Notes: generated from the sequence alone by a model not told the origin. Positions 1 to 42,342 are shown, counted from the first letter of the stretch. The stretch: DNA of 42,342 nt from a virus (IMGVR_UViG_3300008111_000038:1-42342); one strand, 5' to 3'. Program-made: numbers and translations.

Positions 1-1
1 C

Positions 2-118
2 AGTGAGTCTCGCCAGCAACGCGCCAGGCGTTGGCGCCGCGCTGGTTTGACGCAGCAAGCCATCGCCGACCGCCTCGGCTGCTCGCGAACCACGGTGCGA
101 CGGCTGCTCGCGGCATAG
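2..118 (+). CDS. C-terminal part of membrane-HTH small protein (gene wraps the ends)
   Basis: The frame is open from base 2 and ends with TAG at 116-118, giving 38 residues. It is rich in arginine and closes with a helix-turn-helix (LTQQAIADRLGCSRTTVRRL) of the type seen in transposase, resolvase and small DNA-binding proteins. There is no start in the window at this end. The open frame beginning at 42221 runs off the right edge in exactly the phase needed (split codon CG + C), so the two pieces probably form one 79-residue gene. The gene sits between the putative small terminase and the large terminase. Its function is not known. Confidence 0.65.
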   Translation, partial: SESRQQRARRWRRAGLTQQAIADRLGCSRTTVRRLLAA

Positions 119-271
119 TACAACTGCACTAGGGGGGTAGGGTTCGGCGCTGCCTGCGGCGGGACGCCACCCAGGGAACCTACTGACACATTCTCAAATC
201 CTTCTTCTGTACTACACCGGGGCAGGGGTTCGATTCCTGTAATACCCTAGAAAGTACCCCCATACATAAAA
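119..271 (+). other. Non-coding leader before large terminase
   Basis: I see no gene in these 153 bases. At 223-239 a 5-bp stem with one G-T pair and a loop containing TTCGA resembles a tRNA T arm, and GGGTA (135-139) could pair with TACCC (243-247). No anticodon arm can be drawn between them, so it is not a tRNA. A CTTCTTCTGTACTACA string at 201-216 resembles strings at 7082-7096 and 24927-24941. No clear Shine-Dalgarno sequence precedes the terminase ATG. Confidence 0.4.
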
Positions 272-1522
272 ATGCCAGATTCTGCTGGAGCACTCACCCT
301 TCGCTACGCCCAAGGCGAGGTGTTTTCCAGCCGAAAACGCTTCAGAGTATTGGTAGCTGGCCGACGATTCGGCAAAAGTTACCTGTCATGTATCGAGTTA
401 TTGCGTGGGGCGATCGAAAGGCCGGGCGAAACCTTTTTCTATGCCGCCCCTACATACCGGATGGCGAAAGACATTGCCTGGAAAGTCCTAAAACGACTGG
501 TCCCGAAAGCCTGGATCAAGGCAAAGAACGAAACGGACCTCAAGATCGAGCTAGTGAACGGCTCGACGATCGAACTAAAGGGCACTGAAAACGCAATGGC
601 CCTCCGAGGCCGAAGTCTGGCTGGAGTTGTCCTCGACGAAGCCGCGTTTATGGACGCGGAAGTCTGGTTCGAGGTCATCCGCCCCGCCCTCGCGGACAAA
701 CAAGGCTGGGCCCTCTTCATTTCCACCCCGGACGGCACCGCCAGCTGGTTCTACGAACTGTGGCAATACGCCGATAGCGGCGACAAGGACTGGAACCGCT
801 GGCAATTCACGACGATTGACGGCGATAACGTTCCCCCGGAAGAAATCGAAGCTGCTCGCGCCCAACTCGACCCCCGCACCTTTCGCCAAGAGTTCGAGGC
901 CAGCTTCGAGAATCTCAGCGGTCTCGTCGCAATCTCATTTGGCGACGACAACATCGACAAACAAGTCCAAGACCTCCCCGTCCTACCCCTCTTGCTTGGG
1001 GTGGACTTCAACGTGGACCCAATGAGCGCGGTCTGCGCAGTGAAAAAAGGCGATGTGCTCTGGGTCTTCGACGAAATCATCATGACCGGCGGCGCCACTA
1101 CCTGGGACCTATGCGAAGAAATCCAATCCCGCTACGGCGTGGAGCGCCGCATCATCGCTTGCCCGGACCCCACAGGCGGCGCCCGCAAAACCAGCGGCGT
1201 TGGCGCCACCGACCACAACATCCTCCGCAAATCCGGCTTCACGGTATCCAGCCCCCGCAACCCCTGGAAAATCCGCGACAAGATCACCTGCGTCAACACC
1301 GCCCTCCTCGATGCGACTGGAACCCGCCGCCTTTTCATCCACCCCAAGTGCAAAGAACTGATCAAATCCCTCCGCACCTTGACCTATTCCCCTGGAACCG
1401 GCCTCCCCAACAAAAATCTTGGCGTAGACCACGCCTTCGACGCCTTGGGCTACCTATGCCTCCAAACCTTCAACCTTGCCAAACCAGAGAACCTTGGCAA
1501 GACCAACTATCGTGTGTGGTAA
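272..1522 (+). CDS. terL: Terminase large subunit (packaging ATPase-nuclease)
   Basis: This is the DNA-packaging motor, which couples ATP hydrolysis to translocation into the prohead and cuts the concatemer. The 416 residues have the usual order of parts. The Walker A AGRRFGKS is at 29-36, Walker B VVLDEAAF at 119-126, and the coupling motif STPDG at 151-155. The RNase H-like nuclease then starts with LLGVDFN, where D245 is the expected first metal ligand. Further acidic residues are D267 and D386 (DHAFDALGYL). Length and motifs fit a full-length enzyme. The start is ATG 272 although no good Shine-Dalgarno sequence is seen. The preceding gene pair (putative small terminase and membrane-HTH protein) lies across the junction of the window ends. 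Confidence 0.95.
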   Translation: MPDSAGALTLRYAQGEVFSSRKRFRVLVAGRRFGKSYLSCIELLRGAIERPGETFFYAAPTYRMAKDIAWKVLKRLVPKAWIKAKNETDLKIELVNGSTIELKGTENAMALRGRSLAGVVLDEAAFMDAEVWFEVIRPALADKQGWALFISTPDGTASWFYELWQYADSGDKDWNRWQFTTIDGDNVPPEEIEAARAQLDPRTFRQEFEASFENLSGLVAISFGDDNIDKQVQDLPVLPLLLGVDFNVDPMSAVCAVKKGDVLWVFDEIIMTGGATTWDLCEEIQSRYGVERRIIACPDPTGGARKTSGVGATDHNILRKSGFTVSSPRNPWKIRDKITCVNTALLDATGTRRLFIHPKCKELIKSLRTLTYSPGTGLPNKNLGVDHAFDALGYLCLQTFNLAKPENLGKTNYRVW

Positions 1523-1535
1523 CAGCGGTAATTTT

Positions 1536-1724
1536 GTGGCTAAAAAACCAACTAAAGCCCAGAAAAAGGTTGCCAAGGTCATGCGTGAGTACGGCAAAGG
1601 CGAACTCCACTCGGGCAGCAAAAAAGGCCCCGTAGTGAAGTCCCGCAAACAGGCAATCGCCATCGCCATGAGCGAAGCCGGCATGGCAAAACCCAAGAAA
1701 ACCACCAAAAAAGGCAAGAAATAA
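1536..1724 (+). CDS. Small basic protein, DUF6496-like
   Basis: This 62-residue, very lysine-rich protein has the core VKSRKQAIAIAMSEAG preceded by HSGSKKGP, the pattern of the DUF6496 family. I chose GTG 1536 because the conserved part begins there; an upstream in-frame ATG at 1476 would overlap the terminase gene by 47 bases. Its stop overlaps the ATG of the next gene by one base (TAATG), which suggests translational coupling. The family has no established function; its charge and place next to the terminase suggest nucleic-acid contact in the head. Confidence 0.75.
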   Translation: MAKKPTKAQKKVAKVMREYGKGELHSGSKKGPVVKSRKQAIAIAMSEAGMAKPKKTTKKGKK

Positions 1725-1879
1725 TGGCTAAACGCGGCCTTTACAGCAATATCGCTGCAAAACGCAAGCGCATCGCCGCCGGCAGCGGCGAAAAGATGCG
1801 CAAACCTGGTACAAAAGGTGCCCCCACCGCTGCTGCCTTCAAAGCAGCCGCCAAAACCGCTAAAAAACCCAAGAAATAG
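1724..1879 (+). CDS. Small basic phage protein (GSGEKMRKPG family)
   Basis: This is a 51-residue, strongly basic protein beginning MAKRGLYSNIAAKRKRIAAG and continuing with GSGEKMRKPGTKGAPT. I recognise this pattern as a widespread small phage protein next to packaging and head genes, but no role is established. Start and stop are clear: its ATG overlaps the TAA of the preceding gene, and TAG is at 1877-1879. Two consecutive tiny Lys/Arg-rich genes between terminase and structural genes may supply DNA-condensing or terminase-associated peptides. That role is inference. Confidence 0.75.
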   Translation: MAKRGLYSNIAAKRKRIAAGSGEKMRKPGTKGAPTAAAFKAAAKTAKKPKK

Positions 1880-1907
1880 CCTCATTTTCTTTATACCGAG
1901 GCCGCCG

Positions 1908-3170
1908 ATGTACCTACGTCACACCAGCTCCGTCACCACCCCTTACCCCTTCGGCACCTCTGCAGGCGGCGCCGCAGCTTCTGCTGGAGCAACCGACGCC
2001 TTCGGCCGTGTCCGTACATCTAACCCACTCACCCTTTTCGACTCCAGCCACCGCTACCACGACAACGGACTTTGGGCCACCTCTACCGCCACGGGCGGAA
2101 CATCTACGTTTGACGCCAACGCCGGCCTCGTCAACCTCGCTGTAACCACCAGTTCCGGCTCCGAGGTCATCCGCGAAACCACCAAATGCTGCTCGTACCA
2201 GCCGGGTAAATCCCTGCTGGTGATGTCCACTTTTACGCTGAACCCTGCCAAAACCGGCCTCCGCCAGCGCGTCGGCTACTACGGCGCCGCCAACGGCATG
2301 TACCTCGAACTTGCCAACACCACCCTTTCCTTCGTCGAACGCAGTTCTTCCACCGGCTCCCTAGTCGAAACCCGCGTCGCCCAATCCGACTGGAACATCG
2401 ACCCCCTCAACGGCACCGGCCCCTCCAACCTCACCCTCGACCCCACCAAATCCCAAATCCTGTGGATGGACATCGAGTGGCTGGGACTCGGCACCGTCCG
2501 CCTAGGTTTTGTTATTAACGGCAAATTTGTCCACTGCCACTCTTTCCACCACGCCAACATCATCACCTCTACCTATATCACCACCGCTTCCCTTCCACTC
2601 CGCTACGAAATCACAAACACCGCCGCGACCGCTAGCGCCAGCACCCTCAAACAAGTCTGCTCCACGGTCCTCTCCGAAGGCGGCTACGAACTACGCGGCC
2701 TCCAACAAGCCATCGGAACCGCAATTACTGCTCCTTATGCTCTAACTACTGCTGGCACTTACTACCCAGTTATTTCTTTACGCCTTAAGGCAGCCGCACT
2801 AGACGCAATCGTCATTCTTACCGCATTATCTATCCTTGGCGCCACAGCCAACGCCAACTACAACTGGCGCGTGATGGCTAACACCACCACTACAGGCGGC
2901 ACTTGGACAAGCGCCGGAGCTGACTCCAGCGTCGAATACAACCTCACTGGAACAGCAACAACCGGCGGCCGCATCTTGGCCCAGGGCTACTTCAGCTCCA
3001 CCAACCAAAGCACGGCATCTGTAGACATCCTCAAAGAAGCCCTATTCAAATTCCAACTGGAACGCGACGGCCTTACTGCAACCCCTTACGAACTAAGTCT
3101 TGTTGTTACAGCAAGTGTGTCTACGTCTAACGTACACGCATCAATGGACTGGGAGGAAATCAGCCGCTAA
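1908..3170 (+). CDS. Structural protein with DAFGRVR...LFDS motif
   Basis: This 420-residue protein is rich in Thr, Ser, Ala and Gly and has a beta-rich look. Near residues 30-47 it carries DAFGRVRTSNPLTLFDSSHR, a motif I associate with a family of virion proteins in marine phages. An open frame reaches back to 1818, but ATG 1908 with CCGAGG a few bases upstream is the better start and avoids overlap with the preceding gene. Its position before the portal argues for a head decoration or head-fibre role. That role is inferred; virion placement is moderately sure. Confidence 0.7.
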   Translation: MYLRHTSSVTTPYPFGTSAGGAAASAGATDAFGRVRTSNPLTLFDSSHRYHDNGLWATSTATGGTSTFDANAGLVNLAVTTSSGSEVIRETTKCCSYQPGKSLLVMSTFTLNPAKTGLRQRVGYYGAANGMYLELANTTLSFVERSSSTGSLVETRVAQSDWNIDPLNGTGPSNLTLDPTKSQILWMDIEWLGLGTVRLGFVINGKFVHCHSFHHANIITSTYITTASLPLRYEITNTAATASASTLKQVCSTVLSEGGYELRGLQQAIGTAITAPYALTTAGTYYPVISLRLKAAALDAIVILTALSILGATANANYNWRVMANTTTTGGTWTSAGADSSVEYNLTGTATTGGRILAQGYFSSTNQSTASVDILKEALFKFQLERDGLTATPYELSLVVTASVSTSNVHASMDWEEISR

Positions 3171-3367
3171 TGGCCATCCAAACAGTAAACGGGGGCTGTA
3201 TTCACATCGAAATTGATGCTGAAGACGGCCTCACCCATGCCACATTCGTCTTCAAATCACCCCAAAACCCCGAAATCCTCGGCGGTTTTGTCACCATGCT
3301 GGCCCAAGGCGTCGAAGTACTGGTACCAATCACCGACCCCGACGACGAGGAAGACGACGATGATTGA
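3170..3367 (+). CDS. Small acidic hypothetical protein
   Basis: This 65-residue protein has a TAATG overlap with the preceding gene. The body is mixed (IHIEIDAEDGLTHATFVF) and the end is a run of acidic residues after ITDP. I do not recognise a family. The tight coupling suggests that it works with the upstream structural protein, for example as an assembly partner. This is a guess from position only. Confidence 0.65.
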   Translation: MAIQTVNGGCIHIEIDAEDGLTHATFVFKSPQNPEILGGFVTMLAQGVEVLVPITDPDDEEDDDD

Positions 3368-3388
3368 TGCCAAAATAAGTACAAAGTA

Positions 3389-3399
3389 GGAGCCTAGCC
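3389..3399 (+). promoter_or_regulatory. GGAGC-TAGCC ribosome-binding leader of the portal gene
   Basis: GGAGCCTAGCC directly precedes the GTG start at 3400. It closely matches the leaders of the capsid (5619-5629) and both fibre genes (19190-19200, 21460-21472), and it decides the GTG start here. Confidence 0.6.
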
Positions 3400-4839
3400 G
3401 TGGTCTACAGCGCCAACGTCCCACCAACTGGAGCTGTAGTCAGCGAATCGCCATTCGTCCGCAGCCTCGAAGTCATCGGCATGATGCCGGACTGGAGCGT
3501 AATGGCTGCCGTTACCAACGGCACGAACTACTTGCGGGACATGAGCGAGACCTATCTCCCTCAGGAACCGCGTGAAGACGACGACGCCTACCAAACCCGC
3601 GTCGACCGCAGCGTCCTCAGCCCTTACACCAGCCGCCTGATCGAGACCGCCGCTGGCGCCATCCTCCGCAAGCCCATCCACATCGAGGGCGACCCCTACT
3701 GGCTGGAGCTTGCGCAAAACATCGACGGGCTTGGCTCGAACATCAACGAATACGCCCGCCGTGCACTGGTAAGCAGTCTTACCTACGGCCACAGCGCCAT
3801 TTTGGTGGATTACCCGGCAGCGAGCGCAGCCCGGAATCTGGCCGAAGAACGTGCCATGGGCCGCCGCCCCTACTTCGTGCACGTCGACGCCCCCCAGATC
3901 TGGGGCTGGCGCAAAGAGCCTGGCACCAACCGCCTACTGCAGGTCCGCATCCACGACTACGACGTCCGCCCGCTGAACGAGTTCGGCGAAGAGCAAGTCG
4001 AGGAAATGCGCGTCATCTATCCGGGCCGCTACGACCTCTACACCCTCGGCCAAGAACTGGTGGAGTTCACCGCCACCGGCGGCTACAGCCTCGACGAAAT
4101 CCCGCTGGTCCCGATCTATAGCAACCGCCGTGGCCTGCTGGTATCCCAGCCCCCACTGCTGGACATTGCCAACCTGAATATCACGCACTACCAACGCCAA
4201 GCGGACCTTATCCACGCCCTCCACATCGCCGCAATGCCCACCCTTGTTTTAGAGGGCTGGGACGACACGACTGGTTCGGCAACGATGGGCGTGAATTACG
4301 CCATCGCCATGCAGCCTGGCAACAAGGCGTACTACGTGCAGGCCGACGCCACCAGCTTCGACGCGCAAATGGCCGAACTGGAATCGCTGGCATCCCAAAT
4401 GTCCACGCTGGGCGTCACCAAACTCTTCGGCCAAAAATTCGTCGCTGAATCTGCCGAGGCCAAGCGCATCGACCAAGCCCAAAGCAACAGCGTCCTTTCG
4501 ATCATCAGCCAAGAACTGGAAAGCGCCCTCAACCAAGCCTTCGGTTTCGCCGCCCAGTACGTGGGCATGGAACCACCCGAAATCACGATTGACCGCGACT
4601 TCGACTACTACCGCCTAATCGGTCAAGACGTTTCCGTGCTGGCGCAACTGAACCAGATGGGCAAAATCAGCGACGCCATGCTGCTGGAGATTTTGCGTCG
4701 CGGCGAAGTCCTCCCGGACAACATCAACATCGAAGACGAACTGGAAGCCTCCACCACAAACGCCTTGGCGCTACCAGAAGCCGCCGAAAGCAGCGACGAT
4801 GAAGACATGGAGGAAACCGAAGAGGAACTCAACTCTTAA
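3400..4839 (+). CDS. Portal protein (DUF4055-like)
   Basis: The 479-residue protein forms the dodecameric ring at the head vertex through which DNA passes. The N-terminal region, with YLRDMSETYLP, RVDRSVLSPYTSRLIETAAG and then ILRKPIHIEG, matches what I know of the DUF4055 portal group. The middle is alpha/beta, and the C-terminal third holds the helical stretch with QSNSVLSIISQELESALNQ typical of portals. The end is acidic. The GTG start is supported by the GGAGCC leader. Placement between terminase and scaffold supports the call. Confidence 0.88.
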   Translation: MVYSANVPPTGAVVSESPFVRSLEVIGMMPDWSVMAAVTNGTNYLRDMSETYLPQEPREDDDAYQTRVDRSVLSPYTSRLIETAAGAILRKPIHIEGDPYWLELAQNIDGLGSNINEYARRALVSSLTYGHSAILVDYPAASAARNLAEERAMGRRPYFVHVDAPQIWGWRKEPGTNRLLQVRIHDYDVRPLNEFGEEQVEEMRVIYPGRYDLYTLGQELVEFTATGGYSLDEIPLVPIYSNRRGLLVSQPPLLDIANLNITHYQRQADLIHALHIAAMPTLVLEGWDDTTGSATMGVNYAIAMQPGNKAYYVQADATSFDAQMAELESLASQMSTLGVTKLFGQKFVAESAEAKRIDQAQSNSVLSIISQELESALNQAFGFAAQYVGMEPPEITIDRDFDYYRLIGQDVSVLAQLNQMGKISDAMLLEILRRGEVLPDNINIEDELEASTTNALALPEAAESSDDEDMEETEEELNS

Positions 4840-4874
4840 CTGCTAATCTATAAGTGTCCAAGTAACACATAACT

Positions 4875-5582
4875 GTGCCTGAAGAACAGCAAGCACCAGT
4901 AACTCCTGTGGAGTCTGTTGCCCCTCAGCCTGTGGCTGAAAGCTCCGATCTGGCCGCCCAACTCGAAGCGCTTCGTGCGAAAAACCAAGAGTTGATCGCC
5001 GAACGCCGCAAGGACCGCGAAAACCGCGACACCCTCCAAAAACAAATCGAGGACCTGCGCGTAGCGCAAGAGTCCGCAAAGACCGCAAAGCTGGCCGAAT
5101 CCGGCGAGTTCAAAACTCTCTGGGAACAAGCCCAAGAAACAGTCGCTGAGCTTAAACAACAACTCGCAGCAAAAGAATCCGAAGTGGAACAAATCCGCCA
5201 TGGATTCACACAAGAACAAGTGAAATCCGCCGCGATAGCACAACTATCCCAGGCTGGTGCACTGGCCCCTGATCAGCTGTATCGTTTACTTCAGGAGAAC
5301 CTACGCGCTAAAGAAGGACAGCCTGTGGCTGTTGTTGGAGGCGTGGAAGTTCCAGTTGGTGAATACATCACCAACTTAAAAAACCCCGGCAGCGGTTACG
5401 AGCATCATTTTGCAGCTACGAACCGTGCCGGCATGGGTGTTACGGGTAGTGCCCGCAATACCTCCCTCCCCGGCCAAACCAACCCCTGGTCTAAGGACAG
5501 CTGGAACGTCACTCAGCAAATGCTGATGCTTAACAGCGACCCCGACAAAGCCCGGTTGTTGAAAGCTGAGGCCGGCCTCTAG
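4875..5582 (+). CDS. Scaffolding protein
   Basis: This 235-residue protein has an N-terminal Pro/Glu-rich segment, then a long charged helix of roughly residues 25-115 (LAAQLEALRAKNQELIAERR and later LKQQLAAKESEVEQIRH) that should form a coiled coil. A C-terminal Gly/Asn-rich segment follows. This build, directly before the major capsid gene, is that of a capsid scaffold. No protease domain is visible, so a separate head protease is either absent or not recognised. The start is GTG 4875; no strong Shine-Dalgarno sequence is visible. Confidence 0.85.
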   Translation: MPEEQQAPVTPVESVAPQPVAESSDLAAQLEALRAKNQELIAERRKDRENRDTLQKQIEDLRVAQESAKTAKLAESGEFKTLWEQAQETVAELKQQLAAKESEVEQIRHGFTQEQVKSAAIAQLSQAGALAPDQLYRLLQENLRAKEGQPVAVVGGVEVPVGEYITNLKNPGSGYEHHFAATNRAGMGVTGSARNTSLPGQTNPWSKDSWNVTQQMLMLNSDPDKARLLKAEAGL

Positions 5583-5618
5583 CCCCTGTGGGGCAACCTC
5601 CCCAACCTTGACTCCACT

Positions 5619-5629
5619 GGAGCTACCCA
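5619..5629 (+). promoter_or_regulatory. GGAGCTA ribosome-binding leader of the capsid gene
   Basis: GGAGCTACCCA ends directly at ATG 5630. The first G lies 11 bases before the start, exactly as for the portal and first fibre genes. Confidence 0.6.
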
Positions 5630-6736
5630 ATGTCTGCTTCTAACAGCAACTTCGGGGGAACTTTTCTCTCGAACCTCGTAACTCGCCCCGAGTTTCTTCA
5701 GTACACCGCTGAGGGCATCTTCGAGCAATCGAAGTGGGTCCAGAGCGGCATCATCCAGCGCAACGCTGCCCTTGATGCCCGCGCTGGCGGCACCCGCGTG
5801 CGCGTCCCTTTCTTCGACCCCATCGCCCCCACTGAGACCCAAATCCTGTCCACCTCCAGCTGGAACGGTGGCCTGGGTTATCTGACCGCCCAGAACGTCA
5901 CTGCCGACGAGCAGATCATGACGATTCTGCACCGTGGCTTTGCCTACGCCGCAGACGACCTGAGCAAGCTCGGCTCTGGCGCTGATCCCCTCAGCCACGT
6001 CCGCAACCAGCTGACCGCTGCCATCAACAAGCTGAAGACCGCCACCCTGGCAGCCCAACTGCTGGGTCTGTTCGGCGGCATCTCCGGCGCCGGCGTGCTT
6101 GGTGCCAACCAAACCAACAAGACGTTTGCTGGTGTCCCCGGTTCGATGACCGAGGCCAACTTCCTGAACGTCGCCAACGTGGTGGCCGCCAAGGCAGTTC
6201 TGGGTGAGCGGGGCGACAACCTCGACTCCATCGCAATGCACTCCAACGTTGCGTATTACCTCCAACAGGTGGGGATGCTGACCTTCAGCACCTCTGCCCT
6301 GTCTGCAGGTGGCGCCGTTGTGTGGGGCGGTGGCGGTGTGGGCGTGACCCAAACCGAAGTGGCGACCTTCGCTGGTCTCCGTGTGGTGATCGACGACCAG
6401 CTGGTTGCACTGACCGGCGGCACCTCGACCCACGCTAAGAAGTACCCCGTGTACCTCTTCCAGAGCGGCGTTGTTTCCGAGGGCATCCAACAGGATCTCC
6501 GCCTTGGCGCAGACCGCAACATCCTGTCGATGCAGGACATCCTGGCTGTCGACTACCACTACGGTTACCACGTGACCGGCACCAAGTGGAACGTGGCCGG
6601 CGACAACCCGACCAACGCTGCCACCACCGGCAACTTGGCCGACACCGCCTCCTGGAGCCTGGTGTACAGCACCACCAAGCAAGTGCCCATCGCTCGCCTG
6701 CTGGTCAACACCCCCTTCGATACCTCTGCCTACTGA
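5630..6736 (+). CDS. Major capsid protein
   Basis: The 368-residue protein should form the icosahedral shell. It begins with an N-arm (FLSNLVTRPEFLQYTAEGIF) followed by GGTRVRVPFFDPI and then ADEQIMTILHRGFAYAADDL, the layout of coat proteins with an HK97-type fold. Later segments include ANVVAAKAVLGERGDNLDS and IAMHSNVAYYLQQ. It follows the scaffold and is followed by a strong terminator, so its transcript can end here, as fits a highly made protein. Codon choice is strongly GC-rich at third positions. Confidence 0.92.
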   Translation: MSASNSNFGGTFLSNLVTRPEFLQYTAEGIFEQSKWVQSGIIQRNAALDARAGGTRVRVPFFDPIAPTETQILSTSSWNGGLGYLTAQNVTADEQIMTILHRGFAYAADDLSKLGSGADPLSHVRNQLTAAINKLKTATLAAQLLGLFGGISGAGVLGANQTNKTFAGVPGSMTEANFLNVANVVAAKAVLGERGDNLDSIAMHSNVAYYLQQVGMLTFSTSALSAGGAVVWGGGGVGVTQTEVATFAGLRVVIDDQLVALTGGTSTHAKKYPVYLFQSGVVSEGIQQDLRLGADRNILSMQDILAVDYHYGYHVTGTKWNVAGDNPTNAATTGNLADTASWSLVYSTTKQVPIARLLVNTPFDTSAY

Positions 6737-6756
6737 TCCTTCAGCAGGACACTAAA

Positions 6757-6782
6757 AAGGCCCCCACAACCGGGGGCCTTTT
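6757..6782 (+). terminator. Rho-independent terminator after capsid gene
   Basis: GGCCCCC (6759-6765) and GGGGGCC (6772-6778) form a 7-bp G+C stem with a 6-base loop, followed by TTTT. The A-run before the stem means it can also serve the leftward gene 6794-7069. Confidence 0.88.
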
Positions 6783-6793
6783 CTTTTGTCTAC

Positions 6794-7069
6794 TCAACCT
6801 TCAATCTCACCAATCCGAATCCGCTCTTGATACTCAAAGATTGCTGGAGCACGCCCCACCATCTTGTAAGAGTGGCTGAGCAACTCACGAAACACATGCG
6901 GACTAACGGCCAGCTCCTGCTGGATCGTCTCTGCATCTTTACCGGCAGCAAACATTTCGCGGATTGCCTCAGCAACAGGCTCCAGTGAGCGAATGGTGTC
7001 GCCGGGCAATGCAGATGGTGCGGATTGTTCCTTTACTTCTAGGCTGTCAGTAGCTTTGCGAGCAGGCAT
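6794..7069 (-). CDS. Small HTH-like protein, divergent in the head module
   Basis: This 91-residue protein is on the opposite strand to all its neighbours. After a Ser/Ala/Glu-rich start, residues about 30-70 read AIREMFAAGKDAETIQQELA followed by VSPHVFRELLSH, which looks like a helix-turn-helix. A longer frame reaches back to 7177, but ATG 7069 is preferred. That ATG overlaps the ATG of the rightward gene at 7068 inside a single CATG, so each gene's control region lies inside the other gene. It ends at the bidirectional terminator after the capsid gene. A regulatory role is inferred from the HTH and orientation only. Confidence 0.6.
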   Translation of the reverse strand: MPARKATDSLEVKEQSAPSALPGDTIRSLEPVAEAIREMFAAGKDAETIQQELAVSPHVFRELLSHSYKMVGRAPAIFEYQERIRIGEIEG

Positions 7070-7262
7070 GAGTACAGTGCGTCTCTTCGTACTACAGGAT
7101 AACTGTCGCAGCTTTGTCGACGTCCAGTACGGCCAACACCTAGAAGCCCAAGCCGAACTGGAAATGTTTGGCGCCAAGGTTTATCACTCAATGGTGCTGC
7201 GCGAAACAGCCAAACAAAGGAAATCACGCACTGGCGCTAGACTCAAACAAAGGATGTATTAA
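7068..7262 (+). CDS. Small hypothetical protein before head-tail connector
   Basis: This is a 64-residue protein (MSTVRLFVLQDNCRSFVDVQ, then LEAQAELEMFGAKVYHSMVL). The end is basic. An in-frame start at 6993 exists but lies antisense to the leftward gene; ATG 7068 has AGCAGG just upstream. I do not recognise a family. The protein may be a small virion or assembly factor, given the head-completion gene that starts three bases later. Confidence 0.6.
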   Translation: MSTVRLFVLQDNCRSFVDVQYGQHLEAQAELEMFGAKVYHSMVLRETAKQRKSRTGARLKQRMY

Positions 7263-7265
7263 GCC

Positions 7266-7796
7266 GTGCCCGCCACGATTGATGCCACTTTGAGCGGGAC
7301 TTCGGCCAACTCGTACGTGACGCTTGCGGCGGCCAACACCTACTTTGAAACGGTGCCCGACTCCAGCACCTGGACCAGCAAGACCGACGACCAAAAGAAC
7401 CGCGCCCTGATTTCCGCCACCCGCTGGATCGACGGCCTGAGCTTCTACGGCGACCGCTGCACCACAACCCAAGCCCTGAAGTGGCCCCGCGAGGACTACA
7501 CGGTTGACGACATCGACCTCGCCTGCACACTGATCCCCGAGCCGATCAAAACCGCCACCTACGAGCTGGCACGAGCCCTCGCCAACGACACCGACGCCAT
7601 CACCGGCACCACGGGCACCACGGGCATCTACGACCAAGTGGAACTCGGCGAACTCAAGGTCAAGTACAACAAAACCAGCCAAACCAGCGGCGTTATCAAC
7701 AACGTCTTCGACGTCTACCCTTGGCTCCAGTCCTACCTAGGCCCTTACTGCATGGGCGGCGCTGCAAACTACGCCGTCCGCCTGTTCCGAGGTTGA
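7266..7796 (+). CDS. Head-tail connector (DnaT-like/gp6-like adaptor)
   Basis: This 176-residue protein starts at GTG 7266. The segment ANSYVTLAAANTYFETV, then QKNRALISATRWIDGL and LKWPRED, is the signature of the helical adaptor family annotated in databases as DnaT-like ssDNA-binding, which in phages acts as the head-tail connector below the portal. The Gly/Thr-rich stretch around residues 110-122 (ITGTTGTTGIYD) is a short internal repeat. It is first in a run of four overlapping or abutting head-tail joining genes. Confidence 0.78.
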   Translation: MPATIDATLSGTSANSYVTLAAANTYFETVPDSSTWTSKTDDQKNRALISATRWIDGLSFYGDRCTTTQALKWPREDYTVDDIDLACTLIPEPIKTATYELARALANDTDAITGTTGTTGIYDQVELGELKVKYNKTSQTSGVINNVFDVYPWLQSYLGPYCMGGAANYAVRLFRG

Positions 7797-7797
7797 T

Positions 7798-8175
7798 ATG
7801 GGCCTCATCGACGACGTATTTGCCCCCGTACCAACCTCAGTCTTAGCCGACTGGGGCCAAAACATCACGTACATCAAAACTGCAACACCCCGCACCTACG
7901 ACCCAACAACTGGAGTAGTCACTGGTTCCGACACGACCGTCACGGTCAAAGCCGTCATTACTCGTGTCACACCTCGTGAGGCTGAAGGTCTTTATCAAAC
8001 AACTGATCTCAAAGTCATCATCGGCGCCAGCGAGCTTGGCACCTACTACCCAACCGAAGCCGACCGCATCCAGTACCAACAAGCTGGAGCAACCCGCGAG
8101 GCAAAGATCATCGCCATCACCACCTATCGCGGCGATAACCCGGTTTACCACTCTCTAATCGCGAGGCCCCAGTAA
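7798..8175 (+). CDS. Head closure/stopper protein
   Basis: The 125-residue protein is beta-rich, with ITYIKTATPRTYDPTTGVVT followed by TVKAVITRVTPRE. Size, predicted fold and place after the connector fit the head-closure family (SPP1 gp16-like). Its stop overlaps the next ATG by one base (TAATG). The family call rests mainly on gene order and is moderately sure. Confidence 0.68.
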   Translation: MGLIDDVFAPVPTSVLADWGQNITYIKTATPRTYDPTTGVVTGSDTTVTVKAVITRVTPREAEGLYQTTDLKVIIGASELGTYYPTEADRIQYQQAGATREAKIIAITTYRGDNPVYHSLIARPQ

Positions 8176-8714
8176 TGGCACGCCGTCGTAATGACTTCAT
8201 GAAATTAGCTGAAAAATTAGAAGCGGCAGTTTTAGCGCCGCTCATTTTGGGAGCCGCACGCTCGGCACAAGGAGTAGTAAAAGATCTACAAGAACTAGGT
8301 CCTGCATGGTCTGGTGAATTCTCTAACTCATGGGAAATAGCCAGCGAAAGTAAAGTATCTAGCGGAAGCGGATCGCCAGGAGCACCACAAAGATTGCTGG
8401 CCCCTATTCTTACTCCAAAAGAGTACAAATTTAAGCCTGAAGTAAAATACTACATCGCAAATAAAGCGCCACACGCAGACGTAGCACTGGATTTAGTTGA
8501 AAGTACCTACAGATATCCGGGCTTTGAACCAATTAAAGAAGCCGAAAGGGGTAATCGTATTACGGGTGTTCGGGGCGACTTATCCCTACAAGCGGACGGA
8601 CGCAACCAACGCACAGCACCCTTGGATTGGTACACCACATATTTGCGCGGTGGGAAAATAGATAAGACAATAAGCCTCTACATGGATCAAGCACTTCGCA
8701 GCGTGAAGCTATGA
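8175..8714 (+). CDS. HK97 gp10-like tail-head joining protein
   Basis: The 179-residue protein has an N-terminal helix (FMKLAEKLEAAVLAPLILGA), then a segment with WSGEFSNSWEI and a central run that ends PHADVALDLVE, consistent with the gp10-like neck or tail-completion group. Codon use is clearly more AT-rich than in its neighbours (for example AAATTAGCTGAAAAATTA near the start), which suggests a different recent history for this gene. It overlaps the next gene by four bases (ATGA). Confidence 0.62.
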   Translation: MARRRNDFMKLAEKLEAAVLAPLILGAARSAQGVVKDLQELGPAWSGEFSNSWEIASESKVSSGSGSPGAPQRLLAPILTPKEYKFKPEVKYYIANKAPHADVALDLVESTYRYPGFEPIKEAERGNRITGVRGDLSLQADGRNQRTAPLDWYTTYLRGGKIDKTISLYMDQALRSVKL

Positions 8715-9142
8715 ACTACCAAGCAATTCGCGCTGCCGTCGAAAACCCGCTGCTCACAGCGTTTGGTGCACTGGTGCCTCCGGTGCCCGTCTACTTCGAC
8801 AACATCACGGCAGTCCCGCCTAACACCACTACTGAGTACGTTCGCGTCAATGTTACTTTCGGTATTACCAACGAACCCACGCTTACCAGCAGCGTTGACA
8901 ACGCCCGTGGCGCGATTGTTATCCGCATTTTCACGGAGAAAGGCAAAGGCCCCGCCCGCAATCAAACCCTGATCACCACAGCAGTCAACGCACTGGAAAC
9001 ACTCAACAACGCCGCGAAAACAACAAGCGGTGTATTTTTCCGTGTCGGTGAAATTAACGGCCCAACGTTTTCAGCAACAGAGGAAGCCCCGCATTTTGTC
9101 GGGAGGATTGATACCTCCTACGTTGCAACTGTCCTGTCATAG
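8711..9142 (+). CDS. Tail terminator protein (DUF4128-like)
   Basis: The 143-residue protein begins MNYQAIRAAVENPLLTAFGA and continues with VPVYFDNITAVPPNTTTEYV. It then has the alternating strands of small tail-terminator proteins, which cap the tube and fix tail length (lambda gpU class). Size and position, last before the tube gene, support this. The start ATG overlaps the stop of the preceding gene. Confidence 0.72.
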   Translation: MNYQAIRAAVENPLLTAFGALVPPVPVYFDNITAVPPNTTTEYVRVNVTFGITNEPTLTSSVDNARGAIVIRIFTEKGKGPARNQTLITTAVNALETLNNAAKTTSGVFFRVGEINGPTFSATEEAPHFVGRIDTSYVATVLS

Positions 9143-9217
9143 GTGATGCTTAACAACAGGCGCTAACCTGTATTAAGCCGGGCAGTGCCCGCCCACAACG
9201 CTCACTTGGTACGCCCT

Positions 9218-9988
9218 ATGGCCACCACCGTTCTGTCCGGCACGTCCGGCGCCCTCTACTACAAACCCGCCGGCACCACCGGAACATTCGGCGAAGCCAG
9301 CGTCAATACTGGCACCGATGTAATCACCGTCGCCCCCTACCTGAACTTCAAGGTAGGCGACCCGGTGAAATTCCGCGTGGTCAACAGCCAAACCGGCGGC
9401 TCCGGCACCGGCACCCTGCCTGCGCCTATCTCTGACGCCACCACCTATTACGTTCTGAGCTACACCGCTGCAACTGGTGCGCTCACCGTATCGACTTCTG
9501 CCGGCGGCACCATTCTGGCCATCACTGACGACGGCACCGCAGCTGCCCCCAACGAGTTTGAGGTGTACTACGCGGACTTCGCTGTTGTCGGCCAAGTCCG
9601 CGACTGGAGCTTCGAGATCAGCCGCGCTGAAATCGACGTCACCACCATCGGTCAAACCCCTGGTCAGTACGTACCCTTCCGCAGCTACATCAGCGGCTTC
9701 GGCGATGGCACCGGCACCGCAACGGTCTACATGACCGATGAGGACGCCGCCCTGTCCAACCGCATGATCGAGGACGTGCTGCAGCGCCAGCAAAACGGTG
9801 CTGCCTTCAAGCTCTACACCGATCGCGTATTCAGCGGCGGCACCCTGAGCGAAACCCTCAGCCGCTCGATCAGCTTCGATGCTGTGCTGACCTCCGCCAG
9901 CCTCAACATCAACCCCGACGATGCCCAATCGGTGACCGTCAACTTCCGCCCCTCCGGCACCCCCACCTTCGACTTCGCCAAGTCCTGA
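9218..9988 (+). CDS. Major tail tube protein
   Basis: The preferred start gives 256 residues. A GTG at 9185 would add 11, but the ATG reads MATTVLSGTSGALYYKP, which matches the start of the paralogue at 17842. The tube domain is split: after GALYYKP about 100 residues are inserted, and the tube fold resumes at VGQVRDWSFEISRAEIDVTT. It ends with FDAVLTSASLNINPDDAQSV. The gene is followed by a strong terminator, as expected for an abundant protein. Two downstream genes (17842-18279 and 18276-19145) share the same core. Confidence 0.85.
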   Translation: MATTVLSGTSGALYYKPAGTTGTFGEASVNTGTDVITVAPYLNFKVGDPVKFRVVNSQTGGSGTGTLPAPISDATTYYVLSYTAATGALTVSTSAGGTILAITDDGTAAAPNEFEVYYADFAVVGQVRDWSFEISRAEIDVTTIGQTPGQYVPFRSYISGFGDGTGTATVYMTDEDAALSNRMIEDVLQRQQNGAAFKLYTDRVFSGGTLSETLSRSISFDAVLTSASLNINPDDAQSVTVNFRPSGTPTFDFAKS

Positions 9989-10014
9989 TACTCTTTTGGG
10001 ATAGCCAGTTCAGT

Positions 10015-10042
10015 AGCCCCGGCCTCAAAGCCGGGGCTTTTT
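10015..10042 (+). terminator. Rho-independent terminator after tail tube gene
   Basis: AGCCCCGGC (10015-10023) pairs perfectly with GCCGGGGCT (10030-10038) over a 6-base loop and is followed by a T run. Confidence 0.9.
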
Positions 10043-10083
10043 ATGTCTAGTCCGCTACAGTAGACCCAAACCAACAGGATTTT

Positions 10084-10431
10084 ATGCCTGCCTCAATTCC
10101 AGTCCGCGCCATTGATCGTCTGCGTAAAGCAGCCAATTTGGAGCCGGCTAAAAAAGTAGTCGAACTCTCTGACGGCAGCAAATTTGAAATGTGGGTGGCA
10201 CCGCTGACGATGGCTGAGCGCGAACGCGCCCAGAAGCAAGCCAAGTCCGACGACGCCAACGCTTTCGCACTCCAACTGCTGATCGCTAAGGCCCTCGACG
10301 AATCCGGCTCCAAGCTGTTCAGCGTCGGCGAAGTGGATGTGCTGAAGAACGAAGTGAAGGACAAAGATCTCCAACAGCTGATGCTGGCGATTCTGACCGA
10401 CGACGCCGAGCCCATCGACCCAAAATCCTGA
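10084..10431 (+). CDS. Tail assembly chaperone, G-type
   Basis: This 115-residue protein, with ELSDGSKFEMWVAPLTMAER near residues 27-46 and an acidic end, matches the size and place of lambda gpG-like chaperones that bind the tape measure during tail assembly. Four bases before its stop codon lies CCCAAAA, a canonical -1 slippery heptamer in the right phase. A second frame (to 10616) is open from there without its own obvious start, so a fraction of ribosomes should make a longer G-T fusion of 177 residues. Confidence 0.85.
   Translation: MPASIPVRAIDRLRKAANLEPAKKVVELSDGSKFEMWVAPLTMAERERAQKQAKSDDANAFALQLLIAKALDESGSKLFSVGEVDVLKNEVKDKDLQQLMLAILTDDAEPIDPKS
10419..10425 (+). promoter_or_regulatory. 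Programmed -1 frameshift site (C CCA AAA)
   Basis: In the zero frame the codons are GAC CCA AAA TCC TGA; slipping back one base gives CCC AAA ATC CTG. The heptamer fits the X XXY YYZ rule and lies four bases upstream of the zero-frame stop (10429-10431). Its position between tube and tape-measure genes is where G/GT frameshifting occurs in siphoviruses. Confidence 0.85.
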
Positions 10432-10616
10432 GCGTCGAACTCCGCAAAGACAACTGGCTCATGCTCCAGTTTGGCGTTGCCAAGGAACTGGGCCTGACTC
10501 TTACCGAAGTTCGGACGACCATGACCGCCGAGGAATTACTCGGCTGGAGCGCCTACTTCCAAATCCTGAACGAAGACCAGCAAAAGGAAATGGACAAGGC
10601 CAGACGCCGCCGCTAA
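10425..10616 (+). CDS. Tail assembly chaperone, T extension (by -1 frameshift)
   Basis: The 63 codons from ATC 10425 to TAA 10614-10616 read ILSVELRKDNWLMLQFGVAK and continue with ELGLTLTEVRTTMTAEELLG, ending in basic residues. The motif with an early Trp-x-x-Leu and LTxTEVRTTMTAEE is like T-type chaperone extensions. It has no good start codon of its own and is expected only as a fusion to residues 1-114 of the upstream protein. The stop lies in the loop of a hairpin terminator. Confidence 0.8.
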   Translation: MLSVELRKDNWLMLQFGVAKELGLTLTEVRTTMTAEELLGWSAYFQILNEDQQKEMDKARRRR

Positions 10617-10631
10617 CCCGGCGGCTTTTTT
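10606..10631 (+). terminator. Terminator between chaperones and tape measure
   Basis: GCCGCC (10606-10611) and GGCGGC (10620-10625) form a stem whose loop holds the T-extension stop codon, followed by six Ts. The open frame of the tape measure begins in this T run (TTG 10630). The hairpin may act as a partial terminator that lowers tape-measure output. Confidence 0.72.
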
Positions 10632-13302
10632 GTCGCGTAAACTGAAGTACCAGAGTGTGACGCAAGCCGTGGCCGCTTACAGAGCTGATATTGAAATCGG
10701 CGTAAGAGGTGTACGGTATCTAGACGAACTTCAAAATAAGCTCACCCAAGTATCAAAAACTATTGAGCAAGTAAACAAACAACAGGTCGTTATACGCAGA
10801 ACTATTGCCGGAGCAGCTTCCGCTACTCCCATGGGACCAGGAGGTAGTGGAGTAACAAGCGCAAGCGCTCAAGCAGCAGCATTCGCTGTTGAAAAGCGTG
10901 TAAGTGAACTGCGTCGTGCTGACGCGCAAGCGCAACTTAAATCTTTAAAAGACAGGTCTTTTGCGGAAAATTATATCAGCGGAATTATTAGCCGTAGGTT
11001 ACAAACAAAGCAACAAGAACTAGCCGCAGAACAAAAAATAACTGCCGAAAAACAAAAACAAGCGGCCGCAACGTTACGTTCGCGCGTAGGTAGCGCTGCG
11101 AGTAACGCCGTCATTGGTGGTGCTTTTCCGTTGTTGTTTGGGCAAGGGGCCGGAGCTGCTGTTGGTGGCGGATTAGGCGGCGCAGTCGGAGGCGCCTTTG
11201 GCGGGACACTCGGCTTTGGTCTATCCCTTGTTGGTACAGCTATCGGACAAGCCGTTGATGACGCGGTAAAACTTAATCAGGAACTTAACTCTTTAAACAA
11301 CAGTCTATCTTCTACAGGCGGAACATCCCGCACAACCGCATCCGATATTTCTCAGCTTGCATCTCAGCTAGGTATAGCTAAAGATGAGGCGTTAAAACTT
11401 GTCGCAGCGTTTTCTGAGTTTGGATCTGCAAACATCAGAGAAGCTTTAGCCACAAGTTTTGGTGCTGTTGGCGGCGAGGAAGCGTTTAATGCTCTTGCGG
11501 CAGCCAGAGACAACAAGAGCACTTTAGAAGCTATTGTAAAACTTCGAGATACAATTACTGACTCACAAGCAAAAGAAGCATTAAAGCAACTAGAAATAAA
11601 TGGCTCGGCAGCAGCTAACGCCTTTTTACAACAACGACTGATTACTCTTCAAGAACAAAAACTTATTAAAGTCGCACAAGAAATTACCTTGATGGATAGA
11701 TTATTAGCAGCGGCAGCTGCCCTTGGAGCGCAAGGGCAATTTATTGACCCTGCAATGTTCGGAAAAGACCGTGCCAATGAGGTGCGCAAAGGAGCAGCAG
11801 AGCGTAAAAAAGCTCAAGACCAAGCGTTGCAAGATACACGCAAATTTCTTTCCGATGTTGCACGTTTAAACGAACAATTTTCGACCAAAAATACAAAAAG
11901 TCCAAAACCTCCAGAAGATCGTACGGCCGCTTTACAGGATGATCTACAGGCCCTTATTGAAATGGGTAATGCGGAGGATCTTATTCGTGATCTTCGTTTT
12001 CAGGGACGTGATCTACTCATTCCAGAAGTTGAACTAACCAAAAAACTTTCCGACATCGCGCGGGATAAAGCCCAAGCTCTCAGGCAAGCTAATTACGAGA
12101 CAGAACGTGCTGCCATAAATCAATTCGCACAAGCTAGAGTCAGCATTGCACAAAAAGAAACAGAAGACCAGATACGCGACATACAACAACGTAGATTTGA
12201 GGAAGAGTTGCGTTTGCAAGACGCTGTACGTAATTCCGTAAAAGTGTTTACAGATCTACGTCAAGAACAAACCCTGCAGGTTCAATACGGAAAAACATAT
12301 CTTCGCTTAGTTACAGAAGGTTTGCTGCCTGCAGAAGCGGCTCGCAGAGCCAACTTTGAAAAGTTAGTAGCGCAAGAACTTCTTGCCGTAGAAGAGCAAA
12401 TTAAACTAACTGAATTGGCAATTATGGAAGCAAAAGCCAGAGGAGCAAGCACAGTAGAACTAGATAAGCAACTTAAAACATTTAAAGAACAACAAAAGGC
12501 TATTACCGCTCAAGCAGCAACAGGACCCGGACAAGGCCCTACACAAACACAAAGGCTGGAATCTGCTGTTGCAACAGCCCGAGGTCAACTAAATGAACTT
12601 ACAGATTTTACAAATCAAGTTGTCGCTGGTGCTCAAGCCATTGGTGACGCTTTCTCTCAAGCCTTCCGAGGTCTTGTCACCGGAGCAATGACTGGTCAGC
12701 AAGCGCTTGCCGCGTTCTTCAAAGGTGTCGGCGACCACTTTATGGACATGGCCAGCAAGATGATCGCCAAGCTCATCGAGATTTACATTCTCGAAACTGT
12801 CCTTGGTTTTATTAGCGGTGCAGCGGCGGGATCTTTCACATCCAAGTCAAATGCTGCTGGTAAAGCCACTTTTGGAGGAAGCTTCAAAGGAACCGGAGCC
12901 AGCACTTTTGGCTCAGGCGGTATTCGTGTTCCAGGTTATGCCGAGGGTGGTTTTGTTACCGGTCCTACCCGTGCTGTAGTTGGTGAAGGCGGTGAAGCGG
13001 AGTACATTATCCCCGCGAGCAAGATGCGCGGCGCAATGGCTCGCTACTCTGCTGGCGCCCGAGGTTCTGCGGTCATTCCAGGCAATGGCACATCCGGTGG
13101 AGGTGGCGCAGCAGGCTCTGGTTCCGGTGCAATCGACGTGCGCTACACCGTTGAACGCATCAATAGCGTGGACTACGTTACGGCGGACCAATTCCAACGC
13201 GGTATGCGCCAAGCCGCCCTACAAGGTGCCGAGCAAGGCGAACGCCGCGCACTGGGACGCCTGCGTAACTCACCTGCTACCCGCAACCGCGTCGGAGTCT
13301 GA
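10630..13302 (+). CDS. Tape measure protein
   Basis: The 890-residue protein sets tail length. It has long charged helical regions (about 35-170 and 390-660), a Gly/Ala-rich hydrophobic segment near 175-215 (VIGGAFPLLFGQGAGAAVGG and onward) likely to insert in membranes, and a C-terminal part with GFVTGPTRAVVGEGG then EAEYIIPASKM, typical of tape-measure ends. The start is uncertain: TTG 10630 lies on the terminator T run, and GTG 10657 is the next option; neither has a good ribosome site. Base composition is AT-rich up to about 12.6 kb and then becomes GC-rich like the rest, which suggests a mosaic gene. Confidence 0.9.
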   Translation: MSRKLKYQSVTQAVAAYRADIEIGVRGVRYLDELQNKLTQVSKTIEQVNKQQVVIRRTIAGAASATPMGPGGSGVTSASAQAAAFAVEKRVSELRRADAQAQLKSLKDRSFAENYISGIISRRLQTKQQELAAEQKITAEKQKQAAATLRSRVGSAASNAVIGGAFPLLFGQGAGAAVGGGLGGAVGGAFGGTLGFGLSLVGTAIGQAVDDAVKLNQELNSLNNSLSSTGGTSRTTASDISQLASQLGIAKDEALKLVAAFSEFGSANIREALATSFGAVGGEEAFNALAAARDNKSTLEAIVKLRDTITDSQAKEALKQLEINGSAAANAFLQQRLITLQEQKLIKVAQEITLMDRLLAAAAALGAQGQFIDPAMFGKDRANEVRKGAAERKKAQDQALQDTRKFLSDVARLNEQFSTKNTKSPKPPEDRTAALQDDLQALIEMGNAEDLIRDLRFQGRDLLIPEVELTKKLSDIARDKAQALRQANYETERAAINQFAQARVSIAQKETEDQIRDIQQRRFEEELRLQDAVRNSVKVFTDLRQEQTLQVQYGKTYLRLVTEGLLPAEAARRANFEKLVAQELLAVEEQIKLTELAIMEAKARGASTVELDKQLKTFKEQQKAITAQAATGPGQGPTQTQRLESAVATARGQLNELTDFTNQVVAGAQAIGDAFSQAFRGLVTGAMTGQQALAAFFKGVGDHFMDMASKMIAKLIEIYILETVLGFISGAAAGSFTSKSNAAGKATFGGSFKGTGASTFGSGGIRVPGYAEGGFVTGPTRAVVGEGGEAEYIIPASKMRGAMARYSAGARGSAVIPGNGTSGGGGAAGSGSGAIDVRYTVERINSVDYVTADQFQRGMRQAALQGAEQGERRALGRLRNSPATRNRVGV

Positions 13303-13712
13303 TGGAACTGATCATTGGCAACACGCTTTCCCTAAACGGAGGCAGCTACCAGAACTACAACCTGAACGGCAGCAACTTTCTCCCGTTTGGATTTAGCGGC
13401 GTCGTCGTCAACCGCAGCGGCGACAACACCCAAGCGTCGCTGGTCTTCCCAAACAACGACCTTGCCCGCTCATGGGCATCGGAAGCCGCCGCAAACCAGT
13501 GGGTCGTCACCGTCGCACTGGTCAACGTCTCCGCAAACACCACGATCTACACCTACACCGGCCAGGTCGGGGCATCATCGTGGGATGAAACCAGCGTCAA
13601 TCTTCAACTCAACAGCGTTTTAGATGCCGTTGGCGCAGACGTACCCTTTCGTGTAATCGGTCAAGGTCTTGTTGGAGCCGTCCCCACCAGTAGCGCCTTC
13701 CGCCTGTCTTGA
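13302..13712 (+). CDS. Minor tail / distal tail protein
   Basis: This 136-residue, beta-rich protein (MELIIGNTLSLNGGSYQNYN, later YTYTGQVGASSWDETSVNL) follows the tape measure with a one-base overlap (TGATG). Such small proteins in this slot belong to the distal tail or tail-tip joining group. The sequence pattern with GFSGVVVNRSGDNTQAS resembles DUF1833-like tail proteins. The function is inferred from position and size. Confidence 0.65.
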   Translation: MELIIGNTLSLNGGSYQNYNLNGSNFLPFGFSGVVVNRSGDNTQASLVFPNNDLARSWASEAAANQWVVTVALVNVSANTTIYTYTGQVGASSWDETSVNLQLNSVLDAVGADVPFRVIGQGLVGAVPTSSAFRLS

Positions 13713-14073
13713 GCTGATCGGGATGCCCTTCCGCCTTGGTGCGGACGGATCAGACGGCTACATCGACTGCATCCACGTCGTTTACACAGTAGAACGCGCT
13801 TTAGGCATCCCAACGCCAGACTTCAATCCACGCTGGTACGACTTACCGCGAAAGTCTGTGCTGCGAGACCTATACCGCTGGGGCTGTCGTGTAACAGATG
13901 GCGGCTACGATGGGGATGTGGTTTTGCTGCCACAAAGTAGCTGGGCATTTGGCGTCGCATGGCAACGAGGGATTCTGCTGATCAGCCCTTTGAGCAAGCG
14001 AGTGGTCTGGTCCCCGCTGGCAAACCTATCGAGCGCGTACTTCTTCCGTACGAAAAAGAACTGTGCGACATAA
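13669..14073 (+). CDS. NlpC/P60-like tail-tip peptidase
   Basis: The core LIGMPFRLGADGSDGYIDCI, then PTPDFNPRWYDLP and a C-terminal RVVWSPL, has the layout of the NlpC/P60-type tail proteins (lambda gpK-like). Cys in IDC is the expected nucleophile. A catalytic His is not obvious, so activity is uncertain. The longest frame starts at TTG 13669 inside the preceding gene; ATG 13723 is the first ATG but would cut into the conserved LELIG start. It overlaps the next gene by 115 bases. Confidence 0.68.
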   Translation: MLEPSPPVAPSACLELIGMPFRLGADGSDGYIDCIHVVYTVERALGIPTPDFNPRWYDLPRKSVLRDLYRWGCRVTDGGYDGDVVLLPQSSWAFGVAWQRGILLISPLSKRVVWSPLANLSSAYFFRTKKNCAT

Positions 14074-17000
14074 TTGGTTGCAGCACAGAAGAATACAAAC
14101 AGTTTCTTTTTGAACTAGAACGTAATGCCTACGTGCGTCCTGCGGAATATGCTCATATTCCGGATATACGATGTGATCCGGCTACTACATCTGCTTTAAT
14201 TAGTCTTGCTATTGGCCTGGTTTTATCAGGCGTTTCGTATCTTCTAACACCAAAACCTCGCGCACCAGAGCAGCAGCAAACACGACAAATAACTCGTCGC
14301 GGTCGCACGGGTCAAGACCGCTTTATTCAGTCCACCAACTTTGACGGCTTTGCCGATCTTGCCGAATTTGGCGACGCTATCCCGATTGTTTGGACTCGTT
14401 ACACCGGCACCACAGGCGGAGTCGTTATTGCCCCTCTGCTGACTTGGAGCCGTGCCTTCAGTCTTGGCAATCAGCAAGCCGCAAAACTGGTTTACCTGAT
14501 CAGCGAGTCTGGCCTATCTGCGCCAGACATTTCAGGTGTTTTTATTGGCAATACTGCGCTTTCTGTTCAAGACGCTGACAACTACATTTTTGCCTGGGAC
14601 GCTCGCCCTAGCTACGATGCCAGCCGCATCACGGGTTACAACGAAGGCGGCGTCGGCTTTTCTGCCTGCCTGACACCATCCAACAGTACCCAGTTTGGTG
14701 TATCCAACCCAATCGCCAACTGCACGGGCTATCGCGTCAACTGGCAAGTTATTTCATATCCAGAAGATCTCGACGAAAAAGCCGAGCGTGATATTAGAAA
14801 TCAGCGCCTAAAGGTTTGCGGTAGACCCGGCAGGTCGGCTGGTATGCCCGGTGTAGGTCGTGACTACCCTCGGCGCCTTGGTGTTATCGCTGCCGGCAAA
14901 GATCAAACTGGCACGACTTTTCGGATCAGTGGCACACGCTTACCACGCAAACCGAGTGACTTTGAAAAAAGTACAACAATTACAACGGAAGATATTAACG
15001 ATGCTCTAGACGCTGAGTGCATTGCAGCAGATGAAGTGCTCCAAGTCGGAGAACAACTAGTTGTTGGCACACAACTGCTGAAGGTCACAGGGCGGTCTAG
15101 TCAGTTATGGCAACGTGGTAGCGACGTGGATATCTACTTGTCAGCAGCAGTTAAAGGCGGTCCACTTAGCGATATTGCGGCAAACAATGCAATCGCAGAT
15201 AACGAAAATCCCAGCACCAGAAATTACGGGGTTATCTACTACTCCATCTGTCGCGCCACGACCGCAGTATTTAGGAATAACCGTCGTTGCCAAGTAACCG
15301 AAATTGGCATCAAGAGTCAAGTATGGGGCCGGATAAACGGTCTAGCTAACTTCAATCGCGTGCCAGATCCTGAAACGCTGCAGGGATATGACGACGATGG
15401 TGTTCAATTTAGCCTTGGTAATAACAACGAGTATTTCCCACGTGTTTCTATGTTCCGCGTGCAAATACGGAAGGTCGGACAAACCTCATGGGGCAATGTA
15501 GGAGGTGCCTTGGCTGTACGCGGTGGCACGCCTACGGATCAGCATTTTCAGTTGCGCCTTAATCACGGCACCGATGCTGAATATGAGTTCCGCTTAAAGC
15601 CGATCTCAAGTGCCGCAATACGTGACGGCCTGCGGGAACTGTTGGTGCTTAACCCTAATGCCGAGTACGTCAACGACGGTATTTTAAGTTTCCGTGGAAC
15701 ACGCGAACAGATTTACGCTAACGAAACTTCCGACGAGTTAAACCCGTTGTTTGAAGCACGGGCGATGCAAACGAAAGGCTGGGGTAATGCCTACGCATCG
15801 GAAAGCTACAGAATCCCGACACGGGCAACATACTTCAATATGGGCGTATTTAGTCTTACAAATGTAGACTATACCGGAAGACTTATAAATGTTACGGATG
15901 AGCAAGAGCGTTTGCAACGCGCATTTATGTATGAGTTATTCGGTGATCCTCTAAACCTTAGCCAGCGTAAAACCGCAGATCTTAAAGTTAAAACAGATCG
16001 CGGAGTTGTTAAATTACTGCTTCGTGTCGAAGCTCAAGATGCCGACCCCGGAACAAACGTAGCTTTACGCTGGCGCGTTCGCTTTGCAGAAATCTATGAA
16101 GCCAGACCGATCGAGGATTCAGCGTTTAACGTCGGGCAAACAATCGGCATCAAAGTACGCCTAAAAACAGATTCCCTTTATTTAGACGGTAAGTTTCCGG
16201 CCAGCATCGAAGACAACCGCGTCGAACTACGGATGCGTCTTCAAATCACTAATACAGCAAATAAAACACTAACTCCAGAAAATCGCGGCTGGCGTTTATT
16301 TGAAACATACGCCGCATTTGCTGAGGTCAGTCGCTACGGCAACATCGTTACCCACAGTTGCGACTCCGGCCCCGAGCACCAAGTCGTTTATGTCAATCAA
16401 ACAGGAGGTGTTGCCCTTGGCGACTACTCAAACGTAAACACCGCCTTGCTGGCACTACGCTCAAACCGCAATATCACAAGCGTTGATCAGTTGCGCCTGT
16501 GGATTAAATCAGGCACTACCAACAGCAACAGTTTCCCACGCTTGGTGCAATACCTTCTGCAAAATGTTAAAGGTATTTCGCCGCAAATGATTGACACAGC
16601 TTCGTTTAACGAGGCTGATTCGTGGTGCAATGCCAATGGGTTGTACTACGACGGCGCTATTACAAGCCGAACAAACCTCCGCAGTTTCATCACAAGTACC
16701 GCTCCGTTTTTCCTGCTTAACTTTGTAATGCGTAATGGGAAGCTGGCTTTGCTGCCCGCGTTGCCTGGCGGTGGATCGGCTGCAATGTTCACTGCAGGCA
16801 ACATCATTGAAGGATCTTTCTCGCTGGAATATCTAGACATCAGCGAGCGCCGTCCCATCCGGGCTGAGATGGTTTGGCGTCGCAACTTACTTAACGAATT
16901 TCCGCAACAACAGTCATTTGTACTGGGCAGTCCAGGAGACACTTTGGAGTCTTTTGATATGTCGGCGTTCTGTACATCGGAATCCCACGCCCGCAAAGCC

Positions 17001-17432
17001 GGTAACTATATTCTGGCGCTACGCAAGTTTGTAACTCACGCGATCAGATTTAAAACCACGATGGACAACGCCTCCATCGGACCCGGCTCAATTATTACGG
17101 TGGCGCTAAATCAAACTGCCGCTTCCCGTTTTACGAACGGCTCTATCGGACCAACTGGGGTAATCACCACCGGTCAAAACCTCCCGAATGGCACGTACCC
17201 GATCACGTACTTTATTTCTGGCAACTCAACCACACTGTCAGGGACGTTGACCGTCATCGGAGGGCGCACCACAGACGCAGCGTTGTTTAACAGTATCTTC
17301 TCAATCACGCAAGAAAATATCGTCACCAGCACCTACTTAGTGGAGCAGGTGGAACTGGACGAGGAAGGTTTGGTGTCAGTGTCTGCGACAGAATACCCGT
17401 ATAACGCCATTGCCTCCGCCGTCGGGTTGTAG
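13959..17432 (+). CDS. Central tail-tip/baseplate hub protein
   Basis: The 1157-residue protein begins within the preceding gene (ATG 13959; no later ATG precedes the conserved part). The segment EKELCDIIGCSTEEYKQFLF, then IPDIRC and a hydrophobic stretch (LISLAIGLVLSGVSYLL, about 80-96) before a basic Pro-rich turn, is the usual start of the J-type central tail protein in siphoviruses. The rest is beta-rich with likely fibronectin-like and hub domains, including a block with RVRFAEIYEARPIED near residue 706. It should contact receptors or carry the fibres and open at DNA ejection. Confidence 0.85.
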   Translation: MATRDSADQPFEQASGLVPAGKPIERVLLPYEKELCDIIGCSTEEYKQFLFELERNAYVRPAEYAHIPDIRCDPATTSALISLAIGLVLSGVSYLLTPKPRAPEQQQTRQITRRGRTGQDRFIQSTNFDGFADLAEFGDAIPIVWTRYTGTTGGVVIAPLLTWSRAFSLGNQQAAKLVYLISESGLSAPDISGVFIGNTALSVQDADNYIFAWDARPSYDASRITGYNEGGVGFSACLTPSNSTQFGVSNPIANCTGYRVNWQVISYPEDLDEKAERDIRNQRLKVCGRPGRSAGMPGVGRDYPRRLGVIAAGKDQTGTTFRISGTRLPRKPSDFEKSTTITTEDINDALDAECIAADEVLQVGEQLVVGTQLLKVTGRSSQLWQRGSDVDIYLSAAVKGGPLSDIAANNAIADNENPSTRNYGVIYYSICRATTAVFRNNRRCQVTEIGIKSQVWGRINGLANFNRVPDPETLQGYDDDGVQFSLGNNNEYFPRVSMFRVQIRKVGQTSWGNVGGALAVRGGTPTDQHFQLRLNHGTDAEYEFRLKPISSAAIRDGLRELLVLNPNAEYVNDGILSFRGTREQIYANETSDELNPLFEARAMQTKGWGNAYASESYRIPTRATYFNMGVFSLTNVDYTGRLINVTDEQERLQRAFMYELFGDPLNLSQRKTADLKVKTDRGVVKLLLRVEAQDADPGTNVALRWRVRFAEIYEARPIEDSAFNVGQTIGIKVRLKTDSLYLDGKFPASIEDNRVELRMRLQITNTANKTLTPENRGWRLFETYAAFAEVSRYGNIVTHSCDSGPEHQVVYVNQTGGVALGDYSNVNTALLALRSNRNITSVDQLRLWIKSGTTNSNSFPRLVQYLLQNVKGISPQMIDTASFNEADSWCNANGLYYDGAITSRTNLRSFITSTAPFFLLNFVMRNGKLALLPALPGGGSAAMFTAGNIIEGSFSLEYLDISERRPIRAEMVWRRNLLNEFPQQQSFVLGSPGDTLESFDMSAFCTSESHARKAGNYILALRKFVTHAIRFKTTMDNASIGPGSIITVALNQTAASRFTNGSIGPTGVITTGQNLPNGTYPITYFISGNSTTLSGTLTVIGGRTTDAALFNSIFSITQENIVTSTYLVEQVELDEEGLVSVSATEYPYNAIASAVGL

Positions 17433-17434
17433 CC

Positions 17435-17809
17435 ATGCCTTTCCCCAATCTGACGCCATCTGCCCGGAACTTTGCCCCCGGCGATTTTCCGATTAAGCAG
17501 TACAAAGCCCTGAGTGGCGCTGAAATTCGGATCCGTTATGGCAACCTGCGTACGGAAGCCACGCTGGACCTGACCTTCGAGAACATCCGCGACACCAACG
17601 CTGCCGGTTTTATGTCGCACTACAACGAAACCCAAGGCACGTTTTTGACCTTCGAGCTTCCGGGCAGTGTATTCAACGGCTGGGGCGCCAGTGCCTCACT
17701 GATCAATGCTCCGAGTGGTGCGGCTTGGCGATACGACGGACCACCACAAATCACCAGCGTGTATCCCGGACGCAGCACGGTTCAAGTGAAATTGATTGCT
17801 GTCTTGTAG
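17435..17809 (+). CDS. Minor tail protein
   Basis: The 124-residue protein starts MPFPNLTPSARNFAPGDFPI and continues with LRTEATLDLTFENI and SHYNETQGTFLTFELPG. This pattern is common in small tail-tip proteins next to the hub in cyanophage-like siphoviruses, though I cannot name a family with certainty. It follows the hub gene by three bases. A baseplate or fibre-adaptor role is inferred. Confidence 0.62.
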   Translation: MPFPNLTPSARNFAPGDFPIKQYKALSGAEIRIRYGNLRTEATLDLTFENIRDTNAAGFMSHYNETQGTFLTFELPGSVFNGWGASASLINAPSGAAWRYDGPPQITSVYPGRSTVQVKLIAVL

Positions 17810-17841
17810 TTGGCTAACATAACCTTACGGCGGTACTGATC

Positions 17842-18279
17842 ATGGGCTTTTACACAGGGCGAACCGGGTCACTGGTTTTCAACAGTAAGCCTGTTGCCAA
17901 AATCCGTGACTGGTCACTGGACACGACCGTCGAACTGCTTAGCACCAACACGATTGATAGCGTCAGCAATACTTTTACCCCCGGCGTCAAAGGTGCCAGC
18001 GGCAGTGCAACCCTTGTGTACTACCGGCTGGAATCCGGCGAATCCACGTCGTACACCCAGTTCACCGCCCTACTAAGCAAGATCCACAAGACCGGCGCTA
18101 TTACCGAAAGTGACCGTGTGCTGCTGACCCTAAATGTGGGTGGCACAACCAACGACGAGATCAGTTTTAAAGCCTACATCACATCTGCATCAGTCAGTGT
18201 TTCCACGGGCGAACTTTCCGTGGTGCCAATTCAATTCACCGTTGATGGTGATTTTCTGAGCAACGGCACGATTGTATGA
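17842..18279 (+). CDS. Tube-domain protein, second copy
   Basis: The 145-residue protein is a compact version of the tail tube protein. GRTGSLVFNSKPVAKIRDWS matches GTSGALYYKP and VGQVRDWS of the tube gene, with the 100-residue insertion missing. GASGSATLVYY matches the tube's GTGTATVYM, and FKAYITSASVSVSTGELSV matches FDAVLTSASLNINPDDAQS. It lies beside the hub, away from the main tube gene, so it may form an adaptor ring at the distal end or a fibre-attachment ring. The paralogy is seen in the sequence; the role is inferred. Confidence 0.72.
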   Translation: MGFYTGRTGSLVFNSKPVAKIRDWSLDTTVELLSTNTIDSVSNTFTPGVKGASGSATLVYYRLESGESTSYTQFTALLSKIHKTGAITESDRVLLTLNVGGTTNDEISFKAYITSASVSVSTGELSVVPIQFTVDGDFLSNGTIV

Positions 18280-19145
18280 CCGTCTTTCTAGGTCAGTACG
18301 GCAAGGTCAAGCTGCGCCGCAATGCGCAAGGTACGTTTGCGTCTGAGATCAGTCCAGATGACGTAAACATAACCCTCAATCGCGTGGGATTCGATGGTTC
18401 ACTGGAAAACCTGCTGACAGGCGATCGCGTCGATATTTCTACAAACGATGCCCGTGGATTAGTTTGCTTTCCGCTAGCGACATGGCCAGACGCAACAACG
18501 ATAAAAAAAAGCATCAGCCTGTTTGTCAACGTCAACCAAGCCGGTGGTCTTCGCTTCTTTCGTGCTTTTTCTGATGCCGTAAATAACGTACGAGCCAATG
18601 AGTTAGCCCTCGCCGATTTTGCTGGTGCGCCCCTTGCAATCAGCGTAACAGTAAGGGATGTTGATTTTAACTTACTAGGCAATGTAACAAGCTACGAAAT
18701 AAATACCGACCGCGAGGCAATCGACACCACAGTTCTTTCTGATAAGTTCAAACAGCAATACACCGCCGGACTGATTAGCGGTAACGGCACAATTAACTGC
18801 ATGTTCAGTTATGAGTCGACCGGCGTCGAAGAAACACCGCTATTGATGCTGCAGTTAATTCAGCGCGTGGAACTTGGCGCGGCATTTGACTGCGCGTTGT
18901 TTTTGACGGATAACGAAACAGATAGCAGTTTGCAAAATGTTTACTACGAAATCAGCGCCCTCGTTACTAGCGCCGGGGTCACGGTCAACACTGATTCCGT
19001 GATTGAATGCACGATCAACTTTGTTAGCGCAGGCGAAATCAGGCTGTTGGTCGGCAGACCTACGGGGTATGTGTTACAGGAAAACGACGACAAGATCCGC
19101 CTGGAACAGAATCTGGATTATCTGCTACAGGAGACCGAGGACTGA
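18276..19145 (+). CDS. Tube-domain protein, third copy with C-terminal repeat
   Basis: The 289-residue protein overlaps the preceding gene by four bases. Its second half (VTSYEINTDREAIDTTVL, GNGTINCMFSYE, YYEISALVTSAGVTVNTDS) aligns by eye with the tube gene's RDWSFEISRAEIDVTTIG, GTGTATVYM and FDAVLTSASLNIN. The N-terminal half (LGQYGKVKLRRNAQGTF) looks like a further beta domain. The end reads GYVLQENDDKIRLEQ then LLQETED, a short repeat common at the ends of phage tail proteins. It is probably a baseplate ring or fibre-anchor protein. Confidence 0.68.
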   Translation: MTVFLGQYGKVKLRRNAQGTFASEISPDDVNITLNRVGFDGSLENLLTGDRVDISTNDARGLVCFPLATWPDATTIKKSISLFVNVNQAGGLRFFRAFSDAVNNVRANELALADFAGAPLAISVTVRDVDFNLLGNVTSYEINTDREAIDTTVLSDKFKQQYTAGLISGNGTINCMFSYESTGVEETPLLMLQLIQRVELGAAFDCALFLTDNETDSSLQNVYYEISALVTSAGVTVNTDSVIECTINFVSAGEIRLLVGRPTGYVLQENDDKIRLEQNLDYLLQETED

Positions 19146-19189
19146 CCCTAGCGTCACGATTAAGATGGGTCATAAATGTGCTGGTTTAA

Positions 19190-19200
19190 GGAGCTAAGCC
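19190..19200 (+). promoter_or_regulatory. GGAGCTAAGCC ribosome-binding leader of fibre 1
   Basis: AAGGAG (19188-19193) extended by CTAAGCC ends directly at TTG 19201. This supports the TTG start and matches the leaders of portal, capsid and fibre 2. Confidence 0.65.
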
Positions 19201-21255
19201 TTGTCAGACGCCAGGATTACCCAGCTACCGGCGCTACCCGAGGCGTCCGTTGCAAGCACCGATGTTCTGCCTATCGCGGACATTTCTGCCAGCCAGACCA
19301 AAAAGGTAACGGTCAAGGATCTGACCGAAGCGGGCATTTCGCTTGCTGACGCGGGCTCAATCGACCTCGAAAAACTGGATCAGTCCAGCACCACCAAGCT
19401 TGGTGCCACTGCTCTTGCTGACGATGCAGTAACCGCCGCCAAGTTGGCAGACGACAGCAGCATTGCTGCCGATAGCGTCGCACCAAGCACAGATAACTTT
19501 GAAGGTCGCGGATTTTTTGATACCACCGACAGCAACCTCAAGGTCTACAGCGCAGGGTCCTACGCCCAAGTTGTGCTGCCCGAGGCTGGTCTTGCCACTG
19601 GTGCAGTTACCACCGCCAAGATTGCTGACAATGCAGTCACCACGGGCAAAATTGACGCCGCTGGTCTCGGCACTGCTGCCCTTGCAAATGACGCTGTAAC
19701 GACCGCCAAGATTGCCGACGACGCAATCACCGCCGATCAGCTTGCTACTAACTCTGTCACCGCAGACGCCATCGCCTCTGGTGAAGTCGGCACCAGTGAA
19801 TTGGCTAGTAGTGCAGTCACCTACGACAAAATCCAAAACGTCAGCGCAACTGACCTTGTTCTTGGTCGTAGCAGTGCTGGCGCCGGCAACGTCGAAGAAA
19901 TTCCGTGTACCAGTGCAGGTCGTGCCGTCATTGGCGCGGCTGATGCTGCTGCACAACGCACTGTCCTCGGACTCGGCAACCTCTCCACTGCAACTGGAAC
20001 GTGGACAAACGGCGCCACGTTTAGCGGCACCAGTAGCGGCACCAACACCGGCGACCAAACAGTCCAACTGACTGGCGATGTAACCGGCATCGGCACCGGT
20101 ACGTTTGCGGCGACGATCAGTAACGCCGCTGTAACAGAGGCAAAAATCGCCTCTGATGCTGTTAGCACCACCAAGATTGCTACGGATGCTGTTACTGCCG
20201 CCAAACTCGCCAACAACTCCACCGTCCTGACGCAGGCTGGTGCTCCGACGGGTAGCGGTGATTTCACCGGTCAGTACTACATCAACACTGACAACGAAAT
20301 TCTCTACTACTGGGATGGCAGTGCTTGGCAAACTGTCAACATTTCGATCGCCCAAGCAACAGCATCTGTAACCGGCACCGTCAAGGTTGGCACTGGTTTG
20401 CAGATGAACGCCAGTGGTCAACTCGACCACCTCAACGTCGTCACGGCTGGTACATATACCAAAGTCACAGTTGACGCGCAAGGTCACACCACTGTCGGCG
20501 CCACGCTGCAGCCCGCCGATATCCCAAACCTTGATGCCAGCAAGATTACGACTGGCACATTCGGTAGCGGCTTCTTGGCTGCAAACAGCGTTACCGCAAC
20601 GCAGCTAGCCGATTACGGCATTGCCCAAGTCAGCGAGACAGCCCCAACACCTGAATTTGCCGGTCAGTGGTGGGTGAACCCCTCGGACCGTTCAGCGTAT
20701 ATCTGGGTTGGTACCGTCGCCCCGACACCCAACGGTTACTGGCTGCTTGTTGGTTACGGCAGCCCGACACAGCTCAACCTGCGTTTCGGTGGCACTTACA
20801 ACGCCAGCACCAACCTTGTTGTCAGCCTTAACGAGTACGGCACAGAAGCTGGCCTCACCATCGGGCAAGCGGTTGGATTACCCAACAGCCAAAACAACGG
20901 CGTTTACCTTGTCGTTACTACTGCTGGCACGGGCACTACGCCAGCCCCAGCAGTTAGTTTGGCGATTGGCGACTGGATCCTGAGCCAAGGCACGGGCGCT
21001 AACTGGACCAAGATCGCTGTGGTGTCTGGCGCCAGCGGCACCTTTAACGATTACGACATTCTTAGCGACGGTACGTATTTCACGCCGGATATGCCCGGTG
21101 TATCAGATGTACGTGATGCACTGGTGCTGCTGTGGGGTCGCAGCCAGATTGCAACGACTAGCCAAATCGGCCTAGTGCTAGAAACTACAGAGGTGCTTGT
21201 CGACAACAGCACTGGAGCCATGACAATCGGTGTGGTTGACGATGGCACCTACTGA
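19201..21255 (+). CDS. Tail fibre protein 1
   Basis: The 684-residue protein starts at TTG with a strong AAGGAG site. After an N-terminal attachment part (ARITQLPALPEASVASTDVL) it has many short repeats of the type DDAVTAAKLADDS, DNAVTTGKI, ADDAITADQLATNSVTADAI and TDAVTAAKLANNS, which are characteristic of trimeric phage fibres and their shaft. A middle block FSGTSSGTNTGDQ is a classic fibre motif. Further on, GQYYINTDNEILYYWDGSAW and GQWWVNPSDRSAYIWVG are carbohydrate-binding-like blades. The C-terminus ends VVDDGTY. Confidence 0.88.
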   Translation: MSDARITQLPALPEASVASTDVLPIADISASQTKKVTVKDLTEAGISLADAGSIDLEKLDQSSTTKLGATALADDAVTAAKLADDSSIAADSVAPSTDNFEGRGFFDTTDSNLKVYSAGSYAQVVLPEAGLATGAVTTAKIADNAVTTGKIDAAGLGTAALANDAVTTAKIADDAITADQLATNSVTADAIASGEVGTSELASSAVTYDKIQNVSATDLVLGRSSAGAGNVEEIPCTSAGRAVIGAADAAAQRTVLGLGNLSTATGTWTNGATFSGTSSGTNTGDQTVQLTGDVTGIGTGTFAATISNAAVTEAKIASDAVSTTKIATDAVTAAKLANNSTVLTQAGAPTGSGDFTGQYYINTDNEILYYWDGSAWQTVNISIAQATASVTGTVKVGTGLQMNASGQLDHLNVVTAGTYTKVTVDAQGHTTVGATLQPADIPNLDASKITTGTFGSGFLAANSVTATQLADYGIAQVSETAPTPEFAGQWWVNPSDRSAYIWVGTVAPTPNGYWLLVGYGSPTQLNLRFGGTYNASTNLVVSLNEYGTEAGLTIGQAVGLPNSQNNGVYLVVTTAGTGTTPAPAVSLAIGDWILSQGTGANWTKIAVVSGASGTFNDYDILSDGTYFTPDMPGVSDVRDALVLLWGRSQIATTSQIGLVLETTEVLVDNSTGAMTIGVVDDGTY

Positions 21256-21425
21256 TGTCACACAGAACAGAAAATTTTGTTTATAGCGCCGAAAACGTAC
21301 CGATCGGCGGGCAGCCAGGTGATGTGCTGCTGAAAATCCAAGGCGCCAACTATTACACCGCGTGGCGCGACTTCACGTACGTCTTTGAAACTTACGATGT
21401 TGTACTAGACGACGGGGAATACTGA
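21255..21425 (+). CDS. Small protein coupled to fibre 1
   Basis: A 56-residue frame starts at ATG 21255, overlapping the stop of fibre 1 (TGATG). It reads MSHRTENFVYSAENVPIGGQ, then YYTAWRDFTYVFETYDVV and ends LDDGEY. The last residues echo the DDGTY end of fibre 1. Such small genes after a fibre often encode tip proteins or fibre chaperones; this is inference. No family is recognised. Confidence 0.7.
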   Translation: MSHRTENFVYSAENVPIGGQPGDVLLKIQGANYYTAWRDFTYVFETYDVVLDDGEY

Positions 21426-21459
21426 CGTCCTTAAACTGTTGAGGTAATCCCGTCCGCCC

Positions 21460-21472
21460 GGAGCTAAGGGAA
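21460..21472 (+). promoter_or_regulatory. GGAGCTAAGGGAA ribosome-binding leader of fibre 2
   Basis: GGAGCTAAG is identical over nine bases to the fibre 1 leader, followed here by GGAA and ATG 21473. Confidence 0.6.
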
Positions 21473-23485
21473 ATGCCTTCAACGCATAAGCACATCCGTA
21501 GCAGCACCGCCAATAAGCGCCCCACGACGGCGATTGCGGATGGTCAGATTGCGATGAACACCAATAGCACCAGTCCCGGTCTGTTCTTTAAGGACAGCAC
21601 TGGTGCAACGATCATCAAAATCGGTCCGGTGCATGTTGGCGCCACGGCACCCAACGTATCTCCGGCATCGGGCGGCAGCAGCGGCAATAGCACTGGTGAA
21701 GTTTGGCTGGATACCTCGCTGACCCCTAACGGCGTCAAGATCTGGAACGGCAGCAGTTGGACCAACGCCACCCCGATTGGCAGTACCACTGTTCAGGGTT
21801 TGCTGGAACTGGCGACCAACGCTGAAACCCAGACTGGCACCGACATTGATCGCGCTGTAACGCCTGCAGGGCTGCAAAGCAAAGTTAGCGACAGCGTTAG
21901 CACCACCAGCTCAACCACGATTGCTAGCAGCACCGCTGTTAAGGCGGCCTACGACTTGGCTGCTGCTGCAGTCCCGCTAAGTGGTGGTACGGTTACCGGC
22001 AACCTTGAAATCGGTACTACCGGCAGTCTGAGTTTTGAAGGTGCAACGGCTGATGGTTTTGAAACCACTCTTGCTGTTACAAACCCGACTGCAGACCGCA
22101 CAATCACGCTGCCGAACGTGAGCGGTACGGTGGTAACGACCGGCGACACCGGCACCGTCACCAGCACGATGATTGCTAATGGCACCATTGTTGACGCTGA
22201 TGTCAGCGCCAGTGCCGAGATTGCTGTTAGCAAACTGGCGGATGGTGCAGCTCGTCAACTGCTGCAGACCGACGCCGCCGGCACAGGCGTTGAGTGGACC
22301 AGCAACGTCGACGTGCCTGGCACGCTGGACGTAACCAGCACCGCAACATTCGACAGCATCATTAGCGCATCTGCTGGTGCGGCTGCAACACCTTCAATCA
22401 CATTTACAGGTGATACAAACACCGGTATTTATTCACCTGGCGCATACCAAGTAGCACTCACGACTAATGGCACTGGGCGGTTGTTTGTTGATGCGAGTGG
22501 GAATGTTCAATTCGGAGGTTCAAGCGGATTTTTCTTTGTCTCTGCAACTAACCAAATCGCCATCGGCGGAAATACTTATACAAAAGACCTGACAATTAAC
22601 AAAACCGACGCAGCAATCGCATTAAGAGCGTCCAGCGGTGGTACGTATTCGAGCCAGGGTCTGTTCTTTTATGTTGACGGGACAGCTCAATCTCAGATAC
22701 ACAATGACGGTAGCGGAAATATTCTTTTCAGAAACACATCGGCACTGACCGAACGCGCCCGCATCGACAGCTCCGGCAGGTTGTTAGTTGGTACGTCTAC
22801 TGCTATTGCGGCAACTACATTAACCCCAGGTTTTCAGCATCAGGGAACCGAAGCCGGCTTTGCAAATGCAGGTTTTGGTAGGTGGACAAATGATAGTGGC
22901 GGCTATGCCATGTATTTCGCAAAGTCACGTGGAACATCACTAGGCAGTCAAGTAATTGTTAACGATGGCGACTTCTTAGGCGCTTTGTTCTTTGAAGGAA
23001 GTGACGGAACTCAACTGCGTCGAAGCGTATCTATAACCGCCAACGTAGACGGCACCCCCGGCACTAGCGACATGCCGGGCAGAATCGTACTATCGACGAC
23101 CGCCGACGGAGCTGCAAGTCCTACCGAACGATGGCGCATTACTAATGATGGCGTAGTTTGCTACAACCAGCCAGCCCCGACATCGAAGTCTGCTGCAGCC
23201 ACGCTGACCGTAGCCGAACTTAAGACTGGCATCATTCAGTACACCGGCGCTGCCGCCACACTGACTCTTCCCACCGGAACCCTTACCGAGGGCGGCTTCA
23301 GCGGCATCTACACCAACATGACCTTTGAATGGTCGGTGATTAACACTGGCTCTGGTCTCTGCACCATCGGTGCTGGTACAGGTCACACCATCGTTGGTGG
23401 CGCCACTGTTGCAGCTGGTGCCTCCGGTCGCTTCGCCTCACGACGCACGGCTGCCAACACGTTTGTGACCTATCGCCTGAGCTAG
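21473..23485 (+). CDS. Tail fibre protein 2
   Basis: The 670-residue protein begins MPSTHKHIRSSTANKRPTTA then IADGQIAMNTNSTSPGLFFK, a well-known start of cyanophage and other phage fibres. It continues with GEVWLDTSLTPNGVKIWNGS, the shaft-like LSGGTVTGNLEIGTTGSLSF, NPTADRTITLPNVSGTVVTT and the intramolecular-fibre motif ARIDSSGRLLVGTSTA. The C-terminal 100 residues look like a beta-rich receptor-binding tip. The segment from about 22.4 to 23.1 kb is somewhat more AT-rich than its flanks, suggesting domain exchange in the tip-proximal part. Confidence 0.88.
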   Translation: MPSTHKHIRSSTANKRPTTAIADGQIAMNTNSTSPGLFFKDSTGATIIKIGPVHVGATAPNVSPASGGSSGNSTGEVWLDTSLTPNGVKIWNGSSWTNATPIGSTTVQGLLELATNAETQTGTDIDRAVTPAGLQSKVSDSVSTTSSTTIASSTAVKAAYDLAAAAVPLSGGTVTGNLEIGTTGSLSFEGATADGFETTLAVTNPTADRTITLPNVSGTVVTTGDTGTVTSTMIANGTIVDADVSASAEIAVSKLADGAARQLLQTDAAGTGVEWTSNVDVPGTLDVTSTATFDSIISASAGAAATPSITFTGDTNTGIYSPGAYQVALTTNGTGRLFVDASGNVQFGGSSGFFFVSATNQIAIGGNTYTKDLTINKTDAAIALRASSGGTYSSQGLFFYVDGTAQSQIHNDGSGNILFRNTSALTERARIDSSGRLLVGTSTAIAATTLTPGFQHQGTEAGFANAGFGRWTNDSGGYAMYFAKSRGTSLGSQVIVNDGDFLGALFFEGSDGTQLRRSVSITANVDGTPGTSDMPGRIVLSTTADGAASPTERWRITNDGVVCYNQPAPTSKSAAATLTVAELKTGIIQYTGAAATLTLPTGTLTEGGFSGIYTNMTFEWSVINTGSGLCTIGAGTGHTIVGGATVAAGASGRFASRRTAANTFVTYRLS

Positions 23486-23567
23486 TAGTCCTACTCACTA
23501 GGGTGGGCAGCCGACCCTTTCCAACTGGCTGCAACCCTCCTACTCTGTACCAGTCTGGTTCTTCATC

Positions 23568-23879
23568 ATGGCCACCACCTTTACGTGGGGTATCAACACC
23601 CTTGAACGCGAAACCGACGACGGCTTTGTGTTTACCGCCCACTACACCGTCAACGCCAACGACGACACCTACTCTGCTGGTGCATACGGCAGCGTGGGAT
23701 TTCAGCGTCCTGACAACCTAATCCCGTACAACCAACTCGATGAGCCCACTGTGATCGGCTGGGTACAGGAAGCCCTTGGCGGCGACGAAAAAGTTGCTGA
23801 AATTGAAGCTGCTTTGCAAACTCAAATCGACGAACAGCGTCATCCGTCTAAAGCTGCCGGCGTTCCTTGGGCTAACTGA
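23568..23879 (+). CDS. Conserved hypothetical protein (DUF7936-like)
   Basis: The 103-residue protein reads MATTFTWGINTLERETDDGF, VFTAHYTVNANDDTYSAGAY and WVQEALGGDEKVAEIEAALQ. This family is common near fibre and lysis genes of cyanophages as I recall it; its function is unknown. It is soluble with no membrane segment. An alternative start upstream is out of frame. Position suggests a virion-associated or lysis-region accessory protein. Confidence 0.75.
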   Translation: MATTFTWGINTLERETDDGFVFTAHYTVNANDDTYSAGAYGSVGFQRPDNLIPYNQLDEPTVIGWVQEALGGDEKVAEIEAALQTQIDEQRHPSKAAGVPWAN

Positions 23880-23882
23880 GTC

Positions 23883-23975
23883 GTGCTAACCGCCGCAGTG
23901 CTTGCCGGTGCCTGGTGCGCCGGTATTTTTTTGGCTTACTGTCTAGTGGCAATCAACCCACCGGATGATCTGTAG
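23883..23975 (+). CDS. Very small membrane protein
   Basis: Thirty codons start at GTG 23883 and read MLTAAVLAGAWCAGIFLAYC then LVAINPPDDL. Residues 2-22 form one membrane span. The TAG shares a base with the GTG of the next gene. It begins four bases after the preceding stop. Size, hydrophobicity and place before the lysis genes allow a small holin-like or lysis-accessory role, but this is unproved. Confidence 0.6.
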   Translation: MLTAAVLAGAWCAGIFLAYCLVAINPPDDL

Positions 23976-24109
23976 TGGCTGTCAAATCTAAAACTGCACT
24001 GGGGCGTGTCGAGCACCAACCCGGCAAACCCAAAAAGACCCGCCAAGGTCAAGGTCAAAACAGCCTGCCCAATCACGGCCGTAAAAAGCTACGGGGGCAA
24101 GGTCGTTAA
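23975..24109 (+). CDS. Small basic protein (GRKKLRGQG family)
   Basis: A 44-residue frame from GTG 23975 reads MAVKSKTALGRVEHQPGKPK and ends QNSLPNHGRKKLRGQGR. The pattern KKTRQGQGQNS with a closing GRKKLRGQG is one I recognise from many phages as a tiny, highly basic conserved protein. Its function is unknown; nucleic-acid or virion binding is plausible. It is coupled to the preceding small membrane gene by a one-base overlap. Confidence 0.72.
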   Translation: MAVKSKTALGRVEHQPGKPKKTRQGQGQNSLPNHGRKKLRGQGR

Positions 24110-24140
24110 ACTGTAGAAAAGGTCGGCAGTATGCCTCGCA

Positions 24141-24392
24141 ATGGATCACCACGAAGAGGCGCCAATCACTACCAAGCCCTCCGAAAACCCGTTTAATCAA
24201 GCCGTTCCAGCCCTGCTGACTACTGCAGTCATCGGGTTGGGCGGCCTTTTCATGCAAGTTGCCAAGCTGGATCAATCAGTCAGTACCGTTGCCGCCGATA
24301 TCCAAGAACTGAAGAACGACTCAAAAGAAAGGCTTAGTGATCTCGAAACCAGAGTGCGCCACATTGAAATGACCGTCGGCACCAAAAAATGA
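24141..24392 (+). CDS. Holin candidate (one membrane span plus coiled coil)
   Basis: The 83-residue protein has a polar N-terminus, a membrane span at about residues 22-40 (AVPALLTTAVIGLGGLFMQV) and a charged C-terminal helix (IQELKNDSKERLSDLETRV) with heptad spacing. Single-span proteins with a cytoplasmic or periplasmic coiled coil, just before the endolysin, are typical small holins or holin partners. It overlaps the next gene by four bases (ATGA). Confidence 0.65.
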   Translation: MDHHEEAPITTKPSENPFNQAVPALLTTAVIGLGGLFMQVAKLDQSVSTVAADIQELKNDSKERLSDLETRVRHIEMTVGTKK

Positions 24393-24574
24393 GCGTCGTC
24401 AACACCACCGACTACGGCAACGGCTTCAGCCTGGATCAGCTGGAGAACGAGCGCGGCGAACTTTACTATCGCGCCTGCAAGGGCAGCGTCTGCCGCTACG
24501 CAGAAGACCACTACATCGCAATGATGTATCTCGAAGGCATGGGCTGGGACCCTAAGCAACAAGCCCCTCAGTAA
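24389..24574 (+). CDS. Small hypothetical protein in lysis region
   Basis: This is a 61-residue soluble protein with two cysteines in ACKGSVCRYAEDHYIAMMYL and Trp near the end. It overlaps the holin candidate by four bases, and its last 23 bases overlap the 3' end of the leftward HNH gene. No family is recognised. Confidence 0.65.
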   Translation: MSVVNTTDYGNGFSLDQLENERGELYYRACKGSVCRYAEDHYIAMMYLEGMGWDPKQQAPQ

Positions 24575-24872
24575 TCCACGCAATAATCGCGTCCTCCCGG
24601 TGCGGTTCCCAGAACGGCTGGTCCCTGTACCACTCCAGCCAATCCGCCGCCGATTTCGAGATATTGCACGCAAAACAGCAGGCCACCAAGTTTTGCTGGT
24701 GCGTATGCCCACCGCGAAATTTTGGATGAACATGATCGAGAGTGGCAGAACGCCCCAGGTCTACCCCGCAATAAGCGCAGGAATTATTCCAATGGTTAAG
24801 GATTGATTGCCTAAATCTTGCTTTTGCTTCTTTTTTGTTTAAGTATTGGCCATCTTCTATGCGATGGTCCAT
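24552..24872 (-). CDS. HNH endonuclease
   Basis: The 106-residue protein has the HNH layout: CAYCG (about 33-37), ATLDHVHPKFRGG with the central D-H-x-x-P, QNLVACCFACN with the asparagine and second zinc pair, then NISKSAADWLEW. It should be a small free-standing nuclease. It sits antisense inside the lysis module, so it is probably a mobile endonuclease gene. A packaging-associated HNH is less likely because such genes lie next to the terminase and on the same strand. Confidence 0.85.
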   Translation of the reverse strand: MDHRIEDGQYLNKKEAKARFRQSILNHWNNSCAYCGVDLGRSATLDHVHPKFRGGHTHQQNLVACCFACNISKSAADWLEWYRDQPFWEPHREDAIIAWITEGLVA

Positions 24873-24926
24873 ACCCAGCAGTGGCTACCCGGAATGTAGC
24901 GGTAGAAACTATTACGTGCGTAGGAA

Positions 24927-24941
24927 CTCTTCTCTACTACA
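24927..24941 (+). promoter_or_regulatory. CTCTTCTCTACTACA motif upstream of lysis gene
   Basis: This string lies 30 bases before ATG 24972 in the 100-base divergent gap. Similar strings (CTTC, spacer, TACTACA) occur at 201-216 and 7082-7096. It could be part of a late promoter; no standard -35/-10 pair is visible. Confidence 0.3.
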
Positions 24942-24971
24942 GCTAAACTTCCTACAGACTCCTGATTCCGC

Positions 24972-25112
24972 ATGGATCCCACCACTGCTGCCGCGATTGC
25001 TATTGCTGTGGCGGCAATCTCAGAAGCCCTCAGCCTGTACCCAAAGATTCGGGCAAACGGGATCATCCAAGCGCTGCTGCTTGTCGGCAAGGCTTTATTC
25101 CCAAAGCGCTAA
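24972..25112 (+). CDS. Small hydrophobic protein before endolysin
   Basis: The 46-residue frame from ATG 24972 reads MDPTTAAAIAIAVAAISEAL, then SLYPKIRANGIIQALLLVGK. It has two hydrophobic or amphipathic helices and a basic end. I recognise the DPTTAAAIAIA start from cyanophage small proteins beside the endolysin. It may be a second holin or antiholin, or a pinholin-like peptide; none is proved. Confidence 0.7.
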   Translation: MDPTTAAAIAIAVAAISEALSLYPKIRANGIIQALLLVGKALFPKR

Positions 25113-25135
25113 GCGCCGCTCCAAAACAGCGGCGC
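25113..25135 (+). other. Hairpin between small lysis gene and endolysin
   Basis: GCGCCGCT (25113-25120) pairs perfectly with AGCGGCGC (25128-25135) over seven bases. No T run follows, so it is more likely an mRNA-stability or translation-control stem than a terminator. Confidence 0.55.
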
Positions 25136-25161
25136 CCCAAACAAAAACGCGGTAGGCGGCA

Positions 25162-26289
25162 ATGGCGCAAAACGCAATCCGATTGATCGACCTATTCCGG
25201 TTCTACAAGGGGCTGCCGCACCAGATGGCAGCCCTTACTGAGCTGGAGCAGGCCATCAAAAAAGCCAATCCGCACATCTTGGGCCGCGACCAAGGCTGGT
25301 TCAAGACCTGGGCCGTCGCGGGCAAACAAACCAGCTTCCCCAACAGCTGGGAAGGTGTGCTTGAAGCCGCCCGCGTCGCTGGCGCCAAATTCCCAGAACT
25401 AGTAGCCGCCCAATGGGCACTCGAATCAAGCTACGGAAAACTGGTTTCAGGTAGAAACAACTTTTTCGGCCTTAAGGGTGAAGGCAGCGATAAGAAAACC
25501 CAAGAATTTATCAACAATCAGTGGGTCACAATCACCGACAGTTTTATCGACTTCCCCGATTTACTGTCCTGCGTGATGTATCTTGTCGACCACTGGTACA
25601 AGGACTACAAAGCATACAAAGGCTGCAATAACGCCACCACCCGCGAGGAAGCCGCAAAATGGCTACATAAACAAGGTTACGCAACCGACCCCAACTACCC
25701 AGGAAAACTGATCCAGCTGATGGAACAGCACGCTGGAACAAAGCCTGTTGTCCCACCAAACGAAAAGCTTCTGAAAGTTCCCTACGAATATCAACTGGGA
25801 ACGGACGACGGCGCTAAGGGATACCGCCAGTGCTTCAGCTCCAGCTGTGCGATGGTGGCCCGCTATTACGGGAAGATTTCGGGGGACTACGAATACAACA
25901 AACTCCGCGCCCGCTTCGGCGACACCACCGACCCCAAAGCACAAATCGCAGCCCTCAAAGCACTGGGACTAACCGCCACCTTTGAGATGGATGGCACAGT
26001 CGAGGACTTGGAAACCGAAATCGCCAACGGCCACCCCGTCCCAGTCGGCTGGCTCCACAAAGGCTTGGTATCAAACCCCAGCGGTACGGGCCACTGGACC
26101 GTCGTGGTGGGATATACACCGACGCACTTCATCCACAACGATCCGTTCGGTGAGGCAGATCTGCTCAACGGTGGCTATGTAAGCAACAAAGGCGGCGCCG
26201 GTATTGCATACTCACGCCGGAACTGGCTACCTCGCTGGCTCATTGAAGGCAACGACACCGGCTGGTTCATGCGTATCCGCCGAGGCTAA
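25162..26289 (+). CDS. Endolysin: glucosaminidase plus C39-like peptidase
   Basis: This 375-residue protein has two enzyme-like halves. Residues about 55-190 match the glucosaminidase (FlgJ/LytG-type) fold: FPELVAAQWALESSYGKL, with E88 as the expected acid, then NNFFGLKGEG. Residues about 200-375 match C39-like cysteine peptidases: YRQCFSSSCAMVARYYG with Q223-C224, GHWTVVVGY with H311, and HNDPFG with D327. It has no signal peptide, so release needs a holin. It could cleave both glycan and cross-links, or the C39 part could process a bound protein. The upstream small hydrophobic genes complete a lysis cassette. Confidence 0.85.
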   Translation: MAQNAIRLIDLFRFYKGLPHQMAALTELEQAIKKANPHILGRDQGWFKTWAVAGKQTSFPNSWEGVLEAARVAGAKFPELVAAQWALESSYGKLVSGRNNFFGLKGEGSDKKTQEFINNQWVTITDSFIDFPDLLSCVMYLVDHWYKDYKAYKGCNNATTREEAAKWLHKQGYATDPNYPGKLIQLMEQHAGTKPVVPPNEKLLKVPYEYQLGTDDGAKGYRQCFSSSCAMVARYYGKISGDYEYNKLRARFGDTTDPKAQIAALKALGLTATFEMDGTVEDLETEIANGHPVPVGWLHKGLVSNPSGTGHWTVVVGYTPTHFIHNDPFGEADLLNGGYVSNKGGAGIAYSRRNWLPRWLIEGNDTGWFMRIRRG

Positions 26290-26291
26290 TC

Positions 26292-26513
26292 ATGCGCCCC
26301 ATCGAACAGAGCGCCGAATCCAGTTTCCACAAGGCCGCCACGGACCAGTGGCTAGTCAGTCTGTTCAACAAACAGGACTATCGCGGCCTGCTTGAAGCCG
26401 CCCTTGTCCTGAACACGCTCCACCAGCTGGAACGCACAAAATCGGCCTGGGCTATCCGCGAAGCTGCAGATAACCTGGCCGATCAGTTCGGTCTAGACCG
26501 CGATTCCGCCTAA
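26292..26513 (+). CDS. Small hypothetical protein at end of late block
   Basis: The 73-residue helical protein (SSFHKAATDQWLVSLFNKQD, then YRGLLEAALVLNTLHQLERT) follows the endolysin by two bases. No family name is known to me. Its TAA stop overlaps the stop of the leftward gene 26510-26680 in CTAA, so the two transcription blocks collide without a visible terminator. Confidence 0.7.
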   Translation: MRPIEQSAESSFHKAATDQWLVSLFNKQDYRGLLEAALVLNTLHQLERTKSAWAIREAADNLADQFGLDRDSA

Positions 26514-26680
26514 CGCTGGCTGTACTTCTGGTACAAACCTGTGTAGGTGTGATGGTAGGGATGTTCAGGATTGGAACGTCCATCCCACTGGTACAGCTGT
26601 TCGAGGAGATCAGTGCGGTTTTGATCCACGATGACGCGACCCCAACTATGCTGCGCCCAATCAGGAATCTGCTTGCTCAC
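26510..26680 (-). CDS. Small hypothetical protein, last gene of early block
   Basis: The best start is GTG 26680, giving 56 residues (VSKQIPDWAQHSWGRVIVDQ, then RTDLLEQLYQWDG). A longer frame to 26818 is antisense-like Arg-rich and overlaps the preceding gene too far. The start overlaps the upstream gene by 20 bases. It contains several Trp and Tyr residues. Function unknown. Confidence 0.6.
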   Translation of the reverse strand: MSKQIPDWAQHSWGRVIVDQNRTDLLEQLYQWDGRSNPEHPYHHTYTGLYQKYSQR

Positions 26681-26984
26681 GCTTTTTCTCCACGAGTTTG
26701 AGACGGCGCCGCGCTGATTCACGCGGCCCGTTTTTGGCACGAGCCAGCATAGGTTTCTTCGCCGCCCTTGACGGCACCTCCACCTTGCAGTTCGGGTAAC
26801 GATTCTGCGCAAACTCAATCGCCTGCTTAAGCGACTCCGCCCGCACCAAATCCCGCATGGCGCCCTGACCCGGTAACCAGATGGTCAGCTCAAACAGCTG
26901 CGTATCTGCTGCACTGGTACGCGAGCGACCCTCACCGAGTCTCAGTTCGGGATCCGGCTGCTCCTGAAACGGCACTACTTCCAT
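26661..26984 (-). CDS. Hypothetical protein with basic C-terminus
   Basis: In this 107-residue protein the centre, LFELTIWLPGQGAMRDLVRA then ESLKQAIEFAQNRYPNCKVE, is an alpha/beta segment. The end (AAKKPMLARAKNG then a run of Arg/Lys) is strongly basic and may contact nucleic acid. It overlaps the gene upstream by ten bases. No family is recognised. Confidence 0.68.
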   Translation of the reverse strand: MEVVPFQEQPDPELRLGEGRSRTSAADTQLFELTIWLPGQGAMRDLVRAESLKQAIEFAQNRYPNCKVEVPSRAAKKPMLARAKNGPRESARRRLKLVEKKREQADS

Positions 26985-27190
26985 GATTGGGGATAGGTGG
27001 GTTCATTGACGCTATGAACAGCAACAAGACTGTTAGTGCACTCAGCAACAGCTCGCGCCGCAGCGACAGCTTTTTCATAAGTGACCCAGCTTGATGCATC
27101 TTCTTTTGTTGCTGTTAATCCGATGCCATTACCTGGTCCGTAGACCGCCGTGACCCAACGGTCCCCGGCCATAACCACGTAGCGAGTCAT
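26975..27190 (-). CDS. Small hypothetical protein
   Basis: The 71-residue alpha/beta protein (MTRYVVMAGDRWVTAVYGPG, then ASSWVTYEKAVAAARAVAEC) looks like a small domain of unknown function. A 77-base gap with a perfect inverted repeat lies just upstream, so the gene may have its own control. Confidence 0.65.
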   Translation of the reverse strand: MTRYVVMAGDRWVTAVYGPGNGIGLTATKEDASSWVTYEKAVAAARAVAECTNSLVAVHSVNEPTYPQSWK

Positions 27191-27228
27191 CGCTCCTGTG
27201 CGTGTACTGTGAGACTGTAGTGCACTTT

Positions 27229-27249
27229 TACAGTGCCGCTGGCACTGTA
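27229..27249. promoter_or_regulatory. Perfect 9-bp inverted repeat (operator or stem)
   Basis: TACAGTGCC (27229-27237) and GGCACTGTA (27241-27249) flank GCT. It lies in the gap between two leftward genes, about 40 bases upstream of the 27190 start. It could bind the RHH-type protein encoded next door at 27268-27537, or form an mRNA stem. No T run follows on either strand. Confidence 0.6.
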
Positions 27250-27267
27250 ACGGAAATTAACTGAGTC

Positions 27268-27537
27268 TCATGCGTCAGTTTCTGACACTTTGCCTTCTTG
27301 CTTGGAGCGCATCCTTCCCTCAACCCGCCGCTTCACCGACTCTTTCCAAGCCTGCTCATCCGCTTCCTGAGCGCTCTTGTATTCCCCTGACCGCAAAGCC
27401 AACCCCGCGTAAACCAGCTCCCGCAAGTACGCCGTAACTTTCTTCCCTTCCTGAGACGCAAGATTCTCCGCCAGCTTGTAGCGATTCGGATCAATCAGCA
27501 GCTGGCAATAATATTTATTTCCGTGATTTAGCGGCAT
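27268..27537 (-). CDS. Ribbon-helix-helix-like DNA-binding protein
   Basis: The 89-residue protein, from ATG 27537 (GGAG 11 bases upstream; TTG 27549 is another option), has a short strand YYCQLLIDPNRYKLAENLA followed by two helices with KKVTAYLRELVYAGLAL. This is the pattern of ribbon-helix-helix regulators. A charged helical tail follows. A role as a phage regulator acting at the nearby inverted repeat is inferred. Confidence 0.6.
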   Translation of the reverse strand: MPLNHGNKYYCQLLIDPNRYKLAENLASQEGKKVTAYLRELVYAGLALRSGEYKSAQEADEQAWKESVKRRVEGRMRSKQEGKVSETDA

Positions 27538-27576
27538 TTGTAAAAACAACTCCGGGTTGTGCTGTACTTCAGTAGT

Positions 27577-28098
27577 CTACACTGTATCACCTTGGAGCGG
27601 GCACAGACGCTGCCGAGCTTTTTCGTAAGCCTCAGCAGCTTGCTCAACTGTGTCGTAAGTGCCGACGTACACGCTTTTTCCATGGTCCGTGTACGAGACT
27701 CGCCAGCGGCCGTTCATGGCAATGACGCCCCGGTAACCGCTTTTAGCCGTAATAGCTTTGTTACGGCCATTCCACGATTTACCGCCATCTACCAAGTTTT
27801 CCGGACGGTCGTTAAGGCTGTCTTGGTCAAGATGATCGATAGCGTTGGAAGCCGGGTCCATTCCATAGACCATTTTCCAGATGAGCCTATATCTGTAAAA
27901 GTGCCCCGGGCCGTAACCCGGCACTTTTATTACGCACCGCTTATGGCCTGAAGTTAGCTTCATAATCGCGCCCGCCTCATCGCCAATGCGAATTTTTGAG
28001 CCGGATTTTTCTTTCCAGTAAAGCTTTCCGGTTGAGCGGTCCAGCTCAAACCAGCGGTTCAGCACTTCCAGCGGAGGCAGCGGTTTACACTTAGGCAT
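27577..28098 (-). CDS. HNH homing endonuclease with AP2 domain
   Basis: The 173-residue protein has WFELDRSTGKLYWKEK at the start, an HNH-3-type centre (NAIDHLDQDSLNDRPENLVD with the key His and Asn residues) and a C-terminal AP2-type DNA-binding fold (SGYRGVIAMNGRWRVSYTD, then VYVGTYDTVEQAAEAYEKA). This combination is typical of mobile free-standing homing endonucleases in phages. ATG 28098 is preferred over TTG 28110. It lies beside the DNA polymerase operon. A 7-bp stem (28121-28127 with 28143-28149) lies just upstream. Confidence 0.85.
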   Translation of the reverse strand: MPKCKPLPPLEVLNRWFELDRSTGKLYWKEKSGSKIRIGDEAGAIMKLTSGHKRCVIKVPGYGPGHFYRYRLIWKMVYGMDPASNAIDHLDQDSLNDRPENLVDGGKSWNGRNKAITAKSGYRGVIAMNGRWRVSYTDHGKSVYVGTYDTVEQAAEAYEKARQRLCPLQGDTV

Positions 28099-28155
28099 CG
28101 CCTGGGGCAACAGGTGGTCGAGGGCTGGGCGTTGACGCGCCGCAGCCCTAAAAAT

Positions 28156-28365
28156 TTACCACCGCACATCGTCATCCACGCGTTTCCTCCACGCATTGGA
28201 CTGCGCCACCCGCGCCCCACCCCTCTGCTTGGAGCAACCCTTCCGAATATCCCGCGCCCACTCCAAAAAAGCTGCAGCCCGCTGCAAATCCGCCGTTTTC
28301 GCTAGCCGAATCTCCCGCTGGAGCCACTCCATTACCAACTCTCTTCCCGTGCGGGCGCGACTCAT
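28156..28365 (-). CDS. Small hypothetical basic protein
   Basis: The 69-residue protein is helical and rich in Arg (RELVMEWLQREIRLAKTADL, then QRAAAFLEWARDI). Its ATG overlaps the TGA of the gene upstream (ATGA). No family is recognised; the charge suggests contact with DNA or with the polymerase, which is speculative. Confidence 0.65.
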   Translation of the reverse strand: MSRARTGRELVMEWLQREIRLAKTADLQRAAAFLEWARDIRKGCSKQRGGARVAQSNAWRKRVDDDVRW

Positions 28366-28532
28366 AAGACTAAATCTGAGACTCGCAGAATTGATTGTGG
28401 GCGGTCATCAGGACAAAGCTCCAGTGCCTTCATCCTCGCGGAGAAAGCATCTGGAGCGACGATGAACAGATCGTGAGTACCACCGTGACGCGCGTGCATC
28501 CGAACGCGGTACTCAAAATCCTCTTGGATCAC
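28362..28532 (-). CDS. Small protein coupled to DNA polymerase
   Basis: A 56-residue frame starts at GTG 28532, overlapping the polymerase stop (GTGA), and ends with a TGA overlapping the next ATG. It reads MIQEDFEYRVRMHARHGGTH, then DLFIVAPDAFSARMKALELC. The seamless overlaps on both sides argue that it is real. It may be a polymerase accessory or processivity-related peptide; nothing in the sequence proves this. Confidence 0.72.
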   Translation of the reverse strand: MIQEDFEYRVRMHARHGGTHDLFIVAPDAFSARMKALELCPDDRPQSILRVSDLVL

Positions 28533-30355
28533 TTGGCCTCTTGCCAGCTATCCCCGACCTTAGCCTCAGCAAGCGGCGGAATATCACCCAACCAACGAGC
28601 TTCAGCTTCCTCCATCACAGTTTGCAGCTGGAGCGCCCAGGTGTCTGCGTGTTCTTCTGCGACGAGCAGGATGATCTCGTCATGCACCACGCCGGCCAAG
28701 CGCACAACATCTTCCCCGTCGGCGTGAAGTAACGGCCACAGTTTGCCGAGAGTAAGTTTGAGGACTGCTGCACCAGCCCCTTGGATTGGGGTGTTGCAAC
28801 GGGTAGTGAGTTTGTTGTGCTCACCCGGTAGAAACCGCCGCAAGCCCGAGATGCGTATGCGGATAGATGGATTGTTCTTAGCCGCATCAGCAGCTGCAGC
28901 ATTTTTGCGCTGCCATTGGGAGATGCCCTTATATGCAACGTGGAACTTTTCCCGCACTTCCGCAGCCTCAGCAAGATCCATCTGGATTCCGGTCGCTGCT
29001 GCGTAGTTTCTGAGTCCTTTTGCCCCACTTCCGTATAACAATCCGAAGTTTGCCGATTTTGCAATTTGCCGCTGCTCTTTCGTAACATCACCCGGCTCTA
29101 CCCCATAAATCTGCACAGCCGTCATCGTATGAAGGTCTTCCCCTCGCTGGAACACTTGAGTCATTAAGGCATCCTGTGCTTCTGCTGCCGCAAGCCGCAA
29201 CTCCATCTGCCCGTAGTCCGCAACAACCAATTTCCAACCAGCTGGAGCCTGCACCGCAGCCCTAAACCGTGGATCCCTTGGCACCTGCTGGAGGTTCGGC
29301 GAAATGCACGACATACGCCCGGTATCAGCCCCAAGCTGCATGTAGCTGGCACGAATAAACCCATCTACCGAATAATTCTTCAGCAAAGTTTCCGCCATCT
29401 GCCTACGCTTTTCTATTTTTTTCCACCGCAAGTAATTTGCCACAACCTTGTGATCACCCACGTACTCCTGGAGTGCAGAACGACTGGCACTAGGTTTGTT
29501 GTTCTTCATATCCATCGGCGGCTCACCCAACAAAGCAGTGAACTTTTTAAGTAACTGCGCAGGACTATTGAGGTTAAAAACATTGGGATCCACCTTCTTA
29601 CCCTTCGGTCCCGGCTTTGTCTGGTACAACAACTTCCCATCAAGCCCTCGGTACAGCTTGTGCTCTGGCGGAAGCGCTGCATCAAAGTCCTCGATAAACT
29701 TTTCACCGACTTCGACGTTTTCAATGTCTAAGTCTTCAATCAGTTGCTCCAGCATTTTCTTATCGAACGGCAATCCTGTACGCCAAAGCTGCGCCATTGC
29801 CGGAAGCGCCTTGCACTCAAGGTCCCACGCTGGCATTAACGCGCCAGTCGCCATCCGCTTCGTGATTTGTTCCCACAGCTGGGTCAACACCACCACATCT
29901 TTAGCTGCGTATTCGATCTGCTCCACGCGCAAATCACCCGACCAATCACTTCGCTGCTCTTCCTTAGAAATATCTTGGCCGAGGTAGCGATGCACCACAT
30001 GCTGGAGCCCGTGCTTCAAGTTCGGCAGCCCATTCGTCAAGATCCGACTGGCCAGCATCGAACAGTAAATCTTGCCCTCCGGGTAAATCTCGTGCTCCTG
30101 CAACCACCCGAGATCAAACACCGCGTTGTGCGCCAGCCACTGCCGCGAAACGCAGCAGAACTCTTCAAGCGTGATCCAGTCTTCGTCGCTGAAACTCCAG
30201 CAATCAAGCACTACTGGAGGCTTACCGAAAGTCGCCAACTGCAAAAGACGGAGACCACCAAACTTCGGCTGGAGCCCGGTGGTCTCAACGTCAAACGCAA
30301 CAAAGGAAGCGTCATCGAGCGTGTGGAGGTGCTCAATGCCTTGGAGGATTGTCAT
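28529..30355 (-). CDS. DNA polymerase, family A, with 3'-5' exonuclease
   Basis: The 608-residue enzyme should replicate the phage genome. The exonuclease has D22-x-E24 in VAFDVETTG, D81 in HNAVFDLGW and D153 in YAAKD. The polymerase has motif A DYGQMELR (380-387; Gly and Met in place of the common Ser and Ile), motif B RQIAKSANFGLLYG (429-442) and motif C VHDE (557-560). The residue equivalent to E. coli position 762 is Phe (F437). Length is that of phage-type enzymes without the 5'-nuclease domain. It is followed by overlapping small genes and preceded by zinc/HTH proteins. Confidence 0.95.
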   Translation of the reverse strand: MTILQGIEHLHTLDDASFVAFDVETTGLQPKFGGLRLLQLATFGKPPVVLDCWSFSDEDWITLEEFCCVSRQWLAHNAVFDLGWLQEHEIYPEGKIYCSMLASRILTNGLPNLKHGLQHVVHRYLGQDISKEEQRSDWSGDLRVEQIEYAAKDVVVLTQLWEQITKRMATGALMPAWDLECKALPAMAQLWRTGLPFDKKMLEQLIEDLDIENVEVGEKFIEDFDAALPPEHKLYRGLDGKLLYQTKPGPKGKKVDPNVFNLNSPAQLLKKFTALLGEPPMDMKNNKPSASRSALQEYVGDHKVVANYLRWKKIEKRRQMAETLLKNYSVDGFIRASYMQLGADTGRMSCISPNLQQVPRDPRFRAAVQAPAGWKLVVADYGQMELRLAAAEAQDALMTQVFQRGEDLHTMTAVQIYGVEPGDVTKEQRQIAKSANFGLLYGSGAKGLRNYAAATGIQMDLAEAAEVREKFHVAYKGISQWQRKNAAAADAAKNNPSIRIRISGLRRFLPGEHNKLTTRCNTPIQGAGAAVLKLTLGKLWPLLHADGEDVVRLAGVVHDEIILLVAEEHADTWALQLQTVMEEAEARWLGDIPPLAEAKVGDSWQEAK

Positions 30356-30380
30356 GCCTGGTAGGGCAACTTGTACCCTA

Positions 30381-30656
30381 CTACTCTAGCAGGCTGTCAA
30401 CCTCCCTGGCAGAACAGAGCACCGCCGCCGCGAGTGTCCCACCCTCGGGAAACCCGAGGAAACACCGCGCCTTCCAGTGCACGCAGTTCCTGCACGGACC
30501 ACCATCCGACTGGGGCTTGTAACTCTGACGCAACCGTTCCCCGCGAATCTCTTCTAACCCTGCCGCACTGGAGCGATAACACCTCATACAAAGCACTGCA
30601 TTAGTGGTGTGCTTACCGCACTGCTGGCACGGCCTGCTGTTGATCGAAACTGCCAT
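30381..30656 (-). CDS. Cys/His-rich protein with CxxCxHW...LGxPEGG tail
   Basis: The 91-residue protein starts at ATG 30656, overlapping the stop of the gene upstream (TGATG). It has an N-terminal zinc ribbon-like CQQCGKHTTNAVLCMRC and a C-terminal module CRNCVHWKARCFLGFPEGG with a final Cys seven residues later. The same C-terminal module occurs in the neighbouring upstream gene, so the two share a duplicated metal-binding tail. A DNA- or protein-binding regulator is likely. Confidence 0.72.
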   Translation of the reverse strand: MAVSINSRPCQQCGKHTTNAVLCMRCYRSSAAGLEEIRGERLRQSYKPQSDGGPCRNCVHWKARCFLGFPEGGTLAAAVLCSAREVDSLLE

Positions 30657-31126
30657 CACTCTGAAAAGCAAGAACACTCTCTAAAGAATCCAGCCTCACC
30701 GCCTTCAGGTATGCCGAGATCGCAGTAATCACCATGCCAGTGCTTACAAGCGACGCAGCCGTTACCCTCTTGCTGGCGCTGCTTTAACCGACGACGCGGA
30801 ATCTCAGGAAACATTTCCTTGTACGTCCGCCCAGTCCGAATCGAATGAACCGACTGGCGCGAAATACCTAACGCCTCAGCCAAGGTGTCATCAAAACGCC
30901 AATCCTCCAAGATCATCTTCACCTCCTTAGGTGTCATCCTGCGGCGGTTGACCGGCAGCTCCCGCAGCGACAACTGCACCTCTTTGTTAGCAACCTTGTC
31001 GAAGTAAACGTTCCAGCGATGTCCGCAGGATCTACACCGAAACCTATAGGTACGTAGGTGTGGTTTGTGTTTCCATACGTGCGTGTTGATGATTTTTCTG
31101 AAAGTGTGAGTGCAATGTTCAGCCAT
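30656..31126 (-). CDS. Zinc-finger/HTH regulator
   Basis: The 156-residue protein has three visible parts: an N-terminal zinc-finger half (YRFRCRSCGHRWN, about 27-39); a helix-turn-helix (DTLAEALGISRQSVHSIRTG, about 79-98) followed by RTYKEMFPEIPRRR; and a Cys/His tail CVACKHWHGDYCDLGIPEGG with a last Cys. The HTH end SIRTGRTYKEM is like CIKSGKTWKHV of the gene at 32165-32575. It is probably a transcription regulator of the early block. Its start overlaps the upstream gene by eight bases. Confidence 0.78.
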   Translation of the reverse strand: MAEHCTHTFRKIINTHVWKHKPHLRTYRFRCRSCGHRWNVYFDKVANKEVQLSLRELPVNRRRMTPKEVKMILEDWRFDDTLAEALGISRQSVHSIRTGRTYKEMFPEIPRRRLKQRQQEGNGCVACKHWHGDYCDLGIPEGGEAGFFRECSCFSE

Positions 31127-31283
31127 TCCAGTGCCTAATAACTCCTGCGCAAATGAAAATGTTTGTAGTCATGTAAGCCAGCAAGATGAAAAAACGCACC
31201 AGTGCAACCTGATCAGCGATCCGATTGTGCTGGTGCGCCTTCTCACCTAACGCCTTGGCGACAATCCGCCACCAGTACCTCAA
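31119..31283 (-). CDS. Small membrane protein (54 aa)
   Basis: The frame starts at TTG 31283, overlapping the preceding TGA (TTGA), and ends inside the ATG region of the next gene. It reads MRYWWRIVAKALGEKAHQHN, then a membrane span (VRFFILLAYMTTNIFICAGV). The TTG start is inferred from the tight overlaps. Function unknown; it may form a pair with the next membrane protein. Confidence 0.62.
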   Translation of the reverse strand: MRYWWRIVAKALGEKAHQHNRIADQVALVRFFILLAYMTTNIFICAGVIRHWNG

Positions 31284-31417
31284 CGCTGTCGCCTCCGCTG
31301 TTTCCGCTCATACAGCATGTCTTCGATAGTCAACCAAAGACCGATAGCTGCTAGTACAAAAACAAAAGCAGCAGCACCATAGAAAAAGACCAAAAATAGT
31401 AAAAGTAAACCAGTCAC
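31280..31417 (-). CDS. Small membrane protein (45 aa)
   Basis: The frame starts at GTG 31417, overlapping the TGA of the DUF3310 gene (GTGA). Residues 3-30 form one strongly hydrophobic span (GLLLLFLVFFYGAAAFVFVL), followed by a very basic tail after IEDMLYE. The positive-inside rule places the tail in the cytoplasm. Function unknown; a superinfection-exclusion or host-takeover role is possible but not shown. Confidence 0.65.
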   Translation of the reverse strand: MTGLLLLFLVFFYGAAAFVFVLAAIGLWLTIEDMLYERKQRRRQR

Positions 31418-31653
31418 TTTCGGTAAGGTTCAGTAGCGAGAGTGTTAATTAAGCGGTTCAAGTACCAGCGGGCTTTGCAGAAATCTTCGTAAGGATTTTT
31501 CTTAAGCCACGCCCGACTGACGTACTTGATGACCTGCCAATGCAGACCACCAACGACAGCATCTGGGGCACCCTTGACCCAATCCTCAATCACGTCGATC
31601 ACCTCGACGCGCCCAGCCGTGTAGTGACTGGGACTATTGACTGAATCGCTCAT
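31414..31653 (-). CDS. DUF3310 family protein
   Basis: The 79-residue protein has SPSHYTAGRVEVIDVIEDW, then WQVIKYVSRAWLKKNPYEDF and CKARWYLNRLI. This matches the DUF3310 pattern found in many phages, sometimes annotated as nucleotide kinase-like. It overlaps the dCTP deaminase gene by four bases, which fits a link to nucleotide metabolism. The exact activity is unknown. Confidence 0.85.
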   Translation of the reverse strand: MSDSVNSPSHYTAGRVEVIDVIEDWVKGAPDAVVGGLHWQVIKYVSRAWLKKNPYEDFCKARWYLNRLINTLATEPYRK

Positions 31654-32165
31654 CCCTTGGAAGCCTGAACAGCAGTGTCGCCGTGATAGCGACCTGTAAG
31701 CGAATAACTCTTACCGGGCAGCATCGACATCTTGTGGAACACAATCTGCGCGATCCGCATACCCGGCCACAACGGCACAGCGTGCATGGACCTAGCGTTT
31801 TGCAGTTCCAGCGTTAGCCGCCCTTTGTAACCGGGATCAATGTACCCGGCCAAAAGATGCTCAATCCCCTCCCTAGCACGAGACGACTTGAGAGCCAGCT
31901 GCCCAGCAACACTGTCGGGCAACTCGAACTCCTCCACCGTTTCGGCGAGCACGAACTCATGCGGCTGGAGCATGAACGGCTTTTCCTGCGTATGCCCAGC
32001 AATGCTGAGCGGAAGTAACGCAGGCACCTCCGGCACTTCTACCAGCAGATTCTCACCGAGTCTCACATCAAGACTCGCGGGATTCACCAGTTCCGCTTGG
32101 AACGGCGAGACCAAGCCCCGCCGCGCCAAGTTATGGATCTCGTGATCACACAAGATCCCCCCCAT
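31650..32165 (-). CDS. dcd: dCTP deaminase
   Basis: The 171-residue enzyme should convert dCTP to dUTP (or be bifunctional to dUMP) for dTTP supply. Key parts are LVNPASLDVRLGENL (about 26-40), LALKSSRAREGI with S95 and R96 for phosphate contact, and AGYIDPGYKGRLTLELQN with the catalytic E120. It ends YSLTGRYHGD. Length and motifs are complete. It overlaps the genes on both sides, being co-translated with the HTH protein upstream and the DUF3310 protein downstream. Confidence 0.92.
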   Translation of the reverse strand: MGGILCDHEIHNLARRGLVSPFQAELVNPASLDVRLGENLLVEVPEVPALLPLSIAGHTQEKPFMLQPHEFVLAETVEEFELPDSVAGQLALKSSRAREGIEHLLAGYIDPGYKGRLTLELQNARSMHAVPLWPGMRIAQIVFHKMSMLPGKSYSLTGRYHGDTAVQASKG

Positions 32166-32575
32166 CAGTCAACCACCACAACAGGTGCGGGCTGCTGGAG
32201 CGCAACATGCTTCCAGGTCTTCCCGGACTTGATGCAGTTGATTGTGGTGATGTGAACGCCGAAGTCGCGTGCAATTTTTGCGATGGACTTCCCGCCAGCA
32301 GCGAGTTGCCGCTTAATCTCCAACACCTTGGCCTCAGTCAACACCGCCACACCACGCCGCCCCTTGCGGCTGGACTTATGAGTCTTACTTTGAGACTTCG
32401 CCTTGTGTACGGACGGTGTACGTACAGCTTTTTCAGTGGTGGGCAGCGCGAGCGCTTGCTTGGGCTTGGTCAGATCCAGTTGAACGTGCTGGGACGTCTC
32501 CAGTGCAAACCGTGCTGCTTCAAGTGCTTTGGTGATTTGATCGAACTGGGATTCCGAAAGGACGTACATGCTCAT
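32165..32575 (-). CDS. HTH regulator with basic linker
   Basis: The 136-residue protein has a helical N-terminus (QFDQITKALEAARFALETSQ), a long Lys/Ser-rich linker and a C-terminal helix-turn-helix (SIAKIARDFGVHITTINCIK then SGKTWKHV). This HTH type is common in phage regulators and as the DNA-binding tail of endonucleases. A TACTACA string lies about 20 bases upstream of its start (32594-32600, minus strand). Confidence 0.72.
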   Translation of the reverse strand: MSMYVLSESQFDQITKALEAARFALETSQHVQLDLTKPKQALALPTTEKAVRTPSVHKAKSQSKTHKSSRKGRRGVAVLTEAKVLEIKRQLAAGGKSIAKIARDFGVHITTINCIKSGKTWKHVALQQPAPVVVVD

Positions 32576-32608
32576 GAGTAAGAACGGGTGCAGTGTAGTA
32601 GGGGATGG

Positions 32609-32866
32609 TCAGTTTTGAAGCTCTAGCTTGATGGCGGCCTGGAAATAACCAGCCACCTTGAGGCGGCGATAGACCGAACCGCCCTCCTCGCTTTGCTTGT
32701 TCTCGACCGCCTCGTAATCGCGGCGAGCTTCCTCCAGTGAGGCCATTGTCTCGATGTTGAGCATGTTCAGCTCGCTATCGGACAATTCCGAGAGCTTGTC
32801 CAGGTAGACCATCTTCCCGCCCAGCAGATAGGAGCGGTAGAAGGGCACCATTGAGTTTTCAGTCAT
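32609..32866 (-). CDS. Small hypothetical protein, helical
   Basis: The 85-residue protein, from ATG 32866 (a TTG at 32881 would add five residues), has SELSDSELNMLNIETMASLE then EARRDYEAVENKQSEEGGSV, a charged helical middle. No family is recognised. Confidence 0.62.
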   Translation of the reverse strand: MTENSMVPFYRSYLLGGKMVYLDKLSELSDSELNMLNIETMASLEEARRDYEAVENKQSEEGGSVYRRLKVAGYFQAAIKLELQN

Positions 32867-32883
32867 TCGGGATTGGATCAAGT

Positions 32884-33069
32884 TCAGCCGAAGTAGAGGC
32901 GGCGGCGCTCTTCGACCCAGGCATCGTACTCAGCTGGATCAGCAAACCTGTGCTTAAACACGTCCGGCACATAGGTTGAGGGCTTGCGTGGAACACTGCG
33001 CAGTTCCCGCAAGTCGTTGTCGTTGTAGCCCCGCGATTGGCGGTAATAGTCGGCGTACCAGTCAGTCAT
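32884..33069 (-). CDS. Small hypothetical protein
   Basis: The 61-residue protein (MTDWYADYYRQSRGYNDNDL, then KHRFADPAEYDAWVEERRR) is rich in Tyr, Asp and Arg. It overlaps the gene upstream by four bases. Function unknown. Confidence 0.65.
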   Translation of the reverse strand: MTDWYADYYRQSRGYNDNDLRELRSVPRKPSTYVPDVFKHRFADPAEYDAWVEERRRLYFG

Positions 33070-33392
33070 GCGAAGTAATTAGGGTCTTGCTGGCGTATCC
33101 GGGTGAGATCCGTGAGTCTCAACTTGAGAATCTCGTGGATAGCCAAGTTGGCTAAGCGAGTGGAGCTAATGGTGTCGCTGGTAGCGAACACGTAAATAAG
33201 GTGGCGGTAAAGCTGGGTCAAGGTGCGAGCCCGGACCCAGTGCGTATCCCCCGGAATGGGTTCTAAGCCGACTTCCCAGTCGTCGTAGTCGTCTTGGTTA
33301 CGTAGATCACGAGCTTCAGACGTCCCAATCAGACGTGTCGAGTGGAGTCCAGTCGTCGACCCGATCTGTGAGCATGGCCCGGAGTTCAGCAT
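33066..33392 (-). CDS. Hypothetical protein
   Basis: The 108-residue protein has a plausible body from DDYDDWEVGLEPIPGDTHWV to LAIHEILKLRLTDLTRIRQQ. The only ATG (33392) lies 77 bases inside the upstream gene, and no better start is seen, so the first 20-25 residues are doubtful. No family is recognised. Confidence 0.6.
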   Translation of the reverse strand: MLNSGPCSQIGSTTGLHSTRLIGTSEARDLRNQDDYDDWEVGLEPIPGDTHWVRARTLTQLYRHLIYVFATSDTISSTRLANLAIHEILKLRLTDLTRIRQQDPNYFA

Positions 33393-33573
33393 CGGTCGCT
33401 GGAATCAAGTCTTCATCTGAAAAGTAGAGGGTGCCTCGGCACAGGGCAGGCCCCCACTCTGCTGGTTCGTACGCGGTTTGCGAATAGCGAACCACCATGT
33501 CGTCAACAACGGCATCGACAACAAGATGGTCGCCTTCAAAACGCAACTCCTCAATGCTTTGTACTTGGCTCAT
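33316..33573 (-). CDS. Small hypothetical protein, acidic
   Basis: The 85-residue acidic protein (LRFEGDHLVVDAVVDDMVVR, then LCRGTLYFSDEDLIPATDAE) has a beta-rich start. It overlaps the upstream gene by four bases. Function unknown. Confidence 0.65.
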   Translation of the reverse strand: MSQVQSIEELRFEGDHLVVDAVVDDMVVRYSQTAYEPAEWGPALCRGTLYFSDEDLIPATDAELRAMLTDRVDDWTPLDTSDWDV

Positions 33574-33812
33574 TGGACCTCCTGTGCAGCTTGGCCAGCG
33601 GTAAGAGCTTCCATGCGCTCGTCCCAGGTCATTTTCAGAAACTGTTCTAGGTCGAGCAGACGCTCCAGCTGGGTCTCGTCGTAGCTGGTGGTGAATCCCC
33701 AGTCTTTGAACTGCTCGATTTTTTGCTCAAGCATGAAGCGAGCCCAGCTAACGGCGAAATACCAAGGGCTGAGCTTGGAGCGGTCGAAGTGGACTTGAAG
33801 TGGATCGTGCAT
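33570..33812 (-). CDS. Small hypothetical protein
   Basis: The 80-residue helical protein (WYFAVSWARFMLEQKIEQFK, then YDETQLERLLDLEQFLKMTW) is first in a run of five overlapping genes after the 163-base gap at 33813-33975. Function unknown. Confidence 0.65.
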   Translation of the reverse strand: MHDPLQVHFDRSKLSPWYFAVSWARFMLEQKIEQFKDWGFTTSYDETQLERLLDLEQFLKMTWDERMEALTAGQAAQEVQ

Positions 33813-33975
33813 TGTTAATCAGTAATGGAGGGCTCGCCGGGGCGGGCTTGCCCTTAGTGTTGCACACGAACAGCCCAACCGCAAAGCCGGGCTGTCGCAT
33901 TTCGTTACAACCGCAGGGACCGGCTGCGGTGAGGCTGACACCGCGTGAGGACCAGCCACCGGCCACCCCTATTGG
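33813..33975. other. Gap with GC-rich stems
   Basis: I see no convincing gene. ACCGCAG (33910-33916) pairs with CTGCGGT (33924-33930), and CAGCCC with GGGCTG lies close by (33868-33891). It separates two runs of overlapping leftward genes and may hold an RNA stem, a promoter or a weak terminator; no T run is present. Confidence 0.4.
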
Positions 33976-34185
33976 CTACTCGGCTTCTGGTTCGTAAGGC
34001 TGCGGCACTACGGAGTGCATAGCGTCGAGCAACATCTTTTCGTGCTGCTCGTAACCCCATTGGGCAGCGCACCTAGCGACGTACATCTCCTCAAGGCTCA
34101 CTTCGCCAAGATCACCGCCGTAATACTCCAGCAGCCACTGCCTTACCAGCTCCGGCGGCGGGGTGATGGGGTGTTGTTGTGTCAT
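33976..34185 (-). CDS. Small conserved protein (ITPPPELV family)
   Basis: The 69-residue protein begins MTQQHPITPPPELVRQWLLE and continues with EEMYVARCAAQWGYEQHEK. I recognise the ITPPPELV start as very common in cyanobacterial phages. Function unknown. Its start lies directly next to an 8-bp inverted repeat (34187-34204), which could hide or expose the ribosome site. Confidence 0.78.
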   Translation of the reverse strand: MTQQHPITPPPELVRQWLLEYYGGDLGEVSLEEMYVARCAAQWGYEQHEKMLLDAMHSVVPQPYEPEAE

Positions 34186-34324
34186 TACATAAAAGTTTTT
34201 ATGTTAGGTACGCAAGCTAGTCGTACCAGTGGATTTGAGGTGGATGGCCCAAGCGTGAGACGCCTCAAGGACGCACAGGGGCTTGGGCTCTATCGGCCCG
34301 ATGCTAGGCAGAGCGGGCACGCTT
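34186..34324. promoter_or_regulatory. Structured gap with three inverted repeats
   Basis: This gap contains three perfect inverted repeats: ACATAAAA/TTTTATGT (34187-34194, 34197-34204), GGTACG/CGTACC (34207-34212, 34222-34227) and GCCCAAGC/GCTTGGGC (34247-34254, 34281-34288). With 33813-33975 it is one of two longer non-coding gaps in the leftward block. It could be an operator region, a small RNA or a cis-regulatory leader of the gene at 33976-34185. No clear promoter is visible. Confidence 0.5.
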
Positions 34325-34675
34325 CTATTGTTGCACACCTAAGGCTTCTGGCTGGTACTGCGTGAGCACGCAGACGTCAGCGCCTTGCTTGAGGGCCGTG
34401 CCAACGATGTAGGCGAACTGCTTTGGGGCGTCGTCCGACTCCTCAATCTGGTACTCCTCCACCTCGTAGGCCATGCCCTTGCGATACCAGGAGACCCGGA
34501 CCACGGCGAGCAGCTCGTAGGGAATGTCGCCAACGGTGTACCCCAGGGTGGGCTTCCTGGGGCGCTTCGGCTGGGGCGGTTCCGACTTCACGGGATCTCT
34601 CCAAAACACCCACGCGGCAACCCGCATGAGCCCTACGAAAAAGTTAGGCGGGGTGAACTGTCCCATCAGTCCCAC
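34325..34675 (-). CDS. Hypothetical protein downstream of primase-helicase
   Basis: The 116-residue protein has a hydrophobic N-terminus with FFVGLMRVAAWVFW, a Pro/Lys-rich hinge, and an alpha/beta C-terminal part (YTVGDIPYELLAVVRVSWYR, then QFAYIVGTALKQGADVCVL). The N-terminal segment may contact the membrane. It overlaps the primase-helicase gene by ten bases. No family is recognised. Confidence 0.68.
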   Translation of the reverse strand: MGLMGQFTPPNFFVGLMRVAAWVFWRDPVKSEPPQPKRPRKPTLGYTVGDIPYELLAVVRVSWYRKGMAYEVEEYQIEESDDAPKQFAYIVGTALKQGADVCVLTQYQPEALGVQQ

Positions 34676-37062
34676 AGCCGTGCGGCTTCCTGCATCAGCT
34701 GCTCCAACTCTTCAGGAGTGCGTTCTTCCCTTGGGGAGGGTTCAAAAACCTGTCCTGTTATGCCAGATCCATTGGTATGACTGGGAAGTAAATCGGGACA
34801 CGCAGTAGGGGTGTCCTCTTTTGCTCCAGCCTCCCCATCAAAAGAGGACACGCTTAGGGGCTGTCCTTTTTTACTTCCCAGTCCCTGACTGGGTTTTCCT
34901 AATTCAGGACACTTATTCACACACATATCACGCGAGAGAACAGCTTGGTACAAATTGGAAGGTCTGGCACCTGTGGAGGTCTGTCCAACCACCTCAACCA
35001 AGCCCCTCGAAGCGAGCCTCTGGAGCGCCTTACCGATTGCGGCCACACTTCCACCGCAGAGCGCGTCCGCAGCAAGGTCAGAGCGGCTCAGAGAGCGCGG
35101 ATACGCAGCCCTAAGGCGCTGGAGCACCCTGTCGACGATGGAAGCCGGACTGGCGCTGTCGGTATCCAGCTCCACGTAGTCCGCCAGCGAGAAGGTGAGG
35201 TCGCTCTCAAGCTTCATCAAAAGCTTGGAGCCATCCCGGCCAGCCCTGGACTTCTCCACGGTGATGAGGCGAGCGTTGTAGCCGGTCTGCTCGACCTGCT
35301 TTTTGTCCGGCCGCCGCAACCCCCACACCTCATCCACAGCGTCCCGAATAGCAGTGGAGCCCCGGAACCCGCCGGTCTTGTTGGCGTGGTGGATCAGCAG
35401 GATGGTGCAAGCGGGGAACATGCGGCCGTTGTTGTTGGCCAGCCAGTAGATCGGGCTTGCAAACTCTTTCTTGTTTTCGTCGAACGCCGACCCCCTGCTG
35501 CAGCCAGTGATCGAATCGATGATCACGAGCTTCGGCTGGTGCTTCTCGATCAACTTGACGAAGCGGTAGTACCAGTTCAGGTCCCACCCCATCACCACGG
35601 TCACCGGATCCGACGGCTGGAACTCAAGGTCCCGCAGCTGTTGCTGAACCTGCACCTCTGACTGATCGCCATTGAGGATCAGCACAGGCCCAGATTCCAC
35701 TGGAACAAGATCCCCCCGCACGGAGAACGGAATCCCACGGGCAACGTGCTTGGCAATCGTCCAAGCGGACATGGATTTGCCATCACCACCAGCGCCGTGG
35801 ATCATCACGGTCCCAGGGCAGGGCAGCAAATCCGGGATCAGGTACTCAAACTTCAGATCCTTGTTCAGCAGGTTGTCCATTGCCATCTCGTCATCCTGCT
35901 GCTCGAACTGCATCTGGGCGATCAACAACCGCTCCAGCGCCCCAGCGTCCCGATAACCGCCTTCTAACGCCAGCACGTTCATGGCGTGCGCAGCTTCAGC
36001 CGGGTTTTGAATCTGCTGGATCTCTTTTGCCCGCTTGATCAGTTCAGGAAAGCTGATCTGGATCTGCCGAATCCTGATGATGTTGTCGGCCTCAACCTTC
36101 TCAACAACCTTCCGCAGATCCTCCGAAAGCCACATGCGAGCGGGCAACTGCTGATCCGCCATCCAGAACAGCGTCCCAAGGCTGACTGGCCCCTTTCGAA
36201 AGGACTTCCACACGTCCTCACAGGGATTGCCTTCAGACCATTCCTGTGAAAATTCGGGATCTTCCGCAGACCAAGCTGACCAAAGCGTTAGCCCTAGGTC
36301 AGTCGGTAACTCCGAGTGGATCGCCATCCCCACCTTCACCCAGTGATCCCGGCTGCCGCTGCCTTGACCGGGAATCACCTTCAGCGCCGACTGGATAATC
36401 TCAGCCACCTCAGCTGGATCCCGATCCGAAAAATCCAACGCCCGGCGGTTCTTGATGAAGCCACCGTCCTGGATCTCCTTACCGGCATGGTCCCGCATCT
36501 CCGCCAGCAACCACTCAGGGGCGTCAGGAATCGCCTCCAGGTCGCCTTCAAAGCCGTAGTAGCCCTCTGGAGCCTTCCCATCACTGGAGCCCGGATAAGC
36601 CCCGTAGATGACGCCCTGACGGCCCCAGAGCACCTCGTACCCAGCGCCGGTATCCGACAACCCAAAACCCTTCACCGAGCCCCACAGAGCCTCAGGAACG
36701 CGGAAGAGGTACTTAGCGGCGTTCTGCTTCGTCGACGTAACGACTGGAGCACCCTCCAGCGACTCGCCCCACTTCTTTTTGAGACGGCTGAGATTCCGAT
36801 CCACATCGAGAATCACGAGTCCCATGCTGCGACCGCCGGTGAATACACCGACTGCTTGGAACACATCCGGCTTCCGCTCGATCTGGAGCGCCACATCCGA
36901 CGGCGCCATCACCTGATGGTGACTGCGCTCTAGTGGGGTCTTGCCTTTCGAGATTTTCCCGGACTGGATCGCCTGGTCCTTGGCATAAATCGGCGCATAC
37001 GCCAGTCCAACAGGCAGCTGGCGCACAAAGGCCAGCAAGTCCTGCGTCTTACTTTGCGACAT
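34666..37062 (-). CDS. Primase-helicase (Prim-Pol, PriCT, RecA-like)
   Basis: The 798-residue protein joins primer synthesis and unwinding. Residues about 10-195 look like a Prim-Pol domain with LVILDVDR (82-89) as the metal motif. Residues about 215-305 match a primase C-terminal (PriCT-2-like) domain (HWVKVGMAIHSELPTDLGL). Residues about 400-620 form a RecA-like helicase with Walker A HGAGGDGKS (422-430), Walker B LVIIDS (512-517) and LLIHHANKTGGFRG (555-568). A winged-helix-like part follows (640-705). The last 90 residues are a polar linker, and the DNA encoding it contains long nested inverted repeats. Confidence 0.9.
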   Translation of the reverse strand: MSQSKTQDLLAFVRQLPVGLAYAPIYAKDQAIQSGKISKGKTPLERSHHQVMAPSDVALQIERKPDVFQAVGVFTGGRSMGLVILDVDRNLSRLKKKWGESLEGAPVVTSTKQNAAKYLFRVPEALWGSVKGFGLSDTGAGYEVLWGRQGVIYGAYPGSSDGKAPEGYYGFEGDLEAIPDAPEWLLAEMRDHAGKEIQDGGFIKNRRALDFSDRDPAEVAEIIQSALKVIPGQGSGSRDHWVKVGMAIHSELPTDLGLTLWSAWSAEDPEFSQEWSEGNPCEDVWKSFRKGPVSLGTLFWMADQQLPARMWLSEDLRKVVEKVEADNIIRIRQIQISFPELIKRAKEIQQIQNPAEAAHAMNVLALEGGYRDAGALERLLIAQMQFEQQDDEMAMDNLLNKDLKFEYLIPDLLPCPGTVMIHGAGGDGKSMSAWTIAKHVARGIPFSVRGDLVPVESGPVLILNGDQSEVQVQQQLRDLEFQPSDPVTVVMGWDLNWYYRFVKLIEKHQPKLVIIDSITGCSRGSAFDENKKEFASPIYWLANNNGRMFPACTILLIHHANKTGGFRGSTAIRDAVDEVWGLRRPDKKQVEQTGYNARLITVEKSRAGRDGSKLLMKLESDLTFSLADYVELDTDSASPASIVDRVLQRLRAAYPRSLSRSDLAADALCGGSVAAIGKALQRLASRGLVEVVGQTSTGARPSNLYQAVLSRDMCVNKCPELGKPSQGLGSKKGQPLSVSSFDGEAGAKEDTPTACPDLLPSHTNGSGITGQVFEPSPREERTPEELEQLMQEAARLWD
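34779..34893. repeat. Nested inverted repeats inside the primase-helicase 3' end
   Basis: A 14-bp perfect inverted repeat, GACTGGGAAGTAAA (34779-34792) with its complement at 34870-34883, encloses a 13-bp one, GTGTCCTCTTTTG (34811-34823) with its complement at 34839-34851. CCCAGTC/GACTGGG (34877-34893) overlaps the right arm. The hexamer GGACAC/GTGTCC recurs in between. The encoded linker is low-complexity, so the DNA itself may be under selection, for example as a replication origin or a stem in mRNA. Confidence 0.75.
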
Positions 37063-37090
37063 GTTAGAGTCTCACACGAGAATGTTCACC

Positions 37091-37123
37091 ACGCCCCCGC
37101 AGCTCAGCTGTAGGGGCGTTTTT
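37091..37123 (+). terminator. Terminator-like hairpin in divergent region
   Basis: ACGCCCC (37091-37097) pairs with GGGGCGT (37113-37119), with an inner CAGCT/AGCTG, followed by Ts on the + strand. It sits 80 bases before the rightward gene 37203 and 30 bases upstream of the leftward primase-helicase gene. It could stop rightward antisense transcripts. Confidence 0.65.
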
Positions 37124-37202
37124 GTACGGTAGCGCCTCCAGTCAACCCGTGTTACTGTGTAAGGCGTTGGCACTCCAGCCGACCACACCAAACACCTAGA
37201 CC

Positions 37203-37784
37203 ATGGCATTTCTCAGCAAAACCGCCTCAGCAGCAGTCACCTCCAACAGCACCGGCGGCGGCTACCTCAGCCTCAGCAAACTTCCTGATGGTGGCTCCGT
37301 CCGATTCGCCCTACTCACTGACGAACCTCTGGAGTTCTACGAGTCTTGGGGTGCTGCTAACGGCGTCAACAAGCCCTTCCGCTTTGATTTCGAGCCCACC
37401 TACGAGGACGTGGTTGCCGAAATGGGCGACTTCGAGCCCCGCGAAGGACGCGGCGGCCCTGGAACAGCAGACGTGAAGTTTGCCATCGCCTGCCCGGTCT
37501 ACAACTACGAGTCCGGCAAGGTCCAAGTCCTGCAGATCACCCAAAAGTCGATCCTCAAGGAAATCGACCAGATCTCCCAGATGGAGGACTACGCCGAACT
37601 GCTGGAGTGGGACTTCACCATCGGTAAAAAAGGCAGCGGCCTTACCACCGAGTACACCGTCCGCCCCGTCCCCCGCAAAAAAGGCAGCCAAGAGCACATC
37701 GACGCCGCTTGGATCGAGGCCAAATCCGAAGGCTTCGACATCACCCGCCTGCTGACTGGTGGCAACCCCTTTAAAGCGGCTTGA
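37203..37784 (+). CDS. Single-stranded DNA-binding protein candidate
   Basis: The 193-residue protein has GGSVRFALLTDEPLEFYESW, an acidic middle, then VKFAIACPVYNYESGKVQVL, LQITQKSILKEIDQI and LEWDFTIGKKGSGLTTEYTV followed by RPVPRKKG. The last block (W-D-x-x-I, K/R-x-G-x-G-L-x-T-x-Y-T-V) is what I know from phage OB-fold ssDNA-binding proteins of the gp32-like kind. It is near the primase-helicase and nuclease genes, which supports a replication or recombination role. A strong terminator follows. Confidence 0.68.
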   Translation: MAFLSKTASAAVTSNSTGGGYLSLSKLPDGGSVRFALLTDEPLEFYESWGAANGVNKPFRFDFEPTYEDVVAEMGDFEPREGRGGPGTADVKFAIACPVYNYESGKVQVLQITQKSILKEIDQISQMEDYAELLEWDFTIGKKGSGLTTEYTVRPVPRKKGSQEHIDAAWIEAKSEGFDITRLLTGGNPFKAA

Positions 37785-37805
37785 TCCGTTACTTGTGAAT
37801 TTTGT

Positions 37806-37828
37806 GCCCCCTTTATCGGGGGCTTTTT
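37806..37828 (+). terminator. Rho-independent terminator after SSB candidate
   Basis: GCCCCC (37806-37811) and GGGGGC (37818-37823) with a 6-base loop are followed by TTTTT. It ends the SSB transcript just before the AT-rich gene. Confidence 0.88.
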
Positions 37829-37832
37829 ACTC

Positions 37833-38729
37833 ATGGAAAAAAAGCCTTACCAGTGTTTGTACTTAGTCAAGTACAAAGAAACAAATCTAGTAAAAATAGG
37901 TGTCAGTAATAACTGGTATGAAAGAGCTAAAGCTTTACAAGCGGGCATAAAAACAACCCCATTAGCTGTTGTGCTTACTGTAAATAATATAGAAGCCGAA
38001 AAAGAGCTACACAAAAAATTTGATGAGTACCGTCTTCCCGGCTCCGAGTATTTTTTCTTTGACCAAGAACTACTGGGGCAAGCTGTAGCTGAGGCATTTA
38101 AACATGGTTATACTTTAGCGGATTGGCGCAAATATCCTCCGCGACCTCCTTGCCCTGAACTAGCTTTACTTGAACAGGATTTTGTAGAAGTAACAGCTAC
38201 TCTACAGTATCAAATTTTTCGTCAGCTACGTTTACAATATCGGCAAAAATTTACTTGCATTTTAGAACATTTAAATAAAGTATGGCCTCAAGATGTAGTT
38301 AGGTATTTTACTGTACACTTAGATATACAGGTACAAAAAAGAAAGCTTAAGTCGAATGATATGTGGACAAAAGATTGGGCTTTAAGGCTTGAAGTAATAG
38401 AAGATTACGTAGTTAATTTATTTAGATTTATTCGTGTCTATACTTACAAAGATTTATCTTCTCATAAAGTTTTTAAGCCTGAGTCTTTTATATACACTAC
38501 ACTCAAATCTTGTACTCCTATAGCGTACGAAAAACTACCTTTACTGGCACGAATAATTATCGAAAGAACTTGGCACGGGTACGATTTGTATCAAAGCCTG
38601 CTTTCTGTACAGGCACAGAGACAAAAGCAAGACAGGTACTGGTTCCAGCATTATTTAGAGTCTTACGGTCCTCTTTACTACAATAAAAATGCTTTGTTGC
38701 CAATACCTGTATTTACGACTAAGCTATAG
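37833..38729 (+). CDS. AT-rich gene with GIY-YIG/T5orf172-like N-terminal domain
   Basis: The 298-residue protein has LYLVKYKETNLVKIGVSNNW (about 9-28), RAKALQAGIKTTPLAVVLT and AEKELHKKFDEYRLPGSEYF, the layout of the T5orf172/Mug113 branch of the GIY-YIG nuclease fold. The remaining 200 residues are helical with many Tyr, Phe and Gln and no recognised domain. Base composition and codons are far more AT-rich than in every neighbour, and a terminator sits five bases before its ATG, so it looks like a recently acquired cassette. It ends directly against the nuclease gene. Confidence 0.75.
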   Translation: MEKKPYQCLYLVKYKETNLVKIGVSNNWYERAKALQAGIKTTPLAVVLTVNNIEAEKELHKKFDEYRLPGSEYFFFDQELLGQAVAEAFKHGYTLADWRKYPPRPPCPELALLEQDFVEVTATLQYQIFRQLRLQYRQKFTCILEHLNKVWPQDVVRYFTVHLDIQVQKRKLKSNDMWTKDWALRLEVIEDYVVNLFRFIRVYTYKDLSSHKVFKPESFIYTTLKSCTPIAYEKLPLLARIIIERTWHGYDLYQSLLSVQAQRQKQDRYWFQHYLESYGPLYYNKNALLPIPVFTTKL

Positions 38730-39602
38730 ATGGGAAATAGTACCTACATGGCCTCCAATACGCAAGACACACTGGCATCACTGCGTAAATGGAGGCTGGA
38801 ACAAGACAATTCAGGCCCCTTCCGGGTCTACCGGGACATCAATAACAACATTTACCATAGTGTTACACACATCCTAAAGGAAACTAGCGACAAAACCGGA
38901 CTGGAGCGCTGGGAAGCCCGCTTGGGACCCGTCGAGGCAAGCTGCCAGCGGAATGTTGCAGCAACCCGAGGCAACATGGCCCACGGTCAAGCGGAATACC
39001 TGCTGAAGTGCTCTATGCAGCTGGCACGCTCAGCCGCCAACAAGCGCAACTCCATTCACTGGGACGATCAAGGACTCGCACGCATCCCCAAGCCAATCAC
39101 AAAGTGGGCCATCAATCGCGTTAGACCGAACGTACCCCGAGTCGGCTGGAGCGCAGCAGGCTACGCACGCGGTCTATGTGACTGGATCACCGAAAACGTA
39201 ACTGAAATTTTTGCATCGGAGTTTTCTATACATCATCCCGCAGGATTTGCGGGAACTTGTGATGCATTAGTAGGAGTAAAAAACAGCGATTTAGTTCTCA
39301 TGGATTGGAAAACTAGCGTCTCCAGAAAAACTAAAACCGACGATGAAGGACTGGAACGTCTACCTCCCGGCCATACTTACATCGACCAATGTGGCGCTTA
39401 TTCCTTAGGCTTAAAATATATGACAGGCTTGAAACCCACTGGAGCAGCTGTGGTTTTAGCCCGCCGCTGCGGCAAACCTAACGTCCATTGGATGACACTT
39501 AGCGAGCTAGAAGAGGCCGAGCAGTCTTTCCTGGAACGCTGCCACCGTTACTTCGAGCAACTCCATTCAAGCCTCACGGATCCCATTCAAGTCTCGGCCT
39601 AA
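38730..39602 (+). CDS. PD-(D/E)XK exonuclease (RecB/Cas4-like)
   Basis: The 290-residue protein carries the full RecB-nuclease-like series: GNMAHGQAEYLL with H85, E164 in FASEFSIHHP, FAGTCDAL with D178, and LVLMDWKTS with D192 and K194, then TYIDQCGAYSLGLK with the Q-x(3)-Y helix. It should degrade or trim DNA ends in recombination or replication. The first ATG (38730) abuts the stop of the AT-rich gene. ATG 38748 (MASNTQDT) may be the original start before that gene was inserted. Confidence 0.85.
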   Translation: MGNSTYMASNTQDTLASLRKWRLEQDNSGPFRVYRDINNNIYHSVTHILKETSDKTGLERWEARLGPVEASCQRNVAATRGNMAHGQAEYLLKCSMQLARSAANKRNSIHWDDQGLARIPKPITKWAINRVRPNVPRVGWSAAGYARGLCDWITENVTEIFASEFSIHHPAGFAGTCDALVGVKNSDLVLMDWKTSVSRKTKTDDEGLERLPPGHTYIDQCGAYSLGLKYMTGLKPTGAAVVLARRCGKPNVHWMTLSELEEAEQSFLERCHRYFEQLHSSLTDPIQVSA

Positions 39603-39663
39603 CGGCCTCGACGGAAACCCATTCAGGACTGGAACGCCATTCAAGTATTGTTTCGGCCATTCA
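39563..39663 (+). repeat. Five direct CCATTCA repeats
   Basis: CCATTCA occurs at 39563, 39583, 39619, 39637 and 39657, with steps of 20, 36, 18 and 20 bases; four copies extend to CCATTCA(A/G)G. The array covers the last codons of the nuclease gene and the start of the following gap. The spacing is iteron-like. It may bind a phage protein; no function is shown. Confidence 0.6.
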
Positions 39664-39779
39664 TAGCCTCAATACCTGGCACGTAGTGCTTGTACTGCCA
39701 ATACCTAGGGCGTCTTGTGGTGCGTCTCGTGAGTCTCACTGAGAATGGGAATGAGAACCGTTCTCAAGGCAAGGGCAGC
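39664..39779. promoter_or_regulatory. Operator-like region with palindrome
   Basis: I see no gene. The stretch holds GAGTCTCA (39731-39738), a repeated TGAGAA and a perfect 15-base palindrome TGAGAACCGTTCTCA (39752-39766). It lies between the convergent ends of the nuclease gene and the leftward gene 39813-39974. Confidence 0.55.
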
Positions 39780-39804
39780 AAAAAAGCTCCCAGGGCGGGA
39801 GCTT
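39780..39804 (-). terminator. Rho-independent terminator, leftward
   Basis: AAGCTCCC (39784-39791) and GGGAGCTT (39797-39804) form a perfect 8-bp stem. On the minus strand it is followed by six Ts (complement of A 39780-39785). It ends the leftward pair 39813-40381. Confidence 0.85.
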
Positions 39805-39812
39805 GGAGCGTA

Positions 39813-39974
39813 TCAGTCAACCGGGCGAACCCAGCGCCACCTTTCGTTGGGGCAGTATCGCTGCCACGCGGCGAGTTTTGCCCAGGCTTCGGACTCTGTG
39901 GTTGCTGGTGCACTGGTGTGATCCTGCCAGAGCTGGCCGGGTGCTTTGTACTGGATCCGGTAGAGGTTTTTCAT
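39813..39974 (-). CDS. Small hypothetical protein, Trp-rich
   Basis: A 53-residue frame starts at ATG 39974, overlapping the stop of the gene upstream (ATGA), and ends just before a terminator. It reads MKNLYRIQYKAPGQLWQDHT, then ESEAWAKLAAWQRYCPNERW. Overlap and terminator argue that it is real. No family is recognised. Its 3' end contains one copy of a 21-bp repeat. Confidence 0.72.
   Translation of the reverse strand: MKNLYRIQYKAPGQLWQDHTSAPATTESEAWAKLAAWQRYCPNERWRWVRPVD
39826..39846 (+). repeat. 21-bp direct repeat, copy 1
   Basis: The repeat begins CGAACCCAGCG and ends CACCTTTCG. It is identical to 40540-40560. It lies in the 3' end of the leftward gene 39813-39974. Confidence 0.9.
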
Positions 39975-40381
39975 TTGGTGGAACGGGTACGGGGTTTGTA
40001 ACTGGCGCGAGGTTTGCCGGCATCGGCGCGTGGCTTGCGTGGGGCACCTGGCGGCTTGCGTGTCGTCGGTGTTGTGCGCGCTTTTTTCGCACTTAATTTC
40101 AGACCGGTGGGCACCAGATCACTGGGGCAGGGCTCGCCACCATTGAGCAGCTGGCATTGATTCCAGTATGGGATGACGGACTCCCAAAGCTCCCGGATTC
40201 CCTCTTTACCGTGCAACTGGTGCAGGCGCATCAGGTCGCGCCACTCGATCTCGGACAGCGTGGATCGTTCGGCGCAATACCGCAGATCCCGTAGCGCCCG
40301 CTTCTCCTGGCGCGTCATCTCGCGTTCTTGCTCGCGCTGATCGCGGGCAAGCTGTTGGCGTTCTTTCTGACTGGTGAACAT
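39971..40381 (-). CDS. Hypothetical protein with basic tail
   Basis: The 136-residue protein has a highly charged helical N-terminal half (RQQLARDQREQEREMTRQEK, then WRDLMRLHQLHGKEGIREL) and a disordered basic tail rich in Lys, Arg, Pro and Thr. The tail suggests nucleic-acid contact. It forms a two-gene leftward unit with 39813-39974. No family is recognised. Confidence 0.7.
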   Translation of the reverse strand: MFTSQKERQQLARDQREQEREMTRQEKRALRDLRYCAERSTLSEIEWRDLMRLHQLHGKEGIRELWESVIPYWNQCQLLNGGEPCPSDLVPTGLKLSAKKARTTPTTRKPPGAPRKPRADAGKPRASYKPRTRSTK

Positions 40382-40516
40382 AGGCCGGGCTTGCCGTACC
40401 CTGCGACATTAACACCAAGGGCAAGCGGCGCCGACCGTTTGAAAAACTGTAACAGTAAGGGCAGATACGGCTGGCGCCGGTGCCATGCTTGGGGCTGATC
40501 ACCGATACGCCCACCC
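40382..40516. promoter_or_regulatory. Divergent control region
   Basis: This gap separates leftward 40381 and rightward 40517. It holds GCTTGCC (40389-40395) facing GGCAAGC (40420-40426), the palindrome ACTGTAACAGT (40446-40456) and a TTGAAA at 40439-40444. Promoters in both directions are expected but no strong -10/-35 pair is visible. Confidence 0.45.
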
Positions 40517-40909
40517 ATGGCACTGATCATCAGAACCACCGAACCCAGCGCCACCTTTCGCGTTACCTACGAAACCGTGACGGCAGAATCGGCCGAGCAG
40601 GGAGACTGCGCTGATTGCGGCTGGCTGGCTTGGAACGGCAGCCCCTGCGATGAGTATCACGAGTCTGTGTGGGACCTCCGGGACCTTACCGACCGCCTGG
40701 CAGGTTGCTACGCGGAGGGTGACGGCGATACGGTTCCCCGCTGGGTAACGCTGGATCCGCAGTCAGACTTCTGGCTCTCCCCCTTCTGGCGTGATCTGGC
40801 AGGTGAGGATGCCCTTAGCGTTACGGCTTCGGTGCATCGGCCGGATTGGATCACCGATTCCAGCTGGCTCAGAGTCTGCCGGATGCTCGGCTGGCGTTCT
40901 GGCCGCTGA
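40517..40909 (+). CDS. Hypothetical acidic protein
   Basis: The 130-residue protein is rich in Asp, Glu, Trp and Cys (CADCGWLAWNGSPCDEYHES, later WVTLDPQSDFWLSPFWRDLA). Its acidity and place beside the ArdA-like gene suggest an anti-host or DNA-mimic role, which is inference. Codons 8-14 contain the second copy of the 21-bp repeat. Confidence 0.68.
   Translation: MALIIRTTEPSATFRVTYETVTAESAEQGDCADCGWLAWNGSPCDEYHESVWDLRDLTDRLAGCYAEGDGDTVPRWVTLDPQSDFWLSPFWRDLAGEDALSVTASVHRPDWITDSSWLRVCRMLGWRSGR
40540..40560 (+). repeat. 21-bp direct repeat, copy 2
   Basis: Identical to 39826-39846, 714 bases away, within the 5' end of the rightward gene 40517-40909. A 10-base partial copy (CGAACCCAGC) occurs at 42206-42215. 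Confidence 0.9.
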
Positions 40910-40952
40910 TGCTGTAATGTATTTCACGAGACCCAACCCATAGGCTCACACA

Positions 40953-41594
40953 ATGACCCGTTACACCACTGAACAGCTGGCATCGTTCCCCTGGATCGTC
41001 AGCACTGATACGTTGCGCACCGAGGATTTGCTCGTGCGTTACTGGCAAACCGCCGAACAGCTAGGCGCCGACCTTTGCACTGTCCTACCGGCATTGCAGC
41101 ATCTGGTGGGAGAGGATTCCAAGGAAGCTGATTGGGACGACGACATGGCTTGCGGTTGCCTGCTGCAGCTTGGCGACATCCTGCAGGATCTGGCGCCTAG
41201 TGGCTTTTACTTTGGTGCGTCAGAGGGTGATGGCGCGTGCTTCGGCTTCTGGCTCGATAACAGCTGGCGCGAAGTGTTGGAGCATTGCGGCTGTGCTTTC
41301 GATTCTGACCCCGAAGCGGTAACCGTTACGGTTCAGGAGTTACTGGCTGCCGGCGTCGATCCTGACACCTACGAAGACCTTTACCAGGGAGAGGCGGAAG
41401 GCTACAACGAGACGGAGGCCGGGGCAGACTATGCCGCTCAGCTGGCAGAAGATGCAGGCATGATCCAAGCCACAGCCCAGTGGCCCCATACGTGCATCGA
41501 CTGGGAAGAAGCCTGGCGCGAGCTTGAACTGGGCGACGGTTACTGGCTGCAACGGATCAACGGCGCCCAGTGGGCAGTCTTCCGCTCTGCTTGA
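40953..41594 (+). CDS. Acidic protein with ArdA-like C-terminal half
   Basis: The 213-residue protein is strongly acidic. The C-terminal half, YEDLYQGEAEGYNETEAGAD followed by YAAQLAEDAGM, then CIDWEEAWRELELGDGYW and VFRS, has the order of ArdA antirestriction proteins (Y-x-G, D/E-A, E-D-x-G, Y/C-I-D-W/Y-E-x-x-x-R-x-L). ArdA mimics DNA to block type I restriction enzymes. The N-terminal half (FPWIVSTDTLRTEDLLVRYW, GACFGFWLDNSWREVLE) is not recognised. A strong terminator follows. If correct, the protein defends incoming phage DNA. Confidence 0.6.
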   Translation: MTRYTTEQLASFPWIVSTDTLRTEDLLVRYWQTAEQLGADLCTVLPALQHLVGEDSKEADWDDDMACGCLLQLGDILQDLAPSGFYFGASEGDGACFGFWLDNSWREVLEHCGCAFDSDPEAVTVTVQELLAAGVDPDTYEDLYQGEAEGYNETEAGADYAAQLAEDAGMIQATAQWPHTCIDWEEAWRELELGDGYWLQRINGAQWAVFRSA

Positions 41595-41616
41595 CTGGCA
41601 CCCCCACCGACTAACG

Positions 41617-41641
41617 GCCCGGCCACTGTGCCGGGCTTTTT
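41617..41641 (+). terminator. Rho-independent terminator after ArdA-like gene
   Basis: GCCCGGC (41617-41623) and GCCGGGC (41630-41636) form a 7-bp stem with a 6-base loop, followed by TTTTT. It separates the antirestriction-like genes from the packaging genes. Confidence 0.9.
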
Positions 41642-41711
41642 GCTGCGCGGCCTGCGGCCGCTTGCAAGGTTAGAGCTTAAGATTGAAGCAAACAGGCGGG
41701 AGATCTTAACA

Positions 41712-42170
41712 GTGAGCGACGCACCGGAAGCTAACAGCGAAGCACCGGAGATTGCGCCGGAAGCTGTAGACAATAAGCCGCACCCATACGGTCGGCGCAA
41801 TCCTGACGCTTGGATCGAAGAGCGGCAGCGGCGTTTGTTTCTCAAACAGCTGAGCGGTCAGAGTGCACGGGCTTTGGTGTATGAACACGCGACACGTGAA
41901 GGTGTAAGCGTAAGTACCGCTTGGCGCGACTACGCAGTTGTGCAGAGCTGGAATGAGTCGGATTGGCAAACAGAAAGAGACAAAACGGTCTCACGCATCC
42001 AGCAGATGCGTCTTCGCTGCATCGATGGCGCGATCCGGGCAAAGCAGTTTGGCACCGCTCAGCTGTTGCTACGTGACCTGGGTGCGGTCGTTGGTGAGGT
42101 TGCACCGGAAGCTGCAGCCGCTGCAGCACCGCGCTTGGAGATCACCGTGGAAGACAAGCGCCAGGCTTGA
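41712..42170 (+). CDS. Putative terminase small subunit
   Basis: GTG 41712, with GGGAG nine bases upstream, gives 152 residues; an upstream GTG at 41628 lies inside the terminator and is rejected. After a Pro/Glu/Ala-rich start comes QLSGQSARALVYEHATREGV then SVSTAWRDYAVVQSW, a helix-turn-helix-like region, followed by a helical part (VSRIQQMRLRCIDGAIRAKQ) and an Ala-rich end. Size, HTH and position two genes before the large terminase across the junction fit a small terminase, the subunit that picks out viral DNA. It could also be another DNA-binding protein. Confidence 0.58.
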   Translation: MSDAPEANSEAPEIAPEAVDNKPHPYGRRNPDAWIEERQRRLFLKQLSGQSARALVYEHATREGVSVSTAWRDYAVVQSWNESDWQTERDKTVSRIQQMRLRCIDGAIRAKQFGTAQLLLRDLGAVVGEVAPEAAAAAAPRLEITVEDKRQA

Positions 42171-42194
42171 CGCCTGCGGCTGTTGTGCTACAAT
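42167..42194 (+). promoter_or_regulatory. Sigma-70-type promoter before membrane-HTH gene
   Basis: TTGACG (42167-42172) and TACAAT (42189-42194) are separated by 16 bases and lie 26 bases before ATG 42221. It is the best -35/-10 pair I found in the window. The -35 overlaps the stop of the putative small terminase gene. It could drive the membrane-HTH gene and the large terminase beyond the junction. Confidence 0.7.
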
Positions 42195-42220
42195 ACGGGA
42201 GCAAGCGAACCCAGCTTCCC

Positions 42221-42342
42221 ATGACCAACACAGAACGCGGCTTCATCGGCTATCTGCTGGCATCTGGCGCCATCGTGGCCGCCCTCGTCGCTATGGGTTT
42301 TGATAATCATTCCCAGCTGGCACGCTGCGAGTCTGCCGGCCG
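42221..42342 (+). CDS. N-terminal part of membrane-HTH small protein
   Basis: ATG 42221 opens a frame of 40 complete codons to the edge. It has a short polar start (MTNTERG), a membrane span at residues 8-25 (FIGYLLASGAIVAALVAM), then DNHSQLARCESAG. The frame continues in phase at base 2, giving a 79-residue protein with one span and a C-terminal helix-turn-helix. A good promoter lies just upstream. A membrane-anchored small DNA-binding protein in the packaging region is unusual; its job is unknown. Confidence 0.68.
   Translation, partial: MTNTERGFIGYLLASGAIVAALVAMGFDNHSQLARCESAG

Follow-up and report, generated by a model that had tools for sequence, protein, structure and literature searches.

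Two tube-domain paralogues encoded between hub and fibres in a cyanosiphophage-like tail module as candidate adaptors for fibre mounting

Why a tail module should encode, in addition to its main tube protein, two further copies of the same domain between the hub and the fibres is the question raised by a 42.3-kb viral contig (IMGVR_UViG_3300008111_000038), the whole of which is referred to here as the window. In its tail module, the terminator is followed by T1, the chaperone-like gene and the tape measure, then by a J-like hub with three small tip genes around it, and finally by T2, T3 and the fibres (Table 1); the neck genes, at 7266-9142, are far upstream of T2 and T3. The three open reading frames that the original prediction had described as tube-domain paralogues, named T1, T2 and T3 in the following, are all present, and the start of T3 overlaps the stop of T2 (ATGA). 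The nearest isolates via T1 are cyanosiphophages, namely KBS-S-2A (73% identity, CPKG_00057) and S-2L (31%), and the host of the window virus is probably a cyanobacterium.

Table 1 Features of the tail module, with positions counted from the first nucleotide of the window.
Feature	Position	Strand	Evidence or context
Tail terminator	8711..9142	+	PHROG 179 3.8e-13
T1, main tail tube protein, 256 aa, ~105-aa insertion in the tube domain	9218..9988	+	Between tail terminator and chaperone-like gene/tape measure
T1 insertion, about aa 18-120, separating the first two strands	9269..9577	+	Aligned against bare T2
Tail assembly chaperone-like	10084..10431	+	PHROG 20784 1e-31 (unknown function); PHROG 344 (chaperone) 1e-4
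Tape measure protein	10630..13302	+	PHROG 167 6.6e-5
g133, reduced gpL-like tip protein	13302..13712	+	hhalign to gpL-like (PF05100) P 1.5e-7
g136, gpK-like (NlpC/P60-related) tip gene	13669..14073	+	hhalign to gpK-like family P 1e-4
Tail hub, J-like	13959..17432	+	PHROG 27845 1.5e-37; PHROG 31 (central tail fibre J) 1.3e-11
g174, gpM-like minor tail protein, candidate for a ring at the tip	17435..17809	+	PHROG 15525 7e-23; hhalign to gpM-like (PF05939) P 3.2e-6
T2, bare tube-domain paralogue, 145 aa	17842..18279	+	hhalign to T1; AF2/Foldseek; T2 HMM matches main tube proteins
T3, tube-domain paralogue, 289 aa, insertion at the T1 site, LLxE tail at the C-terminus	18276..19145	+	hhalign to T1 and T2; conserved partner of T2
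T3 insertion, about aa 17-130, beta-rich	18324..18665	+	Alignment; T3 model
T3 C-terminal LLxE tail, aa 262-289, PTGYVLQENDDKIRLEQNLDYLLQETED	19059..19142	+	Conserved through the final residue in 39 T3 relatives
F1, first of the tail fibre genes, with N-terminal anchor at about aa 1-50	19201..21255	+	Directly after T3 in 139 loci

The proposed paralogy had started from short motifs shared in the same order, and inspection of the three proteins revealed them as claimed: a GxxG first strand is followed by VGQVRDWS in T1, AKIRDWS in T2 and LGNVTSY in T3, a helix motif (AEIDVT, ELLSTNT and EAIDTT, respectively), a glycine strand (GTGTATV, GASGSATL and GNGTINC) and a final block (LTSASLN, ITSASVS and VTSAGVT). 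Within a set of about 7,300 ORFs, phmmer searches with the single window sequences linked T1 to T2 (2e-5 and 9e-5) and T1 to T3 (8e-6 and 9e-6). Profile-profile comparison, named with the original prediction as its check, was significant for every pair, with hhalign P values for the core domains of 1.7e-10 (T1-T2), 1.8e-7 (T1-T3) and 1.9e-6 (T2-T3), while the best of 40 column shuffles per pair gave P 0.0065-0.026 and reversed profiles 0.013 or weaker. The main tail tube proteins of the isolates S-H1, MED4-184 and DSL-LC06 were retrieved by the T2 profile at 3e-23 to 3e-17 and by the T3 profile at 9e-14 to 2e-7. Homology to known tail tube protein families was found for all three proteins: T1 matched PHROG 158 (6e-4) and PHROG 1407 (6e-3) as major tail families, T2 relatives matched PHROG 10528 (2e-12), PHROG 1407 (2e-12) and PF16460 (3e-4), and 16 of 39 T3 relatives gave PHROG major tail matches, the best being PHROG 1407 at 5e-6. 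Searches by sequence found no solved structure for T2 or T3, and no T3 relatives were found in bacterial genomes. Based on these sequence comparisons, we concluded that T1, T2 and T3 carry a homologous tail-tube domain.

The AlphaFold2 monomer model of T2 (pLDDT 77) returned 35 Foldseek matches in the PDB at E up to 0.001, nearly all of them tail tubes and related neck or baseplate proteins, including lambda gpV, R4C, SPP1, 80alpha, monocin, T5 and phage 812 neck chains; T2 is thus predicted to have the tube fold, with a beta sandwich, one helix and a long hairpin. The T3 model was best predicted in its insert (block pLDDT mostly 74-90), with a tube core at about 60, and this weak-core model gave no PDB match at E < 0.001, the best being lambda V (E 0.035, prob 0.97). 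As the model is confident in the insert and not in the core, the fold of T3 rests on its sequence.

Alignment confirmed T2 as the bare domain and T1 as carrying roughly the predicted 100 additional residues (~105 aa). The GxxG first strand stands foremost in all three families (G6/G9 in T2 and T3, G8/G11 in T1), with G6 and G9 invariant in both T2 and T3, and the inserts of T1 and T3 (~105 and ~115 residues) occupy the same site directly after it, where T2 is bare and some T2 relatives have a short loop. T3 had been described as having an extra N-terminal domain plus a repeat tail, of which the tail was retained; since the GxxG strand precedes the ~115 residues, these represent an insertion and not an N-terminal domain. 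No significant sequence similarity was detected between the T1 and T3 inserts by hhalign (P = 0.37). Both inserts contain a GDxV stretch.

The predicted placement of the two extra copies between hub and fibres proved to be a conserved order in over 100 viral contigs, and in every locus showing both, T2 and T3 abut or overlap and lie between hub and first fibre. In a tally that counts overlapping loci of one contig separately, the T2-T3 distance was -3 or 0 nt for 146 of 169 T2 genes, and a relative of F1 followed T3 directly in 139 cases, the remainder but one being contig ends. T2 and T3 follow the hub in all loci, and the shaft position between terminator and tape measure is filled by T1; a role of T2 and T3 as shaft proteins was ruled out, as T1 holds this position and is conserved independently. 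A role as Dit/gpM-type distal tail ring was likewise rejected, as profiles compared with gpM-like proteins and g174 gave P 0.03-0.19 and g174 itself fills the gpM role. In a tree of the core domains, whose long branches make the deeper order unsafe, T3 forms one clade (100/100), T1 groups with KBS-S-2A and S-2L in another (100/97), and T2 forms nearly one clade, which indicates that the tube-domain copies are old and separately maintained.

Presence of the pair was compared across tip types. Neither T2 nor T3 was found in five phages that combine a T1 tube with a complete lambda-type M-L-K-I-J tip (L118, L149, L155, KBS-S-2A and S-2L), with only about 0.8 kb in view after J in L149, and a fibre gene directly follows J in KBS-S-2A, S-2L and L155. 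In contrast, both genes are present in all 103 loci in view among the compact-hub relatives. The compact tip represents a reduced lambda type, the relatives of gpM, gpL and gpK being g174 (P 3e-6), g133 (P 1.5e-7) and g136 (P 1e-4), respectively. Because T1 phages with lambda-type tips occur without T2 and T3 and the compact-hub relatives have both, we concluded that T2 and T3 are additions of the compact tip type and not of the tube. Among the more distant compact-hub phages S-CBS1, S-CBS3 and S-LBS1, T2 and T3 were not found, and a second gpM-like gene is present instead.

Co-variation, calculated as the correlation of pairwise identities over 67 distinct loci (24 for T1), reached 0.72 both between T2 and T3 and between T3 and the first 60 residues of the fibre, 0.56 between T2 and the fibre, and 0.60 between the gpM-like protein and T3 (0.52-0.60 for g174 with T2 and T3), with values for the hub of 0.37 (T2) and 0.49 (T3). 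The correlations of T1 with T2 (r = 0.12, p 0.19) and T3 (0.12, p 0.14) were not significant, a result of limited power as T1 varies little. Identities amount to 75-97% for T1 across most relatives, compared with 30-90% for T2 and 25-58% for the hub. Further blocks comprise T1 with the chaperone-like gene (0.84) and the gpL-like gene, hub and gpM-like gene (0.87-0.96), while the close-neighbour borders tape measure/gpL and hub/T2 score only 0.33-0.37. Linkage alone co-inherits adjacent genes, and such correlations are no proof of contact; T1 is inherited independently of T2 and T3, and these two vary in concert with each other and with the fibre N-terminus.

The tail of T3, with the consensus P.GYILKEDDDRI.LEQSLDFLL.E..D, resembles short LLxE repeats. 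In a forward scan, the pattern Y[ILV]LxE[ND]GDK[ILV] was located in viral contigs close to the C-terminal end of many unrelated small proteins, and the gene after an LLxE-tailed gene usually starts with the F1-type fibre anchor 'MADxKIS/RITxL...'; the reverse scan, starting from the anchor, revealed the same association. For an LLxE tail being followed by an anchor-bearing gene, the two opposite scans gave odds ratios of 24.8 (P 4e-11) and 17.7 (P 1e-13), obtained with one script over neighbouring gene pairs. Each scan was selected on one partner, and the values are rough, given that the removal of near-copies was only partial, that T3 relatives account for some of the pairs and that a crude criterion was applied. 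A second T3 clade (L143-type, 23 loci) has no tail in any of the 21 loci with the C-terminus in view and a different fibre N-terminus in all 20 loci where the next gene is readable; the joint change of tail and fibre is a single evolutionary event in the T3 family.

A strict dependence of the anchor on T3 was ruled out: in one scan, 60 of 81 anchor-bearing fibre genes had no LLxE gene upstream, and in KBS-S-2A, which lacks T2 and T3, the hub gene is immediately followed by that of a fibre with a related anchor, and T3 is therefore not the only possible mount. A tblastn search of phage records with the 28-aa T3 tail, a query too short for this purpose, gave no match, and no solved structure of the fibre anchor was found by sequence. 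It is conceivable, albeit somewhat doubtful, that many unrelated tailed phages attach their fibres through a general and exchangeable docking pair consisting of the LLxE tail and the 'MADxKIS/RITxL' fibre N-terminus, with T3 being such a tail grafted onto a tube-fold ring.

The original prediction had read the extra copies as two additional rings, perhaps a fibre-mounting collar, which is plausible by analogy with the T5 p140 precedent (PMC10038345). While its account of the T3 architecture had to be corrected, paralogy held and the proposed link to the fibres was strengthened by linkage, co-variation, the tail/anchor pairing and absence from lambda-tip T1 phages. With moderate confidence, we favour T2 and T3 as tube-fold adaptor rings that mount the fibres at the tip, T3 by its LLxE tail, where rings, location, stacking and docking are what we infer. 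T1 builds the tail shaft, and T2 and T3, as ancient tube-fold paralogues, would serve at the tip of the tail to connect the adjacent fibre. T2 may constitute a ring, or a segment of one, that has no decoration and is joined to the tube/tip core, and T3 its decorated partner, whose C-terminal LLxE strand-repeat tail would dock the N-terminal anchor of F1. By analogy with the T5 order TTP - p140 - Dit - hub, the favoured stacking would be T1 - T2/T3 - gpM-like ring - hub.

As an alternative that we consider unlikely, T2 and T3 may be additional rings at the distal end of the tube, initiators or adaptors like T4 gp54, which start tube polymerisation on the tip complex and do not hold fibres directly. 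The tube fold, the conserved tip position of the genes, the precedents of T4 gp54 and T5 p140 as additional tube-like rings at the tip and the co-variation of g174 with both proteins would all fit such a function. However, an initiator ring must contact T1, which does not co-vary with T2 and T3, and T1 tubes exist on lambda-type tips that have neither protein; moreover, T3 co-varies best with the fibre N-terminus, and tails of the T3 type precede fibre genes elsewhere.

Mounting of fibres at another site of the particle, e.g. a neck collar with whiskers, appears improbable to us: the loose coupling to the hub (0.37-0.49) would permit it and tube-like rings also resemble neck rings, as seen in the T2 matches to phage 812 neck chains, but the conserved order places T2 and T3 directly behind the genes for hub and gpM-like protein, the neck genes (7266-9142) are far upstream, and presence of the pair tracks tip type and not the tube. 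We give just as little credence to T2 and T3 being assembly factors for fibre or tip that are absent from the virion, a role compatible with the adjoining fibre gene and the translational overlap of the pair, as no chaperone signature was found in either protein and known cases of a tube-domain fold in which the first strand and the hairpin region are conserved are structural and ring-forming.

Fibre mounting is known for a handful of siphophages, and a version with two paralogues, conserved in a large group of environmental phages that is cyanosiphophage-like by its closest isolates, suggests recurrent reuse of the tube subunit as fibre mount. The contact of the T3 tail with the fibre N-terminus represents a testable interface, and if the tail/anchor pair were general, fibre-adaptor genes would become recognisable in unannotated phage genomes.

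Compared with known systems, T2 and T3 share their domain by profile with tail tube and major tail proteins (PHROG 1407, 10528 and 158; PF16460, PF06199 and PF25595; lambda gpV and R4C TTP), a likeness that for T2 extends to the predicted fold, but unlike known tail tube genes they follow the hub and coexist with a separate shaft protein. Two paralogues in one siphophage, close to T2 by profile, also occur as tandem tube genes in Synechococcus phage S-H1 (L176, 19522-19938 and 19941-20363), where both lie at the main tube position, whereas T2 and T3 are encoded in the tip module. T4 gp54 and gp48 offer a further proposed likeness as extra tube-fold rings between shaft and hub, although T4 is contractile, its rings initiate tube and sheath, and gene context and sequence are unrelated to those of T2 and T3.

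The closest parallel is provided by T5, a phage unrelated to the window virus, whose p140, a tube-protein duplicate that has no decoration domain, constitutes a ring placed between tube and Dit and surrounded by the side-fibre collar (PMC10038345), and by DT57C, in which fibre N-termini dock by strand addition to the collar protein (PMC10713586). The T5 authors regarded the p140/p132 landmark as confined to T5-like phages (PMC10038345), and family searches of the tail genes in our study recognised no p132-like/LtfC collar gene. Like T5 p140 and the DT57C TTMP (PMC10038345, PMC10713586), T2 and T3 are shaft-protein paralogues whose genes belong to the tip module and which are apparently tied to fibre attachment, and as p140 is without the decoration domain of the shaft protein, T2 is without the T1 insert, whereas in T3 this site does hold an insert. 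p140 has two domains, as does pb6 (trimer), in contrast to the two single-domain paralogues found here, one of them decorated and tailed, and no sequence relation was seen beyond the common tube fold. The T2/T3 mount probably works in a manner analogous to that of T5, with its evolution and doubling likely having occurred independently.

In the relative L072, the main tube position is held by a bare tube domain of a different type (1519-1965, 148 aa), while T2 and T3, the two tube-domain paralogues that follow the hub, are retained alongside it; this is a replacement of the shaft gene. A tube-domain protein of 134 aa, flanked by the tape measure and gpM, is encoded in L125 (5887-6291), a phage carrying the T1-type main tube gene and a lambda-type tip, and constitutes an extra tube copy in yet another separate placement.

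In many unrelated viral contigs (L266-L323, L324-L403), the gene directly upstream of a fibre gene with the MADxKIS/RITxL N-terminus, the anchor type of fibre F1, encodes a small protein (50-170 aa) that closes with LLxEnGD repeats; in a few cases (L381, L383, L331, L352) the fibre or spike that follows has a different start.

The replication block of the window encodes a family A DNA polymerase, a dCTP deaminase-like protein and a protein with PriCT-2 and AAA domains.

Further features of the window
Feature	Position	Strand	Description
Lysis-type protein	25162-26289		glucosaminidase domain and C39-like peptidase domain joined
Replication block	28529-32165 and 34666-37062	-	

The position of the gpM-like gene varies among relatives, lying before gpL in some and after the hub in others (window 17435-17809; L102:14034-14423); in S-CBS1, S-CBS3 and S-LBS1 there are two such genes per genome. 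In Synechococcus phage S-H1, two tube-protein genes in tandem (L176:19522-20363) occupy the main tube position, and its shaft may therefore use two subunits as building blocks.
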